From the NCBI RefSeq assembly GCF_000787775.1, contig NZ_BBPM01000009.1, positions 133,812 to 184,405 of the forward strand: 50,594 nt of DNA, given 5' to 3'. The number at the start of each line of letters is the position of its first letter. The first letter of the stretch is position 1. This DNA comes from Streptacidiphilus carbonis. GTDB taxonomy: Bacteria; Actinomycetota; Actinomycetes; Streptomycetales; Streptomycetaceae. A program made the position numbers and the translations under genes. This document shows positions 1-50,594 of this stretch, piece after piece. Under the pieces are notes generated by a model. It saw nothing but the letters and a program-made list of their open reading frames with translations. It ran no database searches and was not told the origin of the DNA.

Positions 1-34
1 GGGGGTGGACGGGGCGAGCCGGGGCGGGCGGTGG

Positions 35-625
35 TCAGCGGGGGAGGCGCAGGCCTGCGATGAGGAGTTCGACCAGTCGGCGGGCGTCGTAGCGGGGGTT
101 GTTGTCCCCGCCGATGCACAGGTTGCCAACGCCGCGCATGAGTTCGTAGGAGTCGATGTCGGAGCGGATCTCCCCGGCGGCGACTGCGGCTGCGAGCAGT
201 TCGGCGCAGACCGGAAGGAGCCGGTCGAGGAAGTAGGTGTGCAGCGCCTCGAAGTCGGTGTTGCCGGACTGCAGCACCACGGCGAGCCCGTGCTTGGTGA
301 CCAGGAAGTCGACAAAGAGATTGATCCACCGCCCAAGTGCGGCGTGCGGGGTCGCGCTGGTCTCCAGCAGCGCCGGGCCGGCCTGGGCGCAGGCTTCGAC
401 CTGGTGCCGGTAGACGGCGATGATGAGGTCCGCGCGGGTGGGGAAGTGGCGGTAGATGGTGCCGGTTCCGACACCGGCCCGGGCCGCGATGTCGCGTACC
501 GGCACCTCGACACCGGCGGTGACGAAGAGCGCTGCGGCCGCGTCGAGCAGTGACTCCTCGTTGCGCCGGGCGTCCGCCCGCTTGGGGCGTGCCGCGCCGC
601 CTGCGCCGCCTTGGCCTTCGTTCAC
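35..625 (-). CDS. TetR/AcrR-family transcriptional regulator
   Basis: One-component DNA-binding repressor of 196 aa. The helix-turn-helix is plain at about residues 46-61 (IAARAGVGTGTIYRHF), and the all-helical C-terminal half is the ligand-binding part usual in this family, whose usual length is 190-220 aa. I chose the GTG at 625 because an AGAGGGG ribosome site lies 8-9 bases upstream; the reading frame stays open to 718 but the extra residues are low-complexity. The target is not shown. The nearest genes (a secreted peptidase upstream, the window edge downstream) do not suggest a ligand. A 19-base palindrome about 170 bases upstream could be its operator. Confidence 0.9.
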   Translation of the reverse strand: MNEGQGGAGGAARPKRADARRNEESLLDAAAALFVTAGVEVPVRDIAARAGVGTGTIYRHFPTRADLIIAVYRHQVEACAQAGPALLETSATPHAALGRWINLFVDFLVTKHGLAVVLQSGNTDFEALHTYFLDRLLPVCAELLAAAVAAGEIRSDIDSYELMRGVGNLCIGGDNNPRYDARRLVELLIAGLRLPR

Positions 626-794
626 CGCGCCGCCCCTCTGTGTCTCCTGCGGTCTCCTGTGCCGGGTCTGTGTCGGCCCGGTCAAGCGGATCTGAGTTCC
701 GTATGGATTCGGGTCCACGATCCGATGGTGAGTCTAGCCGACGCAGGTCTGCTGCTCCCCTCCCGGTGAGCCTTCTCTCGGAGGCATTCCAGTA

Positions 795-813
795 AGCGGA
801 GTGGCGTTCCGCT
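795..813. promoter_or_regulatory. Palindrome, possible TetR operator
   Basis: The 19 bases AGCGGAGTGGCGTTCCGCT form an inverted repeat with perfect 6-base arms (795-800 and 808-813) and one more pair near the centre. It lies in the 201-base gap upstream of the TetR gene and 14 bases beyond the 3' end of the peptidase gene. Size and symmetry fit TetR-family operators. No promoter was assigned confidently, so binding is inference. Confidence 0.35.
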
Positions 814-826
814 ATGACTGCGACGA

Positions 827-1435
827 TCAGGCGTCGGGGCGTGCGGCGGCGATGAGCTGCGGGCCCCAGACCGGGTCGTGGGCGACGTCCGGGAGGACGG
901 CGACGACGGTACCGGTGTGCTCCGCGTGCACCATCGCACCGCCGCCGAGGTACACGCCCACGTGGTGCACCGGGCCGCCAGGGTGGGCGAAGAACAGCAG
1001 GTCACCGGGGATCAGCTGGTCCAGGGGAACCGGACGGTCCTCGGCGCGCTGGTCCACACTGTAGTGCGGCAGCAGGACACGGCCGTCCGTTCCCTGGTAC
1101 CAGGCGAAGAGAGCGAGCCCACTGCAGTCGAAGCCGATGGTGTGGTCGGCCATGCACACGCCCTGCAGATAGCCGTTGACACCGTCGCAGAAGCCGAGAG
1201 AGGGTCCCCGCGGACCGCCCCCGCCCCAGGCGTACGGCGTCCCCAGCTCGTGCAGCGCGGCTGCGGCGACGCGTTGGCCGGTGTCGCGTTCAGCCGTGGT
1301 CGCGGCTGCTCCGTCGCAGGCGGCAGCGGTGCCGGTGGCCGAGATCCAGAGCAGCAGCGCGAGCGCGGTGCAGACCACCGGACCGCGGCGCGTCGGCGTC
1401 CGGCGACGACGGTGAGGGGCTTGTGTCGGGTGCAC
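827..1435 (-). CDS. Secreted NlpC/P60 family peptidase
   Basis: Cysteine peptidase of the NlpC/P60 superfamily, expected to cut peptide crosslinks in cell-wall peptidoglycan. From the GTG at 1435 the product is 202 aa with an arginine-rich n-region, a hydrophobic stretch (about residues 19-40) and then the catalytic domain. The Cys nucleophile sits in FDCSGLALFAW (Cys104), the His in HHVGVYLG (His158) and the third polar residue is probably His170 in MVHAE. The TAAAC at the end of the signal peptide is a poor lipobox, so secretion is more likely than lipidation. The frame is open further upstream, but the GTG start puts the signal peptide at the N-terminus. It diverges from the gene at 1560. 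Confidence 0.85.
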   Translation of the reverse strand: MHPTQAPHRRRRTPTRRGPVVCTALALLLWISATGTAAACDGAAATTAERDTGQRVAAAALHELGTPYAWGGGGPRGPSLGFCDGVNGYLQGVCMADHTIGFDCSGLALFAWYQGTDGRVLLPHYSVDQRAEDRPVPLDQLIPGDLLFFAHPGGPVHHVGVYLGGGAMVHAEHTGTVVAVLPDVAHDPVWGPQLIAAARPDA

Positions 1436-1559
1436 TGTCGGATTCCATCGCCTCGGCGGTGCGGGGCTGCCGCAAGCGGCCATCGGTGGGCGAGTCCCGC
1501 AGCGTGATGATGTCGCCGGTAACCTGGGGGACCCCGCCCCCACGTTCCGAGGACCTCGC

Positions 1560-2972
1560 ATGCCCCGCCGCGACCGCACATCCGCATCGCGGGACCCGCT
1601 GCCCGGCTACCTGGCCGGACTCGACCACGGGGCGCTGGTCCGGCTGCTGCTGGAGGCGGCCGCCGAGGCCCCGGCGCTGGGGGAGCGGCTGCGGTCGGCG
1701 GCGGTCCTGGCGGCGCTCCACGCGGCGGGGAGCGATCCGGGCGCGGCCGAGGCAGCCGTCCGTGCGGCGCTGCAACCGGTGGCCCCGCTCGACGCCGCCC
1801 GGACGCGGCTCTACGCCGAGCAGGCCGCGGCGGTGGTCGGCTTCCTCGGACAGACCCTGGCCGAGGGCGGCGCCGGTCTGGCGGTACGGCTCGCCCAGCA
1901 GGCGATCGAGCAGCTCGGTGCGGTGACGCCCCAGGCCGAGGACTCCGCAGGCAAGCTGCGCGAGGCCGCTGTGAACCTTGCCGAGCTGCACCGGGAGGCC
2001 TCTCTGGACGCCTCCCTGAAGGGCTGCTCCGACCCGGAGGAGCTGGCGGGCTGGCTCGCCGAACGCCATCTGACGGCTGATCAGGATGTCCCGTACGCCA
2101 TTGACGCCTACGCGGAAATCCTCGGCGACCGCGGCCTCGACGCCTACAACAGCGCCCTCTCCGCCGCCTTCGACCGCAGCGCGCCCGGCGAGCGACGCGC
2201 CCTGGCCCGTCGTCTGGAGGCCGTGCACACACTCCGCGGCGACACCGACGCCCTGGTCGCGGTGCTCGCCACCGACCTGGGACACCCCAGCCGCCATCTG
2301 CGCATCGCCGCACTGCTCGCCGCCGCAGGGCGCGTCCCCGAAGCCCTCGAATGGGCCGAGCGGGGTCTCGCCCTGGCTCCGTCCGGCCGTGGGCCAGACG
2401 CGCCGCTGCTCGCCTTCGTCGCTGAGCACTACCCGGTGGTCGGGCGAGGCGACGAGGCCGTCGCGCTGCTCCGGGAGCAGTTCCAGCGCCGCCCGGACCA
2501 CGACGCCTACCGCGCCCTGGTCGCGGCCCTACCCCCTGAGGCCGCGGCCGGGCAGCGGACCTGGGCACTGGCCGAACTGAACCGTCGCGCGGCCCGTCCC
2601 ACCACCCGCAGCTGGGAGAACCCGGCCTCGCCGCTGATCGAGTTCCTCCTTGCCGACGGCGACCCCGACGCCGCCTGGGCGGCAGCCCGCCAGTACGGCG
2701 TACCGCACCGTGCGCTGCTCCGGCTGGCAGAGCTGCGCGCGGACACCCACCCGGCCGACGCGATTCCCGTCTACCGGCAGGAGATCGACGAGCAGATCGA
2801 CCAGCAGACCCGCGACTCCTTCCGCGCCGCCGCCACCTGGACCGCACGCCTCCGCGACCTCTACCGAACCCTGGGCACCCCGGAGGAGGCCGTCCGCGTC
2901 ATCGCCGAACTCCGCGCCACCCACAGCACCAAGGGCAGCCTGCTCGCCGAACTGGACGCCCACGGCCTCTGA
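1560..2972 (+). CDS. Hypothetical helical-repeat protein
   Basis: A 470-aa protein rich in Ala, Leu, Arg and Glu, predicted to be almost wholly helical, with TPR-like spacing in the second half (for example ALEWAERGLALAP and AVALLREQFQRRP). The N-terminal segment (GYLAGLDHGALVRLLLEAA) resembles a region I associate with streptomycete DUF6880-type or SWIM-finger-associated proteins; that link is from memory. No signal peptide, membrane segment or catalytic motif is visible. It stands alone, divergent from the peptidase gene and convergent with a VOC gene 19 bases downstream. Codon use is typical for a real high-GC gene. Function not known. Confidence 0.8.
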   Translation: MPRRDRTSASRDPLPGYLAGLDHGALVRLLLEAAAEAPALGERLRSAAVLAALHAAGSDPGAAEAAVRAALQPVAPLDAARTRLYAEQAAAVVGFLGQTLAEGGAGLAVRLAQQAIEQLGAVTPQAEDSAGKLREAAVNLAELHREASLDASLKGCSDPEELAGWLAERHLTADQDVPYAIDAYAEILGDRGLDAYNSALSAAFDRSAPGERRALARRLEAVHTLRGDTDALVAVLATDLGHPSRHLRIAALLAAAGRVPEALEWAERGLALAPSGRGPDAPLLAFVAEHYPVVGRGDEAVALLREQFQRRPDHDAYRALVAALPPEAAAGQRTWALAELNRRAARPTTRSWENPASPLIEFLLADGDPDAAWAAARQYGVPHRALLRLAELRADTHPADAIPVYRQEIDEQIDQQTRDSFRAAATWTARLRDLYRTLGTPEEAVRVIAELRATHSTKGSLLAELDAHGL

Positions 2973-2991
2973 CCGGCGTGGCGGGCGATGG

Positions 2992-3447
2992 TCAGACGAC
3001 GCAGAACTCATTGCCTTCCGGATCCTGCAGCACGACGCCGTACTGCCCCATGTCCGGCTCGTCCATGACCCGGAGCACCTTGGCACCGGCCTCGGTGAGG
3101 CTTTCCACCATGCCGGCGACCCGCTGCGCGCGGACCGCCAACGGGACGCCACGCCCGCCGCCGACCTTCAGGTCGAGGTGGATGCGATTCTTGGCGGCCT
3201 TGGGTTCCGGGACCTGCTGGAACCACACCCGCGGCCCTCGCCCTGCGGGATCGACGATCGACTCCGGGGTATCGCCGGCACCGTCAGGCAACTCCTCCTC
3301 GGGCACCCCGCTCGCTGCCCAGTACTCCCGCCAGGTGCCATGGCCGTCGGGCGGCGGCTCCGGTACATATCCAAGGGCCTTGCTCCAGAACGCCACCAGC
3401 CTCTGCGGTTCGGCGCAGTCGATCGTCAGTTGCAGCGTCATCTCCAT
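2992..3447 (-). CDS. VOC family protein (glyoxalase-like)
   Basis: A 151-aa single-domain protein of the vicinal oxygen chelate fold. The opening QLTIDCAEPQRLVAFWSKAL and the closing VLQDPEGNEFCVV are the typical first helix-strand and last strand of glyoxalase-like proteins, and IHLDL in the middle supplies a candidate metal-binding His. The ATG at 3447 starts just ahead of the first strand; a second ATG two codons later is equally possible. It is divergent from the gene at 3508, about 60 bases away. The substrate cannot be read from the sequence; related proteins include bleomycin-resistance, dioxygenase and glyoxalase types. Confidence 0.85.
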   Translation of the reverse strand: MEMTLQLTIDCAEPQRLVAFWSKALGYVPEPPPDGHGTWREYWAASGVPEEELPDGAGDTPESIVDPAGRGPRVWFQQVPEPKAAKNRIHLDLKVGGGRGVPLAVRAQRVAGMVESLTEAGAKVLRVMDEPDMGQYGVVLQDPEGNEFCVV

Positions 3448-3507
3448 GGCGGGAGCCTGGCAGACACGTCTGACATTCAATGGCAGCCGCACGGAGGGGG
3501 AGACCAG

Positions 3508-4146
3508 ATGCGCTATGCGGGATCTGACTCGTGGACGATCAGCATCCGCGAGTGGGAGCAGCAGTTGGAGTGGGCCCTGTGGCTGCGCGCCGCCGAGCGC
3601 ATCCCCGTCCCGGCAGGCGGCGCGATCCCCGGCCCCTTGGACATCGACCCGCTGCCCGAGCCGACCACGGACGCAGGAGAGGCCCTGGCCGACGGTTGGC
3701 GCTTCTGGTGGCACGCGGTGCTGAACCTGCAGTCCGATCCCCGACGCGGTGTCGGGACCGTGCCCGGAGGACCGCTCAGCGAGGGCTGGTTCGTTCCGCC
3801 CGACTTCGAGGCACTGGCCCCGCACCCTGAACTGCAGCGTCTGGTCGCGGCCCGTTGGCCGGAGATGGCGCACTGGCAGAACGCCCGCAAGAGCGCCGGG
3901 ATGGCTGCCCTGAGGGATGCCTCCGGCCCCGCTAACCGGCTCAGCTGCGAGGGCGACATCGTCCGCGCCGTCGAAGCCGAGATCGGCCACCGGGCCGCGC
4001 CCTTCGCCCTGTGCCTCGTCCTGATCCCCGTGGCCGACGATGAGTTCCGCAGCCTCGGAGCCCGCACCTTCCTCGTCCCGGAACACCTGCGCGGCACGCC
4101 GACCTACGCCAACTGGCTCCACCGCCTGATCCGAGCCGTGGGCTGA
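3508..4146 (+). CDS. Hypothetical protein, 212 aa
   Basis: The ATG at 3508 has a strong GGAGGGGGAG purine tract upstream, fixing the start. The product is tryptophan-rich in its first half (EWALWLRAA, WRFWWHAVLNL), has no signal peptide or membrane segment, and ends in a short conserved-looking section (RTFLVPEHLRGTPTYANWL). I do not recognise the family; it reads like a cytoplasmic protein of the small uncharacterised type common in streptomycetes. It sits between two VOC genes, divergent from one and convergent with the other. Confidence 0.75.
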   Translation: MRYAGSDSWTISIREWEQQLEWALWLRAAERIPVPAGGAIPGPLDIDPLPEPTTDAGEALADGWRFWWHAVLNLQSDPRRGVGTVPGGPLSEGWFVPPDFEALAPHPELQRLVAARWPEMAHWQNARKSAGMAALRDASGPANRLSCEGDIVRAVEAEIGHRAAPFALCLVLIPVADDEFRSLGARTFLVPEHLRGTPTYANWLHRLIRAVG

Positions 4147-4189
4147 AACCTCCGGCCAGGTTCATGAGTTCTGCGATGGACCCGACGGA

Positions 4190-4579
4190 TCAGGATGTCT
4201 CACGTTCTTGCTCCTTGACCAGGCAGAAGGGATGCCCGGCCGGATCTGTGAGCACCCGCCACCATTTGCCCTCCCCCGGCTGGTGCTGCGGTTTGCCCGC
4301 GCCCAGGGCCAGCAGTTCGGCCTCCGCCTCGTCAAAGTCCTGCACTGCGAAGTCGAGATGGAACTGCTGGGGGACCGTCTGGTCGGGCCAGCACGGAGCC
4401 CGGTAGTCGTCGACCCGTTGGAAACCGATGAAGAGTCCGTCTTCCCGAGTGATGCCGGCGAAATCAGCGTCCGACTTCGGGTGGGGTTCGAGGCCGGTGG
4501 CCCGCTGATAAAACGCCGCCAGAGCCACCGGATCGGCACAGTCGAGCGTGATGGCGGCCAACTTCATCTGCATCGGCAT
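4190..4579 (-). CDS. VOC family protein (glyoxalase-like)
   Basis: A 129-aa glyoxalase-fold protein. It begins ITLDCADPVALAAFYQRATG and ends VLTDPAGHPFCLVKE, both hallmark strands of the fold; FHLDFAVQD carries the mid-domain His. I start it at the ATG at 4579, which has GGGAG six bases upstream; the frame is open to 4606. This is the second of three VOC genes in the window and is only moderately similar to the one at 2992. It diverges from the kinase-like gene at 4791. Substrate unknown. Confidence 0.85.
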   Translation of the reverse strand: MPMQMKLAAITLDCADPVALAAFYQRATGLEPHPKSDADFAGITREDGLFIGFQRVDDYRAPCWPDQTVPQQFHLDFAVQDFDEAEAELLALGAGKPQHQPGEGKWWRVLTDPAGHPFCLVKEQERETS

Positions 4580-4790
4580 GGCAGCTCCCGTCCATTCGAT
4601 TCCCATCGAGAGGCGAATCCTTGTGATTCACAGCCTAGTGCCGCCCGACAGGCTGGCAGTGCCGCCGCTTATGGGACGTCAACGATCGCTTGGTGCCTCT
4701 GTTGTGTGGCCTGGCGGGACGGAAAGTAGAGTCGCGTGGTGACAGCGTGCTCTGGGCGGACCCAGGTGCTTCCGAGAGGTTGGTGCCCTG

Positions 4791-5863
4791 GTGAGGGTTG
4801 GCGTCGAGAGCTCTGAAGCGTCGCGTGGTGCGCGTCTGGCTGCCTACAGTGCGGTCTCCACGTCGCTGGCCCTGTGCAGTGATCGTCAACTGCACGACCT
4901 TGTGGATGCGGCTGCGCCGTTGGGTTCCGGCATCGGCGGGACCTCGGCTTTGCTGGAAGTCGCTGGGACCCCGGTCTTCGTCAAGCGACTTCCGCTGACC
5001 GATCTGGAAAGGCAGCCGGAGAACGTCCGGTCTACGGCGAATCTCTTCGGACTACCTGCCTTCTGCCATCCCGGCCTCGGGGTCCCTGGAGGGCCGGGCT
5101 TCGGGGCCTGGCGGGAGTTGGCCGTGCACACCACGACGACGAACTGGGTGCTCGCAGAGGACCATGAGGGATTCCCTCTCATGTACCACTGGCGGGTGCT
5201 GCCGCATCCCGGGCAGTCGCTTCCCGAGGAACTGGCCGACGTGGAGAAAGCTGTCTCGTACTGGGGAGGCGAACCCGAGGTGCGCCACCGGATCGAGGCA
5301 CTTCGGGATTCCTCGGCGAGCATCGCGCTGTTCCTCGAGTACATCCCGCAGAACCTGCACGACTGGCTCGACGTTCAGGTCAATGCCGACGACGAGACGG
5401 CCGAGCAGGCATGTGCCAGGTGACGAAGGAGCTTGAGGCCATTACCTCCTTCATGAACGCCCGAGGGCTCCTGCATCTCGACGGTCACTTCCAGAACATC
5501 CTGACCGACGGGAAGCGTCTGTTCTTCGCGGACTACGGCCTTGCGATCTCCTCCCGGTTCGACCTGTCGAAGGAGGAGGTCGACTTCTTCGCCGAACACC
5601 AGACGTATGACCGCTGCTACACCGTCACCCATCTGGTCATCTGGCTCGTCACCGCCTTGTACGGGTACCGGGGGGACGAGCGCACCACTTTCCTGCACGC
5701 CTGCGCGCAAGGTGAACCTCCGACGGGAATCCCGCCGGGGATTGCGGCGATCCTCACTCGTCATGCCCCGCTCGCCGCAGTGATGACGGAGTACTACCGC
5801 GAGTTCCGCTTTGAGAGCAGGCAGACCCCGTATCCCCTGGAGGCGATCCGGGCATTGGGGTGA
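4791..5863 (+). pseudogene. Protein-kinase-like gene broken by an apparent one-base deletion
   Basis: Two open frames give the two halves of one kinase-fold protein. The first (4791-5423, GTG start with GAGAGG upstream) has the glycine-rich loop GSGIGGTSALLEV and the ATP-binding Lys in VFVKRLPL. The second (in frame from ATG 5411, to 5863) has the catalytic loop LLHLDGHFQN (Asp and Asn) and the metal-binding ADYG in place of ADFG. The frames meet near 5411-5423: restoring one C in gccagg would join them into one protein of about 357 aa. The junction does not have the slippery heptamer of a programmed frameshift. Alternatives are a sequencing error, a true mutation, or two coupled polypeptides. 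The family is familiar from streptomycetes as a stand-alone kinase-like protein, substrate unknown to me. Confidence 0.7.
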
Positions 5864-6101
5864 GCCGGCCCGTCCGGTCGGTGCTCTCTCGATTGATCTC
5901 CCGGACTCTGGACGTCAGAGACTCCCCGGTGGCGGGGCGCACCTGTCCAGGTAGGGCCTCCCACTCACGGCCGCCGCCACCGGGGCGGAGGTAGAGCATG
6001 CCCGCGATGACGTCCCGGACCACCCCGACACGGCCGGACCGGGTGTCGAGAACCCATTGCCCCACCTGCGGGGGCCTTTCGGCCCAGACGGCGGCGCTCA
6101 C
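5754..6101 (-). CDS. Small hypothetical protein, coupled to the upstream gene
   Basis: A 115-aa frame from the GTG at 6101. The first 65 or so residues (VGQWVLDTRSGRVGVVRDV, then MLYLRPGGGGREWEALP) look like a small beta-rich domain that I have seen in short streptomycete proteins. The last 36 codons run antisense through the 3' end of the kinase-like gene (5754-5863) and are low-complexity, so the natural stop may have been lost. The start overlaps the stop of the gene at 6280 by four bases, which implies translational coupling. Function unknown. Confidence 0.6.
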   Translation of the reverse strand: MSAAVWAERPPQVGQWVLDTRSGRVGVVRDVIAGMLYLRPGGGGREWEALPGQVRPATGESLTSRVREINRESTDRTGRLTPMPGSPPGDTGSACSQSGTRGSTPSSLRRAGHDE

Positions 6102-6280
6102 GACGCGTCCGCTGCAGTTGCCGGTTTCGGTGCGGCGCTCTGGGGCGGCTCTCCCTCGGCAGGCCGGAAAGTCACGCCGTCACAGGGGAGGCAGCGCCGG
6201 GTGCGGACGTTCACGCTGTTCTCCGATCCACCGCAGCAGGCACACTGCTGCGGCGTCATCGAGTACCACCAACCAACCAT
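6098..6280 (-). CDS. Small cysteine-cluster (zinc-ribbon-like) protein
   Basis: A 60-aa protein with the pattern C-x-C-C near residues 13-16 and C-x-x-C at 30-33 (CACCGGSEN and RRCLPC), consistent with a small zinc-binding knuckle. The ATG at 6280 has an excellent GGAGG site eight bases upstream, the strongest reason to call it real. It overlaps the next gene by a GTGA, so the two form a mini-operon. The unit diverges from the GntR gene at 6409 across about 130 bases holding two palindromic sequences, which suggests control by that regulator. Confidence 0.65.
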   Translation of the reverse strand: MVGWWYSMTPQQCACCGGSENSVNVRTRRCLPCDGVTFRPAEGEPPQSAAPKPATAADAS

Positions 6281-6298
6281 CGGCCTACCTCCGAAATC

Positions 6299-6366
6299 GA
6301 GTGCTCTAGTTCACTCTGTCGGTGGCCGAAGCACTCCGCAACGGTTCGTAGTGCACTAGTGTGCAC
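6299..6366. promoter_or_regulatory. Two palindromic sites between the GntR gene and the small-protein pair
   Basis: Site one (6299-6316) is GAGTG-N8-CACTC; site two (6351-6366) is GTGCACTAGTGTGCAC, a near-perfect palindrome. Both contain CTAG at or near the centre and GTGC or GTGA half-sites, and lie about 50 bases apart, five helical turns. They are candidate operators for the adjacent GntR regulator acting on both divergent units. Confidence 0.45.
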
Positions 6367-6408
6367 CCTGACGCAACGTCATCCTCGTGGAGAGGTACGG
6401 CATTCGAT

Positions 6409-7131
6409 ATGGCGAGCTCGAAAACCTTTACGGTGATCGCTGATCACTTCCGCCAGCGGATTCTCTCGGGTGAACTGGAGCCCGGGGCGAAGCTGCCGAC
6501 CAACCGTGAGATCAGCGGCTCCTGGCAGGTGGCCGCCGCCACGGTCAGCAGGGCCCTCCAGGCGCTGCAGGTGGAGGGTTTCATCCGCACCACTCCGAGA
6601 GGGACGTTCGTGGCCGACGATCCGCGAGTGGGTCTGAGCAGCCGCGACCGTCTGGCCAGGGTCCAACGCGTGAAGTCGATACTGGCCGAGGGCGAGACCA
6701 GCCGCGTAACCGATGCCGGTTTGGTCGTGCCGCCGCTCTACGTAGCCGAGCTGTTCGACCTGGACAGCGGGGATCAAGTGGTTCGGCGCGAGTGGATCAG
6801 CGGACGCGGCAGTACGCGGACCTGCTTCGCCGTCACCTGGTATCCGGCCCAGTTCGCTGCCCTGGTTCCCGATCTGCTGTCGACCGCTCCGGGGAAGAAC
6901 GCCGGGCTGACCGCGCGGGTCCTCGAGGCCACCGAACGGATCATCACCCACGCCAGGGACGACATGCACGGCCGGGCCGCCGACGCCCGCGAAGCCTCTG
7001 GCCTGGGAATCCCGGTGGGATCCGCGGTCCTGGCGGGCGCGCACAGGTGGAGCGACGCAGCAGGGGTGGTGGAGTACGGGGAGTGGGTGCTCCCACCTAG
7101 GTTCACCATCGGCTACGAGTACGTCCCATAA
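6409..7131 (+). CDS. GntR family regulator with UTRA-type domain
   Basis: A 240-aa regulator when started at the ATG at 6409 (GGAGAGG upstream at a slightly long spacing; the frame is open to 6361). The N-terminal winged helix is complete: LEPGAKLPTNREISGSWQV followed by TVSRALQALQVEGFIRT and the wing TPRGTFVADDP. The C-terminal two thirds (strands ending VRREWISG, then VVEYGEWVLPPRFTIGYEY) match the UTRA ligand-binding fold of the HutC subgroup. It is divergent from the small-protein pair and the kinase-like gene, the usual geometry for local control. Confidence 0.9.
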   Translation: MASSKTFTVIADHFRQRILSGELEPGAKLPTNREISGSWQVAAATVSRALQALQVEGFIRTTPRGTFVADDPRVGLSSRDRLARVQRVKSILAEGETSRVTDAGLVVPPLYVAELFDLDSGDQVVRREWISGRGSTRTCFAVTWYPAQFAALVPDLLSTAPGKNAGLTARVLEATERIITHARDDMHGRAADAREASGLGIPVGSAVLAGAHRWSDAAGVVEYGEWVLPPRFTIGYEYVP

Positions 7132-7221
7132 GCCCGCTCGCGGCAGGCTCTTCCTGGTCTCCGCAGACGTACACCTCGTTCTGAGTCTCCATCAGGTTGA
7201 ACGGGATCATTCAAACGGACC

Positions 7222-7410
7222 GTGACCGGCACTGCACGGCTGGCCGCCGTCCAGATCGTCGCGGTCCGCTGGACTCTGGCCGACGACAACGCCGAACACC
7301 TGGCCCGGGGTGTGACGGCCGACTCCCGGTACGACGCCGCGGTGGCCGACGCAGAACACGGCTTCGCGCTGCTGGAGCACGGACTACGGCAACTGCTGGA
7401 GCAGCACTGA
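7222..7410 (+). CDS. Small hypothetical protein, 62 aa
   Basis: Short frame from a GTG, ending SRYDAAVADAEHGFALLEHG and LRQLLEQH. More than four fifths of its codons end in G or C, as in the neighbouring real genes, and the product is a plausible helical protein. No clear ribosome site was seen. It lies between the GntR gene and an unrelated gene 75 bases downstream. No recognisable family. Confidence 0.5.
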   Translation: MTGTARLAAVQIVAVRWTLADDNAEHLARGVTADSRYDAAVADAEHGFALLEHGLRQLLEQH

Positions 7411-7484
7411 CCGTTGGCCACCGAGCCGGCGGACGCGGCCAATTCGTTTGCTCGGGGGCTCCGTTGTCAGGGAAGATCGCGGGC

Positions 7485-8852
7485 ATGTTCTCGTCGAGTG
7501 AAAGCCGTCGTCCGAAGTCCGCTGAACTCGTCGAGGCGTGGGAGTCGCTGGAGGCCGGTGACACGCCTGCAGCGTTGCGGAAGCTGCGCTCCGGTGCTGA
7601 GTCACTGCCGTTGGGCGAGGTCGCGCTGGTCGTGGAGCGGGCGGCGGATTCGGCCGGGTTCGATGATCTGAAGGAGGCCTCGGCGAAGCTCGCCGATCAG
7701 CCGGAGGACGCGCAGAGCCTGTTCGACTTCGGGTACGCCTGCATCGAGCGCGGGCTCGACTACCTTGCCGTTCCGGCCATGCGCGAGGTACTGCGACGGT
7801 ACCCGGACGCAGCCCTGCCACTGCGCGAGCTGGTGGCCGCCTACGAGGCGGAGACCCGGCACCGGGAGGCCGCCGACGTCCTGCTGGCGCACGAGGCGGC
7901 GTTGCAGGACTGGCCCGACCGCTACCTGCTGGTGTTCAACGCCCTCATGGCGGGTGACCTGGAACTGGCGAACCGTCAGTTCGCGTTGCTCACCGACCCC
8001 GAGGACGAGCAGTGGGTGCCACCCCGGGACCGGCTCGCGCGGATGCTGCGCAGGGCCGCGGCGGCCGCGGCCGTCACCGCTCTCGACCGGGAAGACCTGC
8101 GCGGTTGGCAGTTCGTCATCGGCGGCACCGTGCTCGGCACGCTGTCCCCCTACGGCTTCGCCCAGGGCATGCGGGGGCGGTACGCCTACTACCAGGACTC
8201 CTACGCCGAGTGCCGGCGCGGATTGCTGCGCCTGGGCACCGTCCTGGCCGCTGCCGGACTCCGGCCGGGTACGGTCTCGCTGCTGCCGGACCGGGACAGT
8301 CGGATCCTCGGCCTGGCCGCCGCGGAGATCCTCGGGCTTCCCGCAGAGTCCTTCGTCGCCGGGCGACGGGACACCGTGGTGATCGCCTACAACCTGGACG
8401 GCGTCATCGGCGAGGAGACCCGTGCCGCGGGCGGCGCCGCGCTCACGGCGCTGCTGGAACGCGAGCCCGGCCAGGTGCTGCACGAGCATGCGAGCTGCTG
8501 GACCGATGCGCCGCCGATCACCGCGGACAGCGTCGGCCTGCTGTACCAGTCGCTGGTGCCGCCGTGGGGTGCGCTCCTGCGTCAGGACGAGGACGGCCAA
8601 GTGGAGCGGACCGCGCCCGACGGCCGGTCGGTCGAGGAGCTGGCCGCCGAGATCGTGCGGGCCGGGCCGTCCACGGGCGACGGCGATCGCGAAGGCGACG
8701 GCGACGGCGGACGCGAAGGCGACGGCGGCACCCCGCCCGACAGCGACGAACTGCTGGCCGCGTTCGCCGCCGCCGTACGGGGCGAGTGGCTGCAGGGCGG
8801 TCGGCCCCCGCTCCGTTCGAGCGGGCCGGTTCCGAGCTCGCGCTTCCTGTGA
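7485..8852 (+). CDS. Hypothetical protein with TPR-like N-terminal half
   Basis: A 455-aa protein starting at the ATG at 7485, with AGGGAAG nine or ten bases upstream. Residues 1-180 or so are helical and read like degenerate tetratricopeptide repeats (AVPAMREVLRRYPDAALPLR, then a similar segment). The middle (LRGWQFVIGGTVLGTLSPYG, then a block with VIAYNLDGVIGEE) is not a domain I recognise; it might be an enzyme-like or scaffold domain. Near the C-terminus is an acidic glycine-aspartate run of about 20 residues. No signal peptide or membrane helix. Function unknown; the HD-domain gene follows 52 bases downstream and might be co-transcribed. Confidence 0.75.
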   Translation: MFSSSESRRPKSAELVEAWESLEAGDTPAALRKLRSGAESLPLGEVALVVERAADSAGFDDLKEASAKLADQPEDAQSLFDFGYACIERGLDYLAVPAMREVLRRYPDAALPLRELVAAYEAETRHREAADVLLAHEAALQDWPDRYLLVFNALMAGDLELANRQFALLTDPEDEQWVPPRDRLARMLRRAAAAAAVTALDREDLRGWQFVIGGTVLGTLSPYGFAQGMRGRYAYYQDSYAECRRGLLRLGTVLAAAGLRPGTVSLLPDRDSRILGLAAAEILGLPAESFVAGRRDTVVIAYNLDGVIGEETRAAGGAALTALLEREPGQVLHEHASCWTDAPPITADSVGLLYQSLVPPWGALLRQDEDGQVERTAPDGRSVEELAAEIVRAGPSTGDGDREGDGDGGREGDGGTPPDSDELLAAFAAAVRGEWLQGGRPPLRSSGPVPSSRFL

Positions 8853-8904
8853 TCCGACGTCCTAGGGTGGTGGAGCGGGAGTCCAGCGGGATCGGAGACA
8901 GCTG

Positions 8905-9804
8905 ATGGAGTATCTGAGTCTCACCGAAGTCGAGGCGGTGGCCCGGCGTGCCCACGCCGGGCAGGTGGACAAGACGGGCCGCCCCTACGCCGAGCATCTG
9001 GCCGCCGTGGCGGAGGGCGTGCGGGAGCGGGGAGGCGACCAGGAGCAGATCGCCGCCGCCTGGCTGCACGACTCGATCGAGGACGACGCGCTGTCGAGCG
9101 AATGGCTGGCCGGGGCGCCGTTGTCGGAGCGGACCAAAGCACTGGTCCTGGCGATGACCAAGCACCCGGACGAGGACCTCCGCGACTACGCCGCGCGGCT
9201 GCGGGCCGAGCCGGGCGCGGTGCTGATCAAGCAGGCGGACCTGGCGCACAACAGCAACCCCGGGCGGCTCGCCCAGCTGGACCCGGCGACGCGGATCCGG
9301 CTGCGCCGCAAGTACGCGCGGATGGACCGGCTGGTGCGCTGGGACCCGGCCGCCCCGGTCCCGGCGCGTCCCTGCGAGGGCGACCCGGGGGACGCGGCGC
9401 TGCTGGAAGGTCTGGACCGTGACCGCACCGACGCCTGGGAGACCCTCGCCGGGCATGTCCGGGACTGGCAGGTGGACGACGAGGACTACACCTGGGAGGA
9501 GAGCAGCCGTCGGCCCGACGGCAGTTGGCAGCTCGGTTACCCCGTCTACAGCAAACGGGTCGACTCGATCCACTTCGCGCTGTCCGCCGTCGGTGCGGTG
9601 ACCCCGGCCTACCACTGGATGACGTTCGCACCGGTGCAGTTGAGCCGGGAGGAGACCTTCTCGCCGGCCGACGCGGTCCGCGCGGCCACCCAGGTCATCC
9701 GCGGCGAGCGCTTCGGCGACGGCACGATCGGCGCGGCGCTGCTGGACGGGACGCTGTTCGCCATCGCCGCCGCTCTGGTCGGCTGGTACGAGCAGGGCAG
9801 ATAG
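8905..9804 (+). CDS. HD-domain phosphohydrolase-like protein with C-terminal DUF6508-type domain
   Basis: A 299-aa protein. The N-terminal 150 residues have the metal-binding pattern of the RelA/SpoT-type HD hydrolase: His17 in RAHAGQ, His31 in PYAEHLAAV, His55-Asp56 in WLHDSIEDD and Asp112 in KQADLAHNS. That family hydrolyses (p)ppGpp or related nucleotides, though many lone HD proteins have other substrates. The C-terminal part (YPVYSKRVDSIHFALSAVGA ... GERFGDGTIGAALLDGTL) resembles the domain I know as DUF6508, here apparently fused. The ATG has a GGAG at good distance. The 3' end lies in a short tandem repeat. Confidence 0.8.
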   Translation: MEYLSLTEVEAVARRAHAGQVDKTGRPYAEHLAAVAEGVRERGGDQEQIAAAWLHDSIEDDALSSEWLAGAPLSERTKALVLAMTKHPDEDLRDYAARLRAEPGAVLIKQADLAHNSNPGRLAQLDPATRIRLRRKYARMDRLVRWDPAAPVPARPCEGDPGDAALLEGLDRDRTDAWETLAGHVRDWQVDDEDYTWEESSRRPDGSWQLGYPVYSKRVDSIHFALSAVGAVTPAYHWMTFAPVQLSREETFSPADAVRAATQVIRGERFGDGTIGAALLDGTLFAIAAALVGWYEQGR

Positions 9805-9850
9805 CGAACGAACAGGGCAGAGCAGGTAGCGAGCAGGGCAGGTAGCGAGC
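9790..9850. repeat. Short tandem repeat over the 3' end of the HD gene
   Basis: A 16-base unit GAGCAGGGCAG(A/G)TAGC occurs at 9790-9805 and again at 9831-9846, with a degenerate longer unit between and a partial copy after. The first copy encodes the last residues and stop codon of the HD protein, so the array looks like a tandem duplication of a gene end by replication slippage. Confidence 0.75.
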
Positions 9851-9878
9851 AGACACACCGGCGGGGGCAGCAGCCGGA

Positions 9879-10748
9879 TCAGAACGTCTCCGCCGCGGCC
9901 TCCACGATGCCCGCCACGCGGACCAGGTCGAGCTTGCCCTCCTCCTCGCTGCCGGGGGCCGCGGTGTAGATGACGATCTTGAGGTCGGCGTCGGTGTCGG
10001 TGAGGACGTCGCAGTCGATGGTGATCGGGCCGACCACGGGGTGGTGGATGGTCTTGCGGTCCTCGCGGTGCGTGCCGACGCCACCTGCCCGCCAGAGCCG
10101 GGCGAAGTGCGGATTCCCGTTGACGGTGTCGCACAGCAGGTCCGCCAGCCGCGGGTCGGCGGGGTAGCGGGCGGAGGCCCGGCGCAGGTCGGCGACGATG
10201 GCGCGGTCGGTGGCCTCGGCGTTCTCGGAGATGATCGGCCGGTCGGAGATGTGCGCCTTGGTCGCGGCGGTCGGGAACCGGGACCGGACCAGGTTCCGCT
10301 GGTCCGGCGCGACCGTCGAGGGATCGCCGATCAGCGCGGCCCAGCTGCGGTTCCACCAGAGCAGCCGCCAGTCGGCGGCGAACACGGCCACCGGTGTGGC
10401 GCCGAGCCGCTGCACGACGCGCTGGACCCCGGGCGGGATGTGATCGCTGATCATGCCGTCGCTCGGCGGTTGCAGACCGGCAAGTCGGTAGAGGTGGTCG
10501 CGCTCGTCGCGGCTCAGCCGCAGTGCCCGCGCCAGCGAGGCGGCGACCTGTGCGGACGGCGTGGTGGCCCGTCCCTGCTCCAGCCGCACGACGTAGTCGA
10601 CCGAGACCCCGGCCAGCTCGGCGAGTTCCTCCCGGCGCAGCCCGGCCGCCCGCCGCACTCGGCCCGCGGGCAGTCCCACGGCCGCCGGGGTGAGCCGGTC
10701 GCGCCAGGATCGGATGGTGGCCCCCAGGCCGGTGGTGTCTGTGCTCAT
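9879..10748 (-). CDS. XRE-family regulator with MmyB-like sensor domain
   Basis: A 289-aa one-component regulator. The helix-turn-helix covers about residues 30-62 (GLRREELAELAGVSVDYVVR, then LEQGRATTPSAQVAASLARA). The remainder is the MmyB-like, PAS-related ligand domain, with the family signatures VAVFAADWRLLWWNRSWAAL and LADLLCDTVNGNPHFARLW and the ending KTIHHPVVGPITIDCDVL. Members of this family often lie divergent to a short-chain dehydrogenase gene and control it, exactly as here with the gene at 10850. Confidence 0.92.
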   Translation of the reverse strand: MSTDTTGLGATIRSWRDRLTPAAVGLPAGRVRRAAGLRREELAELAGVSVDYVVRLEQGRATTPSAQVAASLARALRLSRDERDHLYRLAGLQPPSDGMISDHIPPGVQRVVQRLGATPVAVFAADWRLLWWNRSWAALIGDPSTVAPDQRNLVRSRFPTAATKAHISDRPIISENAEATDRAIVADLRRASARYPADPRLADLLCDTVNGNPHFARLWRAGGVGTHREDRKTIHHPVVGPITIDCDVLTDTDADLKIVIYTAAPGSEEEGKLDLVRVAGIVEAAAETF

Positions 10749-10849
10749 CCGTCCATTGTGCGGCGGGCGCGCGCAGTCAGGGTGGTACTGCGTTTCCTAC
10801 CGTCGAAGCCTCCCTGGCTGTCCGTCCGTGCCGCGCCGAAGCTGGATCC

Positions 10850-11548
10850 ATGGAAACCATTACCTTCATCACCGGGGCCAACAAGGGCCTGGGCTACGAG
10901 ACCGCCCGCCGCCTCACCGAACTCGGCCACACCGTCGTCCTCGGAGCCCGCGACGCCGGGCGCGGACAGGCGGCCGCCGACCGGCTCGGCCTCCGTTTCG
11001 TGCGCATCGACGTCACCGACGACGCCTCCGTCGCCGCGGCGGCCGCCGACATCCAGGCTCACGAGGGCCGCGTCGACATCCTGATCAACAACGCCGGCAT
11101 CATCGGGTCGCACGCTCCGGCGGAGGAGCTCACCGCGGCGGACGCGACCGCGGTCTTCGAGACCAATGTGATCGGCGTGGTCCGGGTCACCGGCGCGTTC
11201 CTGCCGCTGCTGCGCAAGTCGGCGAGCCCGTCGGTGGTCAATGTCAGCAGCGGCATGGGCTCGCAGGCGCTCACCCATGACCCCGGCCGGGTCGAGTCGC
11301 GGTTCGCCGCGCCGCTGTACACGGCCTCCAAGGCCGCGGTGACGATGCTCAGCACCCAGTACGCCAAGGCCCTGCCCGATATCCGGGTGAACGCGGTCGA
11401 CCCCGGCTACACCGCCACCGACTTCAACGCCCACAGCGGCCCGCAGACCGTCACCGAGGGGACCGACGCGATCGTCGCCCTGGCGACCGAGCCCGCCGAC
11501 GCCGGTACCGGTCGCTTCGTCGACCGCTTCGGCCCCGTCGCCTGGTAG
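10850..11548 (+). CDS. Short-chain dehydrogenase/reductase (SDR)
   Basis: A 232-aa NAD(P)-dependent oxidoreductase of the classical SDR type. The cofactor motif is TGANKGLG at the N-terminus, followed by NNAG, the serine in VNVSSGMG and the catalytic Tyr and Lys in YTASKAAV. The carbonyl substrate cannot be told from sequence. It diverges from the MmyB-type regulator over a 101-base gap that should hold both promoters. It ends just before a strong hairpin terminator shared with the convergent pectinase gene. Confidence 0.92.
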   Translation: METITFITGANKGLGYETARRLTELGHTVVLGARDAGRGQAAADRLGLRFVRIDVTDDASVAAAAADIQAHEGRVDILINNAGIIGSHAPAEELTAADATAVFETNVIGVVRVTGAFLPLLRKSASPSVVNVSSGMGSQALTHDPGRVESRFAAPLYTASKAAVTMLSTQYAKALPDIRVNAVDPGYTATDFNAHSGPQTVTEGTDAIVALATEPADAGTGRFVDRFGPVAW

Positions 11549-11554
11549 CGGGTA

Positions 11555-11591
11555 CCCGGGTACGGACGGGGGCCGCCCGTCCGTACCCGGG
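11555..11591. terminator. Bidirectional hairpin terminator
   Basis: A perfect 16-base-pair stem: CCCGGGTACGGACGGG (11555-11570), a 5-base loop, and its reverse complement (11576-11591). It sits between the convergent SDR and pectinase genes. There is no T-run, as is usual for streptomycete terminators. Confidence 0.8.
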
Positions 11592-11609
11592 TCGGACACG
11601 CTCCAGTTG

Positions 11610-14084
11610 TCAGGAGTGCGGGAATCCGGGGAAGGAGCAGTGCTGCCCACCGCTGTGGCCGTGGTGTCCGGGGTCGGGGACTCCGGTGTCGGTGACGGTT
11701 ACGCCGGGGCCGGCGGGGGAGAGGTCGGTGTCGTCGAGGGTGATGTTCGCGTAGGCGGCGGTCACCGAGGTGGCGTCCAGGTGGACGTGGCGCAGGGTGA
11801 TCCCGGACGGGTAGTCCGCGCTGTAGCCCTCCAGGTCGGAGGTGGCGCCGGTGACCGAGTCGACGGCGGTGGCCCCGTCGATGGTGACCGACTTGAACCA
11901 GGGGATCGACGTTCCGGTCGGGGCCGCGTAGTTGGGGGTGACCACGATCAGGTTCTGCACGCCGGTCATGCAGGTGTCGGCATACGAGAGATTGGTGACG
12001 GTGCCGCCCGCGCCCGGGTAGCTCTTCACCCTGATGCCGTTGTCCAGACTGCTGACGTTGCCCCAGATGTCCTTTCCGTCCAGGGTGTTGTGGGTGAACT
12101 GGATGGCGTCCAGGCCGTAAGTGGTGCCGCTGCCGATGGACAGGCCGTGGGTGCCGTAGCAGTGCAGACCGCTGACGCTCACCTGGGACTCGGCGGCGTT
12201 GTTGGTGGTCAGCGCCACGCAGTCGTCGCCGTCCATCACTGAGGAGTCGGTGATGGTGGCCTCGGTGCTGGAGTCCAGGTCGAAGCCGTCGGTGTTGAGC
12301 GTGTTCGCCGGGGTGTCGACGGTGACGCCCCAGACGGTGGCGCCGATGCTCCTGGCGATGAACAGGTGCTGCTTGGCCGCGTTCGCCAGGGTGACATGGG
12401 CGAAGGTGACGTCGTCGGCGGAGTTGGACTGGATCAGCCGCGGGTTGACCTGCTTGAGGCCCTCGTCCTTGGCCGTGACCGCCAGGTCCCACCACGAGGC
12501 CGTGGTGCCCAGCACGGTCAGGTCGCCGCGGCCGTCGATCCGGCCCTGGTGCGCCCCGGTGCCGGTGCCCTCGACGCCCGCGTCACGGCCGTTGACCGAG
12601 ACGAACGGGTTGCAACCGGTGCCGGTGGAGCCGATCGAGCCGCAGACCGCCTTGCCCGCCTGCTGGTAGGCGGTTGCGTCACGGGTGGCGTAGAGCGTGG
12701 CCTTCTCGCCGACCACCAGGTACTCCCCGGCGTGCACGGTGAGCGGCGCGGACAGGAAGTCGGCGGGATGGGTGCCCGGCGTGCGTCCGGTGGTCAGCAG
12801 CACGCTGGCGCCGGTGCCGGCGCAGGCGTCCAGCGCAGCCTGGATCCGGGCGGTGTCCGGCGGCGCGGCCTCGTCCGCGGCGCTGAAGAGCCGGTCCTTG
12901 CCGATGGTCAGAGCGGCCGTCAGAGTCCGGCAGACCGACGGGAGCCGGGGTTCGCTGACGGAGCGCCGGTCGCCGGTGGTCGGCGGCGGCGCGGTGGCGG
13001 CTGCGACCGGGTCCCAGCCGTCGGCCCCGGACAGGTAGGAGGCGGCGGTGTCGTCGGCGGCGGCGGCCTCGTCCAGCACCGGGCGGACGTCCGAGGCCGC
13101 GGTGGCGGCGCCGGGGCCGGTGTTGCCGTACTCGCCGTAGCGGCCACTGCTCCAGGTCGCGCCGGAGATGCCCAGCCAGGGCCCCGCAGTGTTGACGGCC
13201 TGGGGGAGCAGCGTGTCCCGGAACACCGCCTGGGGGTCGGAGTCGGTGGCCGGCTTCCAGGCCCGGCCCAGGTAGAGGGCGTTGTCGGCCAGGGTGGTGC
13301 TGACCGTCGAGCCGGTGACCAGGATGCCGTGGGACAGCGCGGCGGGGGTCGCCGGGGCGGTCAGATAGGCCTTGCTGTAGATGCCGTCGTTGAGCGCGTC
13401 GATGGTGGAGCGGTCCACGACCAGGCTGCCGTTGCCGAAGATGAAGTCGACGTCGCCGCTGACCTCGGAGTCGTAGACGTACTGGCGCAGATCGGTGGTG
13501 GCGGACGAGTCCCAGCTCAGCAGGGTGTCCTGGTGGCCGTAGAAGGCGTCGTGCAGGTACTGCTGCCGGTCGCCCTCCATGGCGATCGCCACGGCCTGGG
13601 TGCCGGTGACGGTGGGGTCGACGGTCTTGTCGAAGGTGTTGGCGAAGGTCAGGTACTCGGCGGTGAAGTCGTTGGCCTTCACGTGCACGGTGGCCGACCC
13701 CTCGGTGCCGTAGGCCTTGCCCGTGAGCGGGTTGACCTCCTGGTTGTAGTCGGCGGAGGTGATCACCACGTCGGCGGCCCGATGGCTGGCCCCCTCCAGG
13801 GTCAGGTGCAGCTTGGCCGCAGGGACGGTGACCCGCTCGGCGTAGCTGCCCGGGGCGATGGAGATCAGGTACGGGGTGGCCGAGTCGTCCGGCACCGCGT
13901 CCACGGCGGCCTGGACGGTGCTGTACTCCGCGCCGCTCTTGGCGACGGTGAGGGTGACGGTGCTCGTGCCGGTGGTGCTGGTGCTGGTGCTGGTGGCGCT
14001 GTCGGCGAGGGCCTGGCCGGTGGTGCCGCACAGGAGCAGTGCGGGCACACCGATCAGCCCCGCCGTCAGACGGCGGAGTCTCAT
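11610..14084 (-). CDS. Secreted bifunctional pectinase: pectin methylesterase (CE8) fused to polygalacturonase (GH28)
   Basis: An 824-aa exported protein with a Sec signal peptide (cleaved near LADSA, residue 28). Residues 45-340 are a carbohydrate esterase family 8 domain: Gln163 in TQAVAIAM, catalytic Asp186 in GHQDTLL, Asp213 in DVDFIFG and Arg274 in LGRAW. A short linker (about 360-385) leads to a GH28 right-handed beta-helix at 390-800, with NTDG (597-600), the acid pair in GDDC (620-621), His646 in GTHG and RVK (685-687). All key residues of both enzymes are present. The esterase would remove methyl groups from homogalacturonan and the hydrolase cut the freed chain outside the cell. It follows the other methylesterase by 60 bases, and an AAGGGA site precedes the ATG. 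Confidence 0.93.
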   Translation of the reverse strand: MRLRRLTAGLIGVPALLLCGTTGQALADSATSTSTSTTGTSTVTLTVAKSGAEYSTVQAAVDAVPDDSATPYLISIAPGSYAERVTVPAAKLHLTLEGASHRAADVVITSADYNQEVNPLTGKAYGTEGSATVHVKANDFTAEYLTFANTFDKTVDPTVTGTQAVAIAMEGDRQQYLHDAFYGHQDTLLSWDSSATTDLRQYVYDSEVSGDVDFIFGNGSLVVDRSTIDALNDGIYSKAYLTAPATPAALSHGILVTGSTVSTTLADNALYLGRAWKPATDSDPQAVFRDTLLPQAVNTAGPWLGISGATWSSGRYGEYGNTGPGAATAASDVRPVLDEAAAADDTAASYLSGADGWDPVAAATAPPPTTGDRRSVSEPRLPSVCRTLTAALTIGKDRLFSAADEAAPPDTARIQAALDACAGTGASVLLTTGRTPGTHPADFLSAPLTVHAGEYLVVGEKATLYATRDATAYQQAGKAVCGSIGSTGTGCNPFVSVNGRDAGVEGTGTGAHQGRIDGRGDLTVLGTTASWWDLAVTAKDEGLKQVNPRLIQSNSADDVTFAHVTLANAAKQHLFIARSIGATVWGVTVDTPANTLNTDGFDLDSSTEATITDSSVMDGDDCVALTTNNAAESQVSVSGLHCYGTHGLSIGSGTTYGLDAIQFTHNTLDGKDIWGNVSSLDNGIRVKSYPGAGGTVTNLSYADTCMTGVQNLIVVTPNYAAPTGTSIPWFKSVTIDGATAVDSVTGATSDLEGYSADYPSGITLRHVHLDATSVTAAYANITLDDTDLSPAGPGVTVTDTGVPDPGHHGHSGGQHCSFPGFPHS

Positions 14085-14144
14085 GGGTCGGTTCCCTTTC
14101 CGGGAGGGTGGGTGCTCGGCAAGGAACGAAGGAGCGGGCGGGGT

Positions 14145-15578
14145 TCAGCCGTGCCGGGTCGGGTTCCAGCCCGACAGGACGGTCGCCGGATCGCTCCAGA
14201 GCGCCGCCTGAGCGGCCGTCAGCTGCTGGGAGCAGGCCAGTCGGGAGCCGGTGTCCAGCGGGCGTCCGGTCAGGTCGGTGGAGCCGTACTCCCAGAACTG
14301 CAGGTCGGCCCCGGCGGTGCAGTCCGCGTTGTTGAGCAGCCAGCCGGTCGGGGCGATCTGCGGGCCTATCGCCGTGTCGATGAAGACGGCCTGGCTGTGG
14401 GGGTAGACGGTGGGGTCGATCCGGCCCAGGTAGACCGATCCGTCGGCGACGCCGGCCGCGGCGGTCAGCCGGTCCCGCAGGAAGACATAGCCAGGGTGGC
14501 CGGCGTCGTTGCGGACCTGGGTGACATAGCCGGCGTGCAGCGACCTGATCTCGCTGTCCTGGATCAGTACCGCGCCGAATCCCCAGGTGAAGTCCACGTC
14601 CCCCTCGATGTAGCTGCGGGTGACGAAGCCGCGACCCTGGAGCCGCAGGGTGTCCTGGTAGGAGAGCAGTCGGACCCGGTCCAGCGCGATCCGGTCGCCG
14701 TTGCCCCGGAACGCCTCGGCCTGCGAGCCGCCGTAGGGGGTGGTGTTGTGCAGGGTGAGGTCGCGCAGGGTGAAGTCGTCGGCCTCGACGTTGAAGGAGG
14801 CGCGCCAGCAGTTGCTGTCGTCGTGCCCGGGGATCAGCTGGCGCGGGCAGATGCCGACCGCGTGCGCGCTGTTCAGGGTGTTGTTGTTGGTGTACTGGAT
14901 GGTGGTGGCCGCGGGGTCGGGCCCGGTGCCCTGCACGGTGAGGTGGTTCTTGCCGGTCGGCACCCAGTCCAGCTCGGTGTAGCTACCGGGGCGCACCTCG
15001 ACCGTGTAGGGGCGGCTGCTGCCGGTGGGCACCGCGTCGATGGCGCCCTGCACGGTGCAGAAGTCGCCGCGTCCGTCGGCCGAGACGGTGAGGCTGCGGC
15101 CGGTCGGGGCGTGCGCCCTGGTCCGGAAGGTGCGGCTGAGCGGGGCGGTCAGGGTGCTGAGCACTCCCGCGTCCACGGTGACCGTGTAGCGGTGGCCGTA
15201 GGCGAGTTGGTGGTGCAGGTGCACGGCGGCGGTGTCGCCGTCCAGGGTGATCGGCGCGTAGCTGAACTCGTGCGGGCTGCCGTCGGCGTTCACGGCCCCG
15301 CCGACGGTGCGGCGGTAGGAGGCGGGATCGGCCAGGTCGATCCGGTCGGCGACCGCGCCGGTGGTGTCGTCGAGGACGGTCACGGAGCCGCTCGTGCCCA
15401 GCGTCGGTACGGTGGACGAGCGGATGCTCAGGGCGGTGTCCACGCAGGCAGAGGCGGCCGAACCCTGGACGCCGACCGTTGGGCCGGCAGCCGGCGCGGC
15501 TGCGGCGGCGCCGGGGGCCGGCAGTAACAGGGCGGCTGCGGCGGTGAGCAGCAGAGTGCGGGGCAGGGCAGATCGCAT
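14145..15578 (-). CDS. Secreted pectin methylesterase (CE8)
   Basis: A 477-aa enzyme with a signal peptide (residues 1-28 or so), an extra N-terminal beta-rich segment of about 120 residues, perhaps Ig- or Big-like, and a CE8 beta-helix from about 160. Catalytic residues are Asp309 in SYQDTL, Asp329 in GDVDFTWG and Arg386 in LGRI; note LGRI where LGRPW is usual. It removes methyl esters from pectin to give polygalacturonate. The ATG has GGGAGA upstream. It is the first gene of a leftward operon with the fused pectinase and has its own promoter and operator copy at 15600-15656. Confidence 0.92.
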   Translation of the reverse strand: MRSALPRTLLLTAAAALLLPAPGAAAAAPAAGPTVGVQGSAASACVDTALSIRSSTVPTLGTSGSVTVLDDTTGAVADRIDLADPASYRRTVGGAVNADGSPHEFSYAPITLDGDTAAVHLHHQLAYGHRYTVTVDAGVLSTLTAPLSRTFRTRAHAPTGRSLTVSADGRGDFCTVQGAIDAVPTGSSRPYTVEVRPGSYTELDWVPTGKNHLTVQGTGPDPAATTIQYTNNNTLNSAHAVGICPRQLIPGHDDSNCWRASFNVEADDFTLRDLTLHNTTPYGGSQAEAFRGNGDRIALDRVRLLSYQDTLRLQGRGFVTRSYIEGDVDFTWGFGAVLIQDSEIRSLHAGYVTQVRNDAGHPGYVFLRDRLTAAAGVADGSVYLGRIDPTVYPHSQAVFIDTAIGPQIAPTGWLLNNADCTAGADLQFWEYGSTDLTGRPLDTGSRLACSQQLTAAQAALWSDPATVLSGWNPTRHG

Positions 15579-15599
15579 GGGGGATCTCCCACTCTCACG

Positions 15600-15620
15600 T
15601 ATGAAATCTCATATATGACG
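15600..15620 (-). promoter_or_regulatory. Operator copy A for the pectin locus
   Basis: Read on the minus strand this is TCATATATGAGATTTCAT plus ACG. It matches the copy at 15780-15800 at 18 of 21 positions, including 11 consecutive bases (TATATGAGATT). Its core ATGAGATTTCAT is an imperfect 12-base palindrome. It lies directly after the -10 of the methylesterase promoter, where a bound repressor would cover the transcription start. The adjacent FCD-type GntR protein is the obvious candidate to bind. Confidence 0.7.
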
Positions 15621-15627
15621 AGCCGCG

Positions 15628-15656
15628 AGATTACGGACCGGTGGACCGGCCGTCAA
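15628..15656 (-). promoter_or_regulatory. Promoter for the pectin methylesterase operon
   Basis: On the minus strand TTGACG (15656-15651), a 17-base spacer, and TAATCT (15633-15628) match the consensus for the principal sigma factor. Transcription would start near 15621, at the edge of operator copy A, about 45 bases ahead of the ATG at 15578. Confidence 0.7.
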
Positions 15657-15740
15657 CGCCTCGGCGCACACTGTGTCCGGTCTGTGCACATCGGCTTCCA
15701 GCTGAGCGTCCGTCAGTCACGGGAACCTGGCCGCGACCCC

Positions 15741-15769
15741 TTGACCATCGCCGCGAGGACCCTTAGCGT
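15741..15769 (+). promoter_or_regulatory. Promoter for the galacturonate operon
   Basis: TTGACC (15741-15746), a 17-base spacer, and TAGCGT (15764-15769) form a near-consensus principal-sigma promoter facing right. The expected start, near 15776, is next to operator copy B. The leader to the chosen GTG start at 15865 would be about 90 bases. Confidence 0.7.
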
Positions 15770-15779
15770 CTGCGACGGA

Positions 15780-15800
15780 TCGTATATGAGATTCCATGCA
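15780..15800 (+). promoter_or_regulatory. Operator copy B for the pectin locus
   Basis: Read rightward this is TCGTATATGAGATTCCAT plus GCA, the second copy of the element at 15600-15620 and in the same orientation relative to its own promoter. An 11-base perfect inverted pair (15605-15615 and 15783-15793) results from the two copies facing opposite ways. Its position just after the -10 suggests repression of the GntR gene and the whole operon. Confidence 0.7.
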
Positions 15801-15864
15801 GGACCGCAGCAGCGCCGCAGTAGTATCGCGTGTTCGCACCGTGCACCAGCCAGGAGCAGCAGAC

Positions 15865-16530
15865 GTGCCCGAGATCCTTGCCAAGAACGGACAGGCCCGC
15901 CCCGGCGCCCTGCCCTCCCGTACCGAGGCCGTGCTGGAGTCCATCAAGCACTCCATCCTGACCGGGGAGCTGAAGCCCGGTCAGGCCCTGGTCGAGACGG
16001 ACCTGGCCGAGCAGCTGGGCGTCTCCAAGACGCCGGTCCGGGAGGCGCTGAAGACCCTGGCCGGTTCCGGGCTGGTCGTCATGAGCCCCTACAAGGGCGC
16101 GGCCGTACGCGAGGTCGACCAGGCGCACGCCCGCTGCGTGTACGACATGCGGCTGCTGCTGGAGCCGGTCGCCGCCGCCCGCACCGCCGCGGGCGCCGTC
16201 GACTGGGAGGACGCCCGGCGTGCCCTCGACCTCGCCGACCAGGCCCAGGACACCGCCGAGCGCTCGCTCGCCAACCGCGCCTTCCACCGGGCGCTGTACT
16301 CCGGCTGCGGCAATCCGCTGCTGGTGCGGACCCTGGACGAACTGCGGGACCAGACGGCGCTGCTGTCCAGCGCCGCCTGGGCCCGGCAGCCCTCCTGGGA
16401 GCAGGAGGCACGCGAGCACCGGGCGATCCTGGCCGCCGCCCGCTCCCGCGAGGCGGACCAGGTACGGGATCTGATGCGGGCTCATATCGGTGCCTTCGCT
16501 GCCCGGAACTTCCCCGAGGACGGGATCTGA
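15865..16530 (+). CDS. GntR family regulator, FCD (FadR) subfamily
   Basis: A 221-aa regulator from the GTG at 15865, chosen because AGGAG lies eight bases upstream; an ATG at 15796 is in frame but has no ribosome site and overlaps operator copy B. The winged helix is LKPGQALVETDLAEQLGVSK then TPVREALKTLAGSGLV. The C-terminal helical FCD domain shows the metal/ligand pattern (YDMRLLLEPVAA, FHRALYSGCGN, EHRAILAAARSREAD). Relatives sense sugar acids such as galacturonate, which fits the operon. It is the first gene of nine and its stop overlaps the next ATG by one base. Confidence 0.92.
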   Translation: MPEILAKNGQARPGALPSRTEAVLESIKHSILTGELKPGQALVETDLAEQLGVSKTPVREALKTLAGSGLVVMSPYKGAAVREVDQAHARCVYDMRLLLEPVAAARTAAGAVDWEDARRALDLADQAQDTAERSLANRAFHRALYSGCGNPLLVRTLDELRDQTALLSSAAWARQPSWEQEAREHRAILAAARSREADQVRDLMRAHIGAFAARNFPEDGI

Positions 16531-17485
16531 TGACCACGGAGAACGAGGTGCCCCTGGCACCGCAGGAGACGCAGACCCCGCTGGACGCGCTGCGCGCCCG
16601 GCTGTCCACCGTCGTCGCCATCCCGGTGACGCCGTTCCGGGACGACGGCTCGGTGGACTGGGACAATCACGCCGCCCTGATCCGCCGCATCGTCGACCAC
16701 GGCGTCGAGGTGGTCACCCCCAACGGCAACACCGGCGAGTTCTACACCCTCACCGAGGCGGAGACCCGCCGCGCCGTCGAGTCCGCGGTCGCGGCCGTGG
16801 ACGGCAGGGCCGAGGTGATGGCCGGGGTCGGCCTTGACATCGCCAGCGCCGTGGCCGGGGCGCTGGACGCCAGGTCGGCGGGCGCCGGTTCGCTGATGGT
16901 GCACCAGCCGGTGCACCCCTACCGCTCGGCCGAGGGCTGGATCGAGTACCACCGCGCCATCGCCGACGCCGTGCCCGAGCTGGGCGTGGTGCTCTATGTC
17001 CGCGACCCCAGGATCGACGGCTGGCAGATCGCCGAACTGGCCGACCGCAGCCCCAATGTGATCGGAGTGAAGTACGCGGTCCCCGACCCGGTTCGGTTCG
17101 CCTCGGTGGCCCGCGACGCCGGACTGCACCGGTTCGCCTGGATCGCCGGGCTGGCCGAGCTGTCCACCCCCGGCTACTGGGCGGTCGGCGCGACCGGCTT
17201 CACCTCCGGGCTGGTCAATGTCGTCCCGCAGTTGTCCGCGGCCCTGCTGGAGGCGCTGCGCGGCGGAGACTTCGCCAAGGCGATGCGGGTGTGGGATTCG
17301 GCCCGGGTCTTCGAGGAGCTGCGGGCGGCGGACGCCTCCGCCGACAACGTCAGCGTGGTCAAGGAGGCCCTGCAGCAGCTCGGCCTGTCCGGCCGGGCGG
17401 TGCGGCCGCCGTCCCGGGTGCTTCCCGAGGACCTGCGCGACCGGATCTCCGGACTGATAGGCCAGTGGCGGAACGAGGGCTGGCT

Positions 17486-17489
<4 letters not shown>
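16530..17489 (+). CDS. DHDPS/NAL-family sugar-acid dehydratase or aldolase (probable 5-dehydro-4-deoxyglucarate dehydratase)
   Basis: A 319-aa class I aldolase-fold (TIM barrel) enzyme. The Schiff-base Lys is Lys181 in GVKYAVPD, the supporting Tyr is Tyr156 in VVLYVRDP, and the carboxylate-binding loop is NGNTGEFYTLT. In the oxidative uronate route a family member (KdgD) converts 5-keto-4-deoxyglucarate to alpha-ketoglutarate semialdehyde; another member does the equivalent step on 2-keto-3-deoxy-L-arabonate. The uronate dehydrogenase at the end of the same operon favours the first. It overlaps the regulator by one base and the next gene by four. Confidence 0.85.
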
Positions 17490-19246
<1,757 letters not shown>

Positions 19247-19330
19247 CACACCCGCAGTTCTCAGGACCCTCAAAAAGCCGAGCACAGCACAGCCCCGCTC
19301 ACCACCACTGACCGAAGGGCTCCATCAGCC

Positions 19331-20608
19331 ATGTCCGCAGACAGCGTGGTCCGCAACACCGACGACACCCCGGACGCGAGCGGCTCCTCCAGAGGCCCGT
19401 CCCGCCGCCGGGTGATCAGCACCCTCGCCGCTGGCGCCGCGGCCGTCCCGGTCCTGGCCGCCTGCGGCGCGCCCAGCACCAGTACGAGTAGCAGCAGCGC
19501 CGCGCCCAGCACCCTCGCCGACAAGCCGTCCAAGCCGGTGACCCTGAACATCCTCGACGTCGCCGGGAACCTGAAGCTCACCCAGCCGATCATCGACGCC
19601 TTCAAGGCGAAGTACCCCGACTACGTCTCGAAGGTCACCACCACCACCGGCACCGCTCCCGAGCTGGCTCCCAAGGTCCAGGCCCAGCAGCAGGGCGGCA
19701 ACGTCCAGATCCAGCTGGTGCTGACCGGCACCGACGGGCTGTCGGCCGGGATCCAGAAGGGCCTGTGGTACGACCTCAAGCCGTACTACGCCACCTTCTT
19801 CCCCGGCCTGATGTCCAACTACAGCGCCGGCGCCGCCTCGATGGCCTCCCTCGCCCAGGACCAGGGCATCGAGCTGGTCTGGTACCCGTCCGGACCGCTG
19901 CTGGAGTACGACCCGGCGAAGGTGACCTCGGTGCCCGCCACCACCGACGCGCTGCTGGAGTGGGCCAAGGCCAACCCCGGCAAGTTCCAGTACGCCCAGC
20001 CGCGCAACTCGGGCCCCGGGCGCACCTTCCTGATGGGCCTGCCGTACCTGCTCGGCGACACCGACCCGACCGACCCGGTCAACGGCTGGGCCAAGACCTG
20101 GGCCTACCTCACCGAGCTCAACAAGTACATCAGCAGCTACCCGTCCAAGACCTCGGCCATCATGACCAACCTGGCCCAGGGCACCTCCCCGATGATCACC
20201 AGCACCACCGGCTGGTACATCAACCCCAAGGCCCTGGGCACCGTCCCGGCGTCGATGAAGGTCGGCAAGTTCGACAACATGACCTGGGTCAGCGACGCCC
20301 AGTACGGGGTGATCCCCAAGGGCGTCAGCAACGACGAGCTGATCGCCGCGCTGAAGCTGCTGGCCTTCATCCTCACCCCGGAGCAGCAGGCCGTCACCTA
20401 CGACCAGGGCTACTTCTACCCCGGCCCGGCGGTCAAGGGAGTGACGCTCAGTCAGGCGCCGGCCAGTTCCCAGCAGGCGATCGCCAAGTTCGGCGACCCG
20501 GACTTCGACGGCTGGATCGCCAACAACCCGATCAAGAACTCGCTGCCCGCCACCGCCCAGGTCACCGCCTTCGACCTGTGGGACAAGAAGATCGGCTCGA
20601 CCAAGTGA
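19331..20608 (+). CDS. ABC transporter substrate-binding lipoprotein
   Basis: A 425-aa periplasmic-type binding protein exported by the Tat route and lipidated. SRRRVIS (residues 24-30) is the twin-arginine segment and VLAAC ends the signal, making Cys45 the lipid anchor; a Ser/Thr-rich tether follows. The fold is that of family 1-type extracellular solute-binding proteins, with the partner ATPase and permeases looking closest to the spermidine/putrescine/iron group. The 84-base gap upstream is the largest in the front half of the operon and could hold an internal promoter, though I see none. Expected cargo is galacturonate, oligogalacturonide or another pectin-derived sugar acid. Confidence 0.88.
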   Translation: MSADSVVRNTDDTPDASGSSRGPSRRRVISTLAAGAAAVPVLAACGAPSTSTSSSSAAPSTLADKPSKPVTLNILDVAGNLKLTQPIIDAFKAKYPDYVSKVTTTTGTAPELAPKVQAQQQGGNVQIQLVLTGTDGLSAGIQKGLWYDLKPYYATFFPGLMSNYSAGAASMASLAQDQGIELVWYPSGPLLEYDPAKVTSVPATTDALLEWAKANPGKFQYAQPRNSGPGRTFLMGLPYLLGDTDPTDPVNGWAKTWAYLTELNKYISSYPSKTSAIMTNLAQGTSPMITSTTGWYINPKALGTVPASMKVGKFDNMTWVSDAQYGVIPKGVSNDELIAALKLLAFILTPEQQAVTYDQGYFYPGPAVKGVTLSQAPASSQQAIAKFGDPDFDGWIANNPIKNSLPATAQVTAFDLWDKKIGSTK

Positions 20609-21798
20609 GCACGGTGACCCCGATGACGACCGCCAAGCCCGTCCCGAGCACAGAGCCCGACGCCGGGGCCGCAGCCCGCCCCGCCTCCCAACTGGGGGCA
20701 CTGGAACTGCGCGGCATCAGCCGCGCCTACGGCGCCCACACCGCGCTGCACCCGCTGGACCTGACCATCAGGGGCGGCGAGTTCGTCGCCCTGCTCGGCC
20801 CCTCGGGCTGCGGCAAGACCACCGCGCTCAACTCGCTGGCCGGCCTGCTGCCGCTGACCGCGGGCGAGATCGTGCTGGACGGCAGGCGGATCGACACCCT
20901 GCCGCCGGAGAAGCGCGGCTTCGGCATGGTCTTCCAGAACTACGCCCTGTTCCCGCATCTGACGGTGCGGGCCAATGTCGCCTTCGGGCTGAAGATGCGC
21001 GGCGTCGGCAAGGCCGAGACCACCCGCAGGGTGGACGCGGTGCTCGCCCTGGTCCATCTCGGCGAGCAGGCCCACAAGCATCCCGGTCAGCTGTCCGGTG
21101 GCCAGCAGCAGCGCGTCGCCATCGCCCGCGCCATCGTGATGGAGCCGCCGCTGGTGCTGATGGACGAGCCGCTGTCCAACCTGGACGCCGCGCTGCGGCT
21201 GGAGATGCGCAGCGAGATCCGGCGGATCCACCAGGAGTTCGGCCTCACCACCCTCTATGTGACGCACGATCAGGAAGAGGCGCTGTCGCTCGCCGACCGA
21301 CTGGTGGTGCTGCACGAGGGCCGGGTCAGCCAGATCGGCACCCCGGCCGACCTCTACGAGCACCCGGCCAACCCGCATGTGGCGGCGTTCATGGGCTACC
21401 GCAACCTGCTGCCGCTCACCGTCACCAGCGCGGACGCCGCAGGAGCGGCAGCTACCGGCCGCGGGCTGACGGTGCGTGGAACCGCGGTGGGCGACGGCCA
21501 GTTGCGGGAGGGCGGGCCGGTGACGGTGGCCATCCGCCCCGAGGACCTGCGGATCGCCGGGGCGGACGAGCCCGCGCTGGGCGAGGCCGTGGCCGAGATC
21601 GTCGAGTACCACGGCCGGGTACTGCATGTGGAGGCAGTCACCCGCGAGGGGGACCGGATCCACCTCAAGTCCTCCGGCACGGTGCGCCCCGGTGACGCGC
21701 TGTCGGTCGCCGTCGACGCCGAACGGGCGCTGTTCTTCCCGGAGCCTGCGCCCTCCACGGTTGCGGCAACCGAGCCGGCCGGGGAGGTGCCGTCGTGA
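20605..21798 (+). CDS. ABC transporter ATP-binding protein (PotA-like)
   Basis: A 397-aa ATPase, started at the GTG at 20605 that overlaps the previous stop by four bases (an ATG at 20623 is the alternative). Walker A is GPSGCGKTT (65-73), Q-loop Gln111, signature LSGGQQQR (163-170), Walker B VLMDEP and the switch His221 in VTHDQ. The last 120 residues form a TOBE-like regulatory domain (VAIRPEDLRI), as in PotA, FbpC and MalK-type importers. It energises the two permeases that follow. Confidence 0.92.
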   Translation: MSTVTPMTTAKPVPSTEPDAGAAARPASQLGALELRGISRAYGAHTALHPLDLTIRGGEFVALLGPSGCGKTTALNSLAGLLPLTAGEIVLDGRRIDTLPPEKRGFGMVFQNYALFPHLTVRANVAFGLKMRGVGKAETTRRVDAVLALVHLGEQAHKHPGQLSGGQQQRVAIARAIVMEPPLVLMDEPLSNLDAALRLEMRSEIRRIHQEFGLTTLYVTHDQEEALSLADRLVVLHEGRVSQIGTPADLYEHPANPHVAAFMGYRNLLPLTVTSADAAGAAATGRGLTVRGTAVGDGQLREGGPVTVAIRPEDLRIAGADEPALGEAVAEIVEYHGRVLHVEAVTREGDRIHLKSSGTVRPGDALSVAVDAERALFFPEPAPSTVAATEPAGEVPS

Positions 21799-22697
21799 CC
21801 GTCGTCCTCCCGCAGAGCCCGTCCCGTCCCGCACTGCGCCACCGCCTCGCCGAACGCGGTGTCGACCGCACCCTGCTGCTGGTGCTGCCCGGCGCCCTCG
21901 CCGTCATCGCGCTGTTCTGCTACCCCTTCCTGTACGGGCTGCAACTCTCCTTCCAGCCCGCGTCCGGCGGAGTCCTGGGCGCCTACCACGCCTTCTTCTC
22001 CGAGCCGTTCGCCCGCAAGTCCATCTGGCAGACCTTCTCGCTGGCCATCCCGGCATCGCTGATCAACGTCGGGGTCTCCGTCCCCATCTCCTACCGGATG
22101 CGCCGCGACTTCCGCGGCAAGCGGCTGCTGCTGGCGCTGCTGGTGGTGCCGATCACGCTGGGAACCGTGCTCACGGCCGAGGGCATCCTGGAGTTCTACG
22201 GCCCGGCCGGATGGTTCAACCACACCCTGAACCTGCTCGGCCTGGCCTCCTCCCCGGTCCAGCTCACCATGAACTACACCGGGGTGCTGCTCTCACTGAT
22301 CATCAGCGGCTTCCCCTTCGCCTACCTGCTCACCCACTCCTACCTCTCCGGTATCCACCCCAGCCTGGAGAAGGCCGCCTCCACCCTGGGCGCGGACTGG
22401 TGGCAGCGGTTCCGGCACATCACCTTCCCGCTGCTGCTGCCGGGCCTGATGACCACCTTCTGCCTCAGCTTCGTGATGGCGTTCGCGGTGTTCCCCTCCG
22501 CGATGATGGTCGGCGACCCGGACGGGAAGACGCACGTCATCTCCATCGAGGCCTACGAGGCGGCGCTGGAGCACTTCGACTACGCCCAGGGCTGCGCCGA
22601 CGCGATGATCATGACGGTGCTGATGCTCGTCGTCATCGTCGCCGTCACCACCCTGCGCTCCCGGCTCTACAGCGGATCCACCGGAGGCAAAGGATGA
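21795..22697 (+). CDS. ABC transporter permease 1
   Basis: A 300-aa inner-membrane permease with about six transmembrane helices, of the binding-protein-dependent type. The cytoplasmic coupling (EAA) loop reads EKAASTLGADWWQRFRHITF followed by PLLLPG. It overlaps the ATPase by four bases (GTGA) and the second permease by four (ATGA). The arrangement and sequence are closest to PotB-like permeases rather than the CUT1 sugar type. Confidence 0.9.
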   Translation: MTVVLPQSPSRPALRHRLAERGVDRTLLLVLPGALAVIALFCYPFLYGLQLSFQPASGGVLGAYHAFFSEPFARKSIWQTFSLAIPASLINVGVSVPISYRMRRDFRGKRLLLALLVVPITLGTVLTAEGILEFYGPAGWFNHTLNLLGLASSPVQLTMNYTGVLLSLIISGFPFAYLLTHSYLSGIHPSLEKAASTLGADWWQRFRHITFPLLLPGLMTTFCLSFVMAFAVFPSAMMVGDPDGKTHVISIEAYEAALEHFDYAQGCADAMIMTVLMLVVIVAVTTLRSRLYSGSTGGKG

Positions 22698-23575
22698 GCG
22701 CCGTACTCGACAGGCCCGCGACCGCGGCCCCCGGCACGGACCCCGACGCCGGACGGCGCCGGATCGCCATCAAGCCGGGCGCCTGGATCACCTGGGGCGT
22801 GCTCGGCTTCTTCTTCCTCAACCTGCTCGGCGTGATCGTCACGGTGCTGCTCAACTCCTTCGGCAGCAGCTGGTTCCGGAGCTGGCTGCCCGGCGGCTGG
22901 ACCGGGCACTGGTACAGCGACGCCTGGTCCGAGTTCAGCCTCGGACAGGTGCTGTGGACCACGGTCGAGGTGACCTTCCTGGTCGTGCTGATCTCGCTGG
23001 TGCTGGCCGTCCCCGCCTCCTACGCGCTGGCCCGCCGGGACTTCCCCGGCAAGAAGCTGGTGATGGGGCTGTTCGTGCTGCCGATCCTGGTGCCGCCGAT
23101 CGCCTACGGCATCCCGCTGGCCACCGTGCTCTACAAGTTCCACCTGGCCGGCTCGGTCACCGGGGTGGTGCTGGCCAACCTGGTGCCGTCGATCCCCTTC
23201 GTGGTGTTCACGATGACCCCGTTCATCGAGCAGATCGACCCCAAGATCGAGGCGGCGGCCCGGATGTGCGGAGCCAGGACCTGGACCGTGCTGTCCCGGA
23301 TCCTGGCGCCGCTGCTGCTGCCCGGGATGCTGGCCGCCGGAATCCTGGTGCTGGTGCGCACCTTCGGGATGTTCGAGCTGACCTTCCTCACCTCGGGCCC
23401 GACCAGCCAGACCCTGATCGTCACCCTCTTCTCGGCCGTCAACTCGGCCGGCATCCGCTCCACCCAGTCGATCGACGCCATGGCCGTGATCTACACCGGA
23501 ACGATGGCCGTGCTGCTGCTGATCGCGCTGCGCTTCGTCAACCCCACCCAGCTCGTCGCCCGCTCAACGGACTGA
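22694..23575 (+). CDS. ABC transporter permease 2
   Basis: A 293-aa permease, partner of the one before, with six predicted membrane helices after a short cytoplasmic N-terminus (first helix WITWGVLGFFFLNLLGVIV). The coupling loop is EAAARMCGARTWTVLSRILA then PLLLPG. PotC-like. An AAAGG site sits within the end of permease 1, four bases of which overlap its ATG. Confidence 0.9.
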   Translation: MSAVLDRPATAAPGTDPDAGRRRIAIKPGAWITWGVLGFFFLNLLGVIVTVLLNSFGSSWFRSWLPGGWTGHWYSDAWSEFSLGQVLWTTVEVTFLVVLISLVLAVPASYALARRDFPGKKLVMGLFVLPILVPPIAYGIPLATVLYKFHLAGSVTGVVLANLVPSIPFVVFTMTPFIEQIDPKIEAAARMCGARTWTVLSRILAPLLLPGMLAAGILVLVRTFGMFELTFLTSGPTSQTLIVTLFSAVNSAGIRSTQSIDAMAVIYTGTMAVLLLIALRFVNPTQLVARSTD

Positions 23576-23592
23576 GAGGCACAGCCACCGCC

Positions 23593-25023
23593 ATGACCAT
23601 GCGTCAGCCAACCCCGAGCCGCCGTCAGCTCCTCAGCGCCGCCATCGCCCTGGGCGGGGCCGCCGCGGCCACCGCCGCCCTAGGCGGCACCGCCTCCGCC
23701 GCGGGCCCGGCCGAAACCCCGCGCAGCACGGACCGGACGGCCGACCGCGCGGCCGACCGCATCGTCCGCTCCATCCGCCGCCCCAGCATCCCCCGGCGGT
23801 CCTTCCCGATCACCCGCTACGGCGCGGTCCCCGGCGGAGCCGCCGACACCGCCGCGGCCAACACCGCCGCCATCGACGCCGCCGTCAAGGCCGCCAACCG
23901 GCGCGGCGGCGGCGTCGTCACCGTCCCGGCGGGGGAGTGGGCCACCGGCCCGATCCATCTGCTCTCCCGGGTCGAACTGCATCTGGAAGCCGGCTCCACG
24001 CTGCTCTTCTCCACCGACCCGGCCGCCTACCTGCCCACCGTGTTCAGCCGCTGGCAGGGCATCGAGCTGATGAACTACTCGCCGCTGATCTACGCCTTCG
24101 AGCAGCACGACATCGCCGTCACCGGCAGCGGGGTGCTCGACGGCCAGGCCTCCACCGCCAACTGGTGGGCCTGGAAGGCCCAGGGCGACCTGGACTTCGC
24201 CGTCTTCGAGGCCACCGTCAACGCCGGACTGCCGGTCGCCCAGCGCGACGGCACGCTCTACCACTTCCGGCCGACCTTCATCGAGCCCTACCGCTGCGAG
24301 CGGGTGCTGATCGAGGGCGTCACCTTCCGCAACTCCCCGATGTGGCACCTGCACCCCACCCTCAGCCAGGACGTCACCGTGCACGGCGTCACCATCGCCT
24401 CCACCGGCCCCAACACCGACGGCATCGACCCCGAGTGCTGCGACGGCGTCCTCATCGACGGCGCGAACATCAACGTCGGCGACGACTGCATCGCCATCAA
24501 GTCCGGCCGCAACACCGACGGCCGCAGGCTGAACATCCCCAGCCAGAACATCGTGGTGCAGAACACCACCTTCGCCAACGGCCACGGCGGCATCACCATC
24601 GGCAGCGAGATGACCGGCGGGGTGCGCAACGTCTACGCCCGCGACCTGACGATGACCAGCACCGGGCTGCAGTCGGGCCACCGGCTGAAGACCAACTCGG
24701 TGCGCGGCGGCTTCATCGAGAACAGCAATGTCTACCGGGTGGACGTCAGCGCCATCGGCGGCCCGCTGCTGCTCATCGACTACACCTACGGCGAGGGCAA
24801 CACCGGCACCTATCCGCCGACCGTCACCGACATCAACCTCAGCCACTGGACGGTCGCCGCCGCCACCCAGGGCTGGAACGTCGTCGGCTACGCCACCGAC
24901 CCGGTCGGCACGGTCAGGCTCAGCGACATCACCGTCGACGGCGCGCTGACCAAGGCCAATGTCGCCACCTATGTCACCGACCTGGAGCTCAGCAATGTGG
25001 TGATCGACGGAGTGCCCCAGTGA
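23593..25023 (+). CDS. Tat-exported GH28 polygalacturonase-like glycoside hydrolase
   Basis: A 476-aa beta-helix hydrolase. The twin-arginine signal is SRRQLLSAAIALGG, cut near TASAAG (residue 38). Active-site residues of GH28 are complete: NTDG with Asp276, the acid pair Asp297-Asp298 in GDDC, His331 in GHGG and RLKTN (364-368). The insertion pattern (FRPTFIEPYRCERVLIEGV) is that of bacterial exo-acting or oligogalacturonide-releasing members, so it may trim chains to galacturonate near the cell surface for the adjacent importer. An ATG at 23599 is an alternative start. It is followed at once by the dehydrogenase gene (GTGA overlap). Confidence 0.9.
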   Translation: MTMRQPTPSRRQLLSAAIALGGAAAATAALGGTASAAGPAETPRSTDRTADRAADRIVRSIRRPSIPRRSFPITRYGAVPGGAADTAAANTAAIDAAVKAANRRGGGVVTVPAGEWATGPIHLLSRVELHLEAGSTLLFSTDPAAYLPTVFSRWQGIELMNYSPLIYAFEQHDIAVTGSGVLDGQASTANWWAWKAQGDLDFAVFEATVNAGLPVAQRDGTLYHFRPTFIEPYRCERVLIEGVTFRNSPMWHLHPTLSQDVTVHGVTIASTGPNTDGIDPECCDGVLIDGANINVGDDCIAIKSGRNTDGRRLNIPSQNIVVQNTTFANGHGGITIGSEMTGGVRNVYARDLTMTSTGLQSGHRLKTNSVRGGFIENSNVYRVDVSAIGGPLLLIDYTYGEGNTGTYPPTVTDINLSHWTVAAATQGWNVVGYATDPVGTVRLSDITVDGALTKANVATYVTDLELSNVVIDGVPQ

Positions 25024-25811
25024 CGGAGGTCCTCCTCACCGGCGCGGCCGGGCGGATCGGCAGCTACCTCCGGGCCGGGCTGCCCCCGCTCGGCTGGCAG
25101 CCGCGCTGCCTGGACCTGGCCGCGCCGGCCGCGCCGGACGGCCTGCGGTGGACGCTCGCCGACATCGCCGACCCGGCGTCGTCGGCCGCCCTGGAACAGG
25201 CCTGTCGGGGCGTCAGCGCCGTGGTGCACCTGGCCGGGATCCCCGGCGAGGCGGACTTCGACGCGCTGCGGCGGGCCAACATCGACGGCGTCCACCAGGT
25301 GTTCGAGGCCGCCCGCCGGGCCGGGGTCCCTCGGATCGTCTACGCCGGCAGCAACCACGCCGTCGGCTTCCACGAGAGCGGCGCCCCGCTGGCGGCGGAC
25401 CTCGCGCCGCGTCCGGACTCGCTCTACGGCGTCACCAAGGCCTTCGGCGAGGCACTCGGCTCCTACTACGCCGACCGGTACGGCATGGACGTGGCCAGCG
25501 TCCGCATCGGCAGCTGCTTCGACGAACCGCCGACCGTCCGCGCGCTGGCCACCTGGCTCAGCCCCGACGACGCGGTCCGCCTGGTCGACGCCCTGCTCCG
25601 GGCCCCGTCCTTCGGACACGCCGTGCTGTACGGGATCTCGGCCAACACCCGCGCCTGGTGGGACCTGGGCACCGCCCGCGCCCTCGGCTACGCCCCGCAG
25701 GACGACGCCGAGGCCTTCGCACCGCGGCTCCTCGCCGAACAGGGCCCGCTGCCGCCGCACGACCCGGACGCCCGCTACGCCGGCGGGAAGGCGGCGGTCG
25801 GCATCTGGTGA
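25020..25811 (+). CDS. udh: Uronate dehydrogenase-like NAD-dependent enzyme
   Basis: A 263-aa extended-type SDR, close to the usual 265 aa of uronate dehydrogenase. The cofactor motif is TGAAGRIG (7-14), the signature SNHAVGFHESG (Ser111 on) is characteristic of the family, and the catalytic pair is Tyr136-Lys140 in YGVTKAFGE. It oxidises D-galacturonate (or glucuronate) to the aldarolactone, the first step of the oxidative uronate pathway. It is the last gene of the operon. The GTG start overlaps the GH28 stop by four bases. A role on another sugar cannot be excluded but the neighbours argue strongly for uronate. Confidence 0.88.
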   Translation: MTEVLLTGAAGRIGSYLRAGLPPLGWQPRCLDLAAPAAPDGLRWTLADIADPASSAALEQACRGVSAVVHLAGIPGEADFDALRRANIDGVHQVFEAARRAGVPRIVYAGSNHAVGFHESGAPLAADLAPRPDSLYGVTKAFGEALGSYYADRYGMDVASVRIGSCFDEPPTVRALATWLSPDDAVRLVDALLRAPSFGHAVLYGISANTRAWWDLGTARALGYAPQDDAEAFAPRLLAEQGPLPPHDPDARYAGGKAAVGIW

Positions 25812-25837
25812 CCGCGGCGACCTCGCCGGCCGCCTCA

Positions 25838-26500
25838 TCACCCGGGTCCCGGCGGCGTAGTCCCTGCCAACCCCAGCATCCGCGCGACTCGCTCGGCCAG
25901 CCCGCCCGCGCCGGTCCCGGCACCGACCTCGACGGCGGGCAGGCCGAGCCGATCCACCTCCGCACGCAGCCGCTCGGTGAACATCCCGTCCCGCGCGAGC
26001 CGGTTGTCCAAAGCCCGCACCGGATCGCTGGTCCGGCGCGCGATGTCCCAGGTCGTGCCCCGACTGTCGAACGCGGCCCGCCGGAACCCGGGAGTGGGCA
26101 GCAGCCAGACGGCCCGCCGCCGCTCGGCGAGCAGCGGCTCGACCAGCCGCGGCAGCAGCCGGAAGCCCTCCACGACCACCCCGGCCTCCGCCGGCATCCG
26201 CAGCAGGTCCTCGACGATCAGCCCGAACCCCTCGCCCCGGAACCAGTGGAAGGTCTCCAGCATCACCTCCGGCGACCGGTTCACCCAGCGCTCGTCCATG
26301 TCCATGGCCTTGAAGGCCTCCAGACAGGGCGCGTCCACGGCCGAGCTCCGTCCGACATGGTCCGCCATCGCATCATCCGTGGAATACACCGTCATCCGAA
26401 ACCGAGCCGCGAGCTCCCGCGCCACGGTCGACTTCCCGGCCCCACTCCCACCCCCGATCCAGTACACATTCCGCAGCCGCGCCCCGATCGACTCATCCAT
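25838..26500 (-). CDS. P-loop kinase-like ATP-binding protein
   Basis: A 220-aa nucleoside/shikimate-kinase-like protein. Walker A is IGGGSGAGKSTVA near the N-terminus, then YSTDDAMADHVG, a substrate-site segment as in small-molecule kinases, then VVVEGFRLLPRL (a Walker-B-like strand). I start it at the ATG at 26500; the frame continues to a TTG at 26521. It lies 17 bases downstream of a VOC gene and is probably co-transcribed with it. Substrate unknown. Confidence 0.75.
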   Translation of the reverse strand: MDESIGARLRNVYWIGGGSGAGKSTVARELAARFRMTVYSTDDAMADHVGRSSAVDAPCLEAFKAMDMDERWVNRSPEVMLETFHWFRGEGFGLIVEDLLRMPAEAGVVVEGFRLLPRLVEPLLAERRRAVWLLPTPGFRRAAFDSRGTTWDIARRTSDPVRALDNRLARDGMFTERLRAEVDRLGLPAVEVGAGTGAGGLAERVARMLGLAGTTPPGPG

Positions 26501-26517
26501 CCCCCCACTCTGCCCTT

Positions 26518-26832
26518 TCAACTGGCCTGGACCTCCACGGTCCTGCCGTCGGGGTCCACGACCAGGTGCCGCCCGGCGTCCAAAGGTGGATTGGCGGCGC
26601 TTCCTTCAACAGCCAGACCCAGCCTCAGGGCCTCGGTACGGCGGCCGGGACGGGCCGGGTAGAGCTCGAGGACCGAGCCGTCGGCGAGGACCGCGGCGAA
26701 GTGCTGGGGGCCTTGGCCGTGCTGCTCGGCGGTGAACGCCAGACCGAGGCTCGTGTAGAAGGCGCGGCACTCGTCCATGCGGGGCGTGTACAGCACCAAC
26801 AGAGTCAGTCGGAGCGCGTTCGTGTCGCTCAT
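26518..26832 (-). CDS. Short VOC family protein
   Basis: A 104-aa glyoxalase-fold protein, shorter than the other two in this window. It begins ALRLTLLVLYTPRMDECRAF and has the hallmark VVDPDGRTVEV at the end; QHFAAVLADGSVLELYPA is the central strand set. The ATG at 26832 has AGGAG at the right distance. It lies 80 bases behind paaK on the same strand and could be read with it, but nothing in it points to phenylacetate chemistry. Confidence 0.8.
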   Translation of the reverse strand: MSDTNALRLTLLVLYTPRMDECRAFYTSLGLAFTAEQHGQGPQHFAAVLADGSVLELYPARPGRRTEALRLGLAVEGSAANPPLDAGRHLVVDPDGRTVEVQAS

Positions 26833-26912
26833 GGGCTCCTGCCCTGCGTCGGGGAACGGGGTCGGCGTCGGGCACACCCTGGTTCCCGTGGCGCCCTCCT
26901 CAGCCTGTTGCC

Positions 26913-28271
26913 TCAGCCCGCCGCTGTCGAACCCCTTTGGTCGACGATGCGGCGGATCTTGCCGACCGAGCGTTCCAGGGTGTCCGGGTCGGTGATCTCG
27001 ACCTCGACGGTGACGCCCACGCCGTCCTTGACGGCGCGGGCGATGGCGGATGCGGCGGCGGCCCGGGCGTCGGGGGTGGCGTCGGGGCGGGCCTCGGCGC
27101 GGACGGTCATACGGTCCAGACGGCCCTCGCGAGTGAGCCGGACCTGGAAGTGCGGGGCCACGCCCGGGGTCCGCAGCACGATCTCCTCGATCTGGCTGGG
27201 GAAGACATTGACCCCGCGCAGGATGATCATGTCGTCGCAGCGGCCGGTGACCTTCTCCATCCGCCGGAAGGCGGGCCGCGCGGTGCCGGGGAGCAGCCGG
27301 GTGAGGTCGCGGGTGCGGTAGCGGACGATCGGCAGTGCCTCCTTGGTGAGCGAGGTGAACACCAGCTCGCCGCCGGCGCCCTCGGCCATCACCTCGTCGG
27401 TCAGCGGGTCCACCACCTCCGGGTAGAAGTGGTCCTCCCAGATGTGCAGGCCGTCCTTGGTGTCCACGCACTCCTGCGCCACACCCGGGCCGATGACCTC
27501 CGACAGGCCGTAGATGTCCACCGCGTGCAGGTCCAGTCGCTGCTCGATCTCGCGGCGCATCTCCTCGGTCCAGGGCTCCGCGCCGAAGATGCCGATCCGC
27601 AGGGACGTGGACCGCGGGTCGATGCCCTGCCGTTCGAACTCGTCCAGCAGGGTGAGCATGTACGAGGGGGTGACCATGATGATCTCGGGGCGGAAGTCCT
27701 GGATGATCTGCACCTGACGTGCCGTCATCCCGCCCGAGGCGGGGATCACCGTACAGCCGGCCCGCTCCGCGCCGTAGTGCGCGCCCAGGCCGCCGGTGAA
27801 CAGGCCGTAGCCGTACGAGATGTGCACCTTGTGCCCGGGGCGGCCGCCGGCCGCGCGGATCGAGCGGGCGACCATGTCGGCCCACATCGACAGGTCGTTC
27901 TCGGTGTAGCCGACCACGGTCGGGTTCCCGGTGGTGCCGCTGGAGGCGTGGATCCGGCGCACCTGGTCCATCGGCACGGCGAACATGCCGAACGGGTAGG
28001 TGTCGCGCAGGTCGGCCTTGGTGGTGAAGGGGAAGCGCGCCAGGTCGGCGAGGCTGTGGCAGTCGTCGGGGGAGACCCCGGCCGCGTCGAACTTCTTCCG
28101 GTACAGCTCCACCTGGTCGTAGGCCAGCCGCAGGGTCTGCCGCAGCCGTCGGAGCTGCAGATCCCGCAGCTCGGGGCCGGTCAGCCGCTCGCCCGGGTCC
28201 AGCAGTTCCTCGGGCAGCGGCTCGCCCAGGTGCCGGTCCGAAGGACCACTCGGACGACTGCTGGTGCTCAT
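26913..28271 (-). CDS. paaK: Phenylacetate-CoA ligase
   Basis: A 452-aa AMP-forming ligase that activates phenylacetate to phenylacetyl-CoA in the cytoplasm, the entry step of the aerobic hybrid pathway. The phosphate loop is HASSGTTGNPTVVGYT; YGLSEVIGPGVAQEC and VRYRTRDLTRLLPG are further adenylation motifs, and GVNVFPSQIEEI begins the C-terminal PaaK-specific domain. The start overlaps the end of paaI by four bases. The unit is divergent from paaABCDE. Confidence 0.95.
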   Translation of the reverse strand: MSTSSRPSGPSDRHLGEPLPEELLDPGERLTGPELRDLQLRRLRQTLRLAYDQVELYRKKFDAAGVSPDDCHSLADLARFPFTTKADLRDTYPFGMFAVPMDQVRRIHASSGTTGNPTVVGYTENDLSMWADMVARSIRAAGGRPGHKVHISYGYGLFTGGLGAHYGAERAGCTVIPASGGMTARQVQIIQDFRPEIIMVTPSYMLTLLDEFERQGIDPRSTSLRIGIFGAEPWTEEMRREIEQRLDLHAVDIYGLSEVIGPGVAQECVDTKDGLHIWEDHFYPEVVDPLTDEVMAEGAGGELVFTSLTKEALPIVRYRTRDLTRLLPGTARPAFRRMEKVTGRCDDMIILRGVNVFPSQIEEIVLRTPGVAPHFQVRLTREGRLDRMTVRAEARPDATPDARAAAASAIARAVKDGVGVTVEVEITDPDTLERSVGKIRRIVDQRGSTAAG

Positions 28272-28705
28272 GCTGTGCTCTCCTCACCGGTACCGGTCCG
28301 CAGCGTACGGCTGCGCCCGCGGAACTCCGCGATCAGCTCGCCGCCCTCTCGTCGGACCGTGACGTCGTAGATCCCGCTGCGACCGAAACGGGTGCGTTCC
28401 CTGGCGGTCGCCACCAGCAGGTCGCCCTCGCGGGCCGGGGCGACGAAGTCGATGTCGGCGGCCGCCGCCACCGTCGCCGGGCCGTGGCTGTTGCAGGCGC
28501 AGGCGAAGGCGGTGTCGGCCAGCAGGAACAGGTAGCCGCCGTGGGCCGTGCCGTGCCCGTTGACCATGGCGGGGGTGACCGCCATCCGCAGTACCGCCTC
28601 GCCCGCACCGGCTTCCAGCAGCTCGATCCCGAGTCCCCGGGAGGCCTGGTCGGCGGCGAACATCAGCTGGGCGGGGCCCTGCGCGGCGGATCTGGTGGAT
28701 GGCAT
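28268..28705 (-). CDS. paaI: Hotdog-fold thioesterase PaaI
   Basis: A 145-aa hotdog thioesterase. The family motif is NGHGTAHGGYLFLLADTAFA, with the catalytic Asp in LADTAFA. It is thought to free CoA from blocked ring-hydroxylated phenylacetyl-CoA derivatives, a rescue function in the pathway. The ATG at 28705 has an excellent AAGGAGAGG site. First gene of the leftward paa unit; its -10 lies inside a palindrome. Confidence 0.93.
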   Translation of the reverse strand: MPSTRSAAQGPAQLMFAADQASRGLGIELLEAGAGEAVLRMAVTPAMVNGHGTAHGGYLFLLADTAFACACNSHGPATVAAAADIDFVAPAREGDLLVATARERTRFGRSGIYDVTVRREGGELIAEFRGRSRTLRTGTGEESTA

Positions 28706-28727
28706 TCCGACCTCTCCTTGTCTCCCG

Positions 28728-28761
28728 ACCGAACATTCGGTTAGCGTGATGGTGAGGTCAA
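28728..28761 (-). promoter_or_regulatory. paaI promoter overlapped by a PaaR-like operator
   Basis: The palindrome ACCGAACATTCGGT occupies 28728-28741. On the minus strand TTGACC (28761-28756), a 17-base spacer and GAATGT (28738-28733) make a plausible promoter whose -10 lies inside the palindrome. The half-site arrangement ACCG-N6-CGGT followed by TTAG resembles the operators I recall for TetR-type PaaR repressors in corynebacteria. No regulator gene is next to the cluster in this window. Confidence 0.6.
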
Positions 28762-28804
28762 GTAATCCAGCCCCGCAAACGGCTGTCAAGGGACGAGGGC
28801 AACG

Positions 28805-29791
28805 ATGACGACAGCACCGGCTGCACCGGCGGACCCCGCCGGACCCGCAGACCCGCTGCAGCAGCACTTCGACGACACCATCGCCCGGGACCAGCGGGTC
28901 GAGCCCCGGGACTGGATGCCGGACGGCTACCGGCGGACCCTGGTCCGGCAGATCGCGCAGCACGCCCATTCGGAGATCATCGGCATGCAGCCGGAGGGCG
29001 ACTGGATCACCCGCGCCCCCTCGCTGCGCCGCAAGGCGATCCTCTTCGCCAAGGTGCAGGACGAGGCCGGGCACGGCCTCTACCTCTACTCGGCCGCCGA
29101 GACCCTGGGCGCGGACCGGGCCGACCTCACCCAGCGGCTGATCGAGGGCCGGCAGAAGTACTCGTCGATCTTCAACTACCCGGCCGAGACCTTCGCCGAC
29201 GTCGGCGTCATCGGCTGGTTCGTGGACGGCGCCGCGATCTGCAACCAGGTGCCGCTGTGCCGCAGCTCCTACGGCCCCTACGCCAGGGCCATGGTGCGGG
29301 TCTGCAAGGAGGAGTCCTTCCACCAGCGCCAGGGCTACGAACTGCTGCTGACCATGATGGCCGGCACCGAGGCCCAGCGGGCCATGGTGCAGGAAGCGGT
29401 GGACCGCTGGTGGTGGCCCTCGCTGATGATGTTCGGTCCGCCGGACGGCGACTCGCCCAACTCCGCGCAGTCCACCGCCTGGAAGATCAAGCGCCACTCC
29501 AACGACGAACTGCGGCAGCGCTTCGTCGACATGACGGTCCCTCAGGCCGAGCGGCTGGGAGTGGCGCTGCCCGACCCCGAGCTGCGCTGGAACGAGGAGC
29601 GCGGCCGCCACGACTTCGGCACCCCCGACTGGACCGAACTGCAGCGGGTGATCTCCGGCGACGGCCCGCGCAACGCCGAACGGGTGTCCCGGCGCCGGGC
29701 GGCGCACGAGGAGGGCGCCTGGGTACGCGAAGCCGCCGCGGCGCACGCGGCCAAGCAGGCGCAGCGACGAGAAGAAGGAGCACCGGCATGA
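28805..29791 (+). CDS. paaA: Phenylacetyl-CoA epoxidase catalytic subunit
   Basis: The 328-aa di-iron subunit of the ring 1,2-phenylacetyl-CoA epoxidase. Iron ligands are seen in [13 protein letters not shown] (the first ExxH-type site) and [16 protein letters not shown] (the second). Activates O2 and epoxidises the CoA-bound aromatic ring, with electrons from PaaE. It starts the rightward paaABCDE unit; its stop overlaps paaB by four bases. Confidence 0.96.
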
Positions 29792-30075
29792 GCAACCCCG
29801 ACTGGCCCCTCTACGAGGTCTTCGTGCGCGGTAAGCGCGGCCTCAACCACGTCCACGTCGGCTCGCTGCACGCCGCCGACGACCGGATGGCGCTCACCCA
29901 CGCCCGGGACCTCTACACCCGGCGCAACGAGGGCGTGAGCATCTGGGTGGTCCGCAGCTCCGCGATCACCGCCTCCACACCGGACGAGAAGGATCCCTTC
30001 TTCGCCCCCAGCGGTGACAAGGTGTACCGCCACCCCACCTTCTACGACATCCCCGCCGACGTCCCGCACATCTAG
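29788..30075 (+). CDS. paaB: Phenylacetyl-CoA epoxidase subunit PaaB
   Basis: A 95-aa small subunit. [20 protein letters not shown] at the start is the family hallmark. It bridges the PaaA-PaaC dimers in the epoxidase complex. The ATG overlaps the paaA stop (ATGA), and paaC follows after 23 bases. Confidence 0.95.
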
Positions 30076-30098
30076 TCCCGCGCATCCAGGAGAACCAC

Positions 30099-30935
30099 GT
30101 GAGCGACGACGACAACGCCTACCTCGGCCTCGCCGAGGTGCACGAGGGCGACGAGGCGCACTGGGCCTTCGGCACCGGCTTCGAGGACCCGCTGCACGGC
30201 ACCGACACCGCGCTGCCGCCCGGCGTCGACGGCGCCGCGCTGGCCGCGCGCTGCCTCGCGCTCGGCGACGACGCGCTGGTGCTGGCCCAGCGGCTGGCGC
30301 AGTGGTGCACCAGGGCGCCGGAGTTGGAGGAGGAGCTGGCGCTGGCCAACATCGGCCTGGACCTGCTCGGCCAGACCCGGCTGCTCTACACCCGGGCCGG
30401 ACAGACGGACGGCAGCGGCCGCGGCGAGGACGACTACGCCTACCGCCGCGACGCCGGGGCCTTCCGGAACGTCCGTCTCGCCGAGCTGCCCAACGGCGAC
30501 TTCGCCGAGTGCGTGGTCCGGCTGCTGGTGCTGTCGGCCTGGCGGCTGGCGGTGTTCGAGCGTCTGGCCGGGACGGCGACGGACCCGGTGCTGGCCGCGG
30601 TCGCCGCCAAGGGCGTCAAGGAGCTGGCCTACCACCGCCTCTACGCCGCCGAGTGGGTGGTCCGGCTGGGCGACGGCACCGAGGAGTCGCACCGCAGGAT
30701 GCAGCAGGCCCTGGAGGCGGTTGCGCCGTACCTGGACGAGCTGTTCGCCGCCGAGGACGTCCGTGAGCAGGTCGAACCGGTGCTGCGGCAGGTCGCCGAC
30801 AGCGCGGGGCTGGTCCTTGCACAGACGGCAGCCGCCCCCGGCTCCGGCCGCGACGGCGAGCACACCGAGCACCTCGCCCCGCTCCTCGCCGAGCTGCAGA
30901 GCGTGGCCAGGGCGCACCCAGGGGCGACATGGTGA
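30099..30935 (+). CDS. paaC: Phenylacetyl-CoA epoxidase structural subunit PaaC
   Basis: A 278-aa ferritin-fold subunit that pairs with PaaA but lacks a working di-iron site. LALGDDALVLAQRLAQWCTR, ALANIGLDLLGQTRLLYTRA and VKELAYHRLYAAEWVVRLGD are typical. It begins with GTG, preceded by AGGAG (30088-30092). The last bases overlap the start of paaD. Confidence 0.94.
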   Translation: MSDDDNAYLGLAEVHEGDEAHWAFGTGFEDPLHGTDTALPPGVDGAALAARCLALGDDALVLAQRLAQWCTRAPELEEELALANIGLDLLGQTRLLYTRAGQTDGSGRGEDDYAYRRDAGAFRNVRLAELPNGDFAECVVRLLVLSAWRLAVFERLAGTATDPVLAAVAAKGVKELAYHRLYAAEWVVRLGDGTEESHRRMQQALEAVAPYLDELFAAEDVREQVEPVLRQVADSAGLVLAQTAAAPGSGRDGEHTEHLAPLLAELQSVARAHPGATW

Positions 30936-31477
30936 CCACCGCCCGAGACCTCACCACCAGCCCGGACCAGGATCTGGACCTGGACCTGGCCCGCCGGGTG
31001 GCCGGCGCCGTCCCCGACCCCGAGCTGCCCATGCTCACCCTCGCCGACCTCGGGGTACTCCGCGGCGTCGAGATCGACACCGAGCACCGGACCCTCACGG
31101 CGACGCTCACGCCCACCTACTCCGGCTGCCCGGCGATGGCCGAGATGCGGGCCGAGGTGGACCGACGACTGCGCGCCGCCGGCTTCGCCGATGTGCGCAT
31201 CCGCACCGTACTGGACCCGCCGTGGACCACCGACTGGATCACCCCGGCAGCCCGGCGCACCCTCGCCGAGCACGGCATCGCCCCGCCCGGAAGCGCGCCG
31301 CGCGCGCCGTCCGGCCCGGTCCCGCTGGTCCTGTTCACCCGCAGGCCGTCCCTGCCCTGCCCCCGCTGCGGCTCCACGGACACCGAGGAGACCTCGCGCT
31401 TCTCCGGCGCCGCCTGCAAGGCGCTGTGGCGCTGCCGCGCCTGCCGCGAGCCCTTCGAGCACGTCAAGGAGATCTGA
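30929..31477 (+). CDS. paaD: Phenylacetyl-CoA epoxidase maturation protein PaaD
   Basis: A 182-aa protein with an N-terminal MIP18/DUF59 domain (VPDPELPMLTLADLGVL, then YSGCPAMAEM) and a C-terminal zinc ribbon (PCPRCGS ... WRCRACREPF). It is thought to help assemble the metal centres of the epoxidase. Start is either the ATG at 30929 or the GTG at 30932, both overlapping the paaC end. One-base overlap with paaE. Confidence 0.93.
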   Translation: MVTTARDLTTSPDQDLDLDLARRVAGAVPDPELPMLTLADLGVLRGVEIDTEHRTLTATLTPTYSGCPAMAEMRAEVDRRLRAAGFADVRIRTVLDPPWTTDWITPAARRTLAEHGIAPPGSAPRAPSGPVPLVLFTRRPSLPCPRCGSTDTEETSRFSGAACKALWRCRACREPFEHVKEI

Positions 31478-32622
31478 TGACGGCCCCCGCCACGGCAGCC
31501 ACCGGCGCAGCCCCAGCCGCCGAAGACCCAGCCGCCACAAACCCGGCCGCCCCGACCCGCCGCCGCCCGGCCTTCCACACGCTGCGGATCGCCTCGGTCG
31601 AACCGCTGTGTGAGGACGCCGCCGCCGTCACCTTCGCCGTCCCCGACCACCTCGCGGACGCCTTCGCATTCGCCCCTGGGCAGTCGCTGACCCTGCGCCG
31701 CACCGTCGACGGGCGCGACGAGCGCCGCTCCTACTCGATCTGCTCGCTCGCGGGCGGCGCGCCCAGGATCGGCGTCCGCACCGTCCCCACCGGGATCTTC
31801 TCGTCCTGGTTGGTGAACGAGGTGCGCCCGGGCGACTCGGTCGAGGTGATGGAGCCCACCGGCGCCTTCACCCCGGACCTCACCACCCCCGGTCGCCACG
31901 TCCTGATCGCGGCGGGCTCCGGGATCACCCCGATGGTGTCGATCGCCTCCGCGGTGCTCGCCGCCGACCCGGTCTCCACGGTCACCCTGCTCTACGGCAA
32001 CCGGCGCAGCGACACGGTCATGTTCGCCGACGACCTGGCCGACCTGAAGGACCGTCACCCGAATCGCTTCCAGCTGGCCCACGTCCTGTCCCGGGAGCCG
32101 CGAGAGGCCGAACTGCTCTCCGGCCGGCTCGACCCGGACCGGCTCGCCGCGCTGCTGGACGCGCTGGTCGAGGTGGAGTCCGTGGACCACTGGTGGCTCT
32201 GCGGCCCGCTCGGCATGGTCACCGCCGCCCGCGAGCTGCTCACCGGACTGGGCGTCCCCACGGACCGTCTCCACCGCGAGCTCTTCTACGCCGAGGAGGA
32301 ACCGGTCACCCCGCTGCGCCACAGCGACGCCGCCTCCAAGGGCCCGGTCTCCACCGCCACCCTGATCCTGGACGGACGCAGCACCTGCGCCGTGCTGCCG
32401 CGCGACCGCAGCATCCTGGACAGCGCCCAGCGGTCCCGCCCCGACCTCCCCTTCGCCTGCAAGGGCGGAGTCTGCGGCACCTGCCGCGCGCTGGTGGTCG
32501 ACGGCGAGGCCGAGATGCGCCGCAACTTCGCCCTGGAACCCTCCGAGGTCGCCGCCGGCTATGTGCTGACCTGCCAGAGCTACCCGGTCTCGGACACCCT
32601 GACGGTCGACTACGACAGCTGA
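31477..32622 (+). CDS. paaE: Phenylacetyl-CoA epoxidase reductase PaaE
   Basis: A 381-aa electron-transfer subunit passing electrons from NADPH to PaaA. Order: FAD-binding domain (RRSYSICS near residue 86), NAD(P)-binding domain (IAAGSGITPMVSIASAVL, WWLCGPLGMV), then a plant-type [2Fe-2S] ferredoxin domain with the cysteine pattern ACKGGVCGTCRA plus the distant Cys in VLTCQSYP. An Ala/Pro-rich N-terminal stretch of about 30 residues is unusual but harmless. Last gene of the unit; paaG, H, J and Z are absent from the window. Confidence 0.95.
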   Translation: MTAPATAATGAAPAAEDPAATNPAAPTRRRPAFHTLRIASVEPLCEDAAAVTFAVPDHLADAFAFAPGQSLTLRRTVDGRDERRSYSICSLAGGAPRIGVRTVPTGIFSSWLVNEVRPGDSVEVMEPTGAFTPDLTTPGRHVLIAAGSGITPMVSIASAVLAADPVSTVTLLYGNRRSDTVMFADDLADLKDRHPNRFQLAHVLSREPREAELLSGRLDPDRLAALLDALVEVESVDHWWLCGPLGMVTAARELLTGLGVPTDRLHRELFYAEEEPVTPLRHSDAASKGPVSTATLILDGRSTCAVLPRDRSILDSAQRSRPDLPFACKGGVCGTCRALVVDGEAEMRRNFALEPSEVAAGYVLTCQSYPVSDTLTVDYDS

Positions 32623-32643
32623 CCCGCCGGGTGTCGCGGCGCT

Positions 32644-32660
32644 GCCGGCTAGCCGCCGGC
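32644..32660. terminator. Possible hairpin between paaE and the convergent gene
   Basis: GCCGGC-TAGCC-GCCGGC forms a six-base-pair stem within a very GC-rich stretch just past the paaE stop. It overlaps the stop codon of the convergent MmcQ gene. It could terminate both, but the stem is short. Confidence 0.4.
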
Positions 32661-33026
32661 GCGGCGCGCGCCCGGCCAGTCCAGGGCCAGTTGCTGCCTG
32701 CGCGGGAGCTGGGTGACGATCAGGTCGTAGGAGTCCTCGACCAGCTCCCGCAGCAGCGCGTCCGGTACGGATCCGTCGAGGGTGACGGTGTTCCAGTGCC
32801 GCTTGTTGAGGTGCCACCCCGGCACGATCGCCGGGTACTGCTCGCGCAGTTGGACGGCGAGCTCGGGATCGCACTTCAGGCTCACCTTCAACGGCTCGCC
32901 GGCCAGATCGGTGAGCGCGAAGACCTTGCCGCCGACCTTGAACACCGACAGCTCCGGGCTGAACGGGAAGGTCTCGACGGATCCGTTGAGGCCGAGGCAG
33001 AAGGCCTTGAGGGTGTCGGGAGTCAT
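32649..33026 (-). CDS. MmcQ/YjbR family DNA-binding-like protein
   Basis: A 125-aa CyaY-like-fold protein of the MmcQ/YjbR family. MTPDTLKAFCLGLNG, VFALTDLAGEPLKVSLKCDP and GWHLNKRHWNTVTLDG are standard family signatures. Biochemical role is unclear for the whole family; some members are described as DNA-binding. I start it at the ATG at 33026, which gives the usual N-terminus; the frame opens to 33044. It is convergent with paaE and divergent from the MFS gene. Confidence 0.85.
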   Translation of the reverse strand: MTPDTLKAFCLGLNGSVETFPFSPELSVFKVGGKVFALTDLAGEPLKVSLKCDPELAVQLREQYPAIVPGWHLNKRHWNTVTLDGSVPDALLRELVEDSYDLIVTQLPRRQQLALDWPGARRAGG

Positions 33027-33064
33027 GGGGCCAGTCTGCCCCATGGCGGACCGTGCAAGATTTA

Positions 33065-33093
33065 TTGACGGCCCGTCAGATAATTTCTAGCCT
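33065..33093 (+). promoter_or_regulatory. Promoter of the MFS gene with embedded inverted repeat
   Basis: TTGACG (33065-33070), 17-base spacer, TAGCCT (33088-33093). The -35 is part of the inverted repeat TGACG-GCC-CGTCA (33066-33078). The same 13-base architecture recurs at 38495 and, with one mismatch, at 47784. An unknown regulator could bind there and block the -35. Confidence 0.65.
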
Positions 33094-33135
33094 GCCTGGT
33101 GAACGCCGAATCCGAGGCGTGCCCGGGAGGCAGCG

Positions 33136-34650
33136 ATGACCGATCCCCACGAACCTCAGCAACCGGCCGAGGCGATACCGTCGGCCGAGCCCGCAGCCGG
33201 ATGGTCCCCGCGCCTGGTCGTGATCCTCACGGCCGTGCTGCTGCTCTCCCTGGTCATCCCGCTGGAACTGACGCTGGTCTACCCGGCCGTCCGCTACATG
33301 GTCCCGGTGTTCCACACCTCCAGCCTCAGTTGGGTGCTCACCATCGTCAGCCTCACCGGAGTGGTCTGCGAGTCGCCGGTCGGCAAGCTCGGCGACCTCT
33401 ACGGCAAGAAGAAGACCATCCTGGTCGTCAGCACGCTCTTCGCTGTCGGCTCGCTGCTCTGCGCCCTCGCCACCAGCTTCCCGCTGCTGCTGGCCGGCCG
33501 GGTGCTGCAGGGCATCTCGCTCGCCATGATCGCGGTGATGTACGGGCTGCTGCGTGACATCCTGCCGGCGCCGCTGGTGCCCTTCGGCTTCGGACTGATC
33601 TCGGTCGGCCTGGGCGTGTCCGCGATCATCGGGCCCTTCGTCGGCGGAGCGCTGATCGACGCCTACGGGTTCCGCAGCGTGTTCTGGTTCAGCTTCATCG
33701 CCGTCACCGTGCTCGCCGCGGCCTTCGCCTTCATCGTCCCGGAATCCCCGGTGCGGCTGCCGCAGCGGCTGGACCTGCTGGGCTGCCTACTGCTCGGCGG
33801 CGGCACCGGGCTGGTCCTGCTCGGCATCACGGAGGGCCAGGGATGGGGCTGGACCGCAGCCGCCACGCTGGCCTGCCTGACCGGCGGCGCGGCGGCGGTC
33901 GCGGTGTTCGTGCCGCACGCGCTGCGCAGCGACCACCCGCTGGTGGACGTCCGGGTGGTGGCCGGACCGCAGATGCGGCTGCCGGTGCTGGCCACCCTGC
34001 TGTGCGCCTTCTCGGTCTGCGGCTTCGCCTTCCTGGTCCCGCAGATGCTGGAGACCCCGCGCTCGCTCGGCGTCCACTACGGCTTCGGCCTGGACGCCAT
34101 CGGCGCCGCCCGCTACATGCTGCCCTACGGCATCACCGCGATCCTGGCGGGGCTGCTCGGCGGCGCACTGGTACGGGCCCTGGGGTCGAGGGCCACCCTG
34201 GTCGCCGCGACCGTCCCCCTCACCGCCGCGCTGCTGCTGCTCGGTCTGGCCCATGGCCACACCTGGGAGATCCTCGCCTGGACCGCCGTCTACGGCATCG
34301 CCTTCGCGCTCTACCCGCTGGCGACGATGAGCCAGGTGGCCGAGGCAGTGCCGCCGGACCGCACCGCCGTCAGCGAGGGCATCAACGGCATCGCCCGCGA
34401 CCTCGGCACCGCACTCGCCCTGGCCGTCCTCACCGCGGTGCTCAACGCCAACCTCGCCGCCAAGCAGCCCGCCGACGCGATCGTCTACACCGACCACGGC
34501 TACACCCTGGCCTTCCTCGCCGCAGCCGGCACCGGCCTGCTCGCCGTGCTCGCCGCCACCCTGCTCCGGCACCGGGCCCTGTCGACCACCCCGGCCGGAG
34601 GAACCACCGGCCCGCTACTGGCCGCGACCCGCCCGGCTGCGGAACACTGA
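33136..34650 (+). CDS. MFS transporter, DHA2-type drug exporter
   Basis: A 504-aa membrane protein with about 14 hydrophobic helices, the size of the DHA2 branch of the major facilitator superfamily (proton-driven efflux). GKLGDLYGKKKTILVVSTLF is the conserved loop 2-3 motif, GRVLQG the fourth-helix motif, and GPFVGGALIDAYGFRSVFWF the motif C region with the following loop. GGGAGG precedes the ATG. It is probably an exporter of a toxic or secreted small molecule; no regulator lies next to it. The C-terminal gene end is nine bases from the convergent dehydratase. Confidence 0.9.
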   Translation: MTDPHEPQQPAEAIPSAEPAAGWSPRLVVILTAVLLLSLVIPLELTLVYPAVRYMVPVFHTSSLSWVLTIVSLTGVVCESPVGKLGDLYGKKKTILVVSTLFAVGSLLCALATSFPLLLAGRVLQGISLAMIAVMYGLLRDILPAPLVPFGFGLISVGLGVSAIIGPFVGGALIDAYGFRSVFWFSFIAVTVLAAAFAFIVPESPVRLPQRLDLLGCLLLGGGTGLVLLGITEGQGWGWTAAATLACLTGGAAAVAVFVPHALRSDHPLVDVRVVAGPQMRLPVLATLLCAFSVCGFAFLVPQMLETPRSLGVHYGFGLDAIGAARYMLPYGITAILAGLLGGALVRALGSRATLVAATVPLTAALLLLGLAHGHTWEILAWTAVYGIAFALYPLATMSQVAEAVPPDRTAVSEGINGIARDLGTALALAVLTAVLNANLAAKQPADAIVYTDHGYTLAFLAAAGTGLLAVLAATLLRHRALSTTPAGGTTGPLLAATRPAAEH

Positions 34651-34659
34651 TCGGGTCCG

Positions 34660-35610
34660 CTATGCCAGGTCGCCCAGGGACGTGTTCGCGCCGCAGAGCA
34701 CGACGCAGACCCGTTCCCCCTCAGCGGGGGTATAGGCGCCGGTGGTGAGTGCGGCCAGGGCTGCTGCGGTGCCGTGTTCGACGGCCACGCGGCGGTCGCG
34801 CCAGAGCGCGCGGCGGGCGGCGATGATCTGGTCGTCGGTGACCAGGACACTGTGCGCGCCCTCGTACTGTGCGGCGGCGACCGCCAGTGCGGTGGCGCGG
34901 CGGGCGCCGAGGGAGTCCGCCGCGATGGAGTCGGCGGGGGTGTCCACCGGGTGTCCCGCCTCCAGCGCGGCGTTCAGGGCGCGGCAGTTCTCCGGCTCGG
35001 CGACCACCGTGCGCAGGCCGTGGTGCCGGGCCGCGGTGGCGACGCCGGCGAAGAGCCCGCCGCCGCCGGCCACCACCACGATGGTGTCCAGCCGGGGGTT
35101 CTGCACCAGGATCTCGTCGACCAGGGTCCCCGCACCTGCGGCGATCAGCGGATGGTCGTAGGCGTGCGAGGCGAGTGCGCCGGTCCGCACCGTGAACTCC
35201 TCGCAGGCCTGCAGGGCCTGCGCGTACTCCCGGCCGACCAACTGGACGTCCGCGCCGTAGGAGCGCAGCCGCTCCACCTTCACCGTCGGGGCGTTCGCGG
35301 GCAGGAACACCGTGGCCGGCACCCCCTGCTGGCCCGCGGCCCAGGCGCAGGCGAGGCCGGCGTTGCCGCCCGAGGCGATGGTGACCCCCGCGTCCCGCAG
35401 GGTCCCCGCCTCGCGGTGGGCCAGCAGGAAGTTCTGCGCGCCGCGCGCCTTGAAGCAGCCGGTGTGCTGCATGTACTCCAGCGCCAACGACACCTCGAAG
35501 GGCCCCTGGTCGAACTCGTCCATCGACACCACGGCCACCGGCCTGACCCGCCCGGCGATCCGGTCGGCGGCGGCCTTGACGTCGGTGTAGGCGAGTTGCT
35601 GCTGCGGCAT
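34660..35610 (-). CDS. Threonine/serine dehydratase-like PLP enzyme
   Basis: A 316-aa fold-type II PLP enzyme. The Schiff-base Lys is Lys54 in GCFKARGAQNFLL, the substrate loop is ASGGNAGLACAWAA and the phosphate-binding loop is VVAGGGGLFAGVA. Length fits catabolic threonine/serine dehydratases, which release ammonia from hydroxy-amino acids to form keto acids; the loop SGGNAG in place of the common SSGNHA marks it as a divergent member. There is no C-terminal ACT domain. The ATG has AGGGGG upstream. Confidence 0.88.
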   Translation of the reverse strand: MPQQQLAYTDVKAAADRIAGRVRPVAVVSMDEFDQGPFEVSLALEYMQHTGCFKARGAQNFLLAHREAGTLRDAGVTIASGGNAGLACAWAAGQQGVPATVFLPANAPTVKVERLRSYGADVQLVGREYAQALQACEEFTVRTGALASHAYDHPLIAAGAGTLVDEILVQNPRLDTIVVVAGGGGLFAGVATAARHHGLRTVVAEPENCRALNAALEAGHPVDTPADSIAADSLGARRATALAVAAAQYEGAHSVLVTDDQIIAARRALWRDRRVAVEHGTAAALAALTTGAYTPAEGERVCVVLCGANTSLGDLA

Positions 35611-35665
35611 GTGACCAATCCCCCTGTTGAGCGCTGACGGACCTGTACCCGGTACCGTACGCCGC

Positions 35666-35876
35666 TCAGACCAGGCCGAGCAGGTCGCCCAATTGCGCGA
35701 TCGACGACGGCACACCCGCCACGACGCCGTCCGGCTCACCGTCCCGGAGCGGCGCGCACCTCCGGGTGACGGTCGAGGACGGTCTCCTCGAAGTCCGCGC
35801 GCGGATTCCAGCAGCCGCCCTTCGGCCGGATCAGCACACGACCGGAGTCGAGCAGGACAGCGCGGGGAGAGGCCAT
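35666..35876 (-). pseudogene. Remnant of a HAD-family hydrolase
   Basis: The minus strand begins MASPRAVLLDSGRVLIRP and then CWNPRADFEETVL, the unmistakable first strand and motif I of a streptomycete HAD hydrolase (DSGRVL in place of the usual DxxGVL; the second Asp is changed). After 46 codons the frame stops at 35736. A second frame then runs DGEPDGVVAGVPSSIAQLGD and LLGLV to a stop at 35666, like the C-terminal tail of the same family. The central catalytic part is missing. This looks like an internal deletion plus frameshift, so not a working gene. Confidence 0.6.
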
Positions 35877-35966
35877 CCGACGAGTGTGGACGAGACCCGC
35901 GCCCCGGTCGAGGGGTTCGCGGGCCTCCGGCGGCCATACTGGCCGTGCGTATGACGCGGTACGCGG

Positions 35967-36437
35967 ATGCGCTACGCGGCATTGCGACCGGACGAAGGGC
36001 GGCCCCCGGTTGTGCGGATCCTGACCAGCAGGCCGGTGCTGACGGCCTGCAACACCCTCTACCGGGCCACCGGCGGCGTCCTCGGCGCCTGGTGGTTCGG
36101 GCAGCCGATCCTGCTGCTGACCACGGTCGGGCGGAGGACCGGCGAGCGCCGGGTCAGCGGGCTGGTGTTCCTGCGCGACGGCGGACGGTATGTGGTGGTC
36201 GCCTCCGACAACGGCGCGGCCAGTCGCCCGGGCTGGTACTTCAACCTGCTCGCGTCGGGCGGTGGCGCGATCCAGTACCGGCGGACCCGGCAGGTGGTGA
36301 CCGCCCACGAGGCCGAGGGGGAGGAGCGGGAGCGGCTCTGGCCCCCGCTCCTCCAGGTCTACTCGGGCTACGACCGGCACCAGGCCAGGGCCGGTCGCCC
36401 GCTGCCGGTCATGGTGCTGACGCCGGTCACCTCATAG
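35967..36437 (+). CDS. Deazaflavin (F420)-dependent nitroreductase-like protein
   Basis: A 156-aa protein of the Ddn/F420-dependent split-barrel family. LLLTTVGRRTGERRVSGLVF, YVVVASDNGAASRPGWYFNL and QYRRTRQVVTAHEAEG are family signatures; the sequence ends with a typical YSGYDRHQARAGRPLPVMVL. It would use reduced F420 to reduce an unknown substrate; actinobacteria have many paralogues. The exact start is unsure: ATG 35967 or a GTG about 14 codons later. It stands alone next to the HAD remnant. Confidence 0.85.
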   Translation: MRYAALRPDEGRPPVVRILTSRPVLTACNTLYRATGGVLGAWWFGQPILLLTTVGRRTGERRVSGLVFLRDGGRYVVVASDNGAASRPGWYFNLLASGGGAIQYRRTRQVVTAHEAEGEERERLWPPLLQVYSGYDRHQARAGRPLPVMVLTPVTS

Positions 36438-36446
36438 CCTCGCCGA

Positions 36447-36484
36447 GCCGCACCGCCTCACCGTGCTCGGCCGCACCGCCTCAC
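36447..36484. repeat. 15-base direct repeat between convergent genes
   Basis: GCCGCACCGCCTCAC occurs at 36447-36461 and again at 36470-36484, the second copy running into the stop codon region of the oxidase gene. No clear hairpin. Probably a local duplication. Confidence 0.7.
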
Positions 36485-38220
36485 GGCAGCAGGCCGTCCA
36501 GGAAGGTGTTGCTGTAGATGCGGCTGGGGTCGTACTTGTCGAGGATCGACAGTGCGGTGTCCCAGTTGCCGCCGGACGGCTGGCCGGCCCGGTAGGCGGC
36601 GGGGACGGTGGTGTTGATGATGGTGGAGTCGGCCCAGGCGGCGGTGCCGGAGTAGGCCCAGCCCTTGGACCACTCGGGGCGGACCGCGGCGTAGTTGCCG
36701 GTGTAGTTGGAGAGCACCCACTGCTCGGTCTCGCGGTAGAACTGCTGGGACTGCGGGGTGCCGGGGATGGTCAGCAGGTCCATCCACACCGCGGTGTCCC
36801 AGCCCGGGTGGTCCGGCCGCGGTCGCACCGCGCTGAGCAGTGGCTGGACCGCGCCGGGGACCCCGCAGTCGGCGGCGTTGTCCAGGCCGGTGACCCGGAC
36901 CTCCCAGGGGCCGTTCATCGGGTACTGGCCCTTGTTCTGATAGGTCGTCAGGGCGTTGTTCAGGTGTGTGTAGAACTCGCTGACCACCCGCTGTACGTCG
37001 GACCGGGCGCAGAGGATGGCGTAGCCGTTCGCGGTGACCTGCAGCGTGGTCGGCCTGACGTAGAGCTGCGAGTTCTTGGCCCAGCCCCAGATGTCCCAGG
37101 TGCCGGTGACGATCAGCCCGGAGCCGACGATGCTCATCTCCAGGTTCTCGAAGGTCGGCGTGACCGAGACGTCCCCGCCGACGATCTGGGCGATCAGCGA
37201 GGACTCCTGGGAGTTCACCGAGTCGGCGAAGGTGAAGGGGAACGGGCTGTCGTTCTCCTTGGAGAACAGCGGCTTGCTGGGGGTCACCGACCAGACCTTG
37301 AGCCAGGGCACGGTGGTGAACGGGAACCAGATGGTCTCCACCCGCCCGCTCCTGTCGACCAGCGCGGCGAACGAGCTGGAGCCGGCCGAGGCCGGCGGGG
37401 CGAACAAAGTGCCGACATTGGTGGTGTAGGTGCTCTGGCAGCGCAGCCGGACGTTGGCGCCGATGCGCAGGGTGGCCTCGGTGACGAAGGCCCGGCCGAG
37501 GTGGACCAGGAAGGCGGCGATGTCGGGGTCGCTGCGCTGGAAGGTCTTGAGCGCGTAGGCGCCGGCCAAGGAGTCCCAGACCACGGCGGTCAGCGAGGTG
37601 ACCAGGTTGCTGACGGAGCCGAAGGTGTGCCCGGCGGTAAGCGTCTCGCCGCTGGCCGGGACCGCGCTGCCGTGGCCGTCGATGGCCAGCACGCCGCCCA
37701 GGCTGAGGTCGCCGGGGGCGGGGGTGTGGGTGAGCCCGTAGCCCGCGTTCTCCAGTGCGGTCAGCAGGTTGAGCATGGTGATGCCGGCCTGGGCGGTGAC
37801 ACTGGCCGGGCTGCCGCTGTTGACGGTGACGGCGGTGAGGTGCTGGGTGGTGTCGACCAGCAGGATGTCGCCGGTGGCGCCGCTCGGCTCCAGCAGCGGG
37901 GACCAGCCGTGGCCCATGCCCTTGGCGCGCAGCTTCCAGCCCTGGGCGTGGGCCCAGTTGGCGAGGGTGACCACATCGGCGGGGGTGGCCGGCGCGCAGG
38001 TCCACTGCGGGCTGAGCACGATCTCCCCGGACCAGTTGGTCCAGGCCTGCTGGTAGACGCTGATCCCGCTGGGGAAGGAGGGCGGGGCCGCGGTGTCGGC
38101 CTCGGCGGGGGTGACCCTGAACGCGGGTGTCCAGGTGAGGCCGGAGAGCGCGGCGGTGGCGCCGGCGGCGCCGAGAAAGGTGCGGCGGGACAGACGGTTC
38201 GGCTGATCGGATGAACCCAT
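36481..38220 (-). CDS. Tat-exported FAD oxidase, class II cholesterol-oxidase-like
   Basis: A 579-aa flavoprotein of the vanillyl-alcohol-oxidase superfamily. A twin-arginine signal (SRRTFLGAAGATAAL) and cleavage near AEADT come first. The FAD (PCMH-type) domain spans about 70-260: APATPADVVTLANWA and RAKGMGHGWSPL, where His104 is the likely covalent FAD attachment site. The rest matches the cholesterol oxidase substrate-binding domain (VRVTGLDNAADCGVPGAVQP, WAYSGTAAWAD). Class II cholesterol oxidases oxidise and isomerise 3-beta-hydroxysteroids with O2, but relatives may use other substrates. The ATG at 38220 has GGAGG nine bases upstream. It is monocistronic. Confidence 0.85.
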   Translation of the reverse strand: MGSSDQPNRLSRRTFLGAAGATAALSGLTWTPAFRVTPAEADTAAPPSFPSGISVYQQAWTNWSGEIVLSPQWTCAPATPADVVTLANWAHAQGWKLRAKGMGHGWSPLLEPSGATGDILLVDTTQHLTAVTVNSGSPASVTAQAGITMLNLLTALENAGYGLTHTPAPGDLSLGGVLAIDGHGSAVPASGETLTAGHTFGSVSNLVTSLTAVVWDSLAGAYALKTFQRSDPDIAAFLVHLGRAFVTEATLRIGANVRLRCQSTYTTNVGTLFAPPASAGSSSFAALVDRSGRVETIWFPFTTVPWLKVWSVTPSKPLFSKENDSPFPFTFADSVNSQESSLIAQIVGGDVSVTPTFENLEMSIVGSGLIVTGTWDIWGWAKNSQLYVRPTTLQVTANGYAILCARSDVQRVVSEFYTHLNNALTTYQNKGQYPMNGPWEVRVTGLDNAADCGVPGAVQPLLSAVRPRPDHPGWDTAVWMDLLTIPGTPQSQQFYRETEQWVLSNYTGNYAAVRPEWSKGWAYSGTAAWADSTIINTTVPAAYRAGQPSGGNWDTALSILDKYDPSRIYSNTFLDGLLP

Positions 38221-38603
38221 GACGAGAAACCTCCGCAGAGAGGTTGGGCATGCCCGTCCGAGCGGTGGAGGGCGTGCGGAATCAGCGTGGGGGCGCTGTG
38301 CGGAGCGCTGGGGGCCGCGCGGACGCGCGTCCAGCACGGAGGCGGTGCGGGCACTCCGTGACACCTTGGATCGTGGAACTGCGGTGGTGGTGGCGCACTT
38401 CGGGCGGCGGTCCGGTCCGGTGGTCCCGGGTGCCGGTCGGAGGGCCGCGGCGGTGCGGTGGGGAGAGGATCCGTCCCTGACCGCGAGAAGTCAATGACGG
38501 TGCGTCAGATCTGATTACCCGTCAGTTAACTTGCAAGGCCACGCAGGTTGGCGGTCGCGGGTCAGCGGTCGCGGGCCGGCGGGCGCTGGTCAACGGCCGC
38601 CGG
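38221..38603 (-). promoter_or_regulatory. Non-coding leader of the FAD oxidase gene, with inverted repeats
   Basis: About 380 bases with no gene I can support. From the gene outward there is the GGAGG ribosome site, a GC-rich leader with the palindrome GGACGCGCGTCC (38321-38332), and then a less GC-rich patch at 38490-38535 carrying TGACG-GTG-CGTCA (38495-38507) and a nearby extra half-site CCGTCAG. The latter motif matches the one in the MFS promoter. I did not find a convincing -35/-10 pair, but this patch is the likely promoter. Confidence 0.55.
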
Positions 38604-39782
38604 TCAGCGGTCGCCGAGCAGCCGGGCCAGCCCGGTGGGGGAGAGCAGGTGCCGCAGTGCCAGCCGGCTGGCGCCCTCGACCCCGGCCCGGCCGGCCAGC
38701 AGCGAGGTCTCGATGGCCAGGCTGCGGGTCGCCAGCGGCAGCGCCCGCCGGTAGACGACACCGCGGATCTCCGCGAGCAGGTCCTCGTGCAGTTCGGCCA
38801 GGCTGCCGCCGAGGACGATCAGGTCCGGGTTGTGGAAGCTCACCGCGGTGGCCAGCACCTCGCCGAGCCGCTGTCCGGCCAGCCGGACCTGGCGCCGGGC
38901 CAGGGCGTTTCCCTCGCTGCTGAGCCGGACCACGTCCCGGGTGGTGTGCACCTCGCAGCCGGCCTCGCGCAGTGCCGCGACCAGCGCCCCGCCGGAGGCG
39001 ACCGCCTCGATGCAGCCGGTGTTGCCGCAGTGGCACGGCACGTCCTCGTGGCCGGGGACCCGGACATGGCCGATGTCGCCGGCCGCCCCGGCCGCGCCCC
39101 GGTGCAGTTCGCCGTTGGAGACGATGCCGCAGCCGATGCCGGTGCCGACCTTGACGTAGAGCAGGTGCTGGACGGCGCGGCGGTGTGCGTACTCGCCGAG
39201 CGCCATCAGGTTCACGTCGTTGTCGACCAGGACCGGGGCGTCGTAGCCCTCGGCGAAGAAGGCGGGCACCGGGTATCCGTCCCAGCCCGGCATGATCGGC
39301 GGGCGGACCGGGGTGCCGGTGGCGAAGTCCACCGGTCCCGGCACGCCCACGCTGATCGCCCGGACGTCGGAGGTCTTGCGTCCGCTCTGCTCCAGCAGGG
39401 CCCGCAGCATGGTGTCGACCCGGGCCAGGATCGGCCCCGGGCCCTCGCCGATGTCGATGCCGGCGGCGCTCTCGGCCAGCGGGGCGCCGCCGAGGTCGGT
39501 GAGCAGCACCCGGCAGTGGGTGGCGCCCAGGTCCACCGCGCAGACCGCGCCGGTCAGCGGGTTGAGCCGCAGGGTCAGCGGCGGGCGGCCGCGTGCCGCA
39601 CTCGTCGGCTCGCCGTCCAGCAGCAGCCCGGCCCCGATCAGGGTGTCCACCCGCTGCGAGACGGTGGCCCTGGACATCCCGGTCGCGGTGGCGAGGGCGC
39701 TCCTGGTCCCGGCCGTCCCGGCGGCCACCAGCCGGGCCACCTCGCTCAGCGCCGTGTACTGCCGCGCGTCGATCGTGCTCAT
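38604..39782 (-). CDS. ROK family transcriptional regulator
   Basis: A 392-aa NagC/XylR-type regulator. An N-terminal winged helix (MSRATVSQRVDTLIGAGLLL) precedes the sugar-kinase-like ROK domain: AVDLGATHCRVLLTDLGGAP, LVDNDVNLMALGEYAHR, GTGIGCGIV and the zinc site CHCGNTGCIEAVAS. ROK regulators respond to sugars or their phosphates. I use the ATG at 39782; a GTG five codons upstream is also possible. It diverges from the four-gene oxidoreductase/isomerase operon, and its promoter overlaps an inverted repeat, so it probably represses both. Confidence 0.9.
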   Translation of the reverse strand: MSTIDARQYTALSEVARLVAAGTAGTRSALATATGMSRATVSQRVDTLIGAGLLLDGEPTSAARGRPPLTLRLNPLTGAVCAVDLGATHCRVLLTDLGGAPLAESAAGIDIGEGPGPILARVDTMLRALLEQSGRKTSDVRAISVGVPGPVDFATGTPVRPPIMPGWDGYPVPAFFAEGYDAPVLVDNDVNLMALGEYAHRRAVQHLLYVKVGTGIGCGIVSNGELHRGAAGAAGDIGHVRVPGHEDVPCHCGNTGCIEAVASGGALVAALREAGCEVHTTRDVVRLSSEGNALARRQVRLAGQRLGEVLATAVSFHNPDLIVLGGSLAELHEDLLAEIRGVVYRRALPLATRSLAIETSLLAGRAGVEGASRLALRHLLSPTGLARLLGDR

Positions 39783-39815
39783 CCGTCCCACCCGCACCGT
39801 CCGCTCGGCCTGCTA

Positions 39816-39853
39816 TTTATGCCAGAAGTTAGCGTAAATCACGTCATTGTCAA
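39816..39853 (-). promoter_or_regulatory. ROK gene promoter with inverted-repeat operator
   Basis: TTTATGC (39816-39822), nine bases, then GCGTAAA (39832-39838) form an imperfect inverted repeat in an AT-richer patch. On the minus strand TTGACA (39853-39848), a 16-base spacer and TAACTT (39831-39826) make a near-consensus promoter whose -10 lies in the centre of the repeat. This points to autoregulation by the ROK protein. Confidence 0.6.
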
Positions 39854-39876
39854 GCGGATAGCAGCGGGATTACGGT
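39847..39876 (+). promoter_or_regulatory. Possible promoter of the oxidoreductase/isomerase operon
   Basis: TTGTCA (39847-39852), an 18-base spacer and TACGGT (39871-39876) face right. The -35 overlaps that of the divergent ROK promoter. A GGAAAGGAG ribosome site follows at about 39888. The match is moderate. Confidence 0.45.
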
Positions 39877-39903
39877 TCTGACTGATCGGAAAGGAGCCGC
39901 GCT

Positions 39904-41037
39904 GTGATGCACGGTCAACTCCGGGTCGCCATCGCCGGAGCAGGCATGGTCGCCCGGGTCCACGCGGACGCCGTCCGACGGGCGGGGGCCCGACTGGTCG
40001 GTGTCTCCGCCTCCACCCCGGAGCGCGGCAAGGCCGCCGCCGCCGAACTGGGCGCCGAGCGCGCCTTCGACACCTCCGAGGACCTGGTCGTCAGCGACGA
40101 GGTCGACGTCGTGCACATCTGCACGCCGAACGGGCTGCACCGGCCGCTGGCCGAGCTCGCCCTGCGGGCCGGCAAGCACGTGGTCTGCGAGAAGCCGCTG
40201 GCGACCTCGGCGGCCGAGGCCGCGGAGCTGACCCGGCTCGCCTCCGGGCAGGGCGTGGTAACGGCGGTGCCGTTCGTCTACCGCTACCACCCGATGGCCG
40301 CCGAGGCCCGGGCCCGGGTGCGGTCCGGGGCGCTCGGCCCGGTGCACCTGCTGCACGGCCACTACCTGCAGGACTGGCTCGCCGACCCGGCCGACAGCAA
40401 CTGGCGGGTGGACCCGGTGGCCGGAGGACCGTCCAGGGCCTTCGCCGACATCGGCTCGCACTGGTGCGACCTGGCCGAGTGGATCACCGGTCACCGGATC
40501 ACCGAACTGGTCGCCTCCACCGCCACCGTCCACGGCGAGCGCAGCGCGGCCATGAGCGGCACGTTCACGGCGCCCGCCGCCGGTGGCGCCGTCGCCACCG
40601 AGGCCGTCGCCACCGAGGACGCCGCGCACCTGCTGTTCCGCACCGACCAGGGCGCCACCGGTTCGCTGCTGGTCTCCCAGGTCTCGCCCGGCCGCAAGAA
40701 CCGGCTCTGGCTGGAGGTCGACGCGGCCGGGGCCAGCGTGACCTTCGACCAGGAGAAGCCGGAGACGCTGCTGCTCGGCCGCCGGGAGAGCACCGAGGTG
40801 CTCAGCCGCGACGCCGCACTGCTGGCACCGGACGCGGCCCGGCTGTCCACCCTTCCCCCCGGCCACCCGCTCGGCTACGCCGACTGCTTCGCCGCCTTCG
40901 TCCGCGATGTGCACGACGCCGTACGCGGGGGCGAGCCCCGCCACCCCGGCTTCGCCGACGCCGCCCGCACCGCCGCTCTCACCGACGCGGTACTCGCCTC
41001 CGCCGACTCCCGTTCCTGGACCGAGGTACACGCATGA
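39904..41037 (+). CDS. Gfo/Idh/MocA family oxidoreductase
   Basis: A 377-aa NAD(P)-dependent sugar oxidoreductase. The Rossmann motif is AIAGAGMVARVHADAV; the family-defining KHVVCEKPLATSAAEA holds the catalytic Lys of EKP, and a large C-terminal sheet domain follows (DIGSHWCDLAEWITGHR, with the Asp and His near the active site). Substrates in this family are sugars, inositols or sugar acids. Start GTG 39904 or ATG 39907, behind GGAAAGGAG. First gene of four; the next ATG overlaps its stop by four bases. Confidence 0.9.
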   Translation: MMHGQLRVAIAGAGMVARVHADAVRRAGARLVGVSASTPERGKAAAAELGAERAFDTSEDLVVSDEVDVVHICTPNGLHRPLAELALRAGKHVVCEKPLATSAAEAAELTRLASGQGVVTAVPFVYRYHPMAAEARARVRSGALGPVHLLHGHYLQDWLADPADSNWRVDPVAGGPSRAFADIGSHWCDLAEWITGHRITELVASTATVHGERSAAMSGTFTAPAAGGAVATEAVATEDAAHLLFRTDQGATGSLLVSQVSPGRKNRLWLEVDAAGASVTFDQEKPETLLLGRRESTEVLSRDAALLAPDAARLSTLPPGHPLGYADCFAAFVRDVHDAVRGGEPRHPGFADAARTAALTDAVLASADSRSWTEVHA

Positions 41038-41954
41038 AGCTGGGATTCCTGACCGCCTGCCTGCCCCAGCTGACCCTGGAGCAGATCGTCCCCTGGGCCG
41101 CCGCCCACGACTACGACGCACTGGAGGTGGCCACCTGGCCCTCCACCGGGTCGCGCGACTTCGAGGCCAGCCACCTCGACGTCGCCGCCCTGGACCAGGA
41201 CGGCGCAGAGCGGGTCAAGGCGCTGTTCGACCAGCACGGCGTGGAGATCTCCGCCTTCGCCTACTACGAGAACAACCTGCACCCCGACGAGAGGCGCCGC
41301 GCCGAGATCGCCGAGCACCTGCGCCGCAATATCGACGCCGCCGCACTGCTGGGCGTCCCCTACGTGGGCACCTTCATCGGCCGCGACCCCGGGCGCTCGG
41401 TCAAGGAGAACGTCGCCGTCGGCGACAAGGTGCTGCCGCCGCTGGTCGACTACGCCACCGAACGCGGCGTCAAGCTCATCATCGAGAACTGCGTGATGGA
41501 GGGCTGGCATCCGGACGGCTACCCGGGCAACCTCGCCTACTCCCCGGAACTCTGGGAGTGGATGTTCTCGCTCGGCTTCTACCTCAACTACGACCCCTCC
41601 CACCTGATGTGGCTCGGCATCGACCCGGTCGAGGCGCTGCGGCCCTACGTCGACCGGATCCCGCACGCCCAGGCGAAGGACGCCCAGCTGGACCCGCGCG
41701 CCCGCGGCCGCTACGGGTTCTTCGGCAAGACCCTGGAGCGCGACAACCCCTGGGACGTGGGCTGGTGGCGCTACCGCGTGCCCGGCCTCGGCGACGTCGA
41801 CTGGCGCGCCGTGGTCGACACCCTCTACGAGGGCGGCTTCACCGGGACGCTCTCGGTCGAGCACGAGGACCCGGTCTGGGGCGGCACCGAGGAGAAGGTC
41901 AAGCAGGGCCTGATCGTCGCCCACCGCACGCTGCGCCCGCTGATCGTCGACTGA
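41034..41954 (+). CDS. Sugar phosphate isomerase/epimerase-like TIM barrel protein
   Basis: A 306-aa xylose-isomerase-like TIM barrel. Expected metal ligands are seen in IIENCVMEGWH, LNYDPSHLMWLGID, HAQAKDAQ and LSVEHEDP (Glu, Asp/His, His, Glu). Proteins of this type isomerise, epimerise or eliminate at keto-sugars. The pairing with a Gfo/Idh enzyme suggests it acts on the oxidised product. An 84-base gap follows before the next gene. Confidence 0.88.
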   Translation: MKLGFLTACLPQLTLEQIVPWAAAHDYDALEVATWPSTGSRDFEASHLDVAALDQDGAERVKALFDQHGVEISAFAYYENNLHPDERRRAEIAEHLRRNIDAAALLGVPYVGTFIGRDPGRSVKENVAVGDKVLPPLVDYATERGVKLIIENCVMEGWHPDGYPGNLAYSPELWEWMFSLGFYLNYDPSHLMWLGIDPVEALRPYVDRIPHAQAKDAQLDPRARGRYGFFGKTLERDNPWDVGWWRYRVPGLGDVDWRAVVDTLYEGGFTGTLSVEHEDPVWGGTEEKVKQGLIVAHRTLRPLIVD

Positions 41955-42038
41955 GCCCGGCCCGGTCGTAGCGTCAACAACCCGGATCCGAGCGGCCCAC
42001 ACTCCATCCGTCACTGTGTCCCGAGGAGCGCACCAGAG

Positions 42039-42794
42039 ATGTCCCACCCCCTCTCCGTCCAGCTGTACTCCGTCCGAGAGCTGATCGCCGACGACCGTGA
42101 CGGCGTGCTGCGCCGGATCGCCGAAGCCGGCTTCGGCGCGGTGGAGCCCTTCCGGCCCACCGATGACCCGCTCGGCTTCCGCAAGGTCGCCGACGACCTC
42201 GGCCTGTCCGTCTCCAGCGTCCACGCCATGGACCTGCTCGGCACCGAGACCGAGGCCGACGCGGTGTTCGACGCCGCCGCGGTGCTCGGCACCGAGCTGG
42301 TCATCGTCCCGGCCGGCATCGACCAGGAGGACTTCACCGGCACCGAGGGCCTGGCCCGAGCCGCGGACCGGCTCAACTCCCTGTCCGAGCGCGCCGCGGG
42401 ACACGGGCTGCAGCTCGGCTACCACAACCACTGGTGGGAGTTCGAGCCGATGGTGAACGACCGTCACGCCCTGGAGGCCCTGGCCGACCTGCTCGACCCG
42501 CGGGTCTTCCTGGAGGTCGACACCTACTGGGCCGCGGTCGGCGGCGCCGACGTCCCGGCCGTCCTCGGAGGTCTCGGCGACCGGGTGAAGGCGCTGCACA
42601 TCAAGGACGGACCGATCGTCAAGGGCGAGCCGCACACCGCGGTCGGCGCCGGCGCCATGCCGGTCCCGGAGATCCTCGCCGCCGCCCCGGCCCACGCCTG
42701 GCGCATCGTCGAGCTCGACAGCTGCGCCACCGACATCATCGAGGCCGTCGCGGCCAGCCGCCGCTACCTCACCGCCCTGGAGGCCCAGGCATGA
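42039..42794 (+). CDS. Second sugar phosphate isomerase/epimerase-like protein
   Basis: A 251-aa TIM barrel of the same superfamily, shorter than its neighbour. It opens PLSVQLYSVRELIADDRDGV and carries the metal-site segments LGYHNHWWEFEPM, FLEVDTYWAAVGGADV, LHIKDGP and IVELDSCATD. The start of this type (QLYSVR) recurs in epimerases next to keto-glycoside enzymes. CCGAGGAGCG lies upstream of the ATG. Its stop overlaps the next ATG by four bases. Confidence 0.88.
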   Translation: MSHPLSVQLYSVRELIADDRDGVLRRIAEAGFGAVEPFRPTDDPLGFRKVADDLGLSVSSVHAMDLLGTETEADAVFDAAAVLGTELVIVPAGIDQEDFTGTEGLARAADRLNSLSERAAGHGLQLGYHNHWWEFEPMVNDRHALEALADLLDPRVFLEVDTYWAAVGGADVPAVLGGLGDRVKALHIKDGPIVKGEPHTAVGAGAMPVPEILAAAPAHAWRIVELDSCATDIIEAVAASRRYLTALEAQA

Positions 42795-43900
42795 CAACCC
42801 GCTCCGGACCCGTCGGCGTCGCCCTGGTCGGCGCGGGCGTGATCAGCACCCAGTACCTGAAGAACCTCACCACCTTCCCGGACGTCCAGGTCGTCGGTAT
42901 CGCCGACCTGGACACCGAGCGGGCCCGGACCGCGGCCGAGGAGTACGGGGTCCCGTTCTCCGGGGACCTGGACTCCGTGCTCGCGCGGCCCGAGGTCGAG
43001 CTGGTCGTCAACCTGACGATCCCGGCCGCCCACGCCGCGGTGGCGCGGGCCGCGCTGGAGGCAGGCAAGCACGTCTACGGCGAGAAGCCGCTCGCGCTGG
43101 ACCCGGTCGAGGGCGAGAAGCTGCTCGCCGACGCGGCCGGTCGCGGCCTGCGGGTCGGGAGCGCTCCCGACACCTTCCTCGGCGCGGGTCTGCAGAGCGC
43201 CCTGCGGGCCATCGCCGCAGGCGCCATCGGCACGCCGGTCGCGGCGAACACCGCGGTGATGAACTTCGGCCCCGAACGCTGGCACCCCAGCCCCGAGTTC
43301 CTGTTCCAGTACGGCGCAGGGCCGCTGTTCGACCTGGGGCCCTACTACCTCACCGCACTGGTCGCGCTGCTGGGGCCGGTGTCCCAGGTCGCGGCCACGG
43401 CCAGGCAGGGCCGGGCCGAACGGGTCATCGGTTCGGGGCCGCGGGCCGGCACCGGCTTCACGGTCGAGGTGCCCACGCACGTCACCGCGCTGCTCGACTT
43501 CGAACGCGGCGCCACGGCGGCCACCACCTTCAGCTTCGACTCGGCGCTGCCCCGGATCCAGTTCGAGGTCACCGGCACCGAGGGCACCCTGGAGATCCCC
43601 GACCCCAACACCTTCGACGGTGTGCTGCGGGTGCGCGGCGGCGCCGACGAGGACTGGCGCGAACTGCCGGTCGGCGGGACCACGGCCGGACGCGGCATCG
43701 GAGTCCTGGACATGGCCCGCGCGCTGCGGGCGGAGCGCCCGCACCGGGCTTCGGGCGAACTGGCCCAGCACGTGCTGGAGACCATGGCCGCGGTCACCGA
43801 CTCCGCGGCCGCCGGGGCGTTTCGCGGGGTCAGCTCCCGCTGCGAGGCGCCGGAGGCGCTGCCGGAGACCTGGTCGCCGTTGGAGGCCACCCTGGGCTGA
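42791..43900 (+). CDS. Second Gfo/Idh/MocA family oxidoreductase
   Basis: A 369-aa paralogue of the first oxidoreductase of this operon, with GVALVGAGVISTQYLKNLTT as cofactor motif and KHVYGEKPLALDPVEGEKLL as EKP motif. The C-terminal domain (FDLGPYYLTALVALLGPVSQ) is of a different subgroup from the first gene, closer to those acting on glycosides or amino-sugar derivatives. Last gene of the operon. It ends just before the dispersed repeat at 43905. Confidence 0.9.
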   Translation: MTTRSGPVGVALVGAGVISTQYLKNLTTFPDVQVVGIADLDTERARTAAEEYGVPFSGDLDSVLARPEVELVVNLTIPAAHAAVARAALEAGKHVYGEKPLALDPVEGEKLLADAAGRGLRVGSAPDTFLGAGLQSALRAIAAGAIGTPVAANTAVMNFGPERWHPSPEFLFQYGAGPLFDLGPYYLTALVALLGPVSQVAATARQGRAERVIGSGPRAGTGFTVEVPTHVTALLDFERGATAATTFSFDSALPRIQFEVTGTEGTLEIPDPNTFDGVLRVRGGADEDWRELPVGGTTAGRGIGVLDMARALRAERPHRASGELAQHVLETMAAVTDSAAAGAFRGVSSRCEAPEALPETWSPLEATLG

Positions 43901-43904
43901 GGCC

Positions 43905-43960
43905 CGCTTTCGGCTGCGGGTTGTGCCTGGTTTGTCGCGCAGTTCCTCGTGCCCCCAGGT
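43905..43960. repeat. Copy of a dispersed streptomycete intergenic repeat
   Basis: GCTTTCGGCTGCGGGTTGTG, then TTTGTCGCGCAGTTCCTCGT and a C-run. This resembles, from memory, a sequence found in many copies between streptomycete genes (reverse-complement form GGGGCGCGGGGAACTGCGCG). A second, inverted partial copy starts about 40 bases on. Its function is not established. Confidence 0.6.
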
Positions 43961-44021
43961 GAGTGCAACTGATCCGAGGTGGTCAAGTTGCATCCGCCTT
44001 GGGGGCGCTGGGAACTGCGCG
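43936..44021. terminator. Long imperfect hairpin between convergent genes
   Basis: Arms 43936-43970 and 43986-44021 are inverted copies (about 28 of 35 positions pair), separated by a 15-base loop. The outer part comes from the dispersed repeat (CGCGCAGTTCC) and the inner part is TGCAACT. The loop contains the stop codon of the macrodomain gene, and the right arm encodes its last residues. It probably terminates transcription from both sides. Confidence 0.65.
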
Positions 44022-44840
44022 GGCCGACCCGAACACCGCGCTGAAGGCGTCGCGGTTGGCGGACGGCGAGGTCCGGTCCCAGACGGCGAAGACGACCTCG
44101 TCGAAGGTGTGCCGGAAGCCTCCCGCGAGGTGGTCGTGGAACGACGCGGCGACCGAGCGGGGGTCGTTGGCGAACACCCCGCAGCCCCAGGCGCCGAGCA
44201 CCAGTCGCCGGACGCCGTGGCCCGCGGCCGCCTCCAGGACCCGTCCCGAGCGGCGCCGCAGCGCCGCCTCGATGCCCGGTCCGGCCTGGAGGTCGCGCCG
44301 CAGAACCTGACCGGCGTTGGGCGCCGGGCAGGTCAGGAAGGACACCGGATACGGCTCGGCCAGCAGGCCGCCGTCCTCGCCGCGGATCACCGGCACGCCG
44401 GGGGACCAGATCACCCGGTCGCTGTAGAGCAGGTCGCCGGAGGCCCGGTGCGCCTCGTAGTACTCGGGCGCCCGCAGCAGGCAGTGGTACAGCAGCGCGT
44501 GCCGGCACAGGTCCTCCTCCTGGGCCCGCGCGCCGCGGACGTACCCGCCGCCGGGGTTCCGCGCGGAGGCGAAGTTCAGCACCGCGACCTCGCCGGGCCC
44601 GGCCGCGTACAGCCGCCGGGCCGCCTCCAGGCTCCCCTCGGCGGTCACCTCGACGCGCAGGTCACCCGCCCCCGCGCCGCCCCGGTCGAGCCGCTCCTCG
44701 GGCAGGTGGCACCGCGTCCCCTCGGCCGCGGCCGCCAGGGCCGGTCCCACCGAGACCTCCGTGCCGTCAGCGGCCGTGTAGTGTCCGGCTGCTGCGATTT
44801 CCTCGTTGACCGTCGCGTACTGACGGAGTCTGCTGCTCAC
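43983..44840 (-). CDS. Bacterial poly(ADP-ribose) glycohydrolase-like macrodomain protein (TIGR02452 type)
   Basis: A 285-aa protein with the PARG signature: NFASARNPGGGYVRGARAQE ending in QEE, that is GGG (residues 97-99), seven residues, then the QEE acid pair (107-109). Further macrodomain segments are VIWSPGVPVIR, VSFLTCPAPNAG and LVLGAWGCGVFANDP. PARG enzymes remove ADP-ribose chains from proteins or nucleic acids. I chose the GTG at 44840; a TTG three codons earlier is possible. No ADP-ribosyltransferase gene lies near. The C-terminus (ARAVPSAPKADAT) derives from an intergenic repeat. Confidence 0.9.
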   Translation of the reverse strand: MSSRLRQYATVNEEIAAAGHYTAADGTEVSVGPALAAAAEGTRCHLPEERLDRGGAGAGDLRVEVTAEGSLEAARRLYAAGPGEVAVLNFASARNPGGGYVRGARAQEEDLCRHALLYHCLLRAPEYYEAHRASGDLLYSDRVIWSPGVPVIRGEDGGLLAEPYPVSFLTCPAPNAGQVLRRDLQAGPGIEAALRRRSGRVLEAAAGHGVRRLVLGAWGCGVFANDPRSVAASFHDHLAGGFRHTFDEVVFAVWDRTSPSANRDAFSAVFGSARAVPSAPKADAT

Positions 44841-44886
44841 GGACGCCAACGCTAGGTGACGACCCGTCGGGCGGGGAAGCTGATTA

Positions 44887-45828
44887 TCAGCGCAGCGCCG
44901 GGAGCTCCAGCCGCAGGGTTCCGGCGTCCGCGTCCAGTACGGCCGGTACGCCCAGCGGGACGGTGAGGCTGGTGGGGCCGTGGCCGAAGCCCAGTTCCCA
45001 GACCACCGGGACGCCCAGCGGGCCCAGCCGTTCCAGCATCAGCCGGCGGATCTGCTCGGGGGAGGGGCGGCAGTCCTGCCAGGAGCCCAGTGCGACGCCG
45101 GCCACGCCGGTCAGCGCTCCCGAGCGCAGCAGTTGGGTGAGCAGCCGGTCCAGCGCGTAGAGGTCCTCGTCCACGTCCTCCAGGAGCAGGATCGCGCCCG
45201 CGAAGCTCCGGCGGGCGAACGGGGTGCCGCGGTCTGCGGCCAGCAGGCTGAGGCAGCCGCCCGCGGTGACTCCGGCCGCCCGGCCCGGGAGCAGGCATTC
45301 GGCGGTCGCGGAGGTCAGCGACTGCACCGACTCGGGCTCGAACAGCGTGCGGCGCAGTCCCTCCGCGGTGGCCGGATCGGCGCCGAACACCGCCGCCGCG
45401 GCCATCGGCCCGTACAGCGTGGACAGCCCGAGCCGGACCGCGAAGGCCTCGTGCAGCGCCGTCGCGTCGCTGTAGCCGACGAAGACCTTGGGCTCGGGCA
45501 GGGCGGCCATCGCGGTCCAGTCCAACTGGTCGACGATCCGCTGCGCGCCGTAGCCGCCGCGCCCGCAGACCACCGCGGCAACGTCGGGATCGAGCCAGGC
45601 CTTCTCCAGGTCGGCGGCGCGGGCGGCGTCCGGGGCGGCCAGGTAGCGCAGCTCCGGGTTTCCCGCCAGTACACCGGGCATCACCTCGACCCGCAGCCCC
45701 CAGGACCGCAGGATCGACACCCCGCGCTCCAGCCGTTCCGGAAGCAGGCTCCCTGACGGTGCGACGACGGCGACCCGGTCCCCGGCAGTGAGCCGACGCG
45801 GTCGTTGCAACGGTGGGACATCGGACAA
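44887..45828 (-). CDS. LD-carboxypeptidase (peptidase family S66)
   Basis: A 313-aa cytoplasmic serine peptidase that trims the terminal D-Ala from tetrapeptides during peptidoglycan recycling. The N-terminus GDRVAVVAPSG, the nucleophile Ser120 in VGYSDATALH, the Glu in LLLEDVDEDLYALDR and the His in ELGFGHGPTS form the family pattern. It starts with TTG at 45828, backed by GGGAG seven bases upstream. It lies 42 bases behind the VanZ-like gene on the same strand and may be co-transcribed; both touch the cell wall. Confidence 0.9.
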   Translation of the reverse strand: MSDVPPLQRPRRLTAGDRVAVVAPSGSLLPERLERGVSILRSWGLRVEVMPGVLAGNPELRYLAAPDAARAADLEKAWLDPDVAAVVCGRGGYGAQRIVDQLDWTAMAALPEPKVFVGYSDATALHEAFAVRLGLSTLYGPMAAAAVFGADPATAEGLRRTLFEPESVQSLTSATAECLLPGRAAGVTAGGCLSLLAADRGTPFARRSFAGAILLLEDVDEDLYALDRLLTQLLRSGALTGVAGVALGSWQDCRPSPEQIRRLMLERLGPLGVPVVWELGFGHGPTSLTVPLGVPAVLDADAGTLRLELPALR

Positions 45829-45870
45829 CGTTTCAGCTCCCGGTACGGTGGCGGCAACGCCACCGTACCG

Positions 45871-46665
45871 TCACCCCCGGCCGGGGCGCCTCCGCCGTAC
45901 CACGTCCACCTGGCGCTGCCACCAGTGCCGGTGGTCCGGGTGCATCCGCAGCGAGAACCTGCGTCCCAGCGGCAGATAGCCGAGCGCCGCGCCGAGGGCT
46001 GCGAGGATGACGTCGTCGATGTCGAAGGAGCGCCCCTCGACGAAGAAGTGCTGCGCGATCTCCAGCATCAGCACCGCGAGCGAGCAGATCAGCACCACCC
46101 GCAGCAGGCCGCGGGCGCGTGGTGTGATCACCGGCAGCAGCAGCCCGAAGGGGACGCCGATCAGGATGTTCCCGCCGATCTGCAGCAGGGCCTCGCGCAC
46201 CGACGGCTGGTCCAGGTAGAGCCTGATCGACGTCCCCGGATGCAGATTGGTGTGCGCGATGCCCACCGACGCGGGGGAGGGGGTGAGCGTCAGCTTGACG
46301 ATCACCGCAGCGCACACCGCGAGCCCGAGCAGCGCCACCGTCCCGACCACGGCACGGGCCAGCCTGCGGCCCAGACCTCTGGCGCGGGAAGCCTTCGGGG
46401 GCCTGGACGGCTTCGCACCCGAGGCGTCCTTCCCTTTCAGGAGCCCTTTCACGGGCCCTTTCACGGGCCCCTTCGCGGGCGCTTTCGCGGGCCCTTTCGC
46501 AAGCGGGGCGGCCGGCCCACGCCGCCGCCGCTGGAACAATTCCCGCCCGGGCAGCGCGAACGCCGCCCGCTGCGTTCCGCCGCTGCCCCTGCTCCCGCCC
46601 TTGCCCCCGCCCTTGTCCCCGCCTGCGGCGGCCACGCTCCCCACTGTCGTGACCATGCGCCTCAT
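45871..46665 (-). CDS. VanZ-like membrane protein with repeat-rich N-terminal tail
   Basis: A 264-aa protein. The C-terminal 160 residues have four hydrophobic helices (AVVGTVALLGLAVCAAVIV; ILIGVPFGLLLPVI; VVLICSLAVLMLEIAQHFFV; VILAALGAALGYLPL) and the VanZ hallmark EIAQHFFVEGRSFDIDDVI. VanZ relatives affect teicoplanin resistance and wall-related processes by an unknown route. The N-terminal 100 residues are basic, with a Lys-Gly-Pro-Ala/Val repeat. GAGGAGG precedes the ATG at 46665. Confidence 0.85.
   Translation of the reverse strand: MRRMVTTVGSVAAAGGDKGGGKGGSRGSGGTQRAAFALPGRELFQRRRRGPAAPLAKGPAKAPAKGPVKGPVKGLLKGKDASGAKPSRPPKASRARGLGRRLARAVVGTVALLGLAVCAAVIVKLTLTPSPASVGIAHTNLHPGTSIRLYLDQPSVREALLQIGGNILIGVPFGLLLPVITPRARGLLRVVLICSLAVLMLEIAQHFFVEGRSFDIDDVILAALGAALGYLPLGRRFSLRMHPDHRHWWQRQVDVVRRRRPGRG
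46444..46503 (-). repeat. Five 12-base tandem repeats within the VanZ-like gene
   Basis: Units of CCCTTTC(A/G)CGGG occur at 46444, 46456, 46468, 46480 and 46492, with a degenerate sixth unit before. On the coding strand each encodes four residues of the form KGP(A/V), one changed to KAPA. The unit preserves the frame, so copy number can vary without breaking the gene. Confidence 0.85.
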
Positions 46666-46842
46666 CGACCGGCCTCCTCATCACCCACCGGCGGTCCTCC
46701 GCCCCGCAGCGGCCTCTACCCGAAGCGGCTGCCTCCATGTCGGAATCCGCGCCGGCCTTGGTGTAGAGGACCCCTCGGTCCCTCCGACTGACGGGTGAGG
46801 CGCATCCGACCCGGATCCGCCGCCCGAACCGAGGAGCACACC

Positions 46843-47337
46843 ATGTCCGCCCCTGCCACCCAGCCGCACACCGACCCGACCGGCACCCGGCGTCCCTCCG
46901 CTCGCACCAGCCGACTGCTGCTCACCGCCGCAGCGGCCACCCTGACCGCCTCCGTCGTCGCCGAACTCCTGGCCGCCGCCGCCCGTGGCCTCGGCGTCAC
47001 ACTCTCGGCGGGTGAGCACGGCGCCGCCCACGCCGGCGCCCTCGGCGTCGGCGCGTTGGCCACCGGCGTCCTGATCTGCTGCTTCTGGGGCACGCTGCTC
47101 GCCGCCATGCTCAATCTCAGGGCCGGCCGCCCGCGTCGGACCTTCACCAGGATCACGGTCGTCCTCACCGCCCTCTCCCTGGCCGGTCCCCTCAGCGCCA
47201 CTGCCACGCCGGGCGCCAGGGCGACCCTGGTGGCCGGCCACCTCCTGGCCGCGTCCATCGTCATCCCCCTGGTCTCCCGGGCCCTCCCGGCGACCGTCAG
47301 CGAGGAGAGGTTCGTCACCCGTCCGGGTTACAAGTGA
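46843..47337 (+). CDS. Small integral membrane protein, DUF6069 type
   Basis: A 164-aa protein with four hydrophobic helices (LLLTAAAATLTASVVAELLA; ALGVGALATGVLICCFWG then TLLAAMLN; ITVVLTALSLAGPLS; LVAGHLLAASIVIPLVSRAL), as in the actinobacterial DUF6069 family. GAGGAGCACACC precedes the ATG at 46843; the frame opens upstream at 46795. It diverges from the VanZ-like gene. Function unknown. Confidence 0.8.
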   Translation: MSAPATQPHTDPTGTRRPSARTSRLLLTAAAATLTASVVAELLAAAARGLGVTLSAGEHGAAHAGALGVGALATGVLICCFWGTLLAAMLNLRAGRPRRTFTRITVVLTALSLAGPLSATATPGARATLVAGHLLAASIVIPLVSRALPATVSEERFVTRPGYK

Positions 47338-47406
47338 CGACGGCATATTCAGCCCCCCTGTTCGCCAACTACAGTGAGGTTCCGTTCCGTTGGTGGAGGT
47401 GGGCTG

Positions 47407-47736
47407 GTGTACGGCGATTCGCGCCTGACCGTCCTCGTCCTGGACGGACGCAGTACGGCGCAGCTGCTACTGGCCGGGGAGGTCGACCTCGGAGCCACCC
47501 CGATGCTGGAGCAGGCGGTCGCCAGCGTGCTGCGGGACAGTGCGGTGCGGCGGATCGAGTTGGACGTCGCCCTGGTCCGGTTCTGCGACGCCGGGGGGCT
47601 CAGCGCGTTGCTCGCGTCACACCGGCTGGCCGCCCTGCGCCAGGTCCCGCTGTACCTGATCCAGGTGCGGGCGACGCTCCAGAAGGTGCTGGACGCGGCC
47701 GGACTGGACGAACTGCTGGCCCGTCCGCCCGACTAG
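47407..47736 (+). CDS. STAS-domain protein, anti-sigma-factor-antagonist-like, without the phosphorylatable Ser
   Basis: A 109-aa STAS domain. QLLLAGEVDLGATPMLEQAV and VRFCDAGGLSALLASHRLAA align with SpoIIAA/RsbV. In classical antagonists the second segment reads D-S-S-G with a Ser that is phosphorylated by the anti-sigma kinase; here it is DAGG (residues 61-64), so that switch seems absent. It may be constitutively active, or act in another type of partner switch. The GTG start at 47407 follows GGAGGTGGG. No kinase or sigma factor is adjacent. Confidence 0.85.
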   Translation: MYGDSRLTVLVLDGRSTAQLLLAGEVDLGATPMLEQAVASVLRDSAVRRIELDVALVRFCDAGGLSALLASHRLAALRQVPLYLIQVRATLQKVLDAAGLDELLARPPD

Positions 47737-47782
47737 GGACGCGTCTCGCCATGCCTTCGACAAGTGAACGCTGCACCGCGTA

Positions 47783-47812
47783 TTGACGACTCATCAGCTT
47801 CAGGCTGACACT
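47783..47812 (+). promoter_or_regulatory. Promoter of the GH16 gene
   Basis: TTGACG (47783-47788), an 18-base spacer and GACACT (47807-47812) face right, about 110 bases ahead of the ATG. The -35 again sits in a TGACG-ACT-CATCA inverted repeat like those at 33066 and 38495. The -10 match is modest. Confidence 0.45.
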
Positions 47813-47842
47813 GCGTTACGCGTTCCGGAACCGTGCATCAGT

Positions 47843-47864
47843 GAATTGGAAGCGCTCTCAATTC
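47843..47864. promoter_or_regulatory. LacI-type operator upstream of the GH16 gene
   Basis: A 22-base near-perfect palindrome whose centre reads TTGGAAGCGCTCTCAA, flanked by GAA and TTC; only two symmetric pairs mismatch. The AGCGCT core and the overall pattern are close to the operators of LacI-family regulators such as streptomycete CebR (TGGGAGCGCTCCCA). It lies about 30 bases past the -10, a position for repression, and the LacI gene at 49457 is the obvious binder. Confidence 0.75.
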
Positions 47865-47923
47865 GCTGAACCGAAGGAAGAGGCAGCAGCAGCTTTTACT
47901 TTCCTAAGCCTGGAGGGTTCCCC

Positions 47924-49420
47924 ATGCGCAGAACCACCCTTCCGCGCCCCCACCGCGCGCCGTTCCGCCGTCGGACGGCGGCACTGCTCACCGCCCTCGC
48001 GTTGCCGCTGGCGGGGGCGCTCGCCCTGACCGCCAGCTCCGGCAGCGCCTCCGCCGCCGTGCCGTCCGCGCCCGCCGGCTGGACCACGGCGTTCAGCGAC
48101 GACTTCAACGGTGCCGCCGGCACCGGCCTCTCCACCGCGAACTGGCTCTACGACACCGGCACCGGCTACGCCGGCGGCGCCGGGAACTGGGGCACCGGCG
48201 AGGTCGAGACGGCGACCAACTCCACGACCAACGTCTACCAGGACGGCTCCGGCCACCTGGTCATCAAGCCGGTCCGGGACGCCTCGGGCAACTGGACCTC
48301 GGGCCGGGTCGAGACCCAGCGCACCGACTTCGCCGCGCCGGCCGGCGGCGAGCTGGAGCTCAGCGCCAGCCTGGAGCAGCCCGCCCCCGCCTCCGGCAGC
48401 GGCTACTGGCCCGCCTTCTGGGCCCTCGGCGCGGCCGCCCGTCCGGTCGGCGCCACCAACTGGCCCGGCATCGGCGAGCTGGACATCATGGAGGACGTCA
48501 ACGCCCTCAGTGAGCACTCCACCACCCTGCACTGCGGCGTCGACCCCGGCGGCCCCTGCAACGAGACCACCGGAATCGGCAGCGGGCTGCAGGCCTGCTC
48601 CGGCTGCCAGACCGGCTACCACACCTACTCGGTGATCCTGGACCGCACCGACACCGCCTCCGAGCAGCTGCGCTTCTACCTCGACGGCGCCCAGACCTTC
48701 ACCGTCAACGAGAGCCAGGTCCCGGTCGCCACCTGGCAGGCCGCGGTCGACCACGGCTTCTTCGCCATCTTCAACGTCGCCATCGGCGGTGCCTACCCCA
48801 ACGCCATCTGCGGCTGCACCTCGCCGTCGGCCGCGACCAGCTCCGGGGCGGGGATGAACGTCGACTGGTTCGCCGCCTACGAGAAGGCCGCCGGCGGAAC
48901 CACCACGACGCCCACGCCCACCCCGACACCCACGCCCACACCGACCCCGACCGGCGGCTCCGGCGGCGGCAGCAGCTGCACCACCACGGCCGTCTCCGAC
49001 ATCTCCGCCGACTGCTTCAGCGCGCACCAGGGCACCGCTACCGTCCAGGCGGCGACCGGTGACACCGACCCGACCGGCGTCGACGGCAACCAGGTGGCCC
49101 AACTGTCCAACGGGGCCTGGCTCAAGTACTCCGGCGTCGACTTCGGCAGCGCCGGGTCCAGCCAGTTCCACGCCAGAGTGGCCTCGGGCGCGGCGGGCGG
49201 CGTCAGCGGGCTGGTCGAAGTGGTGCTGGACAGCCCGACCAACGCGCCGATCGGCAGCTTCGCCGTGGGCAGCACCGGGGGCTGGTCCACCTGGACCACG
49301 GTCCCGGCCAACATCGCCAGGACCACCGGCACCCATGACGTCTACCTGGAGTTCGTCTCCGGCGCGCCGGGCAATCCGCCGTATGTGAGCGTCCACTACG
49401 TCAGCTTCCCGACCCAGTGA
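47924..49420 (+). CDS. Secreted GH16 beta-glucanase with C-terminal carbohydrate-binding module
   Basis: A 498-aa exported glucanase. A long signal peptide (RRRTAALLTALALPLAGALA, cleaved near SASAA, residue 45) leads to a GH16 jelly-roll (55-320) with the catalytic GELDIMED: Glu185 nucleophile, Asp187, Glu190 acid/base. WNVGG-type segments read here as FNVAIGGAYPNA. A Thr-Pro linker of about 20 residues follows and then a CBM6-like module (CFSAHQGTATVQAATGD to the end). It should cut beta-1,3 or mixed-linkage glucans such as laminarin or fungal wall glucan. The TP linker is encoded by a simple-sequence run. Confidence 0.92.
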   Translation: MRRTTLPRPHRAPFRRRTAALLTALALPLAGALALTASSGSASAAVPSAPAGWTTAFSDDFNGAAGTGLSTANWLYDTGTGYAGGAGNWGTGEVETATNSTTNVYQDGSGHLVIKPVRDASGNWTSGRVETQRTDFAAPAGGELELSASLEQPAPASGSGYWPAFWALGAAARPVGATNWPGIGELDIMEDVNALSEHSTTLHCGVDPGGPCNETTGIGSGLQACSGCQTGYHTYSVILDRTDTASEQLRFYLDGAQTFTVNESQVPVATWQAAVDHGFFAIFNVAIGGAYPNAICGCTSPSAATSSGAGMNVDWFAAYEKAAGGTTTTPTPTPTPTPTPTPTGGSGGGSSCTTTAVSDISADCFSAHQGTATVQAATGDTDPTGVDGNQVAQLSNGAWLKYSGVDFGSAGSSQFHARVASGAAGGVSGLVEVVLDSPTNAPIGSFAVGSTGGWSTWTTVPANIARTTGTHDVYLEFVSGAPGNPPYVSVHYVSFPTQ

Positions 49421-49456
49421 GCCGCACGCCCTGACGGCAGCAAGGGCCCCCGCCGA

Positions 49457-50530
49457 TCAGCTGGACGCGCGGACGACCAGCTCGGCGGGGGTCACCACCG
49501 GGGCCAGCCCGGCTGCCGCCCCCGTGTTGCCGTCGAAGGTCAGCTGGAGCCGGGTGAGCAGCAGCCGGGCCATCAACCGGCCCATCCCTTCGATGTCCTG
49601 ACGCACCGTCGTCAGCGGCGGCGACGCCCACTGCGCCGCGGTGTCGCCGTCGTCGAAGCCCACCACGGCGACGTCCTCCGGTACGCGCAGCCCGCGTTCC
49701 GCGAGGACCGCCATCGCGCCCGCCGCCATCAGGTCCGAGCAGGCGAACACCGCGTCCGGGCGGTCGTCCCCGCCGCGGTCCAGCAGCTCCGCCATCGCCC
49801 GCCGTCCCCCCTCGGCGGTGAAGTCGCCCTCGGCGACCAGGGCCGGGTCCGCCTGCGGCAGGACGTCCCGGTAGCCCGAGAGCCGGTCCAGCGCCGAGGC
49901 CTGGTCCAGCGGTCCGGTGATCACGGCGATCCGCTGCCGCCCGCGCTCGCGCAGATGCCGTACCGCGGCCTGCGCACCGCCCCGGTTGTCGGTGTCGACA
50001 TACAGCGGCGCGGCGCCGGTGGGCTCCCAGCCCGGCCGGCCGCCGTAGACGGTGGGCAGGCCCAGCCCGTCCACGATCGCGGGCAGCGGGTCGTCGTTGT
50101 GCACCGAGAAGATCAGCGCGCCGTCCACATGCCCCGCCGCCAGATAACGTCCGACCTGGGCGTAGTCCCCCGCCTCGGTCACCAGCAGCAGCACCAGCTG
50201 CACCGCCGAGGCGGACAGCTCCCGGCCGATGCCGCGCAGCTGCCGTGCGAAGAACGGGTCGGAGAACACCCGGCTCTCCGGCTCCGCGACCACCACCGCC
50301 ACCGCGTCATGGCGGCGGGTCATCAGCGCCCGGGCCGCCGGATTGGGCACATACCCCAGCTCGTCGACGGCCTGGCGCACCTTCACCTGGATCTCGGACC
50401 GCACTCCGGCCCCGCCGTTGACCACCCGGGACGCGGTGGCGCGGGACACCCCCGCCAGCGCGGCGACCTCCTGAAGCGTCGGCCGCCACGCCCGGACCGG
50501 GGCCCCGTGCTGTTCCTCCGGCTGCGTCAT
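49457..50530 (-). CDS. LacI family transcriptional regulator
   Basis: A 357-aa regulator. Helix-turn-helix and hinge: TLQEVAALAGVSRATASRVV, then VRQAVDELGYVPNPAARALM. The periplasmic-binding-like domain follows (VFSDPFFARQLRGIGREL, DGALIFSV, GFDDGDTAAQWASPPLTTVR with the usual QDIEGMG). It lies convergent to the GH16 gene. It likely senses a glucan-derived oligosaccharide and represses that gene through the 47843 operator. Confidence 0.92.
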   Translation of the reverse strand: MTQPEEQHGAPVRAWRPTLQEVAALAGVSRATASRVVNGGAGVRSEIQVKVRQAVDELGYVPNPAARALMTRRHDAVAVVVAEPESRVFSDPFFARQLRGIGRELSASAVQLVLLLVTEAGDYAQVGRYLAAGHVDGALIFSVHNDDPLPAIVDGLGLPTVYGGRPGWEPTGAAPLYVDTDNRGGAQAAVRHLRERGRQRIAVITGPLDQASALDRLSGYRDVLPQADPALVAEGDFTAEGGRRAMAELLDRGGDDRPDAVFACSDLMAAGAMAVLAERGLRVPEDVAVVGFDDGDTAAQWASPPLTTVRQDIEGMGRLMARLLLTRLQLTFDGNTGAAAGLAPVVTPAELVVRASS

Positions 50531-50555
50531 TGCCCAATCATCGCACCGCGAACGC

Positions 50556-50591
50556 CGTTCGTTACGACGTAGGCTGCTCCTTGAACGAACG
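50556..50591. repeat. Inverted repeat upstream of the LacI gene
   Basis: CGTTCGTT (50556-50563) and AACGAACG (50584-50591) are exact inverted copies 20 bases apart; GAACGCCG also occurs at both ends. It lies in the LacI 5' region at the window edge, so the promoter cannot be judged. It differs from the 47843 operator. Confidence 0.5.
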
Positions 50592-50594
50592 CCG

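What the first reader, a model, noticed from the sequence alone, without database searches (positions are those of the whole stretch)
11610..25811. Complete-looking pectin-to-keto-acid locus whose galacturonate branch has an IlvD/Edd dehydratase in the galactarate position
Extracellular methylesterases and GH28 enzymes, an importer, uronate dehydrogenase and a DHDPS-family dehydratase (KdgD-like) make up the oxidative galacturonate route, except that no enolase-superfamily galactarate dehydratase, GarD-type enzyme or lactone cycloisomerase is present. The only dehydratase in that place is an IlvD/Edd protein. Known family members use pentonates or hexonates, not aldarates. So either this is a new activity for the family, or the operon merges galacturonate oxidation with L-arabonate breakdown (both are pectin sugars), because IlvD plus DHDPS is also the L-arabonate pair. 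No alpha-ketoglutarate semialdehyde dehydrogenase is in the window.
Basis: partly seen in the sequence, partly recalled or inferred. Interest (0 to 1): 0.75.

Follow-up and report, generated by a model that had tools for sequence, protein, structure and literature searches.

The report
Predicted iron-sulfur galactarate dehydratase, pectin operon
A soil bacterium's pectin-digesting gene cluster carries an iron-sulfur enzyme that databases would name an arabinose-acid dehydratase but that, judged by its partner genes and altered substrate pocket, most likely dehydrates the six-carbon diacid made from pectin's main sugar, which would be a new job for its enzyme family.

Summary
The locus is as described: divergent pectinesterase genes and a GntR–DHDPS–IlvD–ABC importer–GH28–uronate dehydrogenase run, with no galactarate dehydratase among them. 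The DHDPS protein is not KdgD (134.6 bits, cut-off 374) but a sister clade, "DHDPS-A", found beside relatives of the Oceanobacillus galactarate dehydratase GalrD-II in 40 of 52 Bacillota loci and beside an IlvD in 16 of 20 actinobacterial loci. The window's IlvD belongs to a clade with intact catalytic residues but a rewritten substrate-recognition helix (Asp23→Arg and Trp30→Arg of L-arabinonate dehydratase: 42 of 42 members, 0 of 25 others). Relatives on proteobacterial plasmids share operons with DHDPS-A, KdgD, RraA-family proteins, tricarboxylate-type importers, aldehyde dehydrogenase and, once, a Udh relative plus lactonase. Best reading: the IlvD dehydrates galactarate to the D-threo keto-acid, and DHDPS-A turns that into ketoglutarate semialdehyde. 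This would be a new IlvD/Edd activity, and NCBI's model name "L-arabinonate dehydratase" (885.8 vs cut-off 882) would be wrong for this clade. I found no assay of it; the arabonate reading is disfavoured, not excluded. Against: several members stand without DHDPS-A or Udh, and two Chloroflexi loci pair DHDPS-A with a canonical IlvD.

The parts
11610..14084 (-). pectinesterase-GH28 fusion (824 aa)
   Evidence: PF01095 residues 46-330 and PF00295 residues 510-782
14145..15578 (-). second pectinesterase (477 aa)
   Evidence: PF01095 residues 163-433
15600..15613 (-). operator-like site TATGAGATTTCATA in front of the pectinesterase gene
   Evidence: one of only two matches to TATGAGATTYCATR (up to 1 mismatch) in the 8.46 Mb genome; reversed-pattern control 0
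15785..15798 (+). operator-like site TATGAGATTCCATG in front of the GntR-DHDPS-IlvD operon
   Evidence: the other genome match; the relative L158 has TATGAGATCTCATG just before its GntR gene
15865..16530 (+). GntR-family regulator (alternative start 15796)
   Evidence: GntR-type NCBIfam hits, none over a cut-off; relatives beside DHDPS-A
16530..17489 (+). DHDPS-A: predicted dehydratase/decarboxylase for 2-keto-3-deoxy-D-threo-hexarate
   Evidence: PF00701; below KdgD cut-offs; nearest PDB chains 3e96, 3d0c; separate clade; GalrD-II neighbour in 40 of 52 Bacillota loci
17486..19246 (+). IlvD/Edd [2Fe-2S] dehydratase: predicted D-threo-forming galactarate dehydratase
   Evidence: PF00920 + PF24877; NF009559 885.8 vs cut-off 882; catalytic residues kept, recognition helix changed
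19331..20608 (+). ABC solute-binding protein
   Evidence: PF13416
20605..21798 (+). ABC ATPase (start uncertain: 20605 or 20614)
   Evidence: PF00005 + TOBE_2
21795..22697 (+). ABC permease
   Evidence: PF00528
22694..23575 (+). ABC permease
   Evidence: PF00528
23593..25023 (+). GH28, possibly an exo-acting galacturonidase
   Evidence: PF00295; best NCBIfam alpha-D-galacturonidase NF049892 295.7, below its cut-off 800
25020..25811 (+). uronate dehydrogenase Udh
   Evidence: best PDB 3rft uronate dehydrogenase, E 1.5e-59, residues 2-257, with the SNH and LYGVxK stretches kept

Best explanation
The locus breaks pectin down to D-galacturonate outside the cell, imports it (or short oligomers), oxidises it with Udh to galactarolactone/galactarate, and dehydrates meso-galactarate with the IlvD/Edd enzyme at its D-galactonate-like end. 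That gives 2-keto-3-deoxy-D-threo-hexarate, the mirror image of KdgD's substrate. DHDPS-A, a sister of KdgD adapted to this enantiomer, dehydrates and decarboxylates it to alpha-ketoglutarate semialdehyde; an aldehyde dehydrogenase encoded elsewhere finishes the path. Shown by sequence: gene content, families, clades, conserved and altered residues, neighbourhoods. Inferred: substrate, stereochemistry, what is imported, lactone opening, last step.
For: (1) Partner: in Oceanobacillus bengalensis DHDPS-A (74% identical to 3d0c) lies 1 kb from a gene nearly identical (804 bits) to chain 2oqy/3es7/3hpf, which I recall as O. iheyensis GalrD-II; [quoted passage not shown] 40 of 52 Bacillota DHDPS-A loci have it (50% identity or more), 38 within 3.4 kb, in several gene orders; 37 have an aldehyde dehydrogenase. 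(2) DHDPS-A keeps KdgD's Lys, Tyr, Ser and the Thr modelled to hold the C6 carboxylate, but differs at Gly53, Pro194 and Ala214, three non-catalytic pocket positions mutated in a 2026 study, two of them on opposite sides of the site. (3) IlvD recognition helix: Arg for Asp23 and Arg for Trp30 in 32 of 32 clade members, 0 of 25 others, and in 10 of 10 proteobacterial plasmid members; helix Arg22-Trp30 forms the partner chain's active site. Clade support 100 with the plasmid members. (4) Operons of relatives: Salipiger, Paroceanicella, Roseinatronobacter have a tripartite tricarboxylate-type importer beside IlvD-DHDPS-A; Gemmobacter has GntR-DHDPS-A-ABC-MLE-SMP30 lactonase-Udh relative (41%)-IlvD-RraA-aldehyde dehydrogenase; Shinella and Paracoccus have IlvD with KdgD (60% to 4ur7) and DHDPS-A; Geomicrobium has IlvD with TctA/TctC, GalrD-II and DHDPS-A. 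An RraA-family protein has measured 2-keto-3-deoxy-glucarate dehydratase/decarboxylase activity in Flavobacterium (passages of PMC8563752), and an RraA gene stands in 10 of 10 plasmid loci. (5) Co-occurrence: of 396 phylum genomes 9 have DHDPS-A; the same 9 have this IlvD at 71% or more and all 9 have Udh; 8 of the other 387 have Udh.
Against: No activity measured. NCBIfam names the clade L-arabinonate dehydratase: 9 of 9 clade members tested pass NF009559, including the window; what that name rests on was not traced. Six genomes of another family carry the IlvD (66-68%) with no DHDPS-A or Udh hit at the cut-offs used, three of them without an informative neighbour among the proteins scanned. 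Of five plasmid loci taken from the IlvD list, three have neither DHDPS-A nor KdgD within 8-9 kb. Chloroflexi L137 and L141 pair DHDPS-A with a canonical IlvD. Four of 20 actinobacterial DHDPS-A loci show no IlvD in the flanks held. Streptomyces loci also hold a Gfo/Idh dehydrogenase and GH43 enzymes that would suit arabinose. 12 of 52 Bacillota loci lack GalrD-II. In S. jeojiense (93-96% identical genes) GH28, pectinesterases and Udh are not beside the operon, though the genome has a Udh.
Confidence: 0.7

Rival explanations
1. The IlvD is an L-arabonate (or D-fuconate/D-galactonate) dehydratase and DHDPS-A its 2-keto-3-deoxy acid dehydratase or aldolase; the operon joins galacturonate oxidation with another pectin sugar.
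For: NF009559 passed; IlvD+DHDPS is the arabonate pair; Streptomyces loci add Gfo/Idh and GH43.
Against: DHDPS-A has the KdgD Tyr and Thr, not the KdaD Glu and Phe; it neighbours GalrD-II; recognition helix differs; relatives stand with KdgD, RraA and TctABC; genome has AraA; the only sugar dehydrogenase in the operon is Udh.
Confidence: 0.14
2. The IlvD acts on galactarate but gives the usual 5-keto-4-deoxy-D-glucarate, and DHDPS-A is a divergent KdgD.
For: DHDPS-A keeps KdgD's catalytic residues; Shinella and Paracoccus have KdgD in the IlvD operon.
Against: Known sugar-acid IlvDs are strict for the C2/C3 configuration, which on galactarate gives the D-threo product (own derivation); DHDPS-A goes with GalrD-II, also where a KdgD is present; this genome already has two KdgD-family genes.
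Confidence: 0.09
3. The galacturonate branch uses an enolase-superfamily enzyme elsewhere in the genome and the IlvD has another, perhaps also diacid, substrate.
For: Seven strong enolase-superfamily genes exist; one (C135:232048) is nearest to the talarate/galactarate dehydratase model, 293.5 bits.
Against: That gene is below the cut-off of 500 and nearest in PDB to 3,6-anhydro-L-galactonate cycloisomerase; of the other six, one passes galactonate dehydratase and one is GudD-like; no GarD; none of the seven is over 28% identical to GalrD-II.
Confidence: 0.07

Closest known systems
L-arabinonate dehydratase of Rhizobium leguminosarum (RlArDHT, 5J84, 9EVV), sugar-acid dehydratase class of IlvD/Edd
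   Same: Three Cys cluster ligands, Mg ligands, Lys129 and Ser480 conserved; 606 bits
   Different: Recognition helix Asp23 to Arg, Tyr26 to Ser, Trp30 to Arg; Tyr448 to Gly; SGTA to SGTS; no C-terminal His in the window; other branch of the tree
Sugar-acid dehydratase of Paralcaligenes ureilyticus (PuDHT, 8EJ0)
   Same: Best PDB match, 629 bits
   Different: Prefers D-gluconate (section of PMC9314677); helix RDGFIYRSW against LRAFSHRSR
GalrD-II of Oceanobacillus iheyensis (D-threo-forming galactarate dehydratase, EC 4.2.1.158: recalled)
   Same: Predicted reaction and partner enzyme DHDPS-A
   Different: Unrelated fold, enolase superfamily; IlvD would be a non-homologous replacement
KdgD, 5-keto-4-deoxyglucarate dehydratase (4UR7)
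   Same: Lys, Tyr, Ser, Thr and Arg positions shared with DHDPS-A
   Different: Below KdgD cut-offs; separate clade; Gly53 to Asn, Pro193/194 absent, Ala213/214 to Gly
Udh-Gci/Gli-KdgD oxidative galacturonate route
   Same: Udh and a decarboxylating DHDPS-family dehydratase
   Different: An IlvD/Edd dehydratase stands where the lactone isomerase/cycloisomerase or an enolase-type dehydratase would be

Membership tests
IlvD/Edd superfamily | ILVD_EDD_N and ILV_EDD_C domains | tested here: met
   352.3 and 215 bits
IlvD/Edd superfamily | three Cys, Mg ligands, Lys, catalytic Ser | tested here: met
   C66, C134, C207, E98, D135, E461, K136, S488, each in 32 of 32 clade members
Sugar-acid dehydratase class (PMC9314677, PMC11316719) | C-terminal His, reported fully conserved | tested here: not met
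   window ends SPDPS; present in 8 of 32 clade members. Not a sharp mark here: only 9 of 23 non-PDB others end in His, 11 within the last two residues
Sugar-acid dehydratase class | GCDKTT, GHCM/NT and SGTA motifs | tested here: inconclusive
   GCDKTV, GHCMT, SGTS in the window; SGTS also in 8 of 25 others
L-arabinonate dehydratase | NCBIfam NF009559 cut-off 882 | tested here: met
   window 885.8; nine relatives of its clade 890.7-1011.3; canonical L137 fails at 859.8
L-arabinonate dehydratase | recognition helix as in RlArDHT (Asp23, Trp30) | tested here: not met
   Arg30 and Arg37
L-arabinonate dehydratase | activity on L-arabonate | not testable with these tools
   needs an assay
KdgD | TIGR03249 / NF002958 cut-offs | tested here: not met
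   134.6 of 373.95 and 153.7 of 278
KdgD | Schiff-base Lys, catalytic Tyr, Thr at the C6 carboxylate | tested here: met
   K181, Y156, T68 in all 86 rows compared, aligned with 4ur7
[quoted passage not shown]
   Tyr156 in all 86 rows
Uronate dehydrogenase | full-length similarity to a solved Udh | tested here: met
   3rft, 204.8 bits, residues 2-257
Galactarate dehydratase (D-threo-forming) | conversion of galactarate to the D-threo keto-acid | not testable with these tools
   inferred from partners and pocket

The most novel reading that the evidence does not exclude
The Arg-type IlvD clade, spread over Actinobacteria, Proteobacteria and at least one Bacillota, is an unrecognised aldarate-dehydrating branch of IlvD/Edd now filed as L-arabinonate dehydratase. 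In pectin degraders it replaces GalrD-II, makes the mirror-image keto-acid and pairs with its own dehydratase (DHDPS-A, elsewhere an RraA-family protein), so that some bacteria run two enantiomeric hexarate routes side by side.
Probability: 0.65. Interest if true: 0.68.

Novelty: new variant of a known kind. Interest (0 to 1): 0.58.

Why it matters
It would add aldarates to the substrates of a well-studied iron-sulfur dehydratase family, correct a database name that covers a whole clade, and give a function to two solved structures deposited only as dihydrodipicolinate synthase (3d0c, 3e96) as partners of GalrD-II. The prediction is chiral and can be decided by one coupled assay, and the enzyme pair would be useful for turning pectin waste into alpha-ketoglutarate.

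Tried and rejected
Tested whether the DHDPS protein is plain KdgD (rejected by models and trees). Looked for a standard galactarate dehydratase elsewhere: of nine enolase-family matches the seven strong ones were scanned, none over a galactarate-dehydratase cut-off; no GarD. Gfo/Idh and GH43 in Streptomyces kept as evidence for the rival. The C-terminal His first looked like a mark of the clade; a recount showed it is not, and it no longer carries weight. The operator-like motif was sought in 27 relatives' loci and two other loci of this genome: only L158 and, weakly, L142, so no regulon could be drawn. The few Amycolatopsis proteins scanned (4 of L151, 3 of L148) gave no replacing dehydratase. 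Two enolase-type genes beside DHDPS-A on Rhizobium tumorigenes and Streptomyces plasmids are not GalrD-II (24% identity or no listed hit). Structure prediction was not run, because coordinates cannot be measured here and the pocket lies at a dimer interface. The 2009 GalrD-II paper is not held. Literature searches show no report of an IlvD/Edd galactarate dehydratase; I saw listings, and of eleven papers outlines, passages or named sections; subscription journals are mostly missing.

Mistakes and limits: the query MLE_C118 was the wrong frame (mended). In some searches two rows were mislabelled by a name clash: 'PDB_3d0c' is 3e96 and 'PDB_3e96' is a duplicate of the window protein, so 3d0c is not in those trees. 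FastTree labels of 0.05 on the DHDPS-A node gave way to IQ-TREE values 99 and 98. The 80 loci are the best of 520 by similarity to 3d0c. Fifteen near-identical Streptomyces-type IlvDs were left out of the tree, and the tree used 28 chosen IlvDs plus an outgroup. The fourteen plasmid loci were picked by hand from 437 and 156 records. Genus g2 (L042-L049) is unnamed; I call it Streptomyces-type by likeness to named loci.
Full report
What is there. The window lies in G000:C131; the nearest relative among the loci fetched is Streptacidiphilus jeojiense (GntR 96%, DHDPS 93%, IlvD 94%; L158). Pfam and frame analysis confirm every gene in the finding. Two pectinesterase genes, one fused to GH28, run leftward; GntR, DHDPS, IlvD, the ABC importer, GH28 and Udh run rightward. 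Between the arms lie two copies of TATGAGATTYCATR in opposite orientation, the only two (up to one mismatch) in 8.46 Mb, reversed-pattern control 0; a GntR operator joining the esterase to the catabolic operon is the natural, untested reading.

Udh. The window Udh aligns over its length with 3rft, uronate dehydrogenase (204.8 bits). A Streptomyces viridochromogenes Udh has been measured on glucuronate and galacturonate (passages of PMC4476818); whether it is the ortholog of those seen here was not tested. A second Udh of this genome lies on contig C120 next to a KdgD-family gene.

The DHDPS protein. It scores 134.6 bits against TIGR03249 (cut-off 373.95) and 153.7 against NF002958 (cut-off 278). 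The proteins on C120 and C97 of this genome pass NF002958 (424.3 and 363.5) though not TIGR03249 (317.2 and 281.5). DHDPS-A is one side of a branch against KdgD and DapA (SH-aLRT 99; 98 with ten more from plasmids). It keeps Lys181, Tyr156, Ser226 and Thr68. In Acinetobacter KdgD the matching Tyr is the base and the Thr is modelled to hold the C6 carboxylate; KdaD of the arabonate path has Glu and, it seems, Phe there (PMC13398020, sections 2.1 and 2.2 part 1). Gly53, Pro194 and Ala214, the non-catalytic positions that study mutated, are Asn, missing and Gly in DHDPS-A.

What DHDPS-A goes with. A scan gave 80 loci, the best of 520. In Oceanobacillus bengalensis the next-but-one gene is nearly identical (804 bits) to chain 2oqy/3es7/3es8/3fyy/3gd6/3hpf, named muconate cycloisomerase in the PDB list. 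I recall that chain as O. iheyensis GalrD-II and its product as the D-threo keto-acid; the title of the 2009 paper was seen in a reference list. Of 52 Bacillota loci 40 have this gene at 50% identity or more, 38 within 3.4 kb, and 37 an aldehyde dehydrogenase. The 12 without it are L079-L083, L091, L101, L102, L104, L108, L122 and L125; L101 and L104 hold an enolase gene like the GudD-like one of this genome (32-33%) and a KdgD-like gene, and others an HpcH/HpaI aldolase. Of 28 loci outside Bacillota 19 have an IlvD (16 of 20 Actinobacteria, 3 of 6 Chloroflexi, 0 of 2 Thorarchaeota) and none GalrD-II. Geomicrobium halophilum (L127) has IlvD, GalrD-II and DHDPS-A in one direction, with TctA/TctC genes and an HpcH aldolase upstream.

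The IlvD protein. All cluster, Mg and base residues are kept. [quoted passage not shown] Among 57 aligned IlvDs the window's clade (32 rows) has Arg for Asp23 and Arg for Trp30 in every row and none of the 25 others has either; Tyr26 becomes Ser, Gly or, once, Asn; Tyr448 becomes Gly or Ala. Two arginines at the far end of the substrate are what a second carboxylate would call for; this is inference, not a measured contact. The C-terminal His reported for sugar-acid dehydratases is missing in the window but is not a clean mark. The clade is one branch: FastTree 0.84, IQ-TREE 70 for 17 rows and 90 for the 25 others, and 100 for 20 rows in the tree with ten plasmid members.

Operons of relatives on annotated plasmids (fourteen regions picked by hand, ten with IlvD). 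All ten IlvDs have Arg30, Arg37 and Arg73, and an RraA-family gene stands in each of the ten loci. Six have DHDPS-A and three KdgD (two of these both). Salipiger, Paroceanicella and Roseinatronobacter combine IlvD-DHDPS-A with a tripartite tricarboxylate-type importer, a type that others predicted for galactarate/glucarate in Halomonas (passages of PMC5507952). Gemmobacter has GntR-DHDPS-A-SBP-ABC-permeases, then MLE, SMP-30 lactonase, a Udh relative (41% identity), IlvD, RraA and aldehyde dehydrogenase: nearly the window's operon with the missing steps added. Five of the ten were chosen because they hit DHDPS-A, so the linkage count is biased; of the five chosen from the IlvD list one has DHDPS-A and KdgD, one KdgD, three neither. 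An RraA-family enzyme of Flavobacterium has measured dehydratase/decarboxylase activity on 2-keto-3-deoxy-glucarate (passages of PMC8563752), which could explain IlvD loci with RraA but no DHDPS-A, such as L051.

The name L-arabinonate dehydratase. NF009559 is passed by the window and nine of nine clade relatives tested, and missed by canonical L137, so the model follows this clade. The structurally characterised arabinonate dehydratase 5j83 lies on the other branch. In Rhizobium johnstonii 3841 the clade member is on pRL12 with a 2-hydroxyacid dehydrogenase, MLE, RraA and aldehyde dehydrogenase; the operon needed for arabinose is RL3617-RL3612, with RL3612 78% identical to Azospirillum AraC (passages of PMC4495286). 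RL3612 itself was not aligned here.

Stereochemistry. Sugar-acid IlvDs are strict for the C2/C3 configuration (passages of PMC9795676). meso-Galactarate shows that configuration at one end only; loss of water there gives 2-keto-3-deoxy-D-threo-hexarate, while KdgD's substrate is the L-threo form (PMC8563752 passages). This derivation is my own. The genome has a KdgD-family gene next to a GudD-like gene (3vdg, 603.5 bits) for the other enantiomer.

Co-occurrence. In one sample of 396 phylum genomes DHDPS-A is found in 9, this IlvD at 71% or more in the same 9, Udh in 17 including those 9; the 9 are one family, so few independent events. Of 14 further actinobacterial DHDPS-A genomes tested (of 20) 13 have Udh at a looser cut-off, 3 of 6 Chloroflexi, 0 of 5 Bacillota. 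In eight Streptomyces-type loci GntR, DHDPS-A and IlvD are always together, and six also hold Udh and a KdgD-family gene.

Against. Six genomes of family f18 hold the IlvD (66-68%) without DHDPS-A or Udh hits; L050, L052 and L053 are uninformative from the proteins scanned. Chloroflexi L137 and L141 have DHDPS-A near a canonical IlvD. Streptomyces loci add Gfo/Idh and GH43. No enzyme of the clade has been assayed as far as the searches show.

Verdict. Observation confirmed; new-activity reading best supported (0.70 for the full model), arabonate merger possible (0.14). It is a new substrate variant of a known enzyme family and a non-homologous replacement in a known pathway, not a new kind of system.

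Noticed in passing
window 26913-34650: Phenylacetate-type genes follow the pectin locus: AMP-binding ligase, two PaaA/PaaC proteins, a PaaD-like protein, an MFS transporter.
   Followed up: no
window 11610-14084: Pectinesterase and GH28 domains fused in one protein of 824 aa.
   Followed up: no
window 9879-11548: MmyB-like regulator divergent from a short-chain dehydrogenase.
   Followed up: no
window 36481-38364: Cholesterol-oxidase-type flavoprotein, PF09129.
   Followed up: no
L159 9076-11489 (G000:C97): KdgD-family gene next to a GudD-like enolase-superfamily gene: likely separate glucarate route in the same genome.
   Followed up: partly
L162 8514-14106 (G000:C120): Second Udh divergent from a KdgD-family gene, with an aldehyde dehydrogenase 2 kb further on.
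   Followed up: partly
L217-L224, L227, L229: RraA-family gene in each of ten plasmid loci with Arg-type IlvD: candidate keto-deoxy-hexarate dehydratase/decarboxylase or aldolase.
   Followed up: partly
L228 8161-14132 (Streptomyces sp. NBC_00963 plasmid): GntR, DHDPS-A, aldehyde dehydrogenase, enolase-type gene and MFS in a row: a non-GalrD-II enolase in the IlvD place.
   Followed up: no
L079-L083, L101, L102, L104, L123: Bacillota DHDPS-A loci with an HpcH/HpaI aldolase, some with Ldh_2 or 2-hydroxyacid dehydrogenases: possible second route for the same keto-acid.
   Followed up: no
L127 4018-9937: Geomicrobium locus with a KdgD fragment and a short enolase-superfamily gene beside full-length IlvD, GalrD-II and DHDPS-A.
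   Followed up: partly
L146, L157: Two Thorarchaeota bins carry a divergent DHDPS-A (35-37%) without IlvD or GalrD-II nearby.
   Followed up: no
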